Assembly (NCBI GenBank): GCA_947462815.1
Contig: CANHQR010000023.1
Span: 1 to 48,459, forward strand
Direction: 5' to 3'
Source of the DNA: Pseudobdellovibrionaceae bacterium
GTDB lineage: Bacteria > Bdellovibrionota > Bdellovibrionia > Bdellovibrionales > JAMPXM01
DNA: 48,459 bases
Shown here one piece after another: positions 1 through 48,459 of the stretch. The first letter of the stretch is position 1; the number at the start of each line of letters is the position of its first letter. A program made the position numbers and the translations under genes. The notes beneath the pieces are model-generated. The model searched no databases. It saw only the letters and a program-made list of their open reading frames with translations, and was not told the DNA's origin.

Positions 1-132
1 ATCCGGTGGGGACTTATGCAGAGTAGCTCACAAGGCTTTTAGCAAATTCGCTCTCGACGCTTGAAGGCGAGATCTCGGCCACGCCTTCGCCGCGAGAATG
101 CGAGGCTTAAGCACAATCAAAGGGCCCAGCTC

Positions 133-795
133 TTAAAAATTGAAACCCAAAGTGCCGCGGTAGTAAGGGCCTGACATCGTCACATCCACCTTCTGGCCGT
201 TGCTCAAGTACTCGACCCCGGCATCAGTCTTGAGATTGCCCAAGGGAGCATGCATATATCCGGCTTCGACGCCGATGGTGATCAAAAGCAGTTTGATTCC
301 CGCCTCAATACCAAGAGTGCCGTTCAGCTGCGCTTCGGCCTTGTAGGTCGTTGTCACGTTGTTGTTGGTGATCGAGTACTTGAAGTCATTCGACATCGCG
401 AAAGTGGCGATTGGTCCGAGATACATTCCTGTGTCGATGAACCGTTTGTTCGCGACGACGCTCGTTCGTTTCCAATCGATCTTGCTGCTGGTGCCACCGA
501 CGTCACCTTTAAAGCTCAACATCTCATGACGGAGGCCCAGGCCCACCGGCATGAGTGGCACGTTGGCCATGATATCTGCACTGAGTGACTGCAGCTGATT
601 GATCTTCGCGACACCTGTGAAGGCTCCATCGAGAGAACTGGGGGCTACCGTATGGCTCGAGTAGCCGCCTTTGAGTTCGACGAGGGCGTGTGCGTGGGGG
701 CTCGAGAAGAGGGCGCTCACGCAAGCGAGCAGGCAAAGGGCGAAGGACCGACAGGGATTCAAGGGCAACTCTGAGCTCTGAGTGGTCGACGACAT
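133..795 (-). CDS. Small outer-membrane beta-barrel-like protein
   Basis: A 220-residue exported protein. Residues 1-38 form a signal peptide: a polar start, a hydrophobic stretch (FALCLLACVSALF) and a likely cleavage site after HAHA. The mature part alternates polar and hydrophobic residues, is rich in Gly, Tyr and Thr, and ends in Phe (GTLGFNF), the usual C-terminal signature of outer-membrane barrels inserted by the BAM complex. Its size fits an eight-stranded barrel of the OmpW/OmpA-barrel kind, but no specific family motif is recognised. The start is supported by GGAGG five bases before ATG. It could be a porin-like or a structural protein; the substrate is unknown. Confidence 0.75.
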   Translation of the reverse strand: MSSTTQSSELPLNPCRSFALCLLACVSALFSSPHAHALVELKGGYSSHTVAPSSLDGAFTGVAKINQLQSLSADIMANVPLMPVGLGLRHEMLSFKGDVGGTSSKIDWKRTSVVANKRFIDTGMYLGPIATFAMSNDFKYSITNNNVTTTYKAEAQLNGTLGIEAGIKLLLITIGVEAGYMHAPLGNLKTDAGVEYLSNGQKVDVTMSGPYYRGTLGFNF

Positions 796-917
796 CGGGC
801 CTCCTGGTGTGCGCTTGTCTCACATTCTACCAGGCCGGCCCTGTGGCGGAAGGTCCTCAGCGACCAAAGGCGGTCTTTTCGTTCCAAATCTCGACGTCGG
901 GCTGCAAGTAGGGATGA

Positions 918-980
918 GAAGTCTGCGAATTGTGATCTGAAGACTTCGAGCTAGGCCTTCGCCTTGGGGGCGGAAGGCCT
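918..980. other. Two consecutive inverted repeats between genes
   Basis: In the 242-bp gap behind the Cys-rich protein gene lie two hairpins. One has perfect 7-bp arms (GAAGTCT 918-924, AGACTTC 941-947). The other is GC-rich (AGGCCTTC 953-960 plus GCC, pairing with GGCGGAAGGCCT 969-980, one bulge). Neither is followed by a T-run on either strand, so they may be 3' mRNA structures or weak terminators. Confidence 0.4.
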
Positions 981-1037
981 GTGTGGTTGGCCGCGGGTGA
1001 TTGGCGGCCTCAGCCCGCCGCTTTCAAACTCAAGTTC

Positions 1038-1421
1038 TTAGCGGCAATTGTTGAAACAGGTCGAAGAAGGGTAACTTTCTTCGCACGTCTGAACGCAGAC
1101 GTCGAAAGCGTCGACCACGCAAGCGGGCGCACGCGATTTAAATGCCGGCCACTCGTTGTTGTAACAGGTCGAAGCGGGGTAGCTGCGCTTGCATGCATTG
1201 TAGCGCGACTGATAGGTGGCGATCGCACGCGTGCAATCGGGAGCGGCCGGCCCTGCGGCGCAGGTCACAGTGGTCGGGTAGTTGGGTTGAATCGTGACGG
1301 TATCGCCAGGATTTAAAGTGAGTGTCGCGGCGTAGGCTGCCGTCGCGATTCCCATCGCCAAAGCGCTCAGTGCGGCAAGTGTCGCGACGAACAGACGCTG
1401 GCGTTTGAACTTTGCGGACAT
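1038..1421 (-). CDS. Small exported cysteine-rich protein
   Basis: A 127-residue protein with a clear signal peptide (basic MSAKFKRQR, hydrophobic core, AYA cleavage motif). The mature protein of about 95 residues contains ten cysteines. They fall partly in an internal duplication: two copies of Cys-X3-Ser-Tyr-Pro-X-Ser-Thr-Cys-X-Asn-Asn, one mid-protein and one at the very C-terminus. Disulfide-bonded folding in the periplasm or outside the cell is likely. ATG at 1421 is chosen over a start 42 bases upstream because AAAGGAG lies just before it. No family is recognised and no function is proposed. Confidence 0.7.
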   Translation of the reverse strand: MSAKFKRQRLFVATLAALSALAMGIATAAYAATLTLNPGDTVTIQPNYPTTVTCAAGPAAPDCTRAIATYQSRYNACKRSYPASTCYNNEWPAFKSRAPACVVDAFDVCVQTCEESYPSSTCFNNCR

Positions 1422-1485
1422 GTTGGACTCCTTTTTGTTTAACGCGCATTTATCAACGATCATTTGTTAACGATCCAAAACTTCA

Positions 1486-2535
1486 TCACATATCGAGAGC
1501 GGACCAAAGTGGACGAATCGTCTCGCTGGAGATCTTCGACATGCAGTCATACTGCGAGCACTGAGGACCCAAACAGGACTTTTTCCCTGGGCAATCGACC
1601 TCAGGCACCAGCACCTGCACGGTTTCGCCGATAGGGCCCCAGCGCCGTGGGTGTTGCACGCGAACTGGGGAGTAAATGCCGATGAGAGGTCGTTCGAGCG
1701 AGGCGGTGAGGTGCGCGATTCCTGTACTCGGTGCGAGCACGCGTTTGGCGTGCGCCAACACATGGAGAAGCTCGGGCCCCGTGATCTTGCCATCTAACCA
1801 AAAGAGATTTTTGGATCCGCCCAGGGCTTGGCGAATCGGATCGAGGTAGGTCGCATCTTGGGCTGTCCCCGTAATCACAATCGGTCCTTGCTCGGCGGCC
1901 TCTTGGAGCCAAGCCACGTACTGGGTCGCACTCCAGTTACGGGCCGAGCCCCCCATGCCGGGATGGACAACGGAGTACTCGTTCGCGGAGAGGCCGTGGC
2001 GCGACAGTGTCGCTTTCGACCAAGCTTCGCTGACGGCGAATTTCAAAGTCTCGCGTTCAATGGAGTTCTCGTTCAAGCCAAAGCCTTGCTCGATTAGTCG
2101 GTAGTTGTATTCGAGTTCGCTGAACTCTGCGAGGCTGCGTTTTTGGCGCACACCTTTGTTGGCGAACACGAAGGTATGCCACTGACTTTTCACAGCCACA
2201 CGAATTGGAATTCGCGCGAAGGCGACCAGTGCGCTCACCCACCATGGTGCATGAAAGATCACCGCAGCCGTGTATTGCCGTCGTTTCACTTCCTTGACGA
2301 GCGACCAGAATTCGCTCCATCCGATTTTGGATTTCACTTCACGCACTCGTCGGCGAGGAGTTGCGTGATCCGCGATGAAGCCCAGGCCGGGTGCGACCCA
2401 CCAGTCGGCGCGTGCGCTGCCATCTTCGCGGAGGCCGAAACTTGCATCGCAAGGTAGCGTGAGGACCAAATCGCCGATGCGATCCATGCGGATGAGGAGA
2501 ACGGGCCCGTCGGGAAGTCGTGAATCTTGAGTCAT
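1486..2535 (-). CDS. Glycosyltransferase family 9 (heptosyltransferase-like)
   Basis: A 349-residue protein of the ADP-heptose:LPS heptosyltransferase superfamily (GT9, GT-B fold). The N-terminal motif RMDRIGDLVLTLP (about residues 16-28) is typical, as are the mid-protein segment VVHPGMGGSARNW, which begins the nucleotide-sugar domain, and APSTGIAHLTASLERPLIGIYSP near residues 265-290, which binds the donor. Proteins of this family add heptose to the lipopolysaccharide core at the inner face of the cytoplasmic membrane. No other LPS gene is adjacent, so the exact acceptor cannot be read from context. A Cys-rich tail (about 310-335, CPGKKSCLGPQCSQYDC) is common in GT9 proteins of unknown specificity. 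Confidence 0.88.
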   Translation of the reverse strand: MTQDSRLPDGPVLLIRMDRIGDLVLTLPCDASFGLREDGSARADWWVAPGLGFIADHATPRRRVREVKSKIGWSEFWSLVKEVKRRQYTAAVIFHAPWWVSALVAFARIPIRVAVKSQWHTFVFANKGVRQKRSLAEFSELEYNYRLIEQGFGLNENSIERETLKFAVSEAWSKATLSRHGLSANEYSVVHPGMGGSARNWSATQYVAWLQEAAEQGPIVITGTAQDATYLDPIRQALGGSKNLFWLDGKITGPELLHVLAHAKRVLAPSTGIAHLTASLERPLIGIYSPVRVQHPRRWGPIGETVQVLVPEVDCPGKKSCLGPQCSQYDCMSKISSETIRPLWSALDM

Positions 2536-2577
2536 GACAGGACGATAGCTGGGCCTAGGGCTAGCACGTCAATCAGC

Positions 2578-2853
2578 TTAGACGTCGCAGGGGGTCCAGA
2601 AGCGGGTGAACTCGACTGGTAGGCTTTTCAGGCTCATGAAAGACTGACCAAGTGCGTTAGCAATAGGGTTGAGGGCGGGTTCTCGGACCTGGCTCAGGTC
2701 GTTTTGAAGTTGAGGAGCCATGACAAGAGAGCGAAAGCTCTCTATTTTGGAGAGGCTTTGACGAACATGTGCATAAATCGTCAATACGAGTAGGACGATT
2801 TTTAGGAATCGGTTAGGGCTGGAGCTTTTGTCCGAAAACGTTGGGCGATTCAT
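2578..2853 (-). CDS. Small hypothetical protein with one hydrophobic segment
   Basis: A 91-residue reading frame starting at ATG with GAGG about six bases upstream. After a polar basic N-terminus (residues 1-17) comes one hydrophobic stretch, FLKIVLLVLTIYAHV, which could be a signal anchor. The remainder is polar and shows no recognised domain. It lies divergently from the EF-hand lipoprotein gene. The main doubts are its short length and lack of recognisable homology. Confidence 0.4.
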   Translation of the reverse strand: MNRPTFSDKSSSPNRFLKIVLLVLTIYAHVRQSLSKIESFRSLVMAPQLQNDLSQVREPALNPIANALGQSFMSLKSLPVEFTRFWTPCDV

Positions 2854-2936
2854 TTAGGCCTCGAAGAGGGTGAGGGACCTTGTCCATAAAAGCAGAGCGA
2901 CATGCTTTGATAGGTCTGTTGGCGAATTGGCGATCG

Positions 2937-5258
2937 ATGGGACGCGCGGTCTCCAGCAGCCTTTTGCTGGCTTGGACACTCAGTGCGTGTGGACTGTCGA
3001 CGCAAGATAAGTCGGCCTCGGGCGAACCTCTCAACATTGATAACAAAGCCTCAGCGTGCATGTCGGACTCTCTGGACTCCATCGAAGTCTACTTTCGCGG
3101 CAATGCTCGCGAGGGCGAGATCGAAAGAGCCTTCGAGTGTGTGGATACCGCGCTCGAGACTTTCGCGATGTATGCCCGCGGATCGCGCGAGCGCAATTCC
3201 TACTCGACGCAGGAGCTGCGCTCTTTCCTGGAGCGCTATTTTCTCGGCGACATTCGGCTCAGCGATGCGTTCTTGAACGAAGTCATGCTGATCAAGCAGT
3301 TTTTGTTGGGTGGCGAAGCCACGCAGATCACACGCCTTGAGCTCGATCGCGCTCGCCGAATGATCGGCGTGTTGAAAGCCGAAGCTGTGCGCATGCGCCC
3401 GTACGTACGCCTACTGAATCGGAGTTTGCCGGACAATGGGGCTTCGTGGGACCCCAGTCTCATCGAGCAAGGTTTATCGGATTTCTCCTTCACCATGGAC
3501 CAGCTCGGAGGCTTGTTCGCACAAGCGCGCGAGCCCTACAAGCTGGAGAACTTTGCAACTTTGCTGGTTGAATTTCAGAAGCTCTATCGAGGTCGCTCGA
3601 ATTGGACAGGTCCGCAATGGTTCGCCAAACAGATGCCGTTGATCACATCTGCAAAGGCGCTATTCATTCGCCCGGGTGGCGATCAGATCGCGCCGGACGA
3701 ATGGCGCTCGATTTTGGCGACGACGGGTCGTCTTTATGGTCTCTTTCTTCGCTTCAAGTACTTGATTGTCGGCCGTGAGCTTCTGCGTGGCGAAGGCCTC
3801 AGCCAAATTGAAATTTCAATCAACGAGGTTGCCGATATTTTGGAAGGTGCGATTGATGCCAAAGGTACGGGCGTCATCGACTACGGAATTATCGATGACT
3901 TTATCGATGCCGTTTACGCTTCAGAGGCTTTTGATACGACGATTCGCGCCTCTACAGTTAAAGACTTGGCACGTCCCATTCTCGAGAAGATGTTGAATCC
4001 ACCGAGAATTTCGGCTCGCCTTCGCCCTCTGGATCCACGTGATCCGCGCACGGCTCGCGGTGAGCGAACCGCTCAAAACGGTTTGACCAAGGTGAACCTC
4101 GCGCGTGCTCGCTCGGCCCTTCTGGGATGGATTGAAAATCAACAGATGTGGGAGCGGGTGGAGCGCGAGGCTGTTCGTGAAAATCCGGCCTTGTCGGGGC
4201 GCGCGATTCCGGTGAACACGGTGACGCGCTTGTGGCGCAGCTACAAGCCGATTCACGCCGAATCTTGGTCCGACATGCTCGCGGTTCTCGAGAAAGAAGT
4301 GCCGCTCAGTACGGCGGCGAACGGCACCATGCTCTGGGAGCGCGAGCGCTCGAAGATTGCTTTGGATCGCGTGGCCTTCAACGGCATCAATTGGAAGCAG
4401 GCGCTGGTGCGCAACTTAGGCTATGGCTACGTGGCGGATCCCTCACGACTTCGCATGGATGGGATTTTGCTGTCGCAGTTCGAAGAGCTCTTCCGCGACT
4501 TGCGCTGGATCGCCGTCGACCTGGAGTTTTTGGCGCCCGACGATGAGACGATTTGGAGCACCGGATTCCAAATCGCTAATATCTTTTTGTACTCCTCGAA
4601 TGGTGATGATCGGCTTGGGTTTTTGGAAGCTGTCGATTTGTTTGTCTTTTCATTCGCGGGTTCGCCGATTTCGGAACGAGCTCGTACGGCGGTCTATCAG
4701 TCTTGTACCGGCCGCGGACCCGACTCCTCGGGGCTTCAGCGAGTGGATGAGGCGTGTTGGGCCCGCGTGATTCGGCGGACTTATGGTCAGACTTTCGCTG
4801 AAATGCGAGACTGGGTTCGTCTCTCTCGCGACTTTGATGAAGGTTGGTGGCAGGGCTTCTTCCATCATCTTTCTCGATCGTCGCGTAAGCAGCCGGCGAC
4901 TGGACCATTGACTTCGCCGGAGATGGATCGGTCCATTTCGATTCATCATTACATTGAAGCCATCTTCGTACGTTGGGACGCCAATCGCGATGGTCGCCTA
5001 TCTTTGGCGGAAGCCGACCGAGCTTTCTACCTGTTTAAGCCGATCTTGAAGAAGGCCTCGGGCTTTACGGATGACGAAGAGGTCCGTGCTCTCTACATGT
5101 ACCTGTTGTCCTATGGTGAACCGCCGGACCGATCGAGTGTGTCGAGCATCATCAACTGGCTGTGGTTCAAGAACAACACCGACACTTGGCCGGACAAGGT
5201 GAAGGCGAATCGATATCGCATCCTGCAGATTTTCGGAAATCTCGCCGAGTCTCTTTAG
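2937..5258 (+). CDS. Large EF-hand lipoprotein
   Basis: A 773-residue predicted lipoprotein. The signal sequence MGRAVSSSLLLAWTLSAC ends in the lipobox Leu-Ser-Ala-Cys. Most of the mature chain looks alpha-helical and charged. Near the C-terminus (about residues 680-692) is a canonical EF-hand calcium loop, DANRDGRLSLAE, with acidic or polar residues at loop positions 1, 3, 5, 9 and 12. Calcium-dependent folding or interaction in the periplasm or on the outer membrane is plausible. An in-frame TTG at 2880 has a better ribosome site (GAGGG at 2866-2870) and would add 19 residues, so the start is uncertain. The N-terminal 650 residues match no family recognised here. Confidence 0.8.
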   Translation: MGRAVSSSLLLAWTLSACGLSTQDKSASGEPLNIDNKASACMSDSLDSIEVYFRGNAREGEIERAFECVDTALETFAMYARGSRERNSYSTQELRSFLERYFLGDIRLSDAFLNEVMLIKQFLLGGEATQITRLELDRARRMIGVLKAEAVRMRPYVRLLNRSLPDNGASWDPSLIEQGLSDFSFTMDQLGGLFAQAREPYKLENFATLLVEFQKLYRGRSNWTGPQWFAKQMPLITSAKALFIRPGGDQIAPDEWRSILATTGRLYGLFLRFKYLIVGRELLRGEGLSQIEISINEVADILEGAIDAKGTGVIDYGIIDDFIDAVYASEAFDTTIRASTVKDLARPILEKMLNPPRISARLRPLDPRDPRTARGERTAQNGLTKVNLARARSALLGWIENQQMWERVEREAVRENPALSGRAIPVNTVTRLWRSYKPIHAESWSDMLAVLEKEVPLSTAANGTMLWERERSKIALDRVAFNGINWKQALVRNLGYGYVADPSRLRMDGILLSQFEELFRDLRWIAVDLEFLAPDDETIWSTGFQIANIFLYSSNGDDRLGFLEAVDLFVFSFAGSPISERARTAVYQSCTGRGPDSSGLQRVDEACWARVIRRTYGQTFAEMRDWVRLSRDFDEGWWQGFFHHLSRSSRKQPATGPLTSPEMDRSISIHHYIEAIFVRWDANRDGRLSLAEADRAFYLFKPILKKASGFTDDEEVRALYMYLLSYGEPPDRSSVSSIINWLWFKNNTDTWPDKVKANRYRILQIFGNLAESL

Positions 5259-5301
5259 ATCCGACTTCTTCGGATCCGATTTCTTCAGATCCGACTTCTT
5301 C
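5257..5301. repeat. Three tandem 15-bp units containing a perfect hairpin
   Basis: Units of consensus AGATCCGACTTCTTC lie at 5257-5271, 5272-5286 and 5287-5301. The first overlaps the stop codon of the EF-hand gene and the last overlaps the stop codon of the convergent transporter gene. Units 1 and 2 together form a perfect 7-bp hairpin (GATCCGA 5258-5264, TCGGATC 5270-5276). There is no T-run, so termination is only a possibility. Confidence 0.7.
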
Positions 5302-6268
5302 AGTTCAGTAGCAAAACGGCAAAACCGATCACGAAGGCGACAAAGGCCGCGGCGAGGTAACCGCTGGGTCGCTTTTTCTGCAGCACAGCTTCGAGCAGGG
5401 CCGCGAACATTGGTCCCGTGATCCCGACGGCGGTGATGGAGCCGAGGTGTCCGATCCGCACAGCTGAAAGATACAAGCACAGAGATAGATAAGTGCCGCC
5501 GAAACTACCCAGTAGGATCCAGCGTCGTGCGGCGGGCGACAGTGTGCGCCAATGCTCACGCAGTAGGACGCGTCGCTCGGGCTGGCCTCGAAATTTGTAA
5601 AAGAATGAAATGGTGGCGTAGCAGCTCAAGGCGCCGAGGCAGCGAATGAAGTGTCCTTCAAGCGGATGCAGCTCGGGACTGTGGTCAAAGGCGACGCGTG
5701 AGATGAACACGCCCGTGCTATCGAGACTGACACCGATCAGCGCGTTCATCAGGCCTTTGATTTCCCAATGTCCCGACTCCTTGTAGCGTTCCAAGCTAAA
5801 AATGATGAGGCAGGCGATCAAAAAAATCACAGCGACCAGTTTGCCAATCGGGAAGGCCTGCCCGAGGAATATCGCGGCGACCAAGCCCAGACCGATCGGC
5901 TGAAAGCCGTAGAGAATGAGCGTGCGCGAAACACCCAGTCGTGTGAAGGCGTCGAGCAAAAACAGATCGCCGATGCCGAGGCCCAATGCGCCCGAGAGCG
6001 CGAGCAGTCCGACGGAGGTGAGATCTGGCGTCACAGCGGGAGTCATGCCAGTGGCGTAGAGAAAAGCGATGGTCGGGATCAACAAGATCGCCGCAACCAA
6101 GGCCTTCACGGTATTGACCCACAATACACTTAGGCGCTTGGAAAACTGTGCGAAGATGAGGCTTGCGCTAGAAAAGCAGAGCGCCGCGCCGAGGGTGAGC
6201 AGGTAAGGAAGTGCGGAGGTGTTCTCAAGAGTCAAAGCTGTCAGCTCCCTCAGTCGAAGCGGGCTCAA
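5300..6268 (-). CDS. DMT/EamA-family transporter
   Basis: A 322-residue polytopic membrane protein with about ten hydrophobic segments arranged as two EamA repeats of five helices, the drug/metabolite transporter layout. The first repeat begins at LLTLGAALCFSSASLIFAQ and the second near GLMNALIGVSLDSTGVF. The family exports or imports small metabolites through the cytoplasmic membrane; specificity cannot be read from sequence. The start is a TTG that overlaps the stop of the upstream CDF gene (TTGA), so translation is probably coupled. No in-frame ATG exists before the helices begin. Confidence 0.85.
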   Translation of the reverse strand: MSPLRLRELTALTLENTSALPYLLTLGAALCFSSASLIFAQFSKRLSVLWVNTVKALVAAILLIPTIAFLYATGMTPAVTPDLTSVGLLALSGALGLGIGDLFLLDAFTRLGVSRTLILYGFQPIGLGLVAAIFLGQAFPIGKLVAVIFLIACLIIFSLERYKESGHWEIKGLMNALIGVSLDSTGVFISRVAFDHSPELHPLEGHFIRCLGALSCYATISFFYKFRGQPERRVLLREHWRTLSPAARRWILLGSFGGTYLSLCLYLSAVRIGHLGSITAVGITGPMFAALLEAVLQKKRPSGYLAAAFVAFVIGFAVLLLN

Positions 6269-7413
6269 TTCACTTCAAGGTCGATGTAACTGATTTCGGG
6301 GAACTGGGCGCGAATCTGCATTTCCAAGCGATTCATTTCACGGCCCATAACCCTCACCATACGCTCGGCGGTTTCATACAAAACAGGCGCAGCGTCCTCG
6401 CCCTCGCGAATGCGGTCGGCATCGCGCTCGATGAGATCGCGGTCGATGAAAGCTGAGCCGTGGAACTCGATTTCCGCCGCGAGACGGACGTTCCCTGGCG
6501 CGAGAACGGCGGTCTTCAGCGAAGTCACGCGTTCGATGGATGGGAGGCTTTCCAGGTATTCGCGGATTTCGACCTCGCGATCCACGCTCATGGCCCGACC
6601 CATGAGAATTCGGCCGTTGGCGATCGCGAGCGAGACGGCCATCACGCCGAGAAGCGAACCGATGATGATGGCGCCGATCGCATCGGGAACGCGCGAATCA
6701 AAGTAGTGCGAGAGGCCGATGCAGACGAAGGCGGTGAGAACGCCGAGTACGGCGATACTGTCCTCGAGAAGCACGGCGACGCCGGTCGGGTCATCGCCAT
6801 GTCGGACAAACTCCCAAAATCCCATGTCTCCGCGAGCCTCGTTGACGGAGCGAAATGCGACAAACAAGGTGTAACCTTCGATCGCCAAGGCGAGCAGCAG
6901 GACGAGCCAAGTTTCCAAACCGGTGGAAACGGAATCAGTCGGTTGTGTGGCGATCAGCGCCTCGATGCCATGCCAAACTGTGAAACCAAATCCAACAAAG
7001 AAGATCCCGACCGCACTGATCAAGTTCCAGATATAGCGCGCGCGGCCTTTGCCAAAGGGAAACTCTTTGGTGGCTCGGCCTGTAGAGTGGCGAATGCCGA
7101 CCAGAAGTAAAATTTGGTTGGAAGTGTCAGCCAACGAGTGCACGGATTCCGCGAGCATCGAGGGCGAACGCGTCACCAACCAGGCTGCGAACTTCGCTAT
7201 GGTGACGAGGCCATTGCCAAAGATCGCCACGAGAACGGCGCGAATCGAAGCATCTTCCCAGATACTTTGGGGCGAATAATCCTCGGTGGGTGTGGTGTCG
7301 AGTCGCCGTCCGCGAAAGCTTGCGGAGCTTTGCGGAGTTCGCGAGGAGGGGCGATTTGGCTTGTCGCCAGAATTGTCGCCTACGGGAGGATTCGAGTCGT
7401 CGTCAGGGTCCAC
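6265..7413 (-). CDS. Cation diffusion facilitator (CDF) metal transporter
   Basis: A 382-residue metal/proton antiporter of the cation efflux family. After a disordered acidic N-terminus of about 50 residues comes a six-helix domain. The first metal site is SMLAESVHSLADTSNQ (His-X3-Asp arrangement) and the second VAVLLEDSIAVLG. The cytoplasmic C-terminal domain (about residues 285-382) resembles the dimerising ferredoxin-like CDF tail. Family members export Zn, Fe, Mn or Co from the cytoplasm. The His-X3-Asp site resembles zinc-type transporters, but metal choice is inference. The start is a GTG without an obvious ribosome site. Its stop codon overlaps the start of the EamA gene. Confidence 0.88.
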   Translation of the reverse strand: MDPDDDSNPPVGDNSGDKPNRPSSRTPQSSASFRGRRLDTTPTEDYSPQSIWEDASIRAVLVAIFGNGLVTIAKFAAWLVTRSPSMLAESVHSLADTSNQILLLVGIRHSTGRATKEFPFGKGRARYIWNLISAVGIFFVGFGFTVWHGIEALIATQPTDSVSTGLETWLVLLLALAIEGYTLFVAFRSVNEARGDMGFWEFVRHGDDPTGVAVLLEDSIAVLGVLTAFVCIGLSHYFDSRVPDAIGAIIIGSLLGVMAVSLAIANGRILMGRAMSVDREVEIREYLESLPSIERVTSLKTAVLAPGNVRLAAEIEFHGSAFIDRDLIERDADRIREGEDAAPVLYETAERMVRVMGREMNRLEMQIRAQFPEISYIDLEVN

Positions 7414-7689
7414 ACTTCGATACTAGTGGCTGGAGGGAGTTAAGGCATGGGACGCTGCGAGTGGTCAGTTGGCGATATGCAAGGGCATGGCTGACTTGCG
7501 CCGAGGGATACTCGGGTGGGCGACAAGTGTTTGAAATAGCGGCGGATTTCGCCTTGTTTGGAGTTTTTTACAGGGTGGGAGGCCGCGGGCTCGAAATGGA
7601 GGGGGAATGAGGCTGGAACCAGCTTTGCCCATTCCGTCATCGACGGCCGAATTTCGAGCCTTGGATTTTGTCACTCGAGGAGAGTGCCC

Positions 7690-8853
7690 ATGAAACAGAT
7701 GAGTCTCAACATGTTGTTGTCCGTTTTTCTGGGCGTGGGACTGAGTGCCTGTCAGGCCAAGAAACAGCTCGATAATATGCACGACGCGACCATGGACATG
7801 CGCGATCAGACGCAGCACTTGGGTCGCACGAGCGATGAGCTCGGCCGGCAAATGGGCGAGATGTACGATGCTCTCCGCCAAGGTGATTCGATGAAGGCGC
7901 GCCGCGATTCCTTGACGGCCCTGGTGAGCGCTCAGGACTCGGCCCGTAAAGTGAGCGAGGCTGGCAAGTACTTCATGAGTTTTGAGTATCAGATTTGGTC
8001 CGGCATCGGCGAAGATACACCAGTTCGCCGAATTGAGGCAGCTGAAAGCGCGATGAAGGAATTCATGAAGGACGTCCAGGAATTTTTGCTTCCTGGCCAA
8101 ACCGAAGTTGATCCTTTCGCCACACGGGATTCGGAAACCGGGAATCGGCAAATGAACTTCAACTCCTTGGCGGCCGCTCTGCACATGGTGAACCCCAAGC
8201 AGACCGCGATGCGCCAGCGTCAGCCTGGCGTTGCCGAAATGACGATGTACTCGATGCTGCGGGAAGCTTTGGCCTCGAAAGGCAAAATGGATCGCGGCGA
8301 AGTACGGGTGACCGAACTGCCGGGCTACGTGCGAGAGGCCCTGAATTATCCTCGCGTTTTGGAAATGCTGCTGCAGGCTCGCTACAATTACCTCGGCGCC
8401 ATGGCCGTATCCCGCGTTTCGAAGCTTCGTGAGGGGACTTTGCCCTACCTGCGCATGCGATTTTTGTCGTGGGACCTCGATGTGTCGAAACTGAATGTCG
8501 TGGAAATGCGTGAAGTGGCGCGCTACTTCCGGGCCGCCACTACGGCACACGATGTGATGAAGGAGGCCGGTGTCTCGCCCAAGTTAAACCATGCTCTCGG
8601 TCGAGTTCTGGGTAATATGCGCATTCGACGATTGGAAGCGCCGAGTGCAACGCCCACTTCGGGGTCAGGCGACGAGGCCGCTCGCGCTGTGGCGGTTTCC
8701 GAGCTGATGGAAGCGCAGACTGACTTGATCATGCATGTCGAAACCTATCGCGCGACGGGAGGCCCGGGCGTGCGTCCGATGACGGATGAAGAGCGTGTCG
8801 AAGCGGAACGACAAGCGGAAAGTTTGGCTCGAAGCATGCCCCTTGGCGCCTAA
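7690..8853 (+). CDS. Predicted lipoprotein, helical
   Basis: A 387-residue lipoprotein. The signal sequence ends in LGVGLSAC with a standard lipobox. Residues about 22-70 (MHDATMDMRDQTQHLG onward) have the heptad-like, Met- and Gln-rich look of a coiled coil, slightly like chemoreceptor signalling helices, but no receptor hairpin is visible. The rest is helical with no recognised domain. ATG at 7690 is preceded by GAGGAGAG and directly gives the lipoprotein signal; an upstream in-frame start would put 44 polar residues in front of it. The gene is isolated between divergent and convergent neighbours. Confidence 0.75.
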   Translation: MKQMSLNMLLSVFLGVGLSACQAKKQLDNMHDATMDMRDQTQHLGRTSDELGRQMGEMYDALRQGDSMKARRDSLTALVSAQDSARKVSEAGKYFMSFEYQIWSGIGEDTPVRRIEAAESAMKEFMKDVQEFLLPGQTEVDPFATRDSETGNRQMNFNSLAAALHMVNPKQTAMRQRQPGVAEMTMYSMLREALASKGKMDRGEVRVTELPGYVREALNYPRVLEMLLQARYNYLGAMAVSRVSKLREGTLPYLRMRFLSWDLDVSKLNVVEMREVARYFRAATTAHDVMKEAGVSPKLNHALGRVLGNMRIRRLEAPSATPTSGSGDEAARAVAVSELMEAQTDLIMHVETYRATGGPGVRPMTDEERVEAERQAESLARSMPLGA

Positions 8854-8864
8854 TCCAGTGTAAA

Positions 8865-9884
8865 TCAGCGCGATGTAAAGGCCGGTGAGCTGAGCGGCCG
8901 GCCGCTTTCGAACTCATCCAAAGATTGCAGCGTGGTCTGCGCGATCGCCGTAAGGGCCTCATGCGTCAGAAAAGCTTGGTGTGAAGTGATCAAGACGTTG
9001 GGAAACGTCAGCAAGCGCGCCAGTTGATCATCGTTCACGCCTCTTTCGGAGAGATCCTCAAAAAACACGCCGGCTTCTTCTTCGTAAACGTCGAGAGCGG
9101 CGCCGCCCAGTCGCCCCGACTTCAAGGCTTGAATCAAAGCTCGCGTTTCGATGAGGGCTCCGCGGCCCGTGTTGACGATCATCGCGCCGGGCTTCATTTG
9201 ATAAAAGCGCTGGGCGTCGAGCATGTGGCGAGTTTGCTCGTTGAGCGGACAGTGGAGCGAGATCACATCGCTGCGTTGTAAGAGTTCTTCGAGCGAAGTC
9301 ACGCGGGCGCCGACCTTCGCAGCGAAGGCAGTTGGCGTCTGAGGATCAAAGAGGAGGACTTCGGTGCCGAAGCCGCTCATGATCTGGGCGAAGACCTGTC
9401 CAATCCGACCGACACCGATCACCCCCACCGTCTTTTTGTACAGATCAAAACCGACCAAACCATCCAGAGAGAAATTCATCTCGCGGACGCGGTTGTGGGC
9501 GCGATGTATTTTCCGATTGAGGGTGAGTAAGAGAGCCACGGCATGCTCGGCCACGGCGTGAGGAGAGTATTCGGGAACGCGGACGACTTGCAGCTTGTGG
9601 AGTCGAGCGGCCTGCAAGTCGACGTGATTGGTGCCCGCACAGCGAAGCGCGATCAGCCGCACGCCGAGCGCGGCCAGCTGGGAGCAAGTCTCCGCATCCA
9701 CTCGATCATTCACAAATGATCCGACGGCATCGTGGCCGACGGCGAGTCGCGCCGTCTGCGAATTCAATCGCGCGTCGAGCCAGGTGATTCGATGAGGTGT
9801 CGAGCTGTGTGCGCGCGGCTGTTGATTCGCAGTCTCGAAGTAGGACTTCTCAAACTTGTGCGTGTCGAAGATCGCGATTTTCAT
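8865..9884 (-). CDS. ldhA: D-2-hydroxyacid dehydrogenase, D-lactate dehydrogenase type
   Basis: A 339-residue NAD-dependent D-2-hydroxyacid dehydrogenase. The substrate domain includes LRCAGTNHVDL. The nucleotide-binding loop is VGVIGVGRIGQ. The catalytic Arg lies in NTGRGALIET, the Glu in ALDVYEEE and the His in ITSHQAFLT. The EEEAGVFFED segment is characteristic of the fermentative D-lactate dehydrogenase branch, which reduces pyruvate to D-lactate in the cytoplasm. The gene symbol rests on that resemblance; another 2-oxoacid substrate is possible. It stands 60 bp downstream of a lipoprotein gene on the same strand, without obvious functional link. Confidence 0.88.
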   Translation of the reverse strand: MKIAIFDTHKFEKSYFETANQQPRAHSSTPHRITWLDARLNSQTARLAVGHDAVGSFVNDRVDAETCSQLAALGVRLIALRCAGTNHVDLQAARLHKLQVVRVPEYSPHAVAEHAVALLLTLNRKIHRAHNRVREMNFSLDGLVGFDLYKKTVGVIGVGRIGQVFAQIMSGFGTEVLLFDPQTPTAFAAKVGARVTSLEELLQRSDVISLHCPLNEQTRHMLDAQRFYQMKPGAMIVNTGRGALIETRALIQALKSGRLGGAALDVYEEEAGVFFEDLSERGVNDDQLARLLTFPNVLITSHQAFLTHEALTAIAQTTLQSLDEFESGRPLSSPAFTSR

Positions 9885-9944
9885 TTCGGCAGGTTCCCCT
9901 GGCGCTTGGGATCTGTCCAGCTTCGACCATCTGCAGGTGGCGCT

Positions 9945-10853
9945 TCACTGGGGCGCGAGCAAGAAGCTCTCTTCCGTCGTCCATCGGCTGGATTTGATCC
10001 GCAATTGGCCGCGGAGATGTGTTGCGGTGGCCTGGAGTCTCGCGCTTGAGGGTTCGGCGATTCGGCCCAGTTGAATAAAGGCGATCTCGCCTTGGGCGTC
10101 GCAAAGTGCAAGGCGTGTGATGCCTTGTTGGGTTCGGGCGACGCCATCCAGAGACAAAGTGTCCGCTCCGATCTTCAGCGTCGGCGTTTTGCGTGAGGGG
10201 GTATGCAAAGTGAGTTGCAGAGCGCGGCCTGTCGAGGATGAGCCGACAAAGGCGATGGCTTGACGGGCGAAGCTGGGGCAGCGATCGGGTCGATGAGAAG
10301 AGGCGAGCAGAACATGCAGATCCGCAACGGTCGAGCCGCCTGAAGGAACGAGGCGAACGAGAGTGGATCTCAAGCGCGATCCAATGATCGAGGTGATCGA
10401 GAGGTCAGTGCCCGAAAGTTCAATACTGTAGTCGAAGTTTTGCGAAGTTGTTGAGCCCGTCCTCGCGGGTCGCGTTCCTTGAACTCGCAAGGCGCGTCCT
10501 TCGCATCGCGCTTGAGCTTGCAGTTGCGGCTGGCCGGTCAGCGTATCGACGAAACTTTGCGTTCCGCTGCCGACTGTCAGTTCTTGTCCGAGTTCAGCCA
10601 GAAGGATGCGGAGTTGATCCTCGGGGCGTCGGAGGGCGATCTGCACTTCACCTTGTGGATCAGCGTAAAGACCGAGAGGAAAATTCGTACAAGGTGCGGA
10701 AGCCTCACCGACGCGGGCATCGTTGTTGTTCGGCTGGGGTTGGCTCACATTGCACGCGACGTTGCCCAAGACAATGAGGGTCAGGAGTAGATTGAGCAGC
10801 GAAACATGGCCTCCGGCCGGACGGCGATCTTGGATTAAAGTCGCGCTCTTCAT
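9945..10853 (-). CDS. Predicted lipoprotein of unknown function
   Basis: A 302-residue protein starting MKSATLIQDRRPAGGH, with a hydrophobic core and lipobox LGNVAC about 28 residues in. The mature protein has a Pro/Asn-rich linker and then alternating beta-type sequence, with no recognised domain. A GTG 108 bases upstream would add 36 residues, but the ATG at 10853 gives the more typical signal peptide length. No strong ribosome site is seen for either start. Confidence 0.65.
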   Translation of the reverse strand: MKSATLIQDRRPAGGHVSLLNLLLTLIVLGNVACNVSQPQPNNNDARVGEASAPCTNFPLGLYADPQGEVQIALRRPEDQLRILLAELGQELTVGSGTQSFVDTLTGQPQLQAQARCEGRALRVQGTRPARTGSTTSQNFDYSIELSGTDLSITSIIGSRLRSTLVRLVPSGGSTVADLHVLLASSHRPDRCPSFARQAIAFVGSSSTGRALQLTLHTPSRKTPTLKIGADTLSLDGVARTQQGITRLALCDAQGEIAFIQLGRIAEPSSARLQATATHLRGQLRIKSSRWTTEESFLLAPQ

Positions 10854-10987
10854 GAGTGCAGTTTGCCGCGGTGAGGCTGACTTCGCAATACGTTGTCCCT
10901 TTGTAGCGGAATATTCGCGGAATGCGTGAAATCTGCGACGAACGCAAGGGCGGCTCCCCACCGGCTGGAGGAGGAAATCGGGCCCGG

Positions 10988-11024
10988 GGCGCCCACGAGA
11001 CTTTGGTCGAGAACGTGGGGCGCC
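10988..11024. other. GC-rich hairpin in divergent intergenic region
   Basis: Arms GGCGCCCACG (10988-10997) and CGTGGGGCGCC (11014-11024) pair with one bulged base around a 16-nt loop. It lies between the divergent lipoprotein and histidine kinase genes and could be a leader structure or a protein-binding site. Confidence 0.35.
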
Positions 11025-11046
11025 AAAATGTGTCTGAGGGGACGAG

Positions 11047-11076
11047 TTGTCGTCGCTCTCTGTATTCGCATAAAAT
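11047..11076 (+). promoter_or_regulatory. Possible sigma-70 promoter of the histidine kinase gene
   Basis: TTGTCG (11047-11052) and TAAAAT (11071-11076) are separated by 18 bp and lie 36 bp before the kinase ATG, which has GGAGGA upstream. This is the only AT-rich stretch in the gap. Confidence 0.4.
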
Positions 11077-11111
11077 TAAACTTAAGGGGTTGAGACCGGA
11101 GGAGGCGCGAA

Positions 11112-12788
11112 ATGAAAATTGCCGAACTTCATCCGCAAGAGGATGAACGGCTGCAGGCGCTGAGGTCTCTCGAGGTTCTTGATACGGAGCCCGAGGCTGA
11201 GTTTGATCAAATCACACAACTGGCTGCTCAGGTTTGCGACGTGCCGATCGCACTGGTCAGTCTGGTGGATGAATCGAGGCAATGGTTCAAGTCTCGTCTG
11301 GGCTTGGAAGCTCGCCAGACGCCTCGAGACCAAGCCTTCTGCGCTCACGCCCTTCTTCAATCCGACATTTTTGAAATTCGCGATACGACGCTGGATGATC
11401 GGTTCGCCCAGAATCCACTCGTTGTCGGAGAGCCACACATACGTTTTTATGCTGGAATTCCATTGCGATTCGGCGACCGTCATCTGCCGCTCGGTACGCT
11501 TTGCGTGATTGATCGTCAGCCTCGGCAATTGACAGATCTGCAGCGCACCGCTCTGCGCCTTCTGGCGGGTCAGGTCGAGCGTCACTTGAAAGCTCGCGAT
11601 ACAAGTCTCAGGTTAGCTGAATACAATCGTGAGCTCGAATTCTATAGGACGACCTTCTCTCAACTTAATGACGGCATTGTACTGCAAGATCTAAGCGGTG
11701 CGATTGTAGACTTTAACTCGGCGGCCTTGAAAATTCTCGGACTCACCTCCGATCAGATGCGCGGTAAAACCTCTTTTGATCCGGAATGGCGCGCCGTGAA
11801 GGTGGATGGCAGTCCCTTTCCTGGCGAAGAACATCCCGCCATGGTGACACTCAGAACAGGGGAGCCCCAGCATAATGTCATTATGGGAATTTCCACTAAG
11901 CCGAATGTGCTCAGATGGATCTCCATTAACACGGCACCGATTACCTCGGGCGGTCGAATTGCGGAGGACTCAGTTCAAAAACGAGAGCTCACTCATGTGG
12001 TGGCGACCTTTTCGGATATTACCGAACAGCGAGCAGCCCAAGCCACCCTGGTTCAGGCTGCAAAAATGCAGTCGCTTGGTGAAATGGCCGCAGGCGTGGC
12101 GCATGAGGTGAACAATCCGCTCGCGGTGATCACGGCGACGGCGACTCTTTTGAAGATGAGTCTGGGGTTGCCAACTGATTCGTCAGCGAGTTTACAGATC
12201 AGTTTTGATAAGCTCAGCGACTTACATTCTAAAATCGATACGATTGAGCGCACTTCGCATCGAATTAGCAAAATCGTCCGAGGCCTACGCTTGTATTCTC
12301 GCGAGGCCTCTCGAGATCCTCTGGAGATCGTGAGCGTGCAGCAAATAGTTGAGGACGCTATCAGTTTTTCCCGAGCGAGGTTTCAACATCATGGGGTCGA
12401 GCTGCATCTGGAGTCAGAGACCTGGCGTGATCTGTTTCTTCTTGCGGTTCCCACGCAAATGGTACAGGTGCTCGTCAATCTGCTCAATAATGCCTACGAT
12501 GCTGTGATGACCGAAACCGATCGCTGGGTGGCTCTCTCTGCGCAACAAGACTCGCAGTGGGTTCGGATTTCGGTGATCGACAGCGGCCACGGCATCGCTC
12601 CAGAGCTGCGCGATCGTATCATGGAGCCTTTTTTTACAACCAAAGAAGTCGGCCAGGGTACGGGATTGGGCTTGAGTATTTCATCTGGAATTCTGGGTGC
12701 GCATGGCGGGCGGCTCGAGTTGGACTCGAGCTCACCGAATACGAAGTTCGTGATGATCTTGCCACGTGTGACTTCCACCCAGAGATGA
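11112..12788 (+). CDS. GAF-PAS sensor histidine kinase
   Basis: A 558-residue cytoplasmic sensor kinase with no membrane segment. Residues about 15-160 form a GAF domain (QVCDVPIALVSLVDESRQ, then LPLGTLCVID). Residues 175-305 form a PAS domain. The H-box EMAAGVAHEVNNPLAVI carries the phosphorylated His331. The ATP domain has the N-box NLLNNAYDAV (456-465), DSGHGI (490-495) and GQGTGLGLSI (515-524). It should autophosphorylate in response to an intracellular or redox-type signal sensed by GAF or PAS. No response regulator gene is in the window, so this is an orphan kinase. The N-terminal GAF type (ERLQALRSLEVLDTEPE) is widespread in kinases and cyclases. GGAGGA supports the start. Confidence 0.93.
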   Translation: MKIAELHPQEDERLQALRSLEVLDTEPEAEFDQITQLAAQVCDVPIALVSLVDESRQWFKSRLGLEARQTPRDQAFCAHALLQSDIFEIRDTTLDDRFAQNPLVVGEPHIRFYAGIPLRFGDRHLPLGTLCVIDRQPRQLTDLQRTALRLLAGQVERHLKARDTSLRLAEYNRELEFYRTTFSQLNDGIVLQDLSGAIVDFNSAALKILGLTSDQMRGKTSFDPEWRAVKVDGSPFPGEEHPAMVTLRTGEPQHNVIMGISTKPNVLRWISINTAPITSGGRIAEDSVQKRELTHVVATFSDITEQRAAQATLVQAAKMQSLGEMAAGVAHEVNNPLAVITATATLLKMSLGLPTDSSASLQISFDKLSDLHSKIDTIERTSHRISKIVRGLRLYSREASRDPLEIVSVQQIVEDAISFSRARFQHHGVELHLESETWRDLFLLAVPTQMVQVLVNLLNNAYDAVMTETDRWVALSAQQDSQWVRISVIDSGHGIAPELRDRIMEPFFTTKEVGQGTGLGLSISSGILGAHGGRLELDSSSPNTKFVMILPRVTSTQR

Positions 12789-12796
12789 GTCCGGCC

Positions 12797-13351
12797 TTAA
12801 GACTCAAAATCATCGACAATGATATCCTCAGAGATGTGCGGATGCTGGCGTCGGATGTCCTCGAGGAATTTGAGGAGGTCAGGAGCCTTGGGCAAGGGGA
12901 TGTTTAAGACCGTGAGAACGTCGGTGTGCCAGCACTCGTGTTTCCCGAGACTCGGGCGGATTGAGGACGCCTTGTGGGGATGGACGCGGACCTTGAAGGA
13001 CCGGGTGGCGTTCGCAAAATCGACAAGGGGGCGAAGGCTCGGTTGATTCTTGCCGAGCTCCGTGAGGCGATGGCCGCGGAGGGCGTGAAGATCGAGGAGA
13101 TTTACGTCGGACCAAGAGAGGTGACTTTGCGAGCCGAAGCCGTAGCGGAGAGTCAGGCCGCTGGTATCGATTTGCGTGGTGGATTGGCGTGCGGGCTGCA
13201 GCTTCTGCATGAGTTGGAGCGCGGCCTGCGCCAGCCAGAGCATCGGATTCAGCTTCACGCCAAGGCCGTGGTGCCTCAGCAGGGCTTGGTGGCGTTGGCC
13301 GTAGTCGTGGTGAATGGTGAACGAAGTGGGTTCGGACGACGCAGACTTCAT
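12797..13351 (-). CDS. Unknown protein coupled to HTH regulator
   Basis: A 184-residue protein, His-rich (for example TIHHDYGQRHQALLRHH near the N-terminus), with no signal peptide or membrane segment. The ATG at 13351 overlaps the stop codon of the upstream HTH gene as ATGA, which decides the start and indicates translational coupling. The longer frame to 13441 has no such support. It ends 8 bp from the convergent kinase gene. No family is recognised. The coupling suggests it works with, or is controlled by, the adjacent HTH protein. Confidence 0.55.
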   Translation of the reverse strand: MKSASSEPTSFTIHHDYGQRHQALLRHHGLGVKLNPMLWLAQAALQLMQKLQPARQSTTQIDTSGLTLRYGFGSQSHLSWSDVNLLDLHALRGHRLTELGKNQPSLRPLVDFANATRSFKVRVHPHKASSIRPSLGKHECWHTDVLTVLNIPLPKAPDLLKFLEDIRRQHPHISEDIIVDDFES

Positions 13352-13809
13352 GATGAGCGATGGTAGCGAGGATTCCGGCGAGTTAATAGGCGGTAGTCGC
13401 AATGTGGACTTCGTCGCGAATCCTTCGTTTTGGGCGACCAAGGGATTGTGGGTTCGCGAACGCTGGAGATCGACCGAACCCTCATCCTTAGGAGATTGTA
13501 GGTCTCACCTTGCAGTTTGATTCGAATGTCTTCACCGTCCTGCACTCTTCGACGCGAGATGTCCAAATGGAGACTTTCCGGCCAATGGATCTCATGTGGG
13601 AGTTTCTCGTCTCTCAATCCTATCAGGGAGGAAGATGGATTTGTCAGCGCGAGAATCTGCCGACGTTGGTCCTCTTCGTGCGGTCTACGTCCGCAAAGCC
13701 ACCCATAACACGTGGACTTGGCAACCCCGAGACGTTGAGCGAGCTCGATGAGGCTCAAACCGTGGCGAGTTCGGTATTCGTGAAGAGCGGTGGCGTATTC
13801 GTTTCTCAT
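13348..13809 (-). CDS. HTH (XRE-like) DNA-binding protein
   Basis: A 153-residue protein. Residues about 5-50 fit a Cro/C1-type helix-turn-helix: RTRHGLSLIELAQRLGVAK then STCYGWLCGRR, like the LSLSQLA...TLHGWMTGQR region of the divergent neighbour. The C-terminal 100 residues are basic and unrecognised. It likely binds DNA in the 71-bp gap shared with the divergent HTH gene. Its stop overlaps the start of the coupled unknown gene. Confidence 0.65.
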   Translation of the reverse strand: MRNEYATALHEYRTRHGLSLIELAQRLGVAKSTCYGWLCGRRPHEEDQRRQILALTNPSSSLIGLRDEKLPHEIHWPESLHLDISRRRVQDGEDIRIKLQGETYNLLRMRVRSISSVREPTIPWSPKTKDSRRSPHCDYRLLTRRNPRYHRSS

Positions 13810-13880
13810 CTCGAACGGATTGTCCGGGATTACGAACTTAAATTCAATTTTCGCGGAGATGCGGACAGACTTTTTAAGAA

Positions 13881-14168
13881 ATGAAACTGGGTCAGCAGCT
13901 CGAGACTATACTCAAAGAACGACGTCTCTCTCTTTCCCAGCTTGCTCGGGAAACGAAGATTCCTAAGGCCACCTTGCATGGTTGGATGACCGGACAGCGT
14001 TCGGTGGATCCGGACCAAGTCCGAAGAGTGGCCGCGAAACTTGAAGTCTCTGTCCATTATTTGCTGTTCGGTGAAGCGGACCCGCGGGAGTCGCAGGTTC
14101 CGTTGGATCTCGAGCCTCTGTTTTCGGGTGATGTGCGGATTAGCATTCAGAGGATCAAACGCGATTGA
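13881..14168 (+). CDS. Small XRE-family transcriptional regulator
   Basis: A 95-residue DNA-binding protein. Residues 4-66 match the Cro/C1 helix-turn-helix: LGQQLETILKERRLSLSQLA, then TKIPKATLHGWMTGQR, then VAAKLEVSVHYLLFG. The last 25 residues (LEPLFSGDVRISIQRI) form a short tail. It is divergent from the other HTH gene with 71 bp between them, a typical arrangement for a pair of cross-regulating repressors. There is no obvious ribosome site before ATG. Confidence 0.85.
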   Translation: MKLGQQLETILKERRLSLSQLARETKIPKATLHGWMTGQRSVDPDQVRRVAAKLEVSVHYLLFGEADPRESQVPLDLEPLFSGDVRISIQRIKRD

Positions 14169-14191
14169 TTGGACAACAACATAAATCAATC
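14163..14191. terminator. Inverted repeat spanning two convergent stop codons
   Basis: Perfect 8-bp arms GATTGATT (14163-14170) and AATCAATC (14184-14191) surround a 13-nt loop. The stop codon of the HTH gene lies in the left arm and the stop of the convergent lipoprotein gene in the right arm. It is symmetrical enough to serve both strands, but the stem is AT-rich and no T-run follows, so its strength is doubtful. Confidence 0.35.
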
Positions 14192-14974
14192 TCCTCGCAC
14201 ACAAAAAGCATGGGCGGGACTGCTTCCTGCTCCAACCTCGAAACTGAACCAAGAGAGATTCAAGTTGATGGAGCGGATATTGGGTCCGTGAACCCAAAGA
14301 TTGGCTCCCGTCGCGTTCGAAGCGGACATTAGGTCTTCTTGAGTTGCCAGTTTGAACCTCGCTCCAATATTAGATTCACAAAGTGAATCTAAGTCTCCAT
14401 TTGTCGCGCCGGTTGAAAGTGTGGCTCGAGTAGTTCGAAATGGAGCTTCTTTCAAGATACACATAAGGCGCGGAGACGCACACGCTGTCCCGGAAATTGC
14501 TATATTGTGGACTTGAGAATTATTCGTGAGGGTCCAACAACTTGTATTGCCTGCAGCGGTGATATTCAGGCCTGTCACCCGTGATCCATAAAATGCGAGA
14601 TCGTAGGGAGCGGCGGCGACATACTCGCTTCCAAATCTGGTTTCACATGCCGAATCTTTTGTGGAGTCACTAGCTGTTGCGCTTAATGTGTCGCGCGTAA
14701 ATCGAACGATGGGCTTGAGACTCTGCTCGCTCAGACCCGCTGCAACTCGCCCATTTGTATTCAGTTGTACGATCCGATTCGAATTTGAAGTCCCATTGAA
14801 AGACGAAGAGGTCGGCAGTTCAGCTGCAGTATGGCTGTGTGACAGTGGTGAGTATGAACCATCGTGATGATGGGTCTTGCTGGCGTACTCCTTTTGCTCA
14901 ACGTCGCAACCTGCCAGCAAGATCATCAATGAAACGACACACCAGCGAGTTTTTGTGATGACCGGCAAATTCAT
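14186..14974 (-). CDS. Lipoprotein with tail-fibre-like histidine motifs
   Basis: A 262-residue lipoprotein. The signal peptide MNLPVITKTRWCVVSLMILLAGC has lipobox Leu-Ala-Gly-Cys. Just behind it, residues about 30-52 contain THHHDGSYSPLSHSHTA, an His/Ser pattern also met in trimeric phage tail-fibre shafts, suggesting a metal-binding trimeric stalk. The C-terminal 150 residues are Asn/Thr/Ser-rich with five cysteines and no known domain. ATG at 14974 has GAAGGGAAG upstream and gives the lipoprotein signal, unlike an upstream in-frame start. It is a possible surface-displayed fibre; the role is unknown. Confidence 0.7.
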   Translation of the reverse strand: MNLPVITKTRWCVVSLMILLAGCDVEQKEYASKTHHHDGSYSPLSHSHTAAELPTSSSFNGTSNSNRIVQLNTNGRVAAGLSEQSLKPIVRFTRDTLSATASDSTKDSACETRFGSEYVAAAPYDLAFYGSRVTGLNITAAGNTSCWTLTNNSQVHNIAISGTACASPRLMCILKEAPFRTTRATLSTGATNGDLDSLCESNIGARFKLATQEDLMSASNATGANLWVHGPNIRSINLNLSWFSFEVGAGSSPAHAFCVRGD

Positions 14975-15297
14975 TCTTGCTTCCCTTCCCTCAAAAATCG
15001 TCACGCTAATAAGACCTCTTGGAGTCGACAAGCGGTGTTCGGGAATCCGAATACGGCGATGCAAGCTCGAACGGATCTCAGGCGAGTCTCAACCTCAAAG
15101 GATGTACGACTTTTGACTCAATATTGAGGGTGCCGAGGAAATGAGTTCCGTTAAGACAGCCGAAGTCCGATGGACGTGAGGGTAGAGAATGAAGCGAGCC
15201 GAGGAGTTCAGCCACTCAATGATTGCGTCGCATATATTGTGAAGGCGATTTGAAATTGCGCGGACTTTGGCCTTTGTCGCCTTTAAAAAAGCGAACA
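14975..15297. other. Gene-free stretch of 323 bp
   Basis: This is the leader region of the tail-fibre-like lipoprotein plus the end of the protease operon. A 12-bp perfect palindrome CTCAATATTGAG lies at 15117-15128. A 67-codon frame on the minus strand starts within the protease stop (TGATG) but has unremarkable composition and no recognisable motif. No terminator with a T-run was seen behind the protease gene. Confidence 0.5.
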
Positions 15298-18200
15298 TCA
15301 GTTTCCGTTCAGATTCACGACCGTCGCTGAATCCACGGTGGTTTTATCACCAAGCTGACCCTTGTTGTTTCTTCCCCAGCATTGAACGCTCTGATCGCTA
15401 CGAATCGCACAAAAACTTGGGTAGCGTCCTGCGATCTTCAAGTAAGTGCCGCCTGAGCCACTCACATTGACAAAGTTACTGAAATCCGACGTGCTGATCG
15501 GCACTCGCCCCATCGCACCATAAGAATTATTTCCGAGACAGCGAACACTTCCCGACTGAATGAAGCAGACACCGCCGTTAACGCCGCTGCTGGGTGGCTT
15601 GGTCCCGTAGCCCGCAATATCCGAGATGTTGGTCATTCCCGCCGGGGTATAAGGTGTGGACGAAGGCGTGTCACAAGGATGTGCCTGGCCCCAGCAGTGA
15701 AGTGTGCCGTCCGCTTTTATCCCATAGAATCCGTTCTTCATCCGTGTAAGGGCATCTGCTCGTCGCCATAGAGTCGATGGCGATAGCAGATAGACTCCTG
15801 AGGAGTACTCAAGTCCAAGATAGTGTTTCGAGTTGTCGTTGTTACCCCAGCAGTATCGAAGGTCATTGATCATCATGCAGGTCGAACCTTGTGAGCTGAG
15901 GGAAATTTGGGTCGCCGTTCCCGCCACACTCGTCACACTAACAGGACTTGTTCGATGAGTTTGCGTGCCATCACCAATTTGCCCATTAGAATTGTTGCCC
16001 CAGCATTTCACAGTTCCTGCATCAATCGCGCAGTAGGTTGTGTTGGACAGAGAAATTTCGGTGGCAGTGCCTGACTGAAGGCCTGCGATTGCAGTCGGTG
16101 GATGAGACGTTGCGTTCGAACCATCGAGAAAAGGACCGAAACAGAGTACGTTGCCGGATTGAATCACACAGTAGTTATAGGGACTGCCGGCGATTGCACT
16201 CACTCCAGATGTTAAATTGGGAATAGCAAAGGGAGTGCTTTTCACGCCGTAGTGTGGAACCTGTCCCCAGCACTTGACCGACCCAGCTGTGGTGATGCCG
16301 CAGAAGCTTTCGTCCGTTGAAGCCAGTTCGTTAAAGAGAATAAGGTTCGTCGACCAGTTCTGGGTCACCACAGTGGACGTGTTTCCTGCGAGATCAGCGG
16401 CTCGCAGTTCTATCGTGTAATTGGTTGAATCGTCCAAGCTCAGTCCTGTGAGTCGATTGCCTGAAGTGATAGACATGAAACCGAGAACTTGCTGGGAGTC
16501 GGAAGCGCGAACAATCCGCGCGCTGTATCCAGCGAGACCGGAACCGGAATCTGAACTGACAGAGAAGGTCAGGATTGGCGATTCGGACAATCCGTTCGAA
16601 TACGCGGAAAGTGTCAAATTACTTGGAGGTGTCGGTGAGGTCGTATCTGCAATCCAAGTTGCCGAGATAATTGGCGACCGAAGCCCGACGTGATCAAGGG
16701 CTGACACCTGAATTCTGTAGCTCATGTTACTCGCGAGACTCAGTCCGGAGATGAGGGCGCCCGAAGTGTGACTTGTCCAGTCTTGAACGACCGCATTGTC
16801 GCTCACTCGTTGAATGCGGACTTGGTGCTGGGCAATCCCAGATTGGCCACTGTCTGAACCATTGGTGAAAACGATGGTTGGGGTCTGGGTGAGTGAGGAG
16901 AGGAAGGCAGCACTGAGACTGAGACCTGACGGTGAAGTAGGCGCCGTATTGTCGAGGAGAGCACTGACTGTGGTCACCTCACTCGTGTTGCCGGCCACGT
17001 CCTCGGCTTGAACGTGAAGATAGTAAGTTCCGGTTCCGCTCGTTTGCGACGTCGACGCGACGGCGGAGAATGTGCCAGTTGGAGACCAAGTTGATGAGGT
17101 ACTGACGCTAAATCTGTAGGAGCAGGCCTCGCTACACGACCAATTCCAGGTCTTCGATGTCCGCCAGGTCGAGTCAGCACTGAGACCTGTCAGAGCCGGA
17201 GCCGTATTGTCGAGGACGGCGAAAGCGTGACTAACCGTACTGAGGTTGCCGGCTGAGTCCCTCGCTCGAACATGAACGTAATAAGTTCCTGTGCCTGTGG
17301 TCTGGCTCACTGAGGAGCCTGCAAGAAATGAAGTTGACGGACTTGTGGAGGGGGAGGTGTCCACGACAACTTGGTAAGTGCAGACCTCTGAGCAGCTCCA
17401 GCTCCAGGTCTTTGAGCGTACGGGAGTGGAGTTATCAGACAATCCCGAGATCGTCGGTGCTGTGTTGTCAATGGTGATAGAGTTTGATGGTCCTGCTGCG
17501 GCTGAGGCCACGCCCATTGAGCTTGTTGCGGCGCCAGCTGCAATGGAAATCCGAACTGTTCCGTTCCCGCTACATCCGCTCAGCGACACAGTTCTGCTTG
17601 TGAGTCCCGCGCCTGACACCGACTTGTTAGCACAAGTTGCGCTGCCCGTCGTTGTGAGTGAAATCTGTCCAATGGACAGAGTGAGGTTGGCTGCGCCTGA
17701 GATACCAATTGGGTAATCGAAACTTGCGCTGGAGTTTCCGAGCGCTAATAAAGGATGGCCAATAGAAATGGTTGGAGCGGCTTCGGTCGTGTAAAGCCAT
17801 CCACTCGAGGTGGTAACTGAGGACACATTTTCCCATTGATCCACAACTCGCACATTGACGTAGTAGGTCTGACCGGCACTGAGGTTAAGGTCCGTTATCG
17901 AGAACGAAGTCAGAGCTCCCGCCGATCTCCATGGGGAGGTGTTCGTCGCACCCGGCGATGTGCCGACGGAAACTTCGTAGCGAAGCAGGTCTGACGATGC
18001 CGTCGCTGGCCAAGTGACTACTGGACTAGTATGGCTAGAATTGAAAGTTGCTGCGTGGCTGACGGAAGCTACAGCAATCGGCGGATTCAAATCAGGTCGT
18101 GCTGCAGGAATGTGCCCGTAGACACGTAAATCCCATTTCGTGAGTTGACCGTTGCCGCCGGAGAATCCGTCGATGACTTTGATCGTCCAATTGCCGGCAG

Positions 18201-20097
18201 ATTGTTCACCATAAAATGCGTTGGAGGCGAAAATGGCATCCACCAGATTCGCAGTCGCGATGTTGCTGTTGATGAGAAGGAGCTGTGACCTCGTCCCAGA
18301 AGGTGAAGTCAACTCTATGCCGAGGTCGGAAGCAGAAGGGTGAACGGTTGATAAACGGATTTGAACAGCCTCGATCTTAAGGTTCTGTCGAAGATTAATG
18401 GTGTGACTCGCTCCTGTCGCAGAATTGTCAGGAATGCCGAGATCTATGGTCCCACTCGACTCGCCCCAGTTCGCGGTCAAATCGGCCGTACTCCTCAGAT
18501 TTGTCAGGGTCGAAGAGTAAGTCTTAGCAACAGCCATAGCGGCATCGACATCGACGGCGCCAAAGCCGTACCAATTGTGAAACCAAAAGCCTGCCTGGTT
18601 TTGTCGCCAGCCTTGCATGTAGGTGTGTCCGGTTAAATTCAAACCCCCTGGATGTGTTACCGAGGTCGAGCCTGAATGAACACGACGAGCTGATTTCGCC
18701 AGAATGTCTTTGATCTCGCGCCACGTGAGATGCGGATAGGCTTCAAGTAAAAGCGCAATTGCGCCTGAAGTGTTTGGAGCAGCCGAGGACGTTCCATTCA
18801 TCGTTGACGTGTAATTGCACTGTGAATTGAGAGAATGTGAGCCACTCTCGAAACTGTTGGCAGTGTTGGCGGTCCTCGATGCGCCTTGGGAGCATCCGGA
18901 GAAGTCAGCCGCGATGATGGCCGGCTTTCCGCCGGATTGTGCGCCTCCGTATTCACCGCCCGGTGCCGAGATCCAGAGATTTGAGCCAGGAGATGAGTAG
19001 CTTGAGCGCACATCGTGGGCGCCCAGAGCGCCGACGACAATGATGCCGGGGTGGTTGTTAATTTCGTCGAGAGATGAATTACCCAAGAAATAAAATTGTC
19101 GATTCGCAGGTGTAAATTGATTGCAAGACTCAAGATCGACGTAGTCGTAGCAATCATCAAAATCATTGCCGGCCGACTTGACATACAAGGCACCTTTTCC
19201 TCCTCTGCCATCTCTGAGCTGAGCCCAGATCTTTTCATGGATCAGCGAATTCATGGGGGATTGGAGAAACTGTGCCTTACCGTAACTGTAGTTAAAAATG
19301 TCGAAGTTTCCTCCGGCCTGGTGGACTTCAATTGAGGAGTTGCTTGGCGCGTCGTCAGCCAGAAGAAGAAAGTTCGCGACTTTCGCATTCGGCGCGATCC
19401 CCCGAAGACCTTTGTTGTTCCATCCGATCGCGGCGATAATGGAACTGACGGCAAGCCCATGCTCGTTATTTGGAACGTTGAGGTCAGGAGTTGGATCGCC
19501 CACATACGGAAAAGCCAGTTTGTAGTTTCGATGTTCGCCGCTTAAAAGATTTGCGCTCAGGTCTTCGTGATTCAGAGGCGAACCTGAATCGGACACGGCA
19601 ATCCGGACACCTTGTCCCGTGATTCCATCTCGAAGAGTTTGCGACATCTTGAGGTCGGCCCCGCTGATGCCACCCGAGTGGGCGAAGGCGGACTGACCGT
19701 TATTAAATATTGACCATTGATGTTCACGAAGAGGGTCACCTGCAATATTGACGACGTAGTTCTGAGATATAGATGCAGAGACTGTCCAGATTTTGAGGGT
19801 GAATGAAAAGCTGCCGGTGGCTGCTGAGGGCACTCCTTTTACGATGCATGTTGTGGGGCTTAGGCTCAGGAAGGCCGGGGCATTGACGAGCGTGCAGCCC
19901 GTTGACTCCGACGGAAGTTGCGGAATTAGGATCCACTCGCGATCTTGATAGGCTTGCTGGGTGATCGTTTCATGAGGATTCGTCGAAGAAGGAGGGGGTG
20001 ACGAACTTGCACCGGCACCGCCGCCTCCTCCTCCGCCGAGGCAAGCGGAAAGTGTGAAACTCAATGACATGATGAGAATGATTTTTGAAGTGTTCAT
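15298..20097 (-). CDS. Giant subtilisin-like (S8) lipoprotein with P domain and RCC1 repeats
   Basis: A 1599-residue lipoprotein. The lipobox LSAC (Cys19) is followed by seven glycines and a Ser/Pro linker. The S8 catalytic domain carries Asp170 (AVSDSG), His213 (NEHGLAVSS), oxyanion Asn311 (KSAGND) and Ser437 (NGTSSAAP). A proprotein-convertase P domain follows at about 550-662 (TIDLGIPDNSA, then WTIKVIDGFSGGNG). Next come FnIII- and Ig-like modules, including two tandem 80-residue repeats with SKTWxWSCSExCxY. The last 330 residues are RCC1-type repeats (VKCWGNNSNGQIGDGT). It is probably a cell-surface protease. The start is fixed by GGAGG and an ATGA overlap with the upstream gene. An N-terminal inhibitor-type propeptide is not evident; the upstream gene may supply it. 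Confidence 0.93.
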   Translation of the reverse strand: MNTSKIILIMSLSFTLSACLGGGGGGGAGASSSPPPSSTNPHETITQQAYQDREWILIPQLPSESTGCTLVNAPAFLSLSPTTCIVKGVPSAATGSFSFTLKIWTVSASISQNYVVNIAGDPLREHQWSIFNNGQSAFAHSGGISGADLKMSQTLRDGITGQGVRIAVSDSGSPLNHEDLSANLLSGEHRNYKLAFPYVGDPTPDLNVPNNEHGLAVSSIIAAIGWNNKGLRGIAPNAKVANFLLLADDAPSNSSIEVHQAGGNFDIFNYSYGKAQFLQSPMNSLIHEKIWAQLRDGRGGKGALYVKSAGNDFDDCYDYVDLESCNQFTPANRQFYFLGNSSLDEINNHPGIIVVGALGAHDVRSSYSSPGSNLWISAPGGEYGGAQSGGKPAIIAADFSGCSQGASRTANTANSFESGSHSLNSQCNYTSTMNGTSSAAPNTSGAIALLLEAYPHLTWREIKDILAKSARRVHSGSTSVTHPGGLNLTGHTYMQGWRQNQAGFWFHNWYGFGAVDVDAAMAVAKTYSSTLTNLRSTADLTANWGESSGTIDLGIPDNSATGASHTINLRQNLKIEAVQIRLSTVHPSASDLGIELTSPSGTRSQLLLINSNIATANLVDAIFASNAFYGEQSAGNWTIKVIDGFSGGNGQLTKWDLRVYGHIPAARPDLNPPIAVASVSHAATFNSSHTSPVVTWPATASSDLLRYEVSVGTSPGATNTSPWRSAGALTSFSITDLNLSAGQTYYVNVRVVDQWENVSSVTTSSGWLYTTEAAPTISIGHPLLALGNSSASFDYPIGISGAANLTLSIGQISLTTTGSATCANKSVSGAGLTSRTVSLSGCSGNGTVRISIAAGAATSSMGVASAAAGPSNSITIDNTAPTISGLSDNSTPVRSKTWSWSCSEVCTYQVVVDTSPSTSPSTSFLAGSSVSQTTGTGTYYVHVRARDSAGNLSTVSHAFAVLDNTAPALTGLSADSTWRTSKTWNWSCSEACSYRFSVSTSSTWSPTGTFSAVASTSQTSGTGTYYLHVQAEDVAGNTSEVTTVSALLDNTAPTSPSGLSLSAAFLSSLTQTPTIVFTNGSDSGQSGIAQHQVRIQRVSDNAVVQDWTSHTSGALISGLSLASNMSYRIQVSALDHVGLRSPIISATWIADTTSPTPPSNLTLSAYSNGLSESPILTFSVSSDSGSGLAGYSARIVRASDSQQVLGFMSITSGNRLTGLSLDDSTNYTIELRAADLAGNTSTVVTQNWSTNLILFNELASTDESFCGITTAGSVKCWGQVPHYGVKSTPFAIPNLTSGVSAIAGSPYNYCVIQSGNVLCFGPFLDGSNATSHPPTAIAGLQSGTATEISLSNTTYCAIDAGTVKCWGNNSNGQIGDGTQTHRTSPVSVTSVAGTATQISLSSQGSTCMMINDLRYCWGNNDNSKHYLGLEYSSGVYLLSPSTLWRRADALTRMKNGFYGIKADGTLHCWGQAHPCDTPSSTPYTPAGMTNISDIAGYGTKPPSSGVNGGVCFIQSGSVRCLGNNSYGAMGRVPISTSDFSNFVNVSGSGGTYLKIAGRYPSFCAIRSDQSVQCWGRNNKGQLGDKTTVDSATVVNLNGN

Positions 20098-20867
20098 TTG
20101 GCCTCCAAGCGACCCCAAACGAGGTCGAGTTCGGCCCTCTGAACTTCGGGATGTTCTTGGAGTGATCTGAGCACTTTGAAGCGATCTTGGAGAGGTGGAA
20201 CCCGAAGAAATGCGGTCTGAATCTGAGGATCCCACATGACCAGGTCAAGGTTGACGCCTGAGAGCTCAGGAATATTCCGACCTTTTAGTCTCGCACTGAT
20301 GAGATTGTTGACGAAGAAAAAGCGGTTTTGGTCAGAGTCGTAGTAAACCATCAGGTCATCCGTGGCAGGGCTAGAGAGATCGGACTGATTGTAGATGTAA
20401 TAACCATTCAATTTTCCTAATGGTTCGACGTCGGGAAGTTTTGAATGATGAGCTCTCACATTTGGTGCTTGGCGGGCACGTGTATTGCCGATCTTTTCGA
20501 TTTCCGCTTTTATCTGCAGGAACTTGGGTAACGAAGGACCGTTGTTTGACCTTACGAATTTTCCTGAAAAGGCGTTTTGATCGTGAGTGTTTTCACGTAC
20601 TGAATCAGTTATTGAGGCGGTGCGCCTGAGCCCTTGTTGAGAATCTGGGACAAGATGAGCTTTGGTTTCTGTTTCGGCACTCATTTTAGAGCGGGCGACT
20701 TCATCTCGGGAATTTGGATCGGTTTCAAATGTTCTGTCGAGACCACGCCATCGCAAAAAAGAGACGAATACAGTGAGCAGCATTGCGCATGCAACTCCGA
20801 CGATCCACACTTTGATCGTTCCGACATTTAATTTCGTCATCTCAGGTTTCATTTCTGGCGATTTCAT
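20094..20867 (-). CDS. Membrane-anchored protein, possible propeptide/chaperone of the S8 protease
   Basis: A 257-residue protein with one N-terminal membrane helix (VWIVGVACAMLLTVFVSFL), a disordered linker and a C-terminal domain. The last 45 residues, ending FKVLRSLQEHPEVQRAELDLVW, resemble the beta-strand/helix 'LxxHPxVxxxE' pattern of I9 subtilisin propeptides. Its stop overlaps the protease ATG (ATGA), so the two are made together. The idea that it acts in trans as folding chaperone or inhibitor is inference from position and that weak resemblance. The three Met codons at residues 1, 6 and 10 leave the start unsure. Confidence 0.7.
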   Translation of the reverse strand: MKSPEMKPEMTKLNVGTIKVWIVGVACAMLLTVFVSFLRWRGLDRTFETDPNSRDEVARSKMSAETETKAHLVPDSQQGLRRTASITDSVRENTHDQNAFSGKFVRSNNGPSLPKFLQIKAEIEKIGNTRARQAPNVRAHHSKLPDVEPLGKLNGYYIYNQSDLSSPATDDLMVYYDSDQNRFFFVNNLISARLKGRNIPELSGVNLDLVMWDPQIQTAFLRVPPLQDRFKVLRSLQEHPEVQRAELDLVWGRLEAK

Positions 20868-21222
20868 AATCAGTCTTGTGGATCAATATTTTGAATCGAT
20901 TCATCGAGACAAGCGCGGTTCCCCTCTCCTCGACGAGACTCTTTTCGGCTTCGAAAATGAGCGGAATAAGCGTTGTTCGACATCGCGAACAAAACCGTCT
21001 TGAATTGGGAAGTTGTTAAGAAGTCTGAACTGCGAGAAGTAATGTCGTGGTGATTATATGTTTTCCGTCTCCTTGAGCGGTTGGAGTCGGCAAACTGGCT
21101 CTTGTTGACCATTGCAGGTCGTCATTAGCGACGAGATCGGGGCCCGCGAGAAGCGCGGTCGTCGATTTGATTATTGCGAAGATTGCGATGTTTGCAGTTT
21201 GTCGGACGACTTTGTTTGCGAA

Positions 21223-21241
21223 AAGTTTCGCAGCGAAACTT
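21223..21241. other. Perfect 8-bp hairpin
   Basis: AAGTTTCG (21223-21230), loop CAG, CGAAACTT (21234-21241). Three more GC pairs flank it beyond an AA bulge (GCG upstream, CGC downstream). No T-run follows on the plus strand, and only TT on the minus strand. Confidence 0.55.
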
Positions 21242-21289
21242 CGCGTTGGCGTGTGGGTCGCTCCGACGATTTGAACCGATCAGCTTAAC

Positions 21290-21358
21290 TCATTCGTAAC
21301 CGTTCAAGAGCTTCTTGGGACATTCGGTGTGAGAGGTTTGCAATTTGAGTTGCAACAT
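21290..21358 (-). CDS. Possible 22-residue micro-ORF
   Basis: An ATG with a very good ribosome site (AAAGGAG, six-base spacer) opens a frame of 22 residues, MLQLKLQTSHTECPKKLLNG plus two, ending in TGA. It lies upstream of the protease operon on the same strand, with the 21223-21241 hairpin behind its stop. It could be a leader peptide or chance; only the ribosome site argues for it. Confidence 0.3.
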   Translation of the reverse strand: MLQLKLQTSHTECPKKLLNGYE

Positions 21359-21439
21359 CAAGTTCTCCTTTAGGCGAATATATGCGTTGCACGCGAGCTG
21401 CGAACGCATGAGGGTGCAGCTCTCAAAGGAAGGTTTAAT

Positions 21440-22192
21440 ATGGAACTGCTGATCGGACTGCTGATGTTACCTATTGTGGTCGGATTCTTTTTCGCAACAG
21501 TCTTTCTGCCGATGGCCTTGGTTTTCGGTGGAGTGGTCTTTGCGCTCGTCTCGATTTGGCGATTGGCGCTTGAGATTGCAGGTGGCTGGGAGCCCCTGGG
21601 TGTTTTCAATCGGAGAGTACTCATCGAGGTCGATGAGCTCCGGATTCCTCCCCTGGTCAATCTGGGGGCCCGCTACCCGCAGTTCATTCATTGTGCGCGG
21701 GATCGACATGTGCACGAGCGCGAGGTGGTGTTGGGGCGCGATGAGATCGGACAAATGTTGGTGCAGGCGCAGCGCTTGTTGGCTGGTCAATATCAGATTC
21801 AATTGCTGAGATGCTACGACGATCGGCCTTCACATTCGCCGCAAGCTGACAACGGCTTAGATTGGACGAACGGTTACAACACCGGCGGGTCCATCGATGT
21901 GAGCCTCGTCGATGCCGAGGGTGGGTTTGTGGATCTCGGTCCTATTCGTAACGCACCCGAAGGTGGGAATTTGACGATCGACGATATTGATTCAACCCTC
22001 GTCCCCATCGGGGTTCGGGAGAATCGTCGGGCTCTCGCCGCCGCGTTGCTTGGTGTCGGTTTTGTGAACCATCCGCATCAGTGGTGGCACTGGTCCTTTG
22101 GTAATGAGTTTTGGGCTGAGACCACGGGTCTATCGCCGGTTTTGTTCACAGCGGTTCATTTGGCGACTTATCTCTCTCAGCAAGGCGTGTGA
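21440..22192 (+). CDS. Membrane-anchored D-Ala-D-Ala dipeptidase homologue, probable pseudoenzyme
   Basis: A 250-residue protein. Residues 3-48 contain one or two membrane helices, unusual for this family. The rest resembles VanX/DdpX peptidases (M15D), which hydrolyse D-Ala-D-Ala. In the zinc motif (normally His-X2-Gly-X3-Asp) it reads YNTGGSID, so Tyr146 replaces the first zinc His, while Asp153 is kept. In the catalytic motif (normally Glu-Trp-Trp-His) it reads QWWH, so Gln214 replaces the general base and His217 is kept. ENRRALAAALLGVGF and FGNEFWA confirm the family. Loss of both a zinc ligand and the base argues for a non-catalytic, perhaps ligand-binding role. AAGGAAGG supports the start. 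Confidence 0.75.
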   Translation: MELLIGLLMLPIVVGFFFATVFLPMALVFGGVVFALVSIWRLALEIAGGWEPLGVFNRRVLIEVDELRIPPLVNLGARYPQFIHCARDRHVHEREVVLGRDEIGQMLVQAQRLLAGQYQIQLLRCYDDRPSHSPQADNGLDWTNGYNTGGSIDVSLVDAEGGFVDLGPIRNAPEGGNLTIDDIDSTLVPIGVRENRRALAAALLGVGFVNHPHQWWHWSFGNEFWAETTGLSPVLFTAVHLATYLSQQGV

Positions 22193-22234
22193 GGTTCAGT
22201 GAGCGGTTGTTGAATCGTGGAGCCATCGATGTGT

Positions 22235-25200
22235 TCAAAGATCAGCGAGCTCGAGCAACTCGCTGGCCTTGAGATGGCGCACGCCATGGCGCGCTTCGAG
22301 GCGACCGCGCAGATGCAAAATGGGCGAAGCGTAAAGCTGAAGACGCAGGCGTTGGTAGACCTCGGGCATAAGGATGATGTTGCTGATGCCGGTTTCGTCT
22401 TCGAGCGAGAGAAAAGCGACACCTTTAGCCGTCGGCGGTTTTTGCATCATGGTCAGTAGACCCGCGACTTGCACATCGGCACCGTGGCCGAGGGTGGTGA
22501 GTTCGGCAGCGGTGCGTGTGCCTGTGCGCTGCAGCTGTGGACGCAGAAGCTTGAGCGGATGCGTGTCGAGAGCAAAGCCCTTGGTGGCGAACTCGCGCTG
22601 CACGCGTTGCCATTGAGATTCGCGCGAGATGTTTTCGCGGCCATCATCCTGCTGTGTGACGGGTTCGCTCGCGTAGAAGAAACTTCCTTGATCATAGTTG
22701 ATGCCTTGCAGGCGATAGAGCGCGAGGCGCGCATCGGATTCTAGCGCGCTGAGCGCGCCGGCTTGGGCGAGGCGTGTGCAAGTTTTGCGCGCCAGCCGCG
22801 TGCGGCGTACGAAGTCCTCGAGATCGCGGAAGGGTGTGAGTGATGCGGGCGCTGTGGTTGGTGTGAGTGGCGTGGTGGTTTCGTGGGCTTGTGATGCGCT
22901 GTGACCCGCGCCAGCGCGTGCATCGAGATTCGTGTTGGTGAATGACACGGAGTAACCCGCGCCAGCGCGTAGGACGTTCTGGTCGTGTGTGGAGGTGTCG
23001 CTTGCGCCGGTTGACGCCGTGTGACCCGCGCCAGCGCGGATGAGCGGAGGAACGTCTGTGCCAACATGCGCGTTTGGACTCGCGCCAATGTGCGCGTCGC
23101 GGGCGGCGATCTCCGGAGACTGCGGGCTACGCGCGTCGCCACAAGACGCGCCACGCGCGGCGATGATCTTTTGCGCGTCGAGCTCGGACAAGCCGTTAAT
23201 GCAGCGAAGACCCGTGCGGATCAGGCCGGGCGCGATGACTTCGTAGTCCCAATGCGAGTGATTGACGTCGAGGGGGAGGAAGCGGACGCCGTTTCGTTGG
23301 GCCTCGTGAATGAGTTGGCGGGGCGGGTAGAAGCCCATCGGCTGAGAGTTGAGCAGCGAAGCGACGAACACGTCGGGGTGGTGTCGCTTGAGCCAGCAGC
23401 TGACATAGGTGATGAGAGCGAAGCTCGCGGCGTGGGATTCCGGAAAGCCATAGGACGCGAAGCCCTCGATCACACGATAGATTTGGTCGGCGTACTCGGT
23501 GCTCAGACCGTTGGCGAGCATGCCGTTGATGAGTCGCTGGCGAAGTCCGTGCATCACGGCTTTCTTTTTCCAGGCGCTGGAGACCACGCGCCGGAGTTCA
23601 TCGGCCTCGCCAGGCGTGAAGCCGGCGACCTCGACGGCGATCTGCATGATTTGCTCTTGGAAGAGCGGCACACCGAGAGTTTTCTGCAGCACTTTGCGAA
23701 GCCGCGGATGCGCGTAGCTGACGCGCTCAAGACCATCGCGACGACGCAAGTAAGGATGCACCATACCGCCTTGTATGGGGCCAGGGCGCACGATTGCGAC
23801 ACTAATGACCAGATCATACCAAGTGCGCGGCTTCAGGCGCGGGAGCAAGGCCATCTGAGCGCGCGATTCGATTTGAAAGACGCCGGTGGTTTGTGCGCGT
23901 TGGATCATCTCGTAGGTCGCGGGATCTTCTTGCGGGATGGTGGTGAGATCGTGTTCGATTTTCTTCACCCGCTGGAGAGTTTCGAGAGCTTTGCGAATCG
24001 CGGTGAGCATGCCGAGTGACAGCACGTCGATCTTCATGAGGCCGAGCAGATTCACGTCGTCTTTGTTCCATTGGATGACGTAGCGATTGGTCATGGTCGC
24101 GGCCTCGACGGGCACCAGATCGATGACGGGTTCGTGTGAGATGATGAAGCCGCCGGTGTGAATGCCGAGATGGCGAGGGAAGCCGACAAGCTCGCGCGCG
24201 CGTCGCACGAGCAGATCGAAGCGTTCGGGTGTCAGGCCATAGCGTGTGGGATCGAAGGGCTCGTGTGCGGCGGGGTTTTGCAAGCGTGAGAGTCCCTCGC
24301 GACCCATGTACTTGACCAAGGCATCGACAGTGGGTGTGGGCACACCGAAGGCCCGGGCGACATCGCGAATCGCGAGTCTGGATCTATAGCATATGGTGGT
24401 GCAGACCATGGCCGCACGCTCGGCACCGTACTTTTGATAGATGTACTGAATCACTTCTTCGCGTCGCTCGTGCTCAAAGTCGATGTCGATGTCGGGCGGT
24501 TCGTTGCGTTCGCGCGAGAGAAAGCGCTCAAACAAGAGTCCCAGTTTGATCGGATCAATCGCCGTGAGCCCGAGCGCGAAGCAGACAATCGAGTTCGCGG
24601 CCGAGCCGCGGCCTTGGTGCAGGATGCCGCGCGTGCGGGCAAACTGGCAGACATCCCAGAGTGTGAGGAAGTAGTCTTCGTACTCGAGATCACGGATCAG
24701 CTCGAGCTCATGCGCGACTTGGGCTCGAGCCTTGCGCAGAATTTCCGGCGGCGTCCACGCGGGATAGCGCCATTCGACACCTTGCTCGACCAGTTTTTTG
24801 AGAAAGCTGGCGGAGGTCTCGCCCGGTGGAATCAATTCTTGGGGGTATTTGTAGCGCAGTTCGCGAAGCGAGAACTGCAGGCGTCGCGAAACATCGAGAG
24901 TACGCGTGAGGAGATCGGGTCGATCGCGGTAGAGCTCTTGCAGCTCATGGAGAGGCTTCAGGTGTCGCTCGCTATTGGTGAGCAGACGTGTGTGAGCCTC
25001 TTGCAGCGTCGTTTTTTCGTGCAGGCAGGTGAGGATGTCGTGCAGCGGCCGGCGCTCCGGCGCGTGAAATAGCGGTCGCTGCGAGGCGATCAGTTGCACG
25101 CCGAGTTTTGTTTCATACGCGAGCGCTTGGCGAGCGAGTGCAATCGACGACCAAGTGTAGTCTTTGGTCACCGGCAGATACAGACGATCCCCGAAACTCG

Positions 25201-25939
25201 CGTGCAGACGTTCGATCTGCGCGTCCGTCCAAGGCGGGAGCGCAATGGCGATCAGATCGCCGCTGCGATCGCCGGCCTCTTCGACAAGTTCGTCGAAACT
25301 CAGTTTGATCTTGGCTTTCGCCGCCGGCCGCTTCACGCGTGTGATCAGTCGCGACAGCAGACGATAGCCGTCGATGTTCATCGGCAAGAGCACCAAGGGA
25401 CTAGCGTCAAAGGGCGTGAGTTCGGCGCCGACGTGATAGCGGAAGTCCGCGCCACGTTCTTGATGAAGCGCGAGGCCCTCGGCATCGAAGTGACTGGGGC
25501 GTTCGGCAGCCTGATGTCCGCGCACGACACCATACAGTCCGTTCACATCGGCGAGCGCCAGGCCCTTGTAGCCGAGACGCTTGGCCTGCTCGACCATCTC
25601 CTCGGGGTGTGAGGCCCCACGCAGGAAGGAAAAATTTGAGCGTGCCAGCAGCTCGACGTAGTCAGCAGATGCCGGCGTTGGTGTGCGTTCTGAGTCTGGT
25701 GTCGGCGCGGATTCTGGCGCAGTGTGACCCGCGCCAGCGCTTGCATCGAGGTCTACGCTGGCGAATGACGCCGTGTGACCCGCGCCAGCGCGGATGAGCT
25801 GACCAGAAGCGCGACCAGAGCCGCGTTCCGAGCCGCCACCAGAAGCACTCTCAGAAGCGTACGAGCACGTCGAAGCTGGCGAGTAGGAGGAGGGCGAGGA
25901 AGGCCACGCAGGTAAAGACAAGCTCTTCTTGTGTTGCAT
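22235..25939 (-). CDS. dnaE2: Error-prone DNA polymerase III alpha, DnaE2
   Basis: A 1234-residue C-family polymerase for damage-induced translesion synthesis, working with ImuA and ImuB. The conserved core begins at VELLARSNFSFLRGASHPEE (about residue 93). The PHP motif is degenerate (ALADVNGLYGVVRGH), as usual for DnaE2. The active-site aspartates are in PPDIDIDFEHE. The C-terminus has the OB-fold (VQVAGLLTMMQKPPTAKG, LSLEDETG). Two regions depart from the family: a 91-residue low-complexity N-terminal extension and an insert of about 107 residues before PFRDLEDFVRRT, both containing AGAGHTAS-type repeats. No in-frame ATG, GTG or TTG exists between codon 7 and the core, so translation must begin inside the small ORF at 25851-26024. 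The ATG at 25939 has no clear ribosome site. Confidence 0.93.
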   Translation of the reverse strand: MQHKKSLSLPAWPSSPSSYSPASTCSYASESASGGGSERGSGRASGQLIRAGAGHTASFASVDLDASAGAGHTAPESAPTPDSERTPTPASADYVELLARSNFSFLRGASHPEEMVEQAKRLGYKGLALADVNGLYGVVRGHQAAERPSHFDAEGLALHQERGADFRYHVGAELTPFDASPLVLLPMNIDGYRLLSRLITRVKRPAAKAKIKLSFDELVEEAGDRSGDLIAIALPPWTDAQIERLHASFGDRLYLPVTKDYTWSSIALARQALAYETKLGVQLIASQRPLFHAPERRPLHDILTCLHEKTTLQEAHTRLLTNSERHLKPLHELQELYRDRPDLLTRTLDVSRRLQFSLRELRYKYPQELIPPGETSASFLKKLVEQGVEWRYPAWTPPEILRKARAQVAHELELIRDLEYEDYFLTLWDVCQFARTRGILHQGRGSAANSIVCFALGLTAIDPIKLGLLFERFLSRERNEPPDIDIDFEHERREEVIQYIYQKYGAERAAMVCTTICYRSRLAIRDVARAFGVPTPTVDALVKYMGREGLSRLQNPAAHEPFDPTRYGLTPERFDLLVRRARELVGFPRHLGIHTGGFIISHEPVIDLVPVEAATMTNRYVIQWNKDDVNLLGLMKIDVLSLGMLTAIRKALETLQRVKKIEHDLTTIPQEDPATYEMIQRAQTTGVFQIESRAQMALLPRLKPRTWYDLVISVAIVRPGPIQGGMVHPYLRRRDGLERVSYAHPRLRKVLQKTLGVPLFQEQIMQIAVEVAGFTPGEADELRRVVSSAWKKKAVMHGLRQRLINGMLANGLSTEYADQIYRVIEGFASYGFPESHAASFALITYVSCWLKRHHPDVFVASLLNSQPMGFYPPRQLIHEAQRNGVRFLPLDVNHSHWDYEVIAPGLIRTGLRCINGLSELDAQKIIAARGASCGDARSPQSPEIAARDAHIGASPNAHVGTDVPPLIRAGAGHTASTGASDTSTHDQNVLRAGAGYSVSFTNTNLDARAGAGHSASQAHETTTPLTPTTAPASLTPFRDLEDFVRRTRLARKTCTRLAQAGALSALESDARLALYRLQGINYDQGSFFYASEPVTQQDDGRENISRESQWQRVQREFATKGFALDTHPLKLLRPQLQRTGTRTAAELTTLGHGADVQVAGLLTMMQKPPTAKGVAFLSLEDETGISNIILMPEVYQRLRLQLYASPILHLRGRLEARHGVRHLKASELLELADL
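22901..23038. repeat. Cluster of three GC-rich repeat cores inside dnaE2
   Basis: Cores of GTGACCCGCGCCAGCGCG lie at 22901-22918, 22952-22969 (one change, GTAACC) and 23021-23038. The 3' half is a near-palindrome, CGCGC-CA-GCGCG. On the dnaE2 strand they read Arg-Ala-Gly-Ala-Gly-His/Tyr. All keep the reading frame and sit in the interdomain insert. Flanking sequence is shared with the copies at 25724-25792. Confidence 0.85.
25724..25792. repeat. Second cluster of the GC-rich repeat, in the dnaE2 N-terminal extension
   Basis: Cores at 25724-25741 (last base changed) and 25775-25792. The pair together with the 33 bp between them aligns with 22901-22969: both have GCATCGAG after the first core and a GAATGAC block before the second. 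The second core with its flanks (TGACGCCGT before, CGGATGAGC after) also matches 23021-23038. The cluster was therefore duplicated as a longer unit within one gene. Confidence 0.85.
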
Positions 25940-26024
25940 AGTTGGACTCGGTTCGGCGAATGGCGCGCGCGATGAGAGGGCGAGGTGAAGCAGGAACCGA
26001 GATGGGGCGTCGTGATGTCATCAT
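25851..26024 (-). CDS. Small membrane protein overlapping the start of dnaE2
   Basis: A 57-residue frame starting at one of two consecutive ATGs, preceded by a strong ribosome site (GAGGAG, six bases). The N-terminus is basic and proline-rich (MMTSRRPISVPASPRP). Residues 34-55 are one membrane helix (EELVFTCVAFLALLLLASF), followed by DVLVRF. It lies 98 bp behind imuB and overlaps the dnaE2 start by about 89 bp in another frame. Its translation may be coupled to that of dnaE2. A membrane component in an ImuABC cassette is not standard, so it could also be a chance frame; the ribosome site and helix argue otherwise. Confidence 0.5.
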   Translation of the reverse strand: MMTSRRPISVPASPRPLIARAIRRTESNYATQEELVFTCVAFLALLLLASFDVLVRF

Positions 26025-26050
26025 GTTCACTCCTCGTAGGGTTGAGTGTT

Positions 26051-26120
26051 GAGCTAAGGCGAACTGAGAACGGAGCTAAGGCGAACTGAGAACGGAGCTA
26101 AGGCGAACTGAGAACGGAGC
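26051..26120. repeat. 22-bp tandem repeat, 3.2 copies
   Basis: Units GAGCTAAGGCGAACTGAGAACG at 26051, 26073 and 26095 are identical; a four-base partial follows. They fill the gap between the imuB stop and the small membrane ORF. Identity between units points to recent slippage. Confidence 0.9.
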
Positions 26121-26122
26121 CT

Positions 26123-27589
26123 TCAGTCGAAATAACCGTGACGGTAAAATCGCGACGTCGACTTCTCCTGATACAGCCACTGGGCTCGCCCACGTGGATC
26201 GACAGCGACATAGTAGTCCCGCGTGTCGCTCAGGCGACTGGCTCCGCGATCGCCGGGCGGTCCGGCCTCGCCGTTGTGGAGAGGCCCGGCGCGTGTTTCC
26301 CACCAAGCGGACTCCAGGCGCTCCAAGGGGTGTGTACTGAGAAGCTGCAGCTCTTGGCGTTCGTCTTCGCTGAGTGGCTCGGCTTGGCGAAGCATCAAGC
26401 TTGGCCGAGGTGCCGCGAGCAGATCCTGCGCATAACGTGCGTGGGGAACAAAGCCGGTTTCCTCATCCCACTCGCCGTAAGCCGGAGCCTCCGCATGTGC
26501 GGCGCGCGGTGTGCGCGACCACGACACCGCGTCTTCGGGCGCCCGGCGGTCTTCGCGGCGGGCGAAGCCGCACTCAAGACCTTCGAGTTGCAAGAGCGCG
26601 GTCAGGCGATCGATTTTGAGGGCGAGTTCTTGGCGCTGATTTTCGCCGGCGTCGAGCAGGTCGATTTGTTGTTCGTTCTCGGGCATCGGCTCGACTTCGA
26701 TTTCGAGATCTTTGATGGGATTGTCGAGATCGAGTTGACCCAGCCGACTTTCGATCAGACTCATGAAGAAGCCGCGTTCGCGCGAAGGTGTGGCGGGCTC
26801 GAGCGCCAGCTGATGAACTTGATCGGAGTACTCGCACCGCAAGCGAAGGTGCAGACGGCGAACGACGAGACGACGCCCTTCGAGACGTGCGAACAACTGA
26901 CGGATCGCGCTGTCGATTTCGTGAAGAAGCAGTGAAACCATGCCGACCGGGAAGTCGAGGACCACGGTGCGTTCGAGGCGCTCACTGGATTGATAGGGCG
27001 AAATCGCAGTGGGCTCGAGTCCTAAAAGCCGCCTCCGAATTTGCTCGCCGGTCCTACCCCAACGCTCTTGAAAGCTTTCCGCTTGAAAGCCGCCGACTTC
27101 ACTCAAGCGGTGAAGCCCGAGCATGGCGAAGAAAGAAGCGACTTGCGAGACGCGCGCGGGCGATTCCCAAGCCTGCAGGCCTTCGAGATCTAGTAGCGAG
27201 GTCAGGGGCAGTTCGCCGAGGGCCTCGCCCACATCGCCATCGCGGCCCATGATCCACTCGCCGTGCGCACAGGCGAGGGCCTGAGCTGTCGCCGGTGAGT
27301 CGGCAATTCCCACAAGAAGCGTCGACTCCACGCCGAGCTGTCGAAAGAGTTGGCGCACAGCTTGGGCCAAGCCTTCGGCAGACGCGTGCACACGCGTGAG
27401 ATAGCCGGCAGCACAGGCGAGATCGAGAAAAAACCAAGTTCGCGTTTCAGTCGATCGATAGGTCAGCCGCGGGGAGAAGCGCAGCAGCGACTCCGCGTAA
27501 GCGGGCGCTTCGATCGGGTGCAGGGCGGTTCCGATCGCGAGGACGCAGGACGAGGCGGGGATCGACGGGTTCGAGGAAGGCTTCGACAT
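26123..27589 (-). CDS. imuB: ImuB, Y-family polymerase-like mutasome protein
   Basis: A 488-residue protein. ImuB is a catalytically inactive Y-family polymerase homologue that recruits DnaE2 to the beta clamp during damage-induced mutagenesis. The family-typical segment is WFFLDLACAAGYL followed by LLVGIADSPATAQALACAHGEW, corresponding to the palm/fingers part. Helix-hairpin-helix-like LTSLLDLEGLQAWESPARV and the little-finger region follow, and the tail ends DYYVAVDPRGRAQWLYQEK. The N-terminus seems about 60 residues shorter than usual ImuB, lacking the 'LWLPDWPVQ' start. ATG at 27589 has AAAGGAG upstream; the longer frame to 27820 only shadows imuA. The start lies 143 bp inside imuA. Confidence 0.85.
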   Translation of the reverse strand: MSKPSSNPSIPASSCVLAIGTALHPIEAPAYAESLLRFSPRLTYRSTETRTWFFLDLACAAGYLTRVHASAEGLAQAVRQLFRQLGVESTLLVGIADSPATAQALACAHGEWIMGRDGDVGEALGELPLTSLLDLEGLQAWESPARVSQVASFFAMLGLHRLSEVGGFQAESFQERWGRTGEQIRRRLLGLEPTAISPYQSSERLERTVVLDFPVGMVSLLLHEIDSAIRQLFARLEGRRLVVRRLHLRLRCEYSDQVHQLALEPATPSRERGFFMSLIESRLGQLDLDNPIKDLEIEVEPMPENEQQIDLLDAGENQRQELALKIDRLTALLQLEGLECGFARREDRRAPEDAVSWSRTPRAAHAEAPAYGEWDEETGFVPHARYAQDLLAAPRPSLMLRQAEPLSEDERQELQLLSTHPLERLESAWWETRAGPLHNGEAGPPGDRGASRLSDTRDYYVAVDPRGRAQWLYQEKSTSRFYRHGYFD

Positions 27590-28610
27590 GAGCGTAGCTC
27601 CTTTCGATTCGGTGGGGTGTGGGGCGATGTTGGGCACGTGTGATCCAGACTTCGCGGCGATCGATCCGAAGAGCGAGCGCCGCGGCCTGATGCAGTTGCT
27701 GGATGGCCGACGAGTGAGAGTTTTTCTTGTCGAGAGGCTTTCCACGTAGCTGACGGGCGCCCCACGCCTCAGACGATGAGTCTTCTGGGATTGTTCCTGG
27801 CAATTTCTCTGGAGTCTCAAGATGCGACTTTGTCTCGAAGTTCAAAAGCGATTGATCAAGATCGGTCAGTAAAATGAGAGCCGCTCCGGAGCGACGAGCT
27901 TGCGCAAGGAGTTGGCGAATTTCCGTTGGTCGAAGCGGTGTACGCGAAGGTTGATTCGAGTGCGCACGACGATCGACGGCCATTCGCGAAGCAGGGAAGG
28001 CCTCTTGTCCACGAGCAGAGTCGTCACTCCGGAGTTGGTGCTGAATTGAATGTCGGGAGCTGCAGCTCACCGAAGCCGAGCTTGCTGGTGTCGAGTTCGA
28101 GCGATGCAAAGCTGTGGTTGAAACCTCGGTGCGAAGATCCAAAACCATAAGACTGAAAGCTCGCGTCGCTAGAATTTCTTGCCAGGCCCAAGCCGCGCGT
28201 CGCTCTTGCTCGCGCGTGTCGCGTGGCGTGTGCACGCAGAGCAAAGCCTCGGTCTGCACGCGCCAACGATCAGCGAGACCCGCGGGATTGAGGCGAAGTC
28301 GCGAATCGCTATGCGCCCAGGCCACGGCTTGGCCACGTTGAGTGAGTGGTGCCATGGAGCGCGCGATGAGAGTCGTGGCGCCGCAACCCCAGAGAGCCTC
28401 GATCCAACTCAGCTCACCGCGAGGCCAGCCGCCGCCGACCACAAAGCTGTCGAGCGGCGCCCAATGCGACGCGAGCCCCTGGGCGGGCCGTACCTGCTCC
28501 TCACTTAAAAGCTTTGCGCCGAGCTCACGCCGAAGTTCGGCAAGTCGCGGGTTGAGCGAGGTCGCGGGCGCCTCATGTTGAAGTTCACGATCGATTTTAG
28601 ACAAAGCCAT
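27447..28610 (-). CDS. imuA: ImuA, RecA-like mutasome accessory protein
   Basis: A 387-residue protein in the position and with the overall pattern of ImuA (SulA/RecA-like). The Walker A region reads ALWGCGATTLIA, lacking the lysine of active ATPases. A Walker B-like FSLMVLDLR follows, then RSGAALILLTD and the C-terminal ALALRIDRREVW. A poorly conserved Ser/Arg-rich insert lies at about 170-225. The last 47 residues are translated from DNA that also encodes the start of ImuB in another frame, suggesting the original stop was lost and the tail is incidental. AAGGGA precedes ATG. It lies 82 bp behind lexA, probably in the same transcript. Confidence 0.82.
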   Translation of the reverse strand: MALSKIDRELQHEAPATSLNPRLAELRRELGAKLLSEEQVRPAQGLASHWAPLDSFVVGGGWPRGELSWIEALWGCGATTLIARSMAPLTQRGQAVAWAHSDSRLRLNPAGLADRWRVQTEALLCVHTPRDTREQERRAAWAWQEILATRAFSLMVLDLRTEVSTTALHRSNSTPASSASVSCSSRHSIQHQLRSDDSARGQEAFPASRMAVDRRAHSNQPSRTPLRPTEIRQLLAQARRSGAALILLTDLDQSLLNFETKSHLETPEKLPGTIPEDSSSEAWGARQLRGKPLDKKNSHSSAIQQLHQAAALALRIDRREVWITRAQHRPTPHRIERSYAHVEAFLEPVDPRLVLRPRDRNRPAPDRSARLRGVAAALLPAADLSID

Positions 28611-28692
28611 TCCCTTCGCGCCGATCCGGCGCGTGAAAACACTGTATTCATCAATTTGTTAGGTCATTCTGAAGTTCGAATGCGCTTGAGGA

Positions 28693-29478
28693 CTACCAGA
28701 ACTTACGAATCAGTCCGACAACGACGCCGCGAATTTGCACAGCGCGAGGATCACACCAAATCGATGTCATCTCCGAGTTCGCGGGTCGCAATTCGACTTT
28801 GGGTCTTTGCTGGCGGTCATCAGACTTATGAATATAGAAGCGCTTCACAGTAGCTTCTTCTTGGCCACGCTCACTTTCGACCACAGCGACGACGATCTCG
28901 CCGTTGTGCGCTTGGCTCTGGCGCTGTACGAGGATCACGTCGCCGTCGAGAATGCCGTCGTCGATCATCGAGCGACCGCGCACGCGAAGCGCGAAGGTAC
29001 GATCCGGAGACTTCACGAGTGAAGCCGGCACATCGATGAACTCGTCGTTCTCATAGGCCTCTAGAGGTGCGCCCGCGGCGACACGGCCGAGAAGAGGTAG
29101 TTGCACGGCTTCTGGTGTAGAATCCCCGCTTGGGGCCATTGGTACAGCGGATCTCTCACGCTCTTCGATCACCTCTTGGTAGGCCGAGGACGAACGCAGC
29201 AAACGAATCGCGCGCTTCTGATTGCCGCCACCAAGTGCGATGTAGTGCTTGGCCTCAAGCTGCTTCAAGTAGCGTTGTGCAGAGTTGAAAGATGCGAAGC
29301 CAAAGTGTGAACAAATCTCTTGATAGGTTGGCGCCATACCATTCAAGCGCGCATAGCCTTCCAAAAACTCGAGCACGACTTTTTCTTTGGGCGTGAGCGG
29401 CGTGGGCGCGCTCTCGTCCTTGCGAGCTTCGACTTTGTCATCGAATCGATCGTCCTGTGGAAAAGCCTGTTTATCCAT
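28693..29478 (-). CDS. lexA: LexA repressor
   Basis: A 261-residue SOS repressor and self-cleaving protease. The winged helix-turn-helix is at about 28-95 (LTPKEKVVLEFLEGYARLNG, TYQEICSHFGF, SAQRYLKQLEAK). The cleavage site is Ala135-Gly136 in GRVAAGAP, catalytic Ser170 is in RVRGRSMIDDG and Lys212 in ATVKRFY. RecA filaments trigger self-cleavage and release of the target genes. ATG at 29478 is chosen because GAGGGAG lies just upstream; a start 33 bases earlier lacks one. It is about 50 residues longer than Escherichia coli LexA, mainly an acidic N-terminus and linker. It is first in the imuA-imuB-dnaE2 cassette and likely autoregulated through the adjacent 11-bp array. Confidence 0.96.
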   Translation of the reverse strand: MDKQAFPQDDRFDDKVEARKDESAPTPLTPKEKVVLEFLEGYARLNGMAPTYQEICSHFGFASFNSAQRYLKQLEAKHYIALGGGNQKRAIRLLRSSSAYQEVIEERERSAVPMAPSGDSTPEAVQLPLLGRVAAGAPLEAYENDEFIDVPASLVKSPDRTFALRVRGRSMIDDGILDGDVILVQRQSQAHNGEIVVAVVESERGQEEATVKRFYIHKSDDRQQRPKVELRPANSEMTSIWCDPRAVQIRGVVVGLIRKFW

Positions 29479-29507
29479 CTCAACTCCCTCTAGCGTCGGG
29501 GGTGTGT

Positions 29508-29573
29508 GCAAGTCACCTGTAAGTCATGTGTGAGAAACGTGTAACTGATGTGTAAGTTAGGGGTAAATTCTTT
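29508..29573. repeat. Six 11-bp direct repeats over the lexA promoter (putative operator array)
   Basis: Units start at 29508, 29519, 29530, 29541, 29552 and 29563: GCAAGTCACCT, GTAAGTCATGT, GTGAGAAACGT, GTAACTGATGT, GTAAGTTAGGG, GTAAATTCTTT. Consensus is GTAAGTCATGT; G at position 1 and A at position 4 are invariant. The 11-bp period is close to one helical turn, so all units face the same side of the DNA. GTAA equals one half of the palindrome (TTAC-N3-GTAA) described for Bdellovibrio LexA, but here it is directly repeated. Confidence 0.75.
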
Positions 29574-29582
29574 GAGGGTCAA
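29554..29582 (-). promoter_or_regulatory. Probable lexA promoter
   Basis: On the minus strand TTGACC (29577-29582) and TAACTT (29554-29559) are separated by 17 bp, a near-consensus housekeeping promoter. The -10 and spacer fall within the last two units of the 11-bp array, so a protein bound there would block transcription. Confidence 0.55.
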
Positions 29583-29592
29583 GGCCCTGGCG

Positions 29593-29775
29593 CGAATCTA
29601 GACGCTTGCCGAGATTCGGACATAAGCCCTTAGAATCACGGGCTTCATCGCTTCACCGGGGTTCGCGCTGCCCCGGTCCAAAGGACAGAAACGGCCGACC
29701 TGCAAAGCGTGCCCATGCACCGAAACCGGGGGGCGCTCCTCCCGAAAATCGACGAGGAGGGAGAGAGGCCATATC
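29593..29775. other. Structured GC-rich intergenic region between lexA and the BlaI-type gene
   Basis: No accepted gene occupies this stretch. Read on the plus strand it forms successive short hairpins: AAGCCC/GGGCTT with a 10-nt loop, ACCGGGG/CCCCGGT with a 9-nt loop, GTCC/GGAC, GTGC/GCAC and CTCCTC/GAGGAG. The packing of hairpins suggests a small RNA or a leader, but no Rfam class was recognised by eye. A 76-codon minus-strand frame here (29598-29828) has no ribosome site. Confidence 0.4.
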
Positions 29776-29887
29776 ATTTGTCCAAAGATCGCGAGCGCTC
29801 TCATAAGTTGTTTTGGAGCCTTGCGCACTCATCGACTCTAAATCATCAAAATTATTGCTGATCCCTTACAATTCTTAAAACTAAGAT

Positions 29888-29907
29888 TTTAGTTGTTAAC
29901 AACTAAA
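29888..29907. promoter_or_regulatory. 20-bp perfect palindrome, probable BlaI-type operator
   Basis: TTTAGTTGTT followed by its exact reverse complement, 34 bp before the repressor start. The symmetry continues with one 3-base interruption on each side (ACTAA-GAT left, GAT-TTAGT right), giving a two-tier dyad of about 38 bp. The position upstream of a BlaI-family gene fits autoregulation by a dimer. Confidence 0.7.
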
Positions 29908-29940
29908 GATTTAGTTAATCTTTCAAGCATTGGGGGCCGC

Positions 29941-30336
29941 GTGAAGAGATCCAAGGGCAAAGAAGTAAAGCTGCTGACGGAAACCGAACTTGAGTTGATG
30001 ACCATTCTGTGGCGCCTCGGGGAGGGCTCTGTCGCCGATGTGATGGAGCAACTGCCGAAGACGCGCGATCTCGCCTACACGTCGGTTTCAACCATCCTTC
30101 GAATTTTAGAGCAAAAGAAGGTGCTGAAAGCTCGCAAAGAAGGGCGCGGTCACATCTATAGGCCGGATCTCAAGAAGGCGGACTACGAAGCGAAAACGGT
30201 GAAGCATGTCGTTGACCGTGTCTTTGATGGTACACCTGTCGCGTTGGTTCGCCAGCTCTTGGATACGGTGAAGTTGAACGAAGTTGATCTCAATGAATTG
30301 AAGAAGCTGATCGAAGAGGCCGGAGGTAAAAAATGA
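29941..30336 (+). CDS. BlaI/MecI-family transcriptional repressor
   Basis: A 131-residue winged-helix repressor. LLTETELELMTILWRLGEGSVADVMEQL is the family's N-terminal winged helix. Then comes AYTSVSTILRILEQKKVLKARKEGRGHIY, the recognition helix and wing. The C-terminal dimerisation helices end LNELKKLIEEAGGKK. BlaI proteins repress beta-lactam or cell-wall stress genes and are inactivated when a partner M56 peptidase cuts them. GTG at 29941 is taken as start; a longer frame from 29893 would begin inside the operator palindrome. The stop overlaps the ATG of the M56 gene (ATGA), with GGAGGT at the end of this gene as that gene's ribosome site. Confidence 0.93.
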   Translation: MKRSKGKEVKLLTETELELMTILWRLGEGSVADVMEQLPKTRDLAYTSVSTILRILEQKKVLKARKEGRGHIYRPDLKKADYEAKTVKHVVDRVFDGTPVALVRQLLDTVKLNEVDLNELKKLIEEAGGKK

Positions 30337-31943
30337 GTTTGGCTCAGATCCTCTCGGCCTATCTGAATTTGAATCTTCTGATCCTCATCGGTTTTGCAGG
30401 ACTGGCTCTCTTCTCAATGATTCTCAGATTTGCCGGACGTCGCTTCTCTTCGAACAGAGAGCTCAAGTTGCAATACTGCGTGCTGATGGCGGTTCTCGGG
30501 CTCAGCGCGATTCACCCGCTCTTGCCTAGACAAGAAGTATTTACCCCGGCCGCAAAAGTTTGGTCAGCCCCCTCACTAAAGAGCTTTGCCGATGCCTACG
30601 GATCAACACAGCGCGGAGGCTATTTGATTTTTCTCACACCGGCCGGAACATCGACTCTCCAAGCGGATCGATTCGCAACGATCTGGTCATCTCTGGCCGT
30701 GCTTCTCATTTTCATGGGTGGCATATTCATTTTGCGTGAAATTCGCGTGCTGCTGAAACTAAGTCGCAGTTCATTTCTCATTCGACGCCTCGGTCGTGTA
30801 CGAATCTGCGTGAACGACGATATTCGTGTGCCCTTGTCTTATTGGTCTCCGGGCCGCGCGAACGTCGTTATACCTTCGGCCTTTCTCGAAGATCGAGAGA
30901 AGTATCAGATCGCGGTAGCCCACGAGATTCAGCATCACCGCCATGGCGATACGCAGTGGGTGTTCGTCTTATGGGGCTTGAAGTTAGTGTGTATCATCAA
31001 CCCCGTGATTCATATTTGGAACCGATGGATTTCAGAGATTCAAGAGTTTGCCTGTGATGAGACGTTGGTCGACCAAGGAAGAGTCGAGTCTCAGGCCTAT
31101 GCACGTTGCCTCGTCGAGGTGGCGCAAACCGCAGCCGATCAGAGATCTGTGCCTGTAGGCGCAACAGGCCTCATGTTTCTGATCGAACGCAAACTACTTC
31201 ATAGGAGGATCGAGAGAATGTTATCGAAATCATCAAACCAAGTTGGCCGGTCGATCGGCGTAGCCGTAGGTCTCGTCTTAGTGTTGGTCATGGGCGCGAC
31301 ATCCTATGCATCGAACAGCCTCGTGCAAGATCGACGCGTGAATATGGCTCAGGCGAGAGCCATGGCGCTACGAGCGCAAAGCCGAGTGGGATTCCCCGTG
31401 GTCGTGAACGACCTCGTACTGAAGCAGCTCAATCGCTACATTGGAACCCCTGAAGGGCGGGAGTTCATGCGCGACTCCCTTGCGCGAATGGAAAACTACA
31501 AGCAAGTCGTCGGCGATCACTTGGTTAAGTATGGAGTTCCTGTAGAAATCATGGCGTTGCCAATCGTGGAATCGGGCTATCAGAATCTTCCCCAACGAGT
31601 CGATGTGTCCATGAAGTCTGCAGGACTGTGGCAGTTCATACCGGAGACAGCGCGAAACTACGGATTGAAGGTCGATCGACGAGTCGATGAACGTCTCGAC
31701 GTCGCTCTCTTGACCGACGCGGCGATGCGCTACCTAAAATCGAACAATCTCCGCTTCAAGGACTGGCAGCTCTCACTTCTCGCCTACAATATGGGTGAGA
31801 ACGCCGTACAAAAAGGTATGGATGCTCTGAACACTCGCGACGCTTGGACACTGATCCGTGCGGGCTACGAAGGCGACTCCGACTATTTGGCCAAATTCAT
31901 GGCCGCGGTGCTGATCATGCAAAACCCTGATTCGGTTCAGTAA
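30333..31943 (+). CDS. BlaR1-type M56 metallopeptidase fused to a lytic transglycosylase domain
   Basis: A 536-residue membrane protein. Hydrophobic segments lie at about 12-34, 117-135, 208-228 and 306-323. The M56 zinc motif is HEIQH (197-201), with Glu238 in EIQEFACDE as likely third ligand. In BlaR1/MecR1 the C-terminus is a penicillin-binding sensor. Here residues about 355-536 instead resemble a lysozyme-like GH23 domain of the MltD/Slt type: IMALPIVESGYQ (catalytic Glu413), SAGLWQFIPETARNYG, then LSLLAYNMGENAVQKG. It is therefore a peptidoglycan-cleaving or muropeptide-sensing periplasmic domain joined to the protease that should inactivate the co-encoded repressor. That signalling logic is inferred from BlaR1; the domain order is seen directly. 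Confidence 0.9.
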   Translation: MSLAQILSAYLNLNLLILIGFAGLALFSMILRFAGRRFSSNRELKLQYCVLMAVLGLSAIHPLLPRQEVFTPAAKVWSAPSLKSFADAYGSTQRGGYLIFLTPAGTSTLQADRFATIWSSLAVLLIFMGGIFILREIRVLLKLSRSSFLIRRLGRVRICVNDDIRVPLSYWSPGRANVVIPSAFLEDREKYQIAVAHEIQHHRHGDTQWVFVLWGLKLVCIINPVIHIWNRWISEIQEFACDETLVDQGRVESQAYARCLVEVAQTAADQRSVPVGATGLMFLIERKLLHRRIERMLSKSSNQVGRSIGVAVGLVLVLVMGATSYASNSLVQDRRVNMAQARAMALRAQSRVGFPVVVNDLVLKQLNRYIGTPEGREFMRDSLARMENYKQVVGDHLVKYGVPVEIMALPIVESGYQNLPQRVDVSMKSAGLWQFIPETARNYGLKVDRRVDERLDVALLTDAAMRYLKSNNLRFKDWQLSLLAYNMGENAVQKGMDALNTRDAWTLIRAGYEGDSDYLAKFMAAVLIMQNPDSVQ

Positions 31944-31950
31944 CTGAGTG

Positions 31951-31979
31951 GCCTCTCGTGATGCGCGAGGGGCTTTTTT
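31951..31979 (+). terminator. Intrinsic terminator of the BlaI/M56 operon
   Basis: GCCTCTCG (31951-31958) pairs with CGAGGGGC (31966-31973, one G-U pair) around a 7-nt loop, followed directly by six T. It starts 7 bp after the M56 stop. Confidence 0.85.
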
Positions 31980-32057
31980 CGATTGCCGCGAGACCTTCGA
32001 TCGTGAGCTTGCGTCTAAGCCTTTCATGATCTGATGTCTCCGCAACGCTTCGTCTGA

Positions 32058-33623
32058 TTACCGAAGTCCATACCGACCTGGCGCGATGATCGAATTTGGA
32101 TCGAGTGCGCGCTTTATGGACTGATTTATTTCTGCCATTACCGGGGATGCAGTCGTGACTAATTCTTGTTGGTCGATGTTCACGCGGTAAGGATAAAAAC
32201 CCCGGCGATTGAACGCCGCAGTCAGTTCGCTCACGCACGTATGTGCGCGTGTCGACTCATCCGCCAATGAGCGAGAAAAGTGAATGCTGATGACGGCCTC
32301 GAGAATTCGCGGGGTGAGCATATTGAGAGTCATCGCGAAGCGAACTCGATGTTTTGCCGCAAGTTCCTCGGTCATCTGAACAAACAACTTCGAGTTTATC
32401 CCCGAAAGCGGAGCAAGGGGAGTGCAGAGCAGAAAGCCTTGGGGGTTGTCGTCCACTGATTGGCTTGGGACATCGAGTAGAAACTGAATGCCAGCATCCG
32501 AAGGCTTTCCCTCGTGAAATCCTCGAAGCGGTGCTGACGCCTCGATAACGAGTCGCTGATTTTCATTCAGAATCCGATCCCGACACCAGGTCTTGATTTG
32601 GTCTTTCCAAGACGGGCCTATCAATGCGTGCGAGTGAACACGCCCCAGAGACCCAAATGCTTTGCGGATGTGTTTGAGCTTTTCGCTCACAACGCTCGGC
32701 GACCCGGCAACGGCTGCTGTTAACATCCAATCGTCAGGTATGACGCGAGCGACAAGCTTGGTCGCGTCGTCAAGTGAAGCTCCCTTGGCTTTCGCCACAA
32801 GTGGGGCGATCGTAGAAATCGTCCGCTGCCGGTTGGCGAGATGAGGAATTCCGTGGAGATCGCCCTTGCTCAGCAGATCTCTAGCTCGATCGATAAACTC
32901 TGGGACATTTGCGTTTTGAAGAGAAACGGTGAGACCTATCAGCTTGTCAGGTCGAAAGTTCAACTGAAGCGTTCCCTCAAGCACAATCCCGAAATTCGAC
33001 TGAAAGAAAAGTCCATCGAGAGAAGGTCCCAATCCCCACGGATAAAGCCCCCTCAGTGCAGGCTGCGGATAGCTGCCAAAACCCGTTCGAAACTGTCTTC
33101 CATTCCCTAGAAGAATTTCCATGCCTGCAAGTTGTTGGGCTCGTAGACTACCGTAGGCGATACCCCTCTCAAGCGCGTTCCCGAGCAAACTTGTCTCGGC
33201 GCCTGATCCAGTGACGTCCACATAGAATCGACTACCTCGGCGAGCGAGCTCCTCCGCCAACTGTCGTTGCGTGACCCCAGGTTCGACGGTGGCCACACCG
33301 AACTCTTCGTCGATATTCAAAATTTTGTTGAGACCCGAAAGATCCAAAAGTGCCCCACCATCTTGCGTGGGAAGTTTAGATCCGTAACCCCAATTGAATC
33401 CGCGAGAGAAAGGAAAAAGTGGCACACGCCAATGATTGGCTTCGGCAACAATGTCTCTGAGGGCGCTTTTCTCCGTCACTCGTAGAAGGCACTGGAAGTT
33501 TCGTTGAAACTCGCCGACGTTGGATCTGGCTTGCCGCAGGGTGCTTTCCGTAACTTCGACGCCGGCGAGTTTTTTTTGGCGAATGGAGTCAGCGAAAGAA
33601 ACAAGAGCGCTATCGTTGTGCAT
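32058..33623 (-). CDS. FAD-dependent oxidase of the vanillyl-alcohol oxidase / 4-cresol dehydrogenase type
   Basis: A 521-residue flavoprotein. The N-terminal FAD-binding domain (PCMH/FAD_binding_4) shows LFPFSRGFNWGYGS, then GGALLDLSGLNKILNID, then ATVEPGVTQRQLAEEL and a long GSGAETSLLGNALERGI loop. The C-terminal cap ends ALDPNSIIAPGRYG, as in VAO-family enzymes, which oxidise para-substituted phenols. ATG at 33623 has GGAG eight bases upstream; the frame could start at a TTG two codons earlier. It overlaps the upstream FeeM-like gene by 14 bp, so the pair is one operon. A substrate made by that synthase, such as an N-acyl tyrosine, would fit a para-phenol oxidase, but this is inference. 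Confidence 0.85.
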   Translation of the reverse strand: MHNDSALVSFADSIRQKKLAGVEVTESTLRQARSNVGEFQRNFQCLLRVTEKSALRDIVAEANHWRVPLFPFSRGFNWGYGSKLPTQDGGALLDLSGLNKILNIDEEFGVATVEPGVTQRQLAEELARRGSRFYVDVTGSGAETSLLGNALERGIAYGSLRAQQLAGMEILLGNGRQFRTGFGSYPQPALRGLYPWGLGPSLDGLFFQSNFGIVLEGTLQLNFRPDKLIGLTVSLQNANVPEFIDRARDLLSKGDLHGIPHLANRQRTISTIAPLVAKAKGASLDDATKLVARVIPDDWMLTAAVAGSPSVVSEKLKHIRKAFGSLGRVHSHALIGPSWKDQIKTWCRDRILNENQRLVIEASAPLRGFHEGKPSDAGIQFLLDVPSQSVDDNPQGFLLCTPLAPLSGINSKLFVQMTEELAAKHRVRFAMTLNMLTPRILEAVISIHFSRSLADESTRAHTCVSELTAAFNRRGFYPYRVNIDQQELVTTASPVMAEINQSIKRALDPNSIIAPGRYGLR

Positions 33624-34557
33624 TTGCAAACTCCTGGATCACGTCGGCACATTCCGGCCACGGGTGATAAAGTTGAAGGAGCGTACTGAGCTGATCCGCC
33701 GTGAAGCTGGGAAGAAGTTCAGGCTTTGACTCGAGCACCTCGCGGAGTTGCGACGAGTTTCTTTGCGGAAGAACGCGATCGAGAGCTTCGCTTTGAGGTA
33801 AAGAAAAGTAGGCAGGCGGTTCCGCCAAGAAAAATTCCATGACGTTTTGACGACTGGGATAGCCGGCATAGGCGGTTCCGTAGGCCTTCAAGGCGGAGTC
33901 GAGGTCGAAGTACATCGGTATGACGGGAGCTCCGTTCGCAAAGTCGTAAGACAAAGTCTGCGTCCCAGGGATTCTCTTGAATAGTAGAATGGCCTCGTAA
34001 AGGGGGGACATTTTGGGGTTGACGCCAATGACTTCAGTGTTGGCTTTCAAGACGTCAATATTGCAGTGGTACATGTACTTCATCAGGTTAAATAGAACTT
34101 CACCTTGTACGCCGCGAATAGAGGGATCTACAGCGAGTGATGAGATCTCCACCACTCGACCTTTGATTCCTCGAACTGAGTCGAGAGAGACGCAGCGATC
34201 GATGGGTACTCCGAATGCCGTTCGCGGAATGATGGAGATGGTCGCAACGATCTGACCATCTAATTTCGCAACGATAACGACAGTTTCGGGGAGAATATGA
34301 TACGGAGTGAGACGAATCCCAGCTGAATCTCTGGTCGCGTAGCCTTCTCTTTCGAAGTTTCTTTGAACGAGAGATAAGGCCTGCTTGAGGTCTTGGGCGT
34401 TGGAAGCGATCTCAAAACGAATCTGAGTCGATCTCTGAGCTATCGAAAGATCCAGCGACTTGCGAATCCACCAATGAGCGATCTGTTGAGGAAAAAGCTT
34501 GAGAATAAACTCTCGAGCTCGATTCCGGAAGACTTTAAGCTTCGATCTTGGCTTCAT
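33610..34557 (-). CDS. FeeM-like N-acyl amino acid synthase (GNAT fold)
   Basis: A 315-residue protein. Residues about 45-225 follow the FeeM/acyl-homoserine-lactone synthase-like acyltransferase pattern: RFEIASNAQDLKQALSLVQRNF, EGYATRDSAGIRLTPYHILP, VVIVAKLDGQIVATISIIP, VVEISSLAVDPSIRG, and VIGVNPKMSPLYEAILLF. FeeM from soil DNA joins a long acyl chain from acyl carrier protein to tyrosine. Here the amino acid and acyl donor are unknown. The last 80 residues are a separate helical tail. A GAGAGAG stretch precedes ATG. The next gene, a VAO-type oxidase, overlaps its end. Other GNAT roles, such as autoinducer synthesis, cannot be excluded. Confidence 0.7.
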   Translation of the reverse strand: MKPRSKLKVFRNRAREFILKLFPQQIAHWWIRKSLDLSIAQRSTQIRFEIASNAQDLKQALSLVQRNFEREGYATRDSAGIRLTPYHILPETVVIVAKLDGQIVATISIIPRTAFGVPIDRCVSLDSVRGIKGRVVEISSLAVDPSIRGVQGEVLFNLMKYMYHCNIDVLKANTEVIGVNPKMSPLYEAILLFKRIPGTQTLSYDFANGAPVIPMYFDLDSALKAYGTAYAGYPSRQNVMEFFLAEPPAYFSLPQSEALDRVLPQRNSSQLREVLESKPELLPSFTADQLSTLLQLYHPWPECADVIQEFANAQR

Positions 34558-34649
34558 AATGGCTCTCTCTTGCTTTTCGTTAGACTCGGCGACAATTAAA
34601 ATTGAGGAGGTGATCCGCGACGACGACAGGTAATGGGATTGGTCTTACT

Positions 34650-34802
34650 TCATTTTGTGCGACGGTCTTGACCAATTTTGCGTGCTCGAATGGCAATTTC
34701 ACACTCAAGGCAGAGTCCAAGCGGCAGCGTCTTTCGCAGTTTTCTATCACCATGAAAAGGATTCCCGTCGCAATAGTGATCGATCAATAGAGCCAGTTCC
34801 AT
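34650..34802 (-). CDS. Possible 50-residue Cys-pair micro-protein
   Basis: A short frame MELALLIDHYCDGNPFHGDR continuing KLRKTLPLGLCLECEIAIRA and a basic tail. Cys11 and the Cys31-X2-Cys34 pair, with His9 and His17, could bind zinc. The sequence reads like a real small domain rather than random translation and has no rare-codon excess. No clear ribosome site precedes ATG, which weakens the call. It lies between the TIGR02147 gene and the FeeM-like gene, on the same strand as both. Confidence 0.45.
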   Translation of the reverse strand: MELALLIDHYCDGNPFHGDRKLRKTLPLGLCLECEIAIRARKIGQDRRTK

Positions 34803-34874
34803 ACCGAAGGTTTTTTGGTCCCGGTGTCAAACCCACAACCCGGTTTTCCGAGATGCCGTTACGCCGCTCGTGAA

Positions 34875-35681
34875 TCAGTACTCAAACCAGTCCAGATTCA
34901 GGCAACGCACGGTCTCCGAGGGTGAGGGGCCCACCCACTTCACGATCTTTTCGATGAACAAGGGCAACTCTTGGCGCACGCCATTCGCCACCGATTCCGA
35001 AAGCGACATCGGCGCGGTGTAGAACAGCTCTTTGTCGCTGGCGAAGTTCATCTTTTGAAAACCCGCTAGCCGCCAGTTCTGATGATGCTTGATGACCAGG
35101 GGCGAGTCCACACCGATGTGCGTGTGCTTGGCGCCGATGCTGTAGCCCTGTGCTGGGTCCCCCAACAGAATCCGCGACTCCACAAGAAAACCGAGAATGC
35201 GCGCGACCGAAGCCCGCGGCAGATGCAGGCGTTGCGCGAGGCGATCCACATCGTAGTGAGGATCACAGGCGATCAGATGCGTGATCGCCGTGTAGGCCCA
35301 CGAGGCGTAGTACTGAGCCGACTCGGCGTCGGAGAGCTCGCGGTCTCGATCGAGTCGCTCGCTCAATTTCTGCGCGGAAGCTTGGGCCTTCACGATCCGC
35401 TGTCGCAGTCGTTCGCGATAGCGATGCGAGCCCGCGCGCGCGAACTCCACCAAAAGCAAAAACTGTTCGGTCTCGCGTTCGCCGAGGCCCATGAACTCCG
35501 CGACATCCACCGCGTGTTCCATCGAGAAGTTCTTGTCGTCGTTGACGACTTGGCTCACGAGGGTCGGAGAGATTCCCATAAGTTCGGCGAGACGGCGGTA
35601 CTCACCGCGTCCCTTTTGGGGGCGAGAAGCGACCCAATCGCGCAGAAATTTCTTGTAATCGAGGGTCTCGAATATCGACAT
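34875..35681 (-). CDS. TIGR02147/DUF4423-family regulator
   Basis: A 268-residue protein of a family known mainly from Fibrobacter and Bdellovibrionota. It starts with the signature IFETLDYKKFLRDWVASRP. Then comes a helix-turn-helix, YRRLAELMGISPTLVSQVVND, and a second winged-helix-like domain, RLAQRLHLPRASVARILGFL. The C-terminal sensor part is MSLSESVANGVRQELPLFI. Proteins of this kind are usually found beside exported-protein genes. Here it is divergent from a lipoprotein operon across 168 bp of AT-rich DNA, so it likely controls that operon and itself. No ribosome site is visible; it may be leaderless. Confidence 0.9.
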   Translation of the reverse strand: MSIFETLDYKKFLRDWVASRPQKGRGEYRRLAELMGISPTLVSQVVNDDKNFSMEHAVDVAEFMGLGERETEQFLLLVEFARAGSHRYRERLRQRIVKAQASAQKLSERLDRDRELSDAESAQYYASWAYTAITHLIACDPHYDVDRLAQRLHLPRASVARILGFLVESRILLGDPAQGYSIGAKHTHIGVDSPLVIKHHQNWRLAGFQKMNFASDKELFYTAPMSLSESVANGVRQELPLFIEKIVKWVGPSPSETVRCLNLDWFEY

Positions 35682-35747
35682 AGATAATTAAAAATACTCA
35701 CTTATTCGAATTCAGTTTACTAATAGGTTAATAAAAACGTTTGAAAT

Positions 35748-35775
35748 TTACAAAGTTGATAATGAGGCTTATAAC
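35748..35775 (+). promoter_or_regulatory. Possible promoter of the lipoprotein operon
   Basis: TTACAA (35748-35753) and TATAAC (35770-35775) with a 16-bp spacer, in the AT-rich divergent gap. It is a candidate only; several other weak hexamers occur nearby. Confidence 0.3.
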
Positions 35776-35807
35776 GCGACAAGTTAAAACTCTCTCACCC
35801 CACAACG

Positions 35808-35827
35808 GAAGCTGCACCCCCAGCTTC
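35808..35827 (+). other. Leader hairpin before the lipoprotein gene
   Basis: Perfect 7-bp stem GAAGCTG (35808-35814) and CAGCTTC (35821-35827) with a 6-nt loop, 22 bp before the ATG at 35850. It would fold in the 5' untranslated RNA just upstream of the ribosome site and may stabilise the message. Confidence 0.45.
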
Positions 35828-35849
35828 AGAAACGGAAAGAGAGAGAAAT

Positions 35850-37232
35850 ATGAAAAACTCAGCGACCTCGACCCCAAATGCGAAGCCCACCTCCAAAAAG
35901 ACGCTCAGCCTGTGGCTGCTCACGGCGGCCACAAGTCTGAACCTGATGGCGTGCTCGCCGCAAAGTCTGATCAATAAGATGAACGCGAACTCGGCGGCCA
36001 GCTCTGCGGACGCCGGCGCCCAGGCGTTGGGCGATCTTCAAGTTCGCGATCTCAACGCCATTCTGAATTCACGCGCAACAGGAACTCAGAAAGCCCAGCT
36101 GCTTGTGGAATTCGCGGAGACTTTGATCCGCGCGAACACCTTCATGCACGCGGCGAAGATCATCGATCTCGCGTTGATCCAGGATCCGCAGCATGTGCGC
36201 GCACAGTTCTGGAAGACGACACTCGCGCCGCAGTTTGTACTTGAAGGCATCAGCGACCGTATTGAACCTTTGGCCCGACAGCGTTCGGATCGCTACGCCG
36301 ACTACTTGCAAACGACCGCGGTTCTCAAGCAGCACTCACCGGCCAAAGATTTGGTCGCCTTCATGCACAATGGCCAAGCGGATCTCGATACCGAGTCGAA
36401 AGTGCAGCGCGTGGTGGATCAGTATCTCGTGAAATTGGCTGAGCTTCGAACTTGGCTGAAGGTGAATCGTCGCCAGGCTTTGCAGTTCAAGGTGGTGATC
36501 GACGACAAGGAGAGTATCCAAGAAGATGGCACTCGAAAAACTTGCACAGCCAAAGAAGTGCAGCCGCGCGTATGGCAGATGGAGAACTGTTCGAACTTCC
36601 AGATGAAAGCTGTCCGCATGAATGCCGCCGACTTCGAGGCCGCACGGCAGATGATTTCGGGCTACATCGTCTACTTCGGGATCGCCAATAGCTATTCACT
36701 CGACGGCTTATTTAAAATCGCCGGCACACTTCCCGCCATGTCGGTGAAGCAGCGTATCGACTCGGTGTTGGCGGATCGCCGCGCTGGAGTTCTGCGTACA
36801 CCGAGTTACATGAAGTTCCTCTCTGAAGCGACCGCAGATGCCGTGGTGGCGGTGCGACGAGCGCAAGCGCTGCAGCAGCAAATCTGCCCGCAGGGCCTTG
36901 AAGCCAAAGATCAGCGCCCGGGCTACTTGTTCAAGGACGGCTTGTGCGTGGAGTCTTCGGATACCGTCACACGCGAGTTGGCGATCGCCGAACAGCTGGC
37001 GCGAGGTCAGCGCACACCCATCGACTTCATCATTCATGGCCAGCGACACACGGTGAGTGTGGATCCGACGGCTCTGACCGAGCGACCCGTGGCGAACCTT
37101 CGCGACCTCGGCCCGATTCACGAAGACTCTTGCGGCTTAGTTCGCGGCTTGGGTGATGGTCGAGCGGGAGGCTTTTTCCCAGGCGGTGAGTTGAATCAGC
37201 TGCTCGATGCTGAGTCCGGAATGTGTCCCTGA
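35850..37232 (+). CDS. Predicted lipoprotein, first of a tandem paralogous pair
   Basis: A 460-residue lipoprotein. A long n-region is followed by LWLLTAATSLNLMAC (lipobox Leu-Met-Ala-Cys). The mature protein begins with a helical, TPR-like stretch (HAAKIIDLALIQDPQHVRAQFWKTTLA). A domain then follows with Cys pairs and QRPGYLFKDGLCVESSDTVT, ending EDSCGLVRGL. The same landmarks in the same order occur in the downstream 505-residue protein, so these are diverged tandem paralogues. It is transcribed away from the TIGR02147 regulator, and a terminator-like hairpin lies behind. Function unknown. Confidence 0.85.
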   Translation: MKNSATSTPNAKPTSKKTLSLWLLTAATSLNLMACSPQSLINKMNANSAASSADAGAQALGDLQVRDLNAILNSRATGTQKAQLLVEFAETLIRANTFMHAAKIIDLALIQDPQHVRAQFWKTTLAPQFVLEGISDRIEPLARQRSDRYADYLQTTAVLKQHSPAKDLVAFMHNGQADLDTESKVQRVVDQYLVKLAELRTWLKVNRRQALQFKVVIDDKESIQEDGTRKTCTAKEVQPRVWQMENCSNFQMKAVRMNAADFEAARQMISGYIVYFGIANSYSLDGLFKIAGTLPAMSVKQRIDSVLADRRAGVLRTPSYMKFLSEATADAVVAVRRAQALQQQICPQGLEAKDQRPGYLFKDGLCVESSDTVTRELAIAEQLARGQRTPIDFIIHGQRHTVSVDPTALTERPVANLRDLGPIHEDSCGLVRGLGDGRAGGFFPGGELNQLLDAESGMCP

Positions 37233-37290
37233 ACTTCACGTTCGAAAGGCCGCCGCGAAGGGGCCACTGTCAAAAACCTCGACACCTCAC

Positions 37291-37319
37291 ACCGCCTCAG
37301 TTTCGTGCCGAGGCGGTTT
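37291..37319 (+). terminator. Terminator-like hairpin between the paralogous lipoprotein genes
   Basis: ACCGCCTC (37291-37298) pairs perfectly with GAGGCGGT (37310-37317) over an 11-nt loop. Only three T follow, so it may terminate partially and let some transcripts reach the next genes. Confidence 0.5.
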
Positions 37320-37444
37320 GATCTCGGCCAACAAATTGAACTTCGCTTCAGTTGATGGCGAAAAGTGATGACGGCCAAAAGTGATCATAGAAGGGCTTGG
37401 GACAAGCCGCGATGAGTCTTCAGCGATCGACGAAGGAGAAGCTT

Positions 37445-38962
37445 GTGAAATTTGGGGCGATGTTCGAAGTTCACGCGCGATACCGCCGATGGGTCAAAGC
37501 CTACCACGGTTGGACATCGAGTCAGGCCCTGATCGCCGTCGGCTTTCTCTTGAGCTCGCTGATCGCCTGTCAACCGCCGGGCGCTCCCTTGAAGCCCGGA
37601 TCATCCTCCCCGACACCCCAGCGCCAGCCGCATGAGCTTTCCCAAGATGAAAAGGTCGCGATGGCCGATGTTCTCGTCGATGAGGCCGAGGAGCTTTTGC
37701 GGCCCAGTCGATTTCCTGAAGCGCAAGCCAAACTCGAAGAAGCACTTCGCTATGATACCGAGAATGTTCGTGCGCAGTTCTGGCAGCGCTTTCTCGGCGT
37801 GATGCTGGAGTTCAATGGCATCATCGGGCGGCTTCGGCCATTTTATGAATCGCAACCGGGCGGGAGCGAGCGATGGTCGCAACTGAGTCGGGAAGTGCTG
37901 CCGTCCTCGACGGACGAGTGGCGTCAGTACCTGCGCACGGGCAAGTCCGGGGCGGAGCCGCCGCTGGAGAATGCGGAGAGTGTTCGAGCCTATCTGGATC
38001 GAGTCATCGATCGGGCCGAGGTTCTGCGCCAATGGTTGAAAGCCAACCGTGAGCGCGAGTTCACGCTGCGCATGCCGCAGGACCTGATCGGTAACACCTG
38101 GATGTCGCGGGGGTCATCTCAGCGCTGTCTTTCGCCAGGTCTCGGCCCACTCCGATTGATCAGTCAAAACTGTGGCCCAGGGGCGATGTACGAAGCGAAA
38201 ATGAATCGCGCGGACTTGGATCTTGTACAGATTTGGCTCGGCAGTCTTGAGTTTCAACTCATTCTTGCGCAAACCTATGTCGTCAACCCACAAGTTCTCA
38301 TCGATCTGCCTAAGTCGAATGAACGCGACTTCATTCAGGCGCTTTTGCGACAACAGTCCGGCGAACTTCGCGCCCAGAATAAGCTTTCGCTGTTTAGGGA
38401 GCTCACGTCGGAAGCCCTCATGGCCATGCGCTTTGCGATGCAAAGACAAGCTGAGCTTTGTCCGCGCGGCGCTTATCAGTTCAATAATCGACCGGGCTAT
38501 ATGTTCTCCATCGGGATTTGCATGCGCGGTGAAGAGACTTCTCCGGAGCGACGGACGATGGCGGTGATGGAGTCGATCTTGGCGGGACGACCTGTACGCG
38601 TGGATTATGGTGACACCGACTTGGAGATCCAGGCCTTGCAGCTCACCGAGCGGCCGCCACAATCGCTCGCCTTCCTCAATCGTGTCAGTTTCGATACTTG
38701 CTCTCAGATCGAGGCCGTCGCTCTGCAAGATCAAGCGATCCTACAGAGCTACGTGGCAAGTGGTCGTCTCGAGAGTCTGCTGCGATCCTCGGAGCGAATG
38801 TGCCGGCCAGCGCGTGAAACACTATCGTCGCCGATCGCACCTGCCGCTGTACCTTCTGCCGCATCTGGCGCTGCGCCAGTCTCTGGGCCAATCGCACCTG
38901 TTGGTCCTGGAGCACCGGCGACCGGTACCTTGCCTCCTGATGTTTCGGGAGGTCCGCCATGA
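37445..38962 (+). CDS. Predicted lipoprotein, second of the paralogous pair
   Basis: A 505-residue lipoprotein with signal ALIAVGFLLSSLIAC after a basic n-region. The TPR-like segment PEAQAKLEEALRYDTENVRAQFWQRFLG, then RQWLKANREREFTLRM, NRPGYMFSIGICMRGEE and SFDTCSQIEA mirror landmarks of the upstream paralogue. The C-terminal 50 residues are a Pro/Ala/Gly-rich low-complexity tail absent from the paralogue. GTG at 37445 is chosen because AAGGAG stands seven bases before it; ATG at 37412 and TTG at 37397 are alternatives. Its stop overlaps the ATG of the next gene (ATGA). Confidence 0.82.
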   Translation: MKFGAMFEVHARYRRWVKAYHGWTSSQALIAVGFLLSSLIACQPPGAPLKPGSSSPTPQRQPHELSQDEKVAMADVLVDEAEELLRPSRFPEAQAKLEEALRYDTENVRAQFWQRFLGVMLEFNGIIGRLRPFYESQPGGSERWSQLSREVLPSSTDEWRQYLRTGKSGAEPPLENAESVRAYLDRVIDRAEVLRQWLKANREREFTLRMPQDLIGNTWMSRGSSQRCLSPGLGPLRLISQNCGPGAMYEAKMNRADLDLVQIWLGSLEFQLILAQTYVVNPQVLIDLPKSNERDFIQALLRQQSGELRAQNKLSLFRELTSEALMAMRFAMQRQAELCPRGAYQFNNRPGYMFSIGICMRGEETSPERRTMAVMESILAGRPVRVDYGDTDLEIQALQLTERPPQSLAFLNRVSFDTCSQIEAVALQDQAILQSYVASGRLESLLRSSERMCRPARETLSSPIAPAAVPSAASGAAPVSGPIAPVGPGAPATGTLPPDVSGGPP

Positions 38963-39411
38963 TTTTCCTCATCAAAAGACGCATGAAAGCTTTGGGCCTC
39001 CTCGCCGTGTTGGGAGTGGGTGTGATTTTCTGCGGATCAGCCGAAGTTGTGGCTTGGGCGGAGACGGCAAATCGAGGGCAGGCCCTCTCGCGAGATTCGC
39101 AAAAAATCACGGGTTTTCGCTATCAAGATTGCGGAACCCAGGACTGCCTGGTGATCGAAGCCCCGAAGGCCTGGATGTCGCAGATTTCGAACTTGGGTAG
39201 TGAGAGTTCACACATTCTCGCCGACGGTCCAGTGAAGATGCAGATTCTTCGCGAGGGACGATTGTTTCGCGAGTATCGGGGAGAGTCAGCCTCGCTGCAG
39301 GGAGATGTGAAGCTGCTTTCGATTGAGACGGCGCAAGGATCGGTGATCTACGATCTCGAAACTCGTCAGGTCGATGAGCTCTTCTCTGCCGATGGAAGGG
39401 GAAAGCCATGA
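38959..39411 (+). CDS. Small exported protein in the lipoprotein operon
   Basis: A 150-residue protein. The N-terminus MIFLIKRRMKALGLLAVLGVG is a basic signal followed by a hydrophobic core, with probable cleavage near VAWAE. The mature part has one closely spaced Cys pair (CGTQDC) and predicted beta strands. No family is recognised. ATGA overlaps on both sides tie it to the lipoprotein genes before and after, so all three are translated from one message and probably act together in the envelope. Confidence 0.75.
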   Translation: MIFLIKRRMKALGLLAVLGVGVIFCGSAEVVAWAETANRGQALSRDSQKITGFRYQDCGTQDCLVIEAPKAWMSQISNLGSESSHILADGPVKMQILREGRLFREYRGESASLQGDVKLLSIETAQGSVIYDLETRQVDELFSADGRGKP

Positions 39412-40913
39412 AGATCCGCTCGCGTGGGTTGCCCGTTCGTCTTCATCGCTCTTCGGTTCTCCCCATATCGGACTTGGCTTCGAACTTTCTTTGCGCGGTC
39501 GCCTTGGCTTTCGGGTTGAGCGCCTGTCAACCGAACTCCTCAAATCCCTCCTCACCTTCCTCGACCCCCGGAGCACCTTCAAGTCCAACCTTGGAGGGTA
39601 CGATCTCCGGCGGCGGCGGCAATGGTTGCGAAGGTCGTGTGGTGGAAAGCTACGCGCGTCGAATCGAAGCTTTGACCGAGTATCGCCTCTACATTCAGCC
39701 GACTCTGCGAGTGATGGCTCGTGGTGGAGATCCATTGGCGGCTTACCTGAAGTGGGCGGCGCACGAGAAGACGTGGTTTTTTGTCCCCTGTGAACTCCAG
39801 CGACTTTCGGCCGAGCAAACGGGTTTGGCCTTCGCGCGCAGTGCCGAGCAGCTGGCCCTCCACGGAGAGAACGGTATATTCATTGACGTCAAAAAATATG
39901 AACAAAAGTCATCTCGTGATCGCGCCTCACTTCTCCTTCACGAGATGGTCATGGGCGCACGATGGTTGATGAAGAAAAGTCCGGAAGACCAATGTCGTGC
40001 TTTGACCACGACGGATTCGCGCCTGTGTGCCGATCCGGATCTGATGGCGATCGCGCGGAGCTCCGGCCGCCCAGTTGCTGAACGCATACAGATGGACGCT
40101 GATGATCACGACGCGATTCGCTCCTTGACGGCGTTCTTATCATCAAGAGGGCGATCGCTGACCAACGCCGAACTCCGGCAAACCCGCCGCCGACTCGGCT
40201 TCCACTTTCCATGGGATGAAGCCGTCTCGAGTCTGACCTCGGACGATGTCATGCGTGCCATCAATCGCACGCGATTGAGTCGGGGCCCCATGAACTTGCA
40301 GCTCGCCCCGTCATCGGTGCCGCATCCGATCTTTCGAGGTCAGACGGCTCAATGTGCGGTTTTGCCCTGGAGTCCGTCGCCCGGATATCATTTGGTCCGC
40401 GTGCAGTTCGCCCTTGGCTTAGACAGCTCGCGACCCGAGGCATTCAATGAGATTCGCCAGATGTTCCCGGGTTTCGAAACGGTGTCGGGTGTTTGTGAAA
40501 AGGCTCTGACCGCGCCCGCCGACTTCGATGCTTCGAGTCCCTGCGAGAAAACACGCTTCACCGTGCCTAACTCTGATCAGGAAATTCTACTCCGCGACGA
40601 ACAATTCGAAGCGCGAGGTGTCCTGCGTGACGGGCGCTTGGTGGATGAAATTTTGGTGAGTCCGGATTTGGACCAGCGGTCAGATCTGCGTCGCACAGGA
40701 GTTCGCGTCAATCAGGTCCGCATTCAAATCTCACGCGAGGTCGAACCGCAACTTCTGACGATCCGCTTTGAACCGAAGCGAGTCATGATGGGAGCGGGCT
40801 CCTTAACGACCTCAGGGTCGGCTGGCCCAACCTCCGATGCCAGCGACAGTTGGGAACTGATCGACGATCAGCAAATGCCGGGTTTTGAGTGCCGCCCGGC
40901 CGCTCGCCCTTAA
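39408..40913 (+). CDS. Predicted lipoprotein with Gly/Ser linker
   Basis: A 501-residue lipoprotein. The signal ends LAFGLSAC, followed by a 30-residue Ser/Pro linker and GGGGNGCEGRVVESYARR, a start seen in other envelope proteins of this group. LLLHEMVMGARWL (about 180-192) has a His-Glu pair but not a full HEXXH zinc motif. The C-terminal half has paired cysteines and predicted beta structure. Its ATG overlaps the stop of the preceding gene, so it is the last gene of the coupled trio. The hairpin spanning its stop may end the transcript. Confidence 0.8.
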   Translation: MKIRSRGLPVRLHRSSVLPISDLASNFLCAVALAFGLSACQPNSSNPSSPSSTPGAPSSPTLEGTISGGGGNGCEGRVVESYARRIEALTEYRLYIQPTLRVMARGGDPLAAYLKWAAHEKTWFFVPCELQRLSAEQTGLAFARSAEQLALHGENGIFIDVKKYEQKSSRDRASLLLHEMVMGARWLMKKSPEDQCRALTTTDSRLCADPDLMAIARSSGRPVAERIQMDADDHDAIRSLTAFLSSRGRSLTNAELRQTRRRLGFHFPWDEAVSSLTSDDVMRAINRTRLSRGPMNLQLAPSSVPHPIFRGQTAQCAVLPWSPSPGYHLVRVQFALGLDSSRPEAFNEIRQMFPGFETVSGVCEKALTAPADFDASSPCEKTRFTVPNSDQEILLRDEQFEARGVLRDGRLVDEILVSPDLDQRSDLRRTGVRVNQVRIQISREVEPQLLTIRFEPKRVMMGAGSLTTSGSAGPTSDASDSWELIDDQQMPGFECRPAARP

Positions 40914-40923
40914 AATTAGGGCG
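40905..40923 (+). other. Hairpin across the stop codon
   Basis: CGCCCT (40905-40910), 7-nt loop containing the TAA stop, AGGGCG (40918-40923). No T-run follows. It may protect the mRNA end or weakly terminate. Confidence 0.4.
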
Positions 40924-41108
40924 CCTCGGCCCAGATCGATGAGGCTGTCCGAGCGCTGACTGAGTCTCAGCGAAGTCGCAACAATGAGGCCTCTGGTAAG
41001 CCTCGTACGCAACGCGAGTTGGTCATCGAACTCGAATCGTGTGGGTACGGCGACTCCCTGCCAACCTGCTTGAAAGGTCGGGCCGAGGGCCTGTGCTATG
41101 TCAGCTGA
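40920..41108 (+). pseudogene. Possible decayed C-terminal coding fragment
   Basis: Directly behind the lipoprotein gene, in the same frame after TAA and a second stop (TAG, 40917-40919), runs an open stretch of 62 codons. It includes AQIDEAVRALTESQRSRN and ELVIELESCGYGDSLPTCLK, ending GLCYVS and TGA at 41106-41108. Codon composition is like that of real genes here, and the Cys pattern resembles envelope proteins of this operon. There is no plausible start. It may be a gene remnant or chance. Confidence 0.3.
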
Positions 41109-41147
41109 AAATTCGGGAAACTATAACTTCAAGTCGGTGACTCGAAA

Positions 41148-42041
41148 TCAGAAGATGTAGCGTCCACTCAACGCCAGACCTGTGGCGTCCACCGAGCCGC
41201 CGATTTTCAAGTTCGCTTGCGAGGGATCTTTCAAGAGCAAAGCGTAATTCACGCGACGGAACATGAGCTCCATTTCGAAGTTGGGGTTGACCTCAAGACC
41301 GGCGCCAACCTGAAAGCCGACTCGAGGCCCGAGATCAAAAGTGCCTCCGCGCACATTCGAGCGCGTGAGCACCGGCAAATTGATGCCGACGGGGAAGTAA
41401 AAGCTCTTGGGCGCGCGCCACTCAAGACCAGCCGCCAAAACGTTGCTTTGGTAAGTCGGTTTGGCTTCGCCGGTCAGGGCCGTGGTTGTTTGGCCAGCAT
41501 TCGGACCATTCAAAATTCTAAAAGTCGCCGCGCCCACTTCGCGTTCGCGCTCAATATTGAGTGAAGTGAACCAGTTGAAGCGATAAGGAGCGTAGTCGCC
41601 CTCGTAAACAAACGACGACCAACGAATTTCAATCGCTGGTGTCGTACCCGAGCTCAACTCGGTCGTGGCGACGGTCGTGTTGTCGATGTCGACGTTCGCG
41701 CCCTGGAGGGAGGGTGCCGCCGCGAGCGTGAAGCCCACGCGAAGTTTGCGAGTCACACGGCGATGCAAATCCACCAACTCACGCGGTGTGTCCGGAGCTA
41801 AAACCACGCGCGCAGTTTCTGGAGCTGCGGGGGCGGCGTCCGCCGCCGGCTTTCGCGCGGCGTTTTTCTTCTTCGGCGGCAAAGACTTTGCCGGCATCTG
41901 CGTGAGTTCCGTGGCCGAGGTCGCCGGCACGCTTCCCAGGGCGACGAGCGAAGCGATCGCCAATGCAACCCACATTGCGCCATTGAGGGCGCCAGAATGT
42001 GCCACGGTCGAAGAACGAAGTTGTGCCGATACGGAACGCAT
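41148..42041 (-). CDS. Outer-membrane beta-barrel protein with Lys/Ala-rich linker
   Basis: A 297-residue exported protein. The signal is ALAIASLVALGSVPATSA. A Lys/Pro/Ala-rich linker follows (SLPPKKKNAARKPAADAAPA), then about 200 residues of alternating beta sequence ending GLALSGRYIF, with the terminal Phe of BAM-inserted barrels. The Lys-rich linker could contact peptidoglycan. ATG at 42041 has GGAGG six bases upstream; an in-frame start 108 bases earlier adds non-signal sequence. It is convergent with the lipoprotein operon and unrelated in strand. Confidence 0.78.
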   Translation of the reverse strand: MRSVSAQLRSSTVAHSGALNGAMWVALAIASLVALGSVPATSATELTQMPAKSLPPKKKNAARKPAADAAPAAPETARVVLAPDTPRELVDLHRRVTRKLRVGFTLAAAPSLQGANVDIDNTTVATTELSSGTTPAIEIRWSSFVYEGDYAPYRFNWFTSLNIEREREVGAATFRILNGPNAGQTTTALTGEAKPTYQSNVLAAGLEWRAPKSFYFPVGINLPVLTRSNVRGGTFDLGPRVGFQVGAGLEVNPNFEMELMFRRVNYALLLKDPSQANLKIGGSVDATGLALSGRYIF

Positions 42042-42467
42042 ACGAGCCTCCGGATACAATTTTGTAGTGCCCACAAGAATGGCCCATCGGTTATCGCGAG
42101 TTGGGTGAATGGGCAAGCGTGAAGCGGCCTCGATGGCCTGTGTGATCAAATTTGTAAGTGTCTAAAAGTATTGCGAAATTCGCCAACTTGGCGTTGTCGA
42201 GTTTCGCCTTGAGTCAAAGCGGGTTCGGCGCCGAGGTCGGTTCGCCCGACGTATTTCTAAAATACCGTTAACTTTCAATGGACTATGGCGTTAACAGGCG
42301 AGGGCCATGCGGTTCGGCTGAGCCTCCTTGAGGGCGTTTCCACACTCAAGCAAGGCAGCTCGGGAGTCTCAAATTGATCATCCGCTGCCCCCAAATTCGC
42401 CAAGCTAGGCCTTTGAATCTAAACTGGAATTCATGTCGTCCGCCTTCGAGCGGGTGGGGGTGCCATC
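42042..42467. other. Gene-free 426-bp divergent region
   Basis: It lies between the divergent barrel and RCC1 lipoprotein genes and must contain both promoters. An 11-bp palindrome GCGAAATTCGC lies near 42174, and two GTTAAC copies about 20 bp apart near 42268-42295 could be regulator half-sites. No gene or RNA was recognised. Confidence 0.4.
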
Positions 42468-44033
42468 GTGAAAAACTCGCACGAAGATCAGTCGTTTGCG
42501 GCTCCGCTCCAACCCACGCCATCGAAAATGACCCAGACCTCTCCAGCGTCCAAGCTCGCCGTCGTGTGCGCACTGGCCGTGTTGGTGCTCGCTTATCAGA
42601 ATTGCGGCAAGCCCTTCGTGTCGCAAACCGCAGAGCAGCTGGGGCTCTCGTCGGCGGGCTCTGGCGATTTGGCTATGGACTTGAGCATCGAGCAGGGCAA
42701 GGTCGGCTTCGTCGAGATTCCGTTGTCTGTCGCGGTGGGTGCGGATGGCGAAACCAGCGTGCAGTTTACGAACCTTGCGAGTGAAACTGCGGATCGATCT
42801 CTCACTTACGCATCAACTCGTGTGCGCGTGCGAGCCGGCGACACTTCGTTGCAGATTCCCGTGCCGACCTCGCGCTTTCCTGTGCTCGCGACGGCGCGTG
42901 ACTTTGGACTTCGAATTTCGGTTGATGGCGCGGTCTCGTATTCGCGCGAGCTGCGCGTGCAAGTGCGGCCGTCGTCTCTTGTACCCTCGCTGCCGGCCGC
43001 CTTGCCTTCAGTGAGTACGGATCCTCGCCGATTTGTCGGTGTAGGAGGTGCTCAGCTTTCGCCGCTGCCTGTGTACTTGCATCTGCTCGATGGTGCGAGT
43101 CAGGTGATGCCTTCGAACGCGACGATCTGCGGGACCTTTGATAATGACACGCGCTGCGCGGGAGGCTTGAATGCGGCGAACTCGACCGCGGGTGTGGTGC
43201 TGAGTTTGGCGTCGCCGACTGTGAAGTTGCGAGCCCAGTACGCGATCACGTGCTTACGAGGCGTGGACTCAAACCTCCGCTGTATGGAGGTGACGCGCCC
43301 AAGCGCAACGCCCGTGTCGGCCTTCACCACGACTCCTGAAGTCGTTATGAACATGGGCGCGATTGTTGATCATGGTGTGGGCTCAGGATGGGTACATGGT
43401 CTGCTTTCGTCGGGTGAGGTCAAATGGGTGCGCACGGCGCCGGATAACTATGGTGTGAATCAGACGGTGGCCGCGGCGGAGCCTCTCGTATCGATCGATT
43501 CGTCTCAGCATCATGTTTGTGGACTGAGCTCGGGCGGAAACCTTTATTGTTCGTATAATGGCAACCGCGTGTTCCGAGCGATTGCCATGCCGGCGTCAGT
43601 CTTGGCTTTAGCGTCGTCCTCGGGCAACACCGCCGCGGGTGTGCAGGCACATGTTTGCGCTCTCATGTCGGATGGCAGTGTGGGATGCTTCCGCGAGAAT
43701 GTGGACACCTCAGCCGTGGTCTTAGATCCACCATTTTCTGCAGTCACGCTCGTGCAAGGCCTGATTGGCGTGACCAAGATTGCGATGGGCTATCAGTTTG
43801 GTTGTGCCGTTCAGTCCGATGGGGGCGTGAAGTGCTGGGGTAGTAATTCGGACGGTCAGCTCGGCAACAACACTTACGTCAACACAGACTTTTCAGCTGT
43901 CTCTGTGCAGGGTTTACCTGAGCCCATCGCGGAGCTCTCCGCGGCACCTTCTGGCCTTGGGATGTTGGCGCGAGGCCAAAGTGGACGCTGGTATGCGTGG
44001 GGCCGTTTGGGTTGGGATCGCCAATTGCCGTAA
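42468..44033 (+). CDS. RCC1-repeat exported protein with YQNC motif
   Basis: A 521-residue protein starting at GTG. A polar N-terminus is followed by ASKLAVVCALAVLVLAYQNCGKPF. This hydrophobic segment ends in Tyr-Gln-Asn-Cys, which does not meet the normal lipobox rule at -3 and -1 yet sits where a lipidated Cys would be. Residues about 50-290 are beta-rich. From about 300 on, RCC1-like repeats appear (HHVCGLSSGGNLYCSYNGN, CAVQSDGGVKCWGSNSDGQLGNNT). It shares that repeat type with the giant protease. It is probably a surface protein built on a beta-propeller. An internal ATG 20 codons on is an alternative start. Confidence 0.82.
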   Translation: MKNSHEDQSFAAPLQPTPSKMTQTSPASKLAVVCALAVLVLAYQNCGKPFVSQTAEQLGLSSAGSGDLAMDLSIEQGKVGFVEIPLSVAVGADGETSVQFTNLASETADRSLTYASTRVRVRAGDTSLQIPVPTSRFPVLATARDFGLRISVDGAVSYSRELRVQVRPSSLVPSLPAALPSVSTDPRRFVGVGGAQLSPLPVYLHLLDGASQVMPSNATICGTFDNDTRCAGGLNAANSTAGVVLSLASPTVKLRAQYAITCLRGVDSNLRCMEVTRPSATPVSAFTTTPEVVMNMGAIVDHGVGSGWVHGLLSSGEVKWVRTAPDNYGVNQTVAAAEPLVSIDSSQHHVCGLSSGGNLYCSYNGNRVFRAIAMPASVLALASSSGNTAAGVQAHVCALMSDGSVGCFRENVDTSAVVLDPPFSAVTLVQGLIGVTKIAMGYQFGCAVQSDGGVKCWGSNSDGQLGNNTYVNTDFSAVSVQGLPEPIAELSAAPSGLGMLARGQSGRWYAWGRLGWDRQLP

Positions 44034-44074
44034 CTTGAATGCCGGTGCGCCTGACCGAGTTGGCCGAAAGAGCG

Positions 44075-44437
44075 TTACGAGAGAGCTTTTCGAAAGGTGA
44101 GCGCGAGAGCGATCGCTGCGGGAGCCGCTTGCAGCCACAAAATCCGGCTCGACACGGTCGCGGCTCCGTAGATTCCAGCGACAATCACGCACGCAAAAAA
44201 GAAGCGCTTCCACATCAAATCGCCTTGCAGTTCAGCAAGGATCAAGCCGGCGGCCAGGAACATATTGTAGAGCCCCTGATTGGCCATGAGTGGCGCGGCG
44301 CGCTCAGCAAAGGCGGGATCGATGCGAAAGATCTTCTGCCCAATCGGGCCTTTGAACAGAAACATTTCGAGGATACCGAAACCAATGTGTTGAATCGCGA
44401 TGAACCATGCCATGCCAGGAAGTGTAGCGAGGCCCAC
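44075..44437 (-). CDS. DUF1304-like small membrane protein
   Basis: A 120-residue protein with four hydrophobic segments. IQHIGFGILEMFLF near the N-terminus and LMANQGLYNMFLAAGLI are the landmarks of the DUF1304 family of four-helix membrane proteins of uncertain function. The start could be this GTG or the ATG eight codons later (MAWFIAIQHIG); neither has a good ribosome site. It is convergent with the RCC1 protein gene. Confidence 0.78.
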   Translation of the reverse strand: MGLATLPGMAWFIAIQHIGFGILEMFLFKGPIGQKIFRIDPAFAERAAPLMANQGLYNMFLAAGLILAELQGDLMWKRFFFACVIVAGIYGAATVSSRILWLQAAPAAIALALTFRKALS

Positions 44438-44486
44438 GAGTGAGTGTCGAGGGCATCGCGATCAATTGTGAATGTTTCTTTTCGTA

Positions 44487-45068
44487 TTATTGGCAGAAGT
44501 CGAATTCGCTCGGGTTCTGCACCGGCGGATTCAGTTTGGCCTCGACAATAATTTTGAGGGCCTCGGCCTGTGAAATCGTGCCGTTTCGAATTTCATTGTA
44601 GAGATCCATCTCAAGATTCTGGCGGAGTGCTTTGACGCTTTTGTGCTCCGGCCAAAGGTTGTCGCGACGATTGGAGCCGCCGATCGCCAGGGGAATGAAA
44701 TGATCGATCGTGTACTCTTTGCGGCACTTTGAGCTGATGCCGTAGTCATCGTAGATGTCGCGTTTGAGTGAGGAGGCCACGTTGCGGCCGCAGTAAGGAA
44801 TTTTCTCGGCGTAGCGATCTTGTTTGTAATCCGGATCGCGCTTGGAGCAGAGCGAGCCAGGGGTGGCTTGGCTGTCGGGGATAAAGGGAAACGCCAGCGT
44901 CGGAGGCTGCTGAGGCGGCGGAATTTTATAGATTTGGAAGAGCGGTTGCGAGTCCGCAAGGAGGGCCTCATCTGAGATGGCCGTTGTGCTCGCGCTGAGT
45001 GAGAGGGGAAGGAGGAGGGACAGTGCGAGAACGGCGACAAAAGACGACTTAAAAAACCGTACAACCAT
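44487..45068 (-). CDS. Secreted HNH-type nuclease
   Basis: A 193-residue exported protein. Residues 1-26 are a signal peptide (FFKSSFVAVLALSLLLPLSLSAS). The HNH core is EYTIDHFIPLAIGGSNRRDN followed by LWPEH: Asp122-His123 as the first metal/base pair and Asn137 in the DNLWPEH turn. Two Cys pairs (about 74/93 and 115/192) may form disulfides, suiting an extracytoplasmic enzyme. Such nucleases can degrade DNA in the periplasm or in the surroundings. In a predatory organism this could recycle prey DNA, but that is inference. GGAGGG lies five bases before ATG. Confidence 0.85.
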   Translation of the reverse strand: MVVRFFKSSFVAVLALSLLLPLSLSASTTAISDEALLADSQPLFQIYKIPPPQQPPTLAFPFIPDSQATPGSLCSKRDPDYKQDRYAEKIPYCGRNVASSLKRDIYDDYGISSKCRKEYTIDHFIPLAIGGSNRRDNLWPEHKSVKALRQNLEMDLYNEIRNGTISQAEALKIIVEAKLNPPVQNPSEFDFCQ

Positions 45069-45714
45069 TGAGACCCTCCGTTGGTCATGGTGTGAGCGGA
45101 CGATGTGAAAAGCTCCGCGCTCGGCAATCCTTCGCCGAAGCTCGAAGCGGATCGCTCCGCGGAGTGATCGAAGCCTGGGGCCTTGACCGACTCTGAGGAT
45201 GATCCTCCACGAGAATGAGCCTAGCTTATTTCAGGATTTGGTCAAAATCTGAGTTGATGTCTTTGCATCACACGCCGACCAGCGTGGACCCAGTCCGCAG
45301 ATGATTTTGAGTTTATGAGAAGCTCGGTGAGTTAGGCGAGTTAGCTGATTCTCTTTTGTGAAGAGTACCAATTTGCGATGAATGCCGATCTGGAGTGACC
45401 CGCGACAGCGAAGCCAGGCAACTCATGTCCGAATCCTCACGGCCGCCCACTGCAGCTCGCTCTCCGTCTCGAGCGCCACCCCTGCTTTTTACCTGCAGAG
45501 ACTCGTCGTGGGCTCCTGGGTCCTTCGGAATGCAGAAAAATCAGCAAATACGTGTATTTAACAGAATAATCCGGACACTTTCGCAAATGCGAAAATCCCT
45601 CCGCAGGGGCGTCCATTGTGCTCTTGCAGGACAGGCTATTGGCCTCCAAATCAAAATCTGAGGGGTCTCGTGCGCTCCCCGCATCTTGCTCTTTGGTCAG
45701 ACCAGGAGGCGAAC
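45069..45714. other. Gene-free 646-bp region with several palindromes
   Basis: Features seen: a near-perfect 20-bp palindrome at 45150-45169 (GATCGCTCCG then CGGAGTGATC, one mismatch); AAATAC-GT-GTATTT at 45546-45559; TTTCGCA-AA-TGCGAAA at 45579-45594; and a stray copy of the dnaE2 repeat core at 45395-45410. The last two palindromes lie upstream of the LysR-type gene and may be its control sites. Frames of 70-88 codons on both strands lack ribosome sites and were not accepted. Confidence 0.5.
45395..45410. repeat. Extragenic degenerate copy of the dnaE2 repeat core
   Basis: GTGACCCGCGACAGCG matches the first 16 bases of the dnaE2 repeat core with one mismatch. It lies 20 kb away, outside any accepted gene. 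Confidence 0.5.
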
Positions 45715-46089
45715 ATGAACTACAACAAAAACAACTCGCTCAACAATTCAATGTCGGTCGGAGAGTCGCGCACCATGGTGTTTTACTCTCGCGAGATTCA
45801 GTACTTCATCTTGGTGGTCGAGCATCGTGGAATCATCGGTGCGGCGCGGGCGGCGGATCGCGATTCGGCGAACTTATCGCGAATGTTGAAGCGCCTCGAA
45901 AAGCAAGTCGGCGCTCGACTCTTTGATCGTCGTAAAACAGGTTTGGTGCCAACGGCGACAGCGTTGCGACTTTATCAGCGCCTAACGGATGTCGATTTAC
46001 TGCTGCGTGATTTTGCACCTGTGGGCTCGGCGACGAATGCGAGTTCATCATCGGTGAGCCGCGCGACGCAAGGCTTGGCAGTCGGCTGA
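45715..46089 (+). CDS. LysR-type DNA-binding domain without effector domain
   Basis: A 124-residue protein. Residues 23-90 are a LysR-type winged helix-turn-helix: FYSREIQYFILVVEHRGIIG, AARAADRDSANLSRMLKRLE and VGARLFDRRKTGLVPT. A short linker helix follows and the protein stops, whereas LysR regulators normally continue for another 200 residues with a substrate-binding domain. No frame continuing that domain is found behind it, since ung follows 37 bp on. It is either a truncated relic or a stand-alone regulator or antagonist. GGAGG precedes ATG. Confidence 0.85.
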   Translation: MNYNKNNSLNNSMSVGESRTMVFYSREIQYFILVVEHRGIIGAARAADRDSANLSRMLKRLEKQVGARLFDRRKTGLVPTATALRLYQRLTDVDLLLRDFAPVGSATNASSSSVSRATQGLAVG

Positions 46090-46126
46090 TCTCTGCTTTA
46101 GTCTCCCTTCCCGTGGGAGGGGAGAC

Positions 46127-46900
46127 ATGGCGAATTTGCCTGAGGTCGGCGCGACCAGCAAGGGTCCGCGACCAGAAGCCAACACCGAGGCCCAGCCTGG
46201 CGCACCAATTGACCGTCGGCAAATTGATGGGCCGCGACTTGAAGCGAGCTGGCGGCGCATGCTCGCCGCTGAGTTTCAAGCTTCTTACATGGCGGAGCTG
46301 CGCGCGTTTTTGAAGCGCGAGCTCGACAGCGGAGCGACGATTTTTCCGCACACGCGCGATTACTTTCGCGCCTTTGATTTGACGCCCTTTGAAAAAGTCC
46401 GGGTGGTGATTTTGGGGCAGGATCCCTATCACGGTCCCGGCCAAGCCCATGGACTGTGTTTTTCGGTTCGAGACGGCGTGGCCTTTCCGCCGTCGCTGCT
46501 CAATATTTTCAAAGAATTGCAAAGCGATTTGGGATTAACTCGTCCCACGCGAGGTGATCTTTCCGCATGGGCTGAACAGGGAGTGTTGCTGCTCAATAGC
46601 GTGCTCACGGTGCGCGAAGGCCAAGCGGCTTCGCATCAGCGACGTGGCTGGGAACGTTTCACCGACGTTGTGGTTCAGCAACTCAATCAGCAGCGCGAGG
46701 GAATTGTCTTCGTCTTGTGGGGTGCCTACGCGCAAAAAAAGGGCGCGTTGATCGATCGCCAGAAGCATCATGTGATCGAGAGCGTGCATCCTTCGCCGCT
46801 GTCGGCTTCGCGTGGCTTTTTTGGTTCTCGGCCGTTTTCCAAGATCAATGCGTATTTGCGTTCGCGCGGCGAGGCGGAGATCGATTGGATGCTTCGATGA
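46127..46900 (+). CDS. ung: Uracil-DNA glycosylase
   Basis: A 257-residue family 1 uracil-DNA glycosylase that removes uracil from DNA to start base excision repair. The catalytic water-activating loop is GQDPYHG (97-103, Asp99), followed by QAHGLCFSV. LLLNSVLTV forms the uracil-binding strand and HPSPLSASRGFFG (His221) the minor-groove loop. A disordered extension of about 35 residues precedes the core. GGGAGGGGAG precedes ATG. The stop overlaps the selO start as ATGA, so both are translated together. Confidence 0.97.
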   Translation: MANLPEVGATSKGPRPEANTEAQPGAPIDRRQIDGPRLEASWRRMLAAEFQASYMAELRAFLKRELDSGATIFPHTRDYFRAFDLTPFEKVRVVILGQDPYHGPGQAHGLCFSVRDGVAFPPSLLNIFKELQSDLGLTRPTRGDLSAWAEQGVLLLNSVLTVREGQAASHQRRGWERFTDVVVQQLNQQREGIVFVLWGAYAQKKGALIDRQKHHVIESVHPSPLSASRGFFGSRPFSKINAYLRSRGEAEIDWMLR

Positions 46901-48399
46901 GTTCATCCCTTCATCCTCGGGCACAATGGGATCACTCTTATTCTCGACTTTCGCCCGTCTTCTACGCACGTGTGCAACCTGTGCCGGTACGTGAGCCGCG
47001 ACTGCTCTATTTGAATGATCAATTGGCGGGGGAACTTAGTTTCGATGTCGAGGAGTTTCGTCGTGAAGGCGCACATTGGTTGACCGGTGGGCGTGAGTGG
47101 CCGGGAACTCGGCCGTTGGCGATGGCCTATGCGGGACATCAGTTTGGCGGATTCACCAAGCTCGGCGATGGCCGCGCCCACCTGATGGGTGAACGCGTGA
47201 CAGAGTCCGGGCGCCGTTGGGACGTGCACCTCAAAGGCTCAGGACCAACTCCGTTTTCTCGCCGAGGCGATGGTCGCGCGGCGCTGGCGCCCATGCTGCG
47301 CGAAGTGCTCATCAGCGAATCTCTTCATGCCTTGGGAGTACCGTGTTCGCGAAGTCTTTCGGTGGTTGCGACGGGCGAGTGGATTGATCGCGAGGTCTCA
47401 AAGCCCGGAGCCGTCTTGGCGCGTGTAGCGAGCAGTCACCTACGTGTTGGATCCTTCGAGTTCGCGGCTGCCTTTTCAGCGTCGACACCGGCAGAACGCG
47501 TGGAACTGACGCGGGAGTTACTCCAGTACGCATTGCGGCGGCACGAACCGGAGCTTCAGCAAGCGAAACGTCCAGCGCTGGAGTTTTTGCGCGCCGTGGT
47601 CGCTCGACAGGCCCAGTTAATCGCCAAGTGGATGTCGATCGGTTTCATCCATGGCGTGATGAACACCGACAACATGACGATTTCAGGAGAGTCGATGGAT
47701 TTCGGTCCCTGCGCCTTCTTGGACCGATACGATCCGGATTCAGTCTTTTCTTCCATCGATCACCAAGGTCGCTACGCCTATCGCAATCAGCCGCGAATCG
47801 CGCCTTGGAACTTGGCTTGCCTGGCGGAAGCTTTATTACCCTTGCTTGCCGAAGAGGCGGGATTGAGCGTGCAAGCTGTGGTTCCCGAGATCAAAACGGA
47901 AATCGACCAGTTCGCTGCGGCTTACGATGCCGCTTGGCTGCGGGAGTTTCGCGCCAAGCTCGGTTTGCGTTCGGAAAATCTGGGTGAGGATTCTGGGCAA
48001 GCCGCCGACCGCACATTGATCGAAGATTTTCTGAAGCTCTTGCAGAAGGAACGCGCGGACTTCACGTTGAGTTTTCGTGAGTTGGCTCAGGCAGAGACGG
48101 TCGAGAGGCTCTCTTCCATACCGGAGGGCAAAAGTTGGTTTCACCGCTGGCAAGACCGCTTTCGCGCCAGCGACGCGACGACGATCACTCGTCGCGAACA
48201 AATGCTTCGCGCGAATCCGGCGGTGATCGCGCGAAATTTCCAAGTGGAGCGAGCGCTGAAGAACGCGGAACAAGGTGACCTCACGCAGTTTGAAGCTTTA
48301 CTCAAAGCCGTGCGCGAACCGTGGACGGATCACGCCGAGTACTCTGCGGCACCACCTGAGGGATTCGCCGATACCTTTCAAACCTTTTGCGGCACGTGA
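46897..48399 (+). CDS. selO: SelO family protein adenylyltransferase (YdiU)
   Basis: A 500-residue pseudokinase-fold enzyme that transfers AMP to Ser, Thr or Tyr of target proteins, linked to redox response in known members. Family marks: PLAMAYAGHQFGGFTKLGDGRAH near the N-terminus, HLKGSGPTPFSRRGDGRAAL (nucleotide loop), MREVLISE-type helix as MLREVLISESLHALGVP, GFIHGVMNTDNMTISG (active site) and DFGPCAFLDRYDP (metal site). It lacks the C-terminal selenocysteine/Cys motif of some SelO proteins; it ends DTFQTFCGT with a single Cys. ATG at 46897 overlaps the ung stop; a longer frame from 46717 only shadows ung. Confidence 0.95.
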   Translation: MSSSLHPRAQWDHSYSRLSPVFYARVQPVPVREPRLLYLNDQLAGELSFDVEEFRREGAHWLTGGREWPGTRPLAMAYAGHQFGGFTKLGDGRAHLMGERVTESGRRWDVHLKGSGPTPFSRRGDGRAALAPMLREVLISESLHALGVPCSRSLSVVATGEWIDREVSKPGAVLARVASSHLRVGSFEFAAAFSASTPAERVELTRELLQYALRRHEPELQQAKRPALEFLRAVVARQAQLIAKWMSIGFIHGVMNTDNMTISGESMDFGPCAFLDRYDPDSVFSSIDHQGRYAYRNQPRIAPWNLACLAEALLPLLAEEAGLSVQAVVPEIKTEIDQFAAAYDAAWLREFRAKLGLRSENLGEDSGQAADRTLIEDFLKLLQKERADFTLSFRELAQAETVERLSSIPEGKSWFHRWQDRFRASDATTITRREQMLRANPAVIARNFQVERALKNAEQGDLTQFEALLKAVREPWTDHAEYSAAPPEGFADTFQTFCGT

Positions 48400-48459
48400 G
48401 CTCATCGGGCCGCAGCAGCTGATCGAGAGTCCAAGCGGGATTGTTAATGACCTATGTTG

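Follow-up and report, generated by a model that had tools for sequence, protein, structure and literature searches.

BlaR1 is known for detecting antibiotics. In the BlaI-BlaR1 and MecI-MecR1 systems of Staphylococcus and Bacillus, a BlaI-family repressor and its operator dyads are paired with a membrane scaffold bearing an M56 zinc protease site (HExxH...ExxxD) and, outside the membrane, a C-terminal enzyme-like domain. The residues critical to BlaR1 are H201, E202, H205, D210, E242, D246, Y261 and R294, its EL1 loop has been described, and S. aureus BlaI is cleaved at the Asn101/Phe102 bond (PMC9834060). M56 domains are also found joined to wall hydrolases in M23-M56 proteins, which resemble the fusion discussed here in that respect; these are rare architectures with no known role, and no M56-GH23 protein is among them (PMC9662197). 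More generally, it has long been asked how bacteria sense wall-cutting enzymes, which are dangerous, and control their dose.

The cassette described here lies in a window of 48,459 nucleotides (the whole stretch of DNA that was analysed) and belongs to a 3.4 Mb genome in 107 contigs. It shares the repressor family, the protease site, the equivalents of Y261 and R294, the membrane scaffold, the external enzyme-like domain and the operator dyads with BlaI-BlaR1 and MecI-MecR1. Unlike BlaR1 and MecR1, however, it has a GH23 (lytic transglycosylase) domain as its predicted sensor and no penicillin-binding domain with SxxK. Its blaI gene precedes the protease gene with an ATGA overlap, no blaZ- or mecA-like target was found, the putative operator sequence is AACTAAN4TTAGTT, and the predicted P1' residue of the repressor is Leu106, as opposed to Phe102 in staphylococcal BlaI. 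Because the defining sensor and target are absent, the M56-GH23 system is not BlaR1/MecR1 proper, although it very probably works like them. A search of the open-access literature, with subscription papers and preprints outside its scope, found no description of M56-GH23 fusions. Since the unit and its putative DNA control site recur in many Bdellovibrio-like bacteria and in myxobacteria, the cassette looks like a real, undescribed wall-sensing system.

Organization of the cassette

The cassette (window positions 29,879-31,974) consists of two genes, encoding a BlaI-family repressor and then the M56-GH23 fusion. Its features are as follows.

29,879-29,894, no strand assigned: putative operator dyad 1, AACTAAGATTTTAGTT, a direct repeat/dyad conserved upstream of relatives
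29,888-29,907, no strand assigned: 20-bp perfect palindrome at the junction of dyads 1 and 2, formed by the right half of one dyad and the left half of the next
29,901-29,916, no strand assigned: putative operator dyad 2, AACTAAAGATTTAGTT, 22 bp start to start from dyad 1 and recognized on the same grounds
29,941-30,336, plus strand: BlaI/MecI-family repressor gene, 131 aa, GTG start (PF03965)
30,333-31,943, plus strand: M56 protease-GH23 lytic transglycosylase fusion gene, 536 aa, ATGA-coupled to the repressor
30,396-31,211, plus strand: M56 (BlaR1-like) membrane zinc protease domain, residues 22-293, with H197-E198-xx-H201, D206, E238, D242, Y256 and R292
30,522-30,662, plus strand: periplasmic loop, residues 64-110, between AlphaFold2 helices 40-63 and 111-145
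31,137-31,187, plus strand: loop 269-285, defined from alignments, with a bulky hydrophobic residue at 280
31,248-31,313, plus strand: last transmembrane helix, residues 306-327 (AlphaFold2), ending in the AxA-like motif SYA (324-326)
31,395-31,934, plus strand: periplasmic GH23 (MltD-like) domain, residues 355-534 (PF01464, MltD 8rhe/8rhf), catalytic Glu413
31,950-31,974, plus strand: intrinsic-terminator-like hairpin of 11 pairs, then a T run

Both the overlap at 30,333 and the terminator 3' of the fusion had been proposed in a first-pass annotation of this DNA, and both are present. An alternative repressor start, TTG at 29,893, was rejected in favor of GTG 29,941 because it falls inside the operator. 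A sigma-70 promoter scan upstream of the repressor revealed no convincing forward promoter there and was uninformative; a search for RNA families returned none.

The repressor

The repressor matches PF03965 over residues 12-126 (E=1.2e-31, 109.8 bits) and aligns without gaps to S. aureus BlaI (1sd4, 4e-9), which bears out its earlier identification as BlaI. Its recognition helix carries S50 and R54. From the ungapped alignment, the predicted cleavage site is Q105-L106. Leu occupies position 106 in 96% of the repressors of GH23 type, and it may be that the S1' pocket of the M56-GH23 protease prefers an aliphatic residue. BlaI is encoded directly upstream of the fusion in every cassette of the phylum set with complete 5' sequence, mostly with a 4-nt ATGA or GTGA overlap.

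The fusion protein

The earlier proposal of an M56 protease fused to a lytic transglycosylase holds: PF05569 (residues 22-293, E=4.6e-20, 72.4 bits against a curated cut-off of 31) and PF01464 (SLT/GH23, residues 403-505, E=3e-18, 65.9 bits) are matched in one 536-aa protein. NCBIfam and the PDB likewise assign the N-terminal part to BlaR1 and the C-terminal part to MltD, with PDB matches to S. aureus BlaR1 (residues 161-306, ~1e-5) and to MltD 8rhe (residues 375-534, 4.9e-19). A transpeptidase (penicillin-binding) domain is absent from the Pfam results for the fusion, and the GH23 domain takes the place of the penicillin-binding sensor, as had been suggested. Its span, first put at residues 340-536, is corrected to approximately 355-534, and the two sequence landmarks noted earlier, VESGYQ and AYNMGENAVQKG, both occur within it.

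Every critical BlaR1 residue has a counterpart in the fusion, namely H197, E198, H201, D206, E238, D242, Y256 and R292 in the order given above. Seven of these are invariant in 76/76 fusions, and D206 is invariant in the 42/42 fusions for which it was scored. In the GH23 domain, Glu413 is invariant (76/76), and the GxWQF and AYNxG motif residues W433 (75/76), Y485 (72/76) and G488 (72/76) are nearly so; in the AYN motif, some fusions have another residue at N486, for example L011 with SYY. Because active-site residues are invariant in 76/76 sequences, both the protease and the GH23 sites look functional. An invariant Glu413 would be expected of an active enzyme, but equally of a sensor that binds a ligand.

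An AlphaFold2 model built from 42 fusions (mean pLDDT 87, pTM 0.73) was used in place of an earlier one built from 7 sequences (pLDDT 75). Foldseek searches with this model returned MltD with bulgecin A (8rhf/8rhe) and S. aureus BlaR1 (8exp). The GH23 part has its fold, sequence and catalytic Glu in common with P. aeruginosa MltD (8rhe). However, no LysM was seen in the fusion, and its GH23 domain is anchored behind M56, whereas MltD is a free wall enzyme. In the M56 part, loop 64-110 would be the positional equivalent of BlaR1 EL1 and is poorly conserved beyond close relatives. Position 280 in loop 269-285 is M, L or F in 71/76 fusions. The BlaR1 autocleavage site is Ser283-Phe284, and loop 269-285 would correspond in position to the loop that carries it and may be cleaved there.

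The operator

A 20-bp palindrome had been put forward as the operator. The palindrome is real, but the conserved unit is a pair of 16-bp dyads with the consensus AACTAA-N4-TTAGTT; among relatives it is the dyads and the distance between them that are conserved and not the palindrome at the junction, and the single palindrome is therefore rejected as the operator. Two dyads 21-23 bp apart occur upstream of 71 of the 72 GH23-type cassettes with upstream sequence, a set that includes one cassette cut before its C-terminal domain. AACTAAN4TTAGTT is the best fit for 69 of these 71 pairs. The remaining cassette, L011, has dyads 31 bp apart. A dyad pair arises by chance in 0.15-0.24% of shuffled upstream sequences. 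The best reading of the double dyad is as the putative BlaI operator, to which the repressor would bind.

The exact dyad occurs twice in the whole host genome, both times at this operator, which agrees with the earlier suggestion that the compact cassette could be self-contained. No further BlaI or M56 genes above cut-off are present in the host genome. Relaxing the pattern to ACTAAN4TTAGT adds one site (C55:7552), within a fliN-like coding sequence, and a genome-wide regulon was rejected on the strict search. Over 46 related genomes, 63 of 73 strict dyads are located at cassettes and 10 elsewhere, as against 68 copies of a reversed-pattern control; there is thus no excess of strict dyads away from cassettes in this set. 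Strict copies of PBP-type operators (see below) similarly occur almost only at their own cassettes. The cassette has no beta-lactamase or resistant PBP gene as a neighbor and no conserved neighbor gene, with no flanking protein cluster in more than two loci. Given that strict dyads show no excess away from cassettes and that no flanking family is conserved, the detectable output is the cassette alone, which would make the GH23 domain the output in addition to the gauge. Weaker or half-site targets, beyond the reach of strict pattern searches, could make the regulon wider.

Distribution and cassette classes

Other M56-GH23 fusions, which the first-pass annotation had proposed to look for, are numerous. 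Approximately 76 were recovered, 49 of them in genomes of the window's own phylum, taken to be Bdellovibrionota, and the remainder mainly in Myxococcota (Myxococcus xanthus AM003, Archangium, Pyxidicoccus and Hyalangium) and Gammaproteobacteria (Steroidobacter agaridevorans and MAGs), along with a few MAGs of other labels. Beyond the phylum, a contig scan found the BlaI repressor and double-dyad operator with nearly all fusions. Recurrence on dozens of independent contigs indicates that the fusion is no assembly artefact. Two fusions, L012 (1105-3024, minus strand) and L182, are M56-GH23-M23 triple fusions. L182, from a record labelled Bacteroides sp. SM23_62, is without its N-terminal part, and BlaI was not detected there.

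A PF05569 search of 369 phylum genomes gave matches in 71. The 80 loci retrieved comprise 41 M56-GH23, 13 M56-PBP and 26 M56 loci without a recognized C-terminal domain, some of the 26 being truncated by contig ends; 8 more GH23 fusions, L012 among them, were found in the phylum beyond the 41. The M56-PBP cassettes (L165, L096, L097, L104, L106, L110, L113, L118, L136, L145, L152, L227 and L228) share the chassis of the GH23 type, with BlaI directly upstream and a double dyad mostly 22 bp apart (for example L013/L165, L096 and L110). They differ in having a transpeptidase domain, in most cases the operator TACTAAN4TTAGTA, and a distinct recognition helix: 98% of the repressors of GH23 type have S at BlaI residue 50 and R at residue 54, where the PBP type has A (100%) and K (93%). 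The M56-only loci (L099, L100, L108, L116, L120, L131, L135 and others) lie behind BlaI-like genes, mostly with the operator TACTACN4GTAGT(A/T) and with residues 50 and 54 different again, and are a third class of cassette.

Between the GH23 and PBP classes, the S/R or A/K pair changes together with the operator ends (A..T or T..A), and this covariation provides a ready specificity code. Because some genomes hold both cassettes (for example G117, G148 and G178), the two circuits are probably mutually insulated. In a tree of the M56 domain, architectures cluster strongly, with 8 changes in total as against 38.9 in shuffles. Most PBP forms branch from within the GH23 forms, a pattern suggestive of sensor replacement in the evolution of the family, in a tree whose deep branches are weak and for which no root was inferred. 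On the same tree, locus L206 groups with Myxococcaceae; its record, which bears the title Comamonas sp. KCTC 72670, is perhaps mislabelled or mixed.

A model for the cassette and its alternatives

By analogy with BlaR1, the cassette is probably, though by no means certainly, a regulated-proteolysis switch that controls only itself, with GH23 as both gauge and output. Repressor cleavage of the BlaR1 type is the most likely mode of action, and the protease site invariant in 76/76 fusions favors it. In such a model, BlaI on the double dyad would repress the operon, blaI-m56gh23, while the protease's last transmembrane helix would carry the GH23 domain in the periplasm. A ligand from the wall, be it a strand, a muropeptide or an inhibitor, would enter or leave the glycan cleft of GH23, and the EL1-like loop 64-110 may compete with it. 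This loop, or its displacement by a ligand in the cleft, would shift the sensor and helix 3, the signal would cross the membrane, and the autoinhibitory loop would leave the zinc site. The protease would then cut BlaI near Q105-L106, and derepression would yield more repressor and more membrane-anchored transglycosylase; re-made BlaI would reset the loop. We infer BlaI cleavage, a ligand, GH23 catalysis and the dual role of GH23. Candidates for the ligand are glycan strands, muropeptides, fragments of prey walls and an inhibitor resembling bulgecin. As was suggested earlier, the cassette may act as a wall-stress system.

It may be that GH23 is purely a sensor, binding glycan strands, muropeptides or prey wall fragments without catalysis as an output, and that BlaI controls other genes via weaker sites, as BlaR1 does with blaZ and mecA. 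The enzyme-like domain of BlaR1 is itself a sensor that has kept its active-site serine (PMC9834060), and PBP-type cassettes use the BlaI-M56 chassis within the same phylum. However, strict dyads elsewhere are not above chance in the 46 genomes, no neighbor gene is conserved, and the sole relaxed off-operator site is in the fliN-like coding sequence, making this reading an unlikely one, if the strongest competitor. Somewhat more doubtful is a model in which the protease is the controller and GH23 chiefly the effector, freed into the periplasm by autocleavage or through signal peptidase acting on the AxA-like motif. Right behind the last membrane helix, residue 324 is A or S in 67/76 fusions and residue 326 is A in 50/76, signal peptidase processes BlaR1 within the corresponding linker (PMC9834060), and L012 and L182 carry an M23 endopeptidase domain behind GH23. 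Nevertheless, motifs of the AxA type often follow hydrophobic helices, and release of GH23 would uncouple the sensor.

The parallel with BlaR1 could also be taken literally, with GH23 detecting transglycosylase inhibitors of the bulgecin type as BlaR1 detects beta-lactams, and with target overproduction (more transglycosylase) as the response. The closest solved fold to the GH23 part is MltD with bulgecin A bound, and the logic matches that of BlaR1, but a literature search for bulgecin with BlaR1 found nothing relevant, and we regard this as quite improbable. That the fusion arose by chance or is a pseudogene, with no role in regulation, is scarcely credible given approximately 76 independent fusions, invariant active sites and an operator conserved over several phyla.

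Returning to the self-controlling switch, a broader version can be offered more tentatively, as somewhat short of an even chance. The BlaI-M56 chassis may be a plug-in family of wall gauges, with GH23, GH23-M23 or transpeptidase sensor-effectors and an operator code for each class, in which the wall enzyme would itself measure the wall and set its own dose in an insulated closed loop. The cassettes suggest that BlaR1 exemplifies something more general, namely that a wall enzyme placed behind a membrane protease informs a repressor of the condition of the wall. The GH23 class may also expose a sensor of transglycosylase inhibitors. With its small size, its apparently closed circuit and its occurrence in a Myxococcus xanthus strain, the cassette lends itself to testing.

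Other genes in the window

Beside the cassette, the region 22,235-29,511 (minus strand) resembles a lexA-imuA-imuB-dnaE2 mutagenesis cassette. It contains lexA (28,693-29,511), an ImuA-like gene (27,447-28,610), an unassigned 565-aa open reading frame (26,123-27,820) and a 1234-aa DNA polymerase III alpha homologue (22,235-25,939). On the other side, at 32,058-34,557 (minus strand), a FAD-binding oxidase gene overlaps a gene with a match to the N-acyl amino acid synthase family FeeM (PF21926, 1.5e-29); these could be a small-molecule pair. Farther away, at 15,298-20,235 (minus strand), is a gene for a 1645-aa subtilase with a P-proprotein domain, Ig-like regions and RCC1 repeats.
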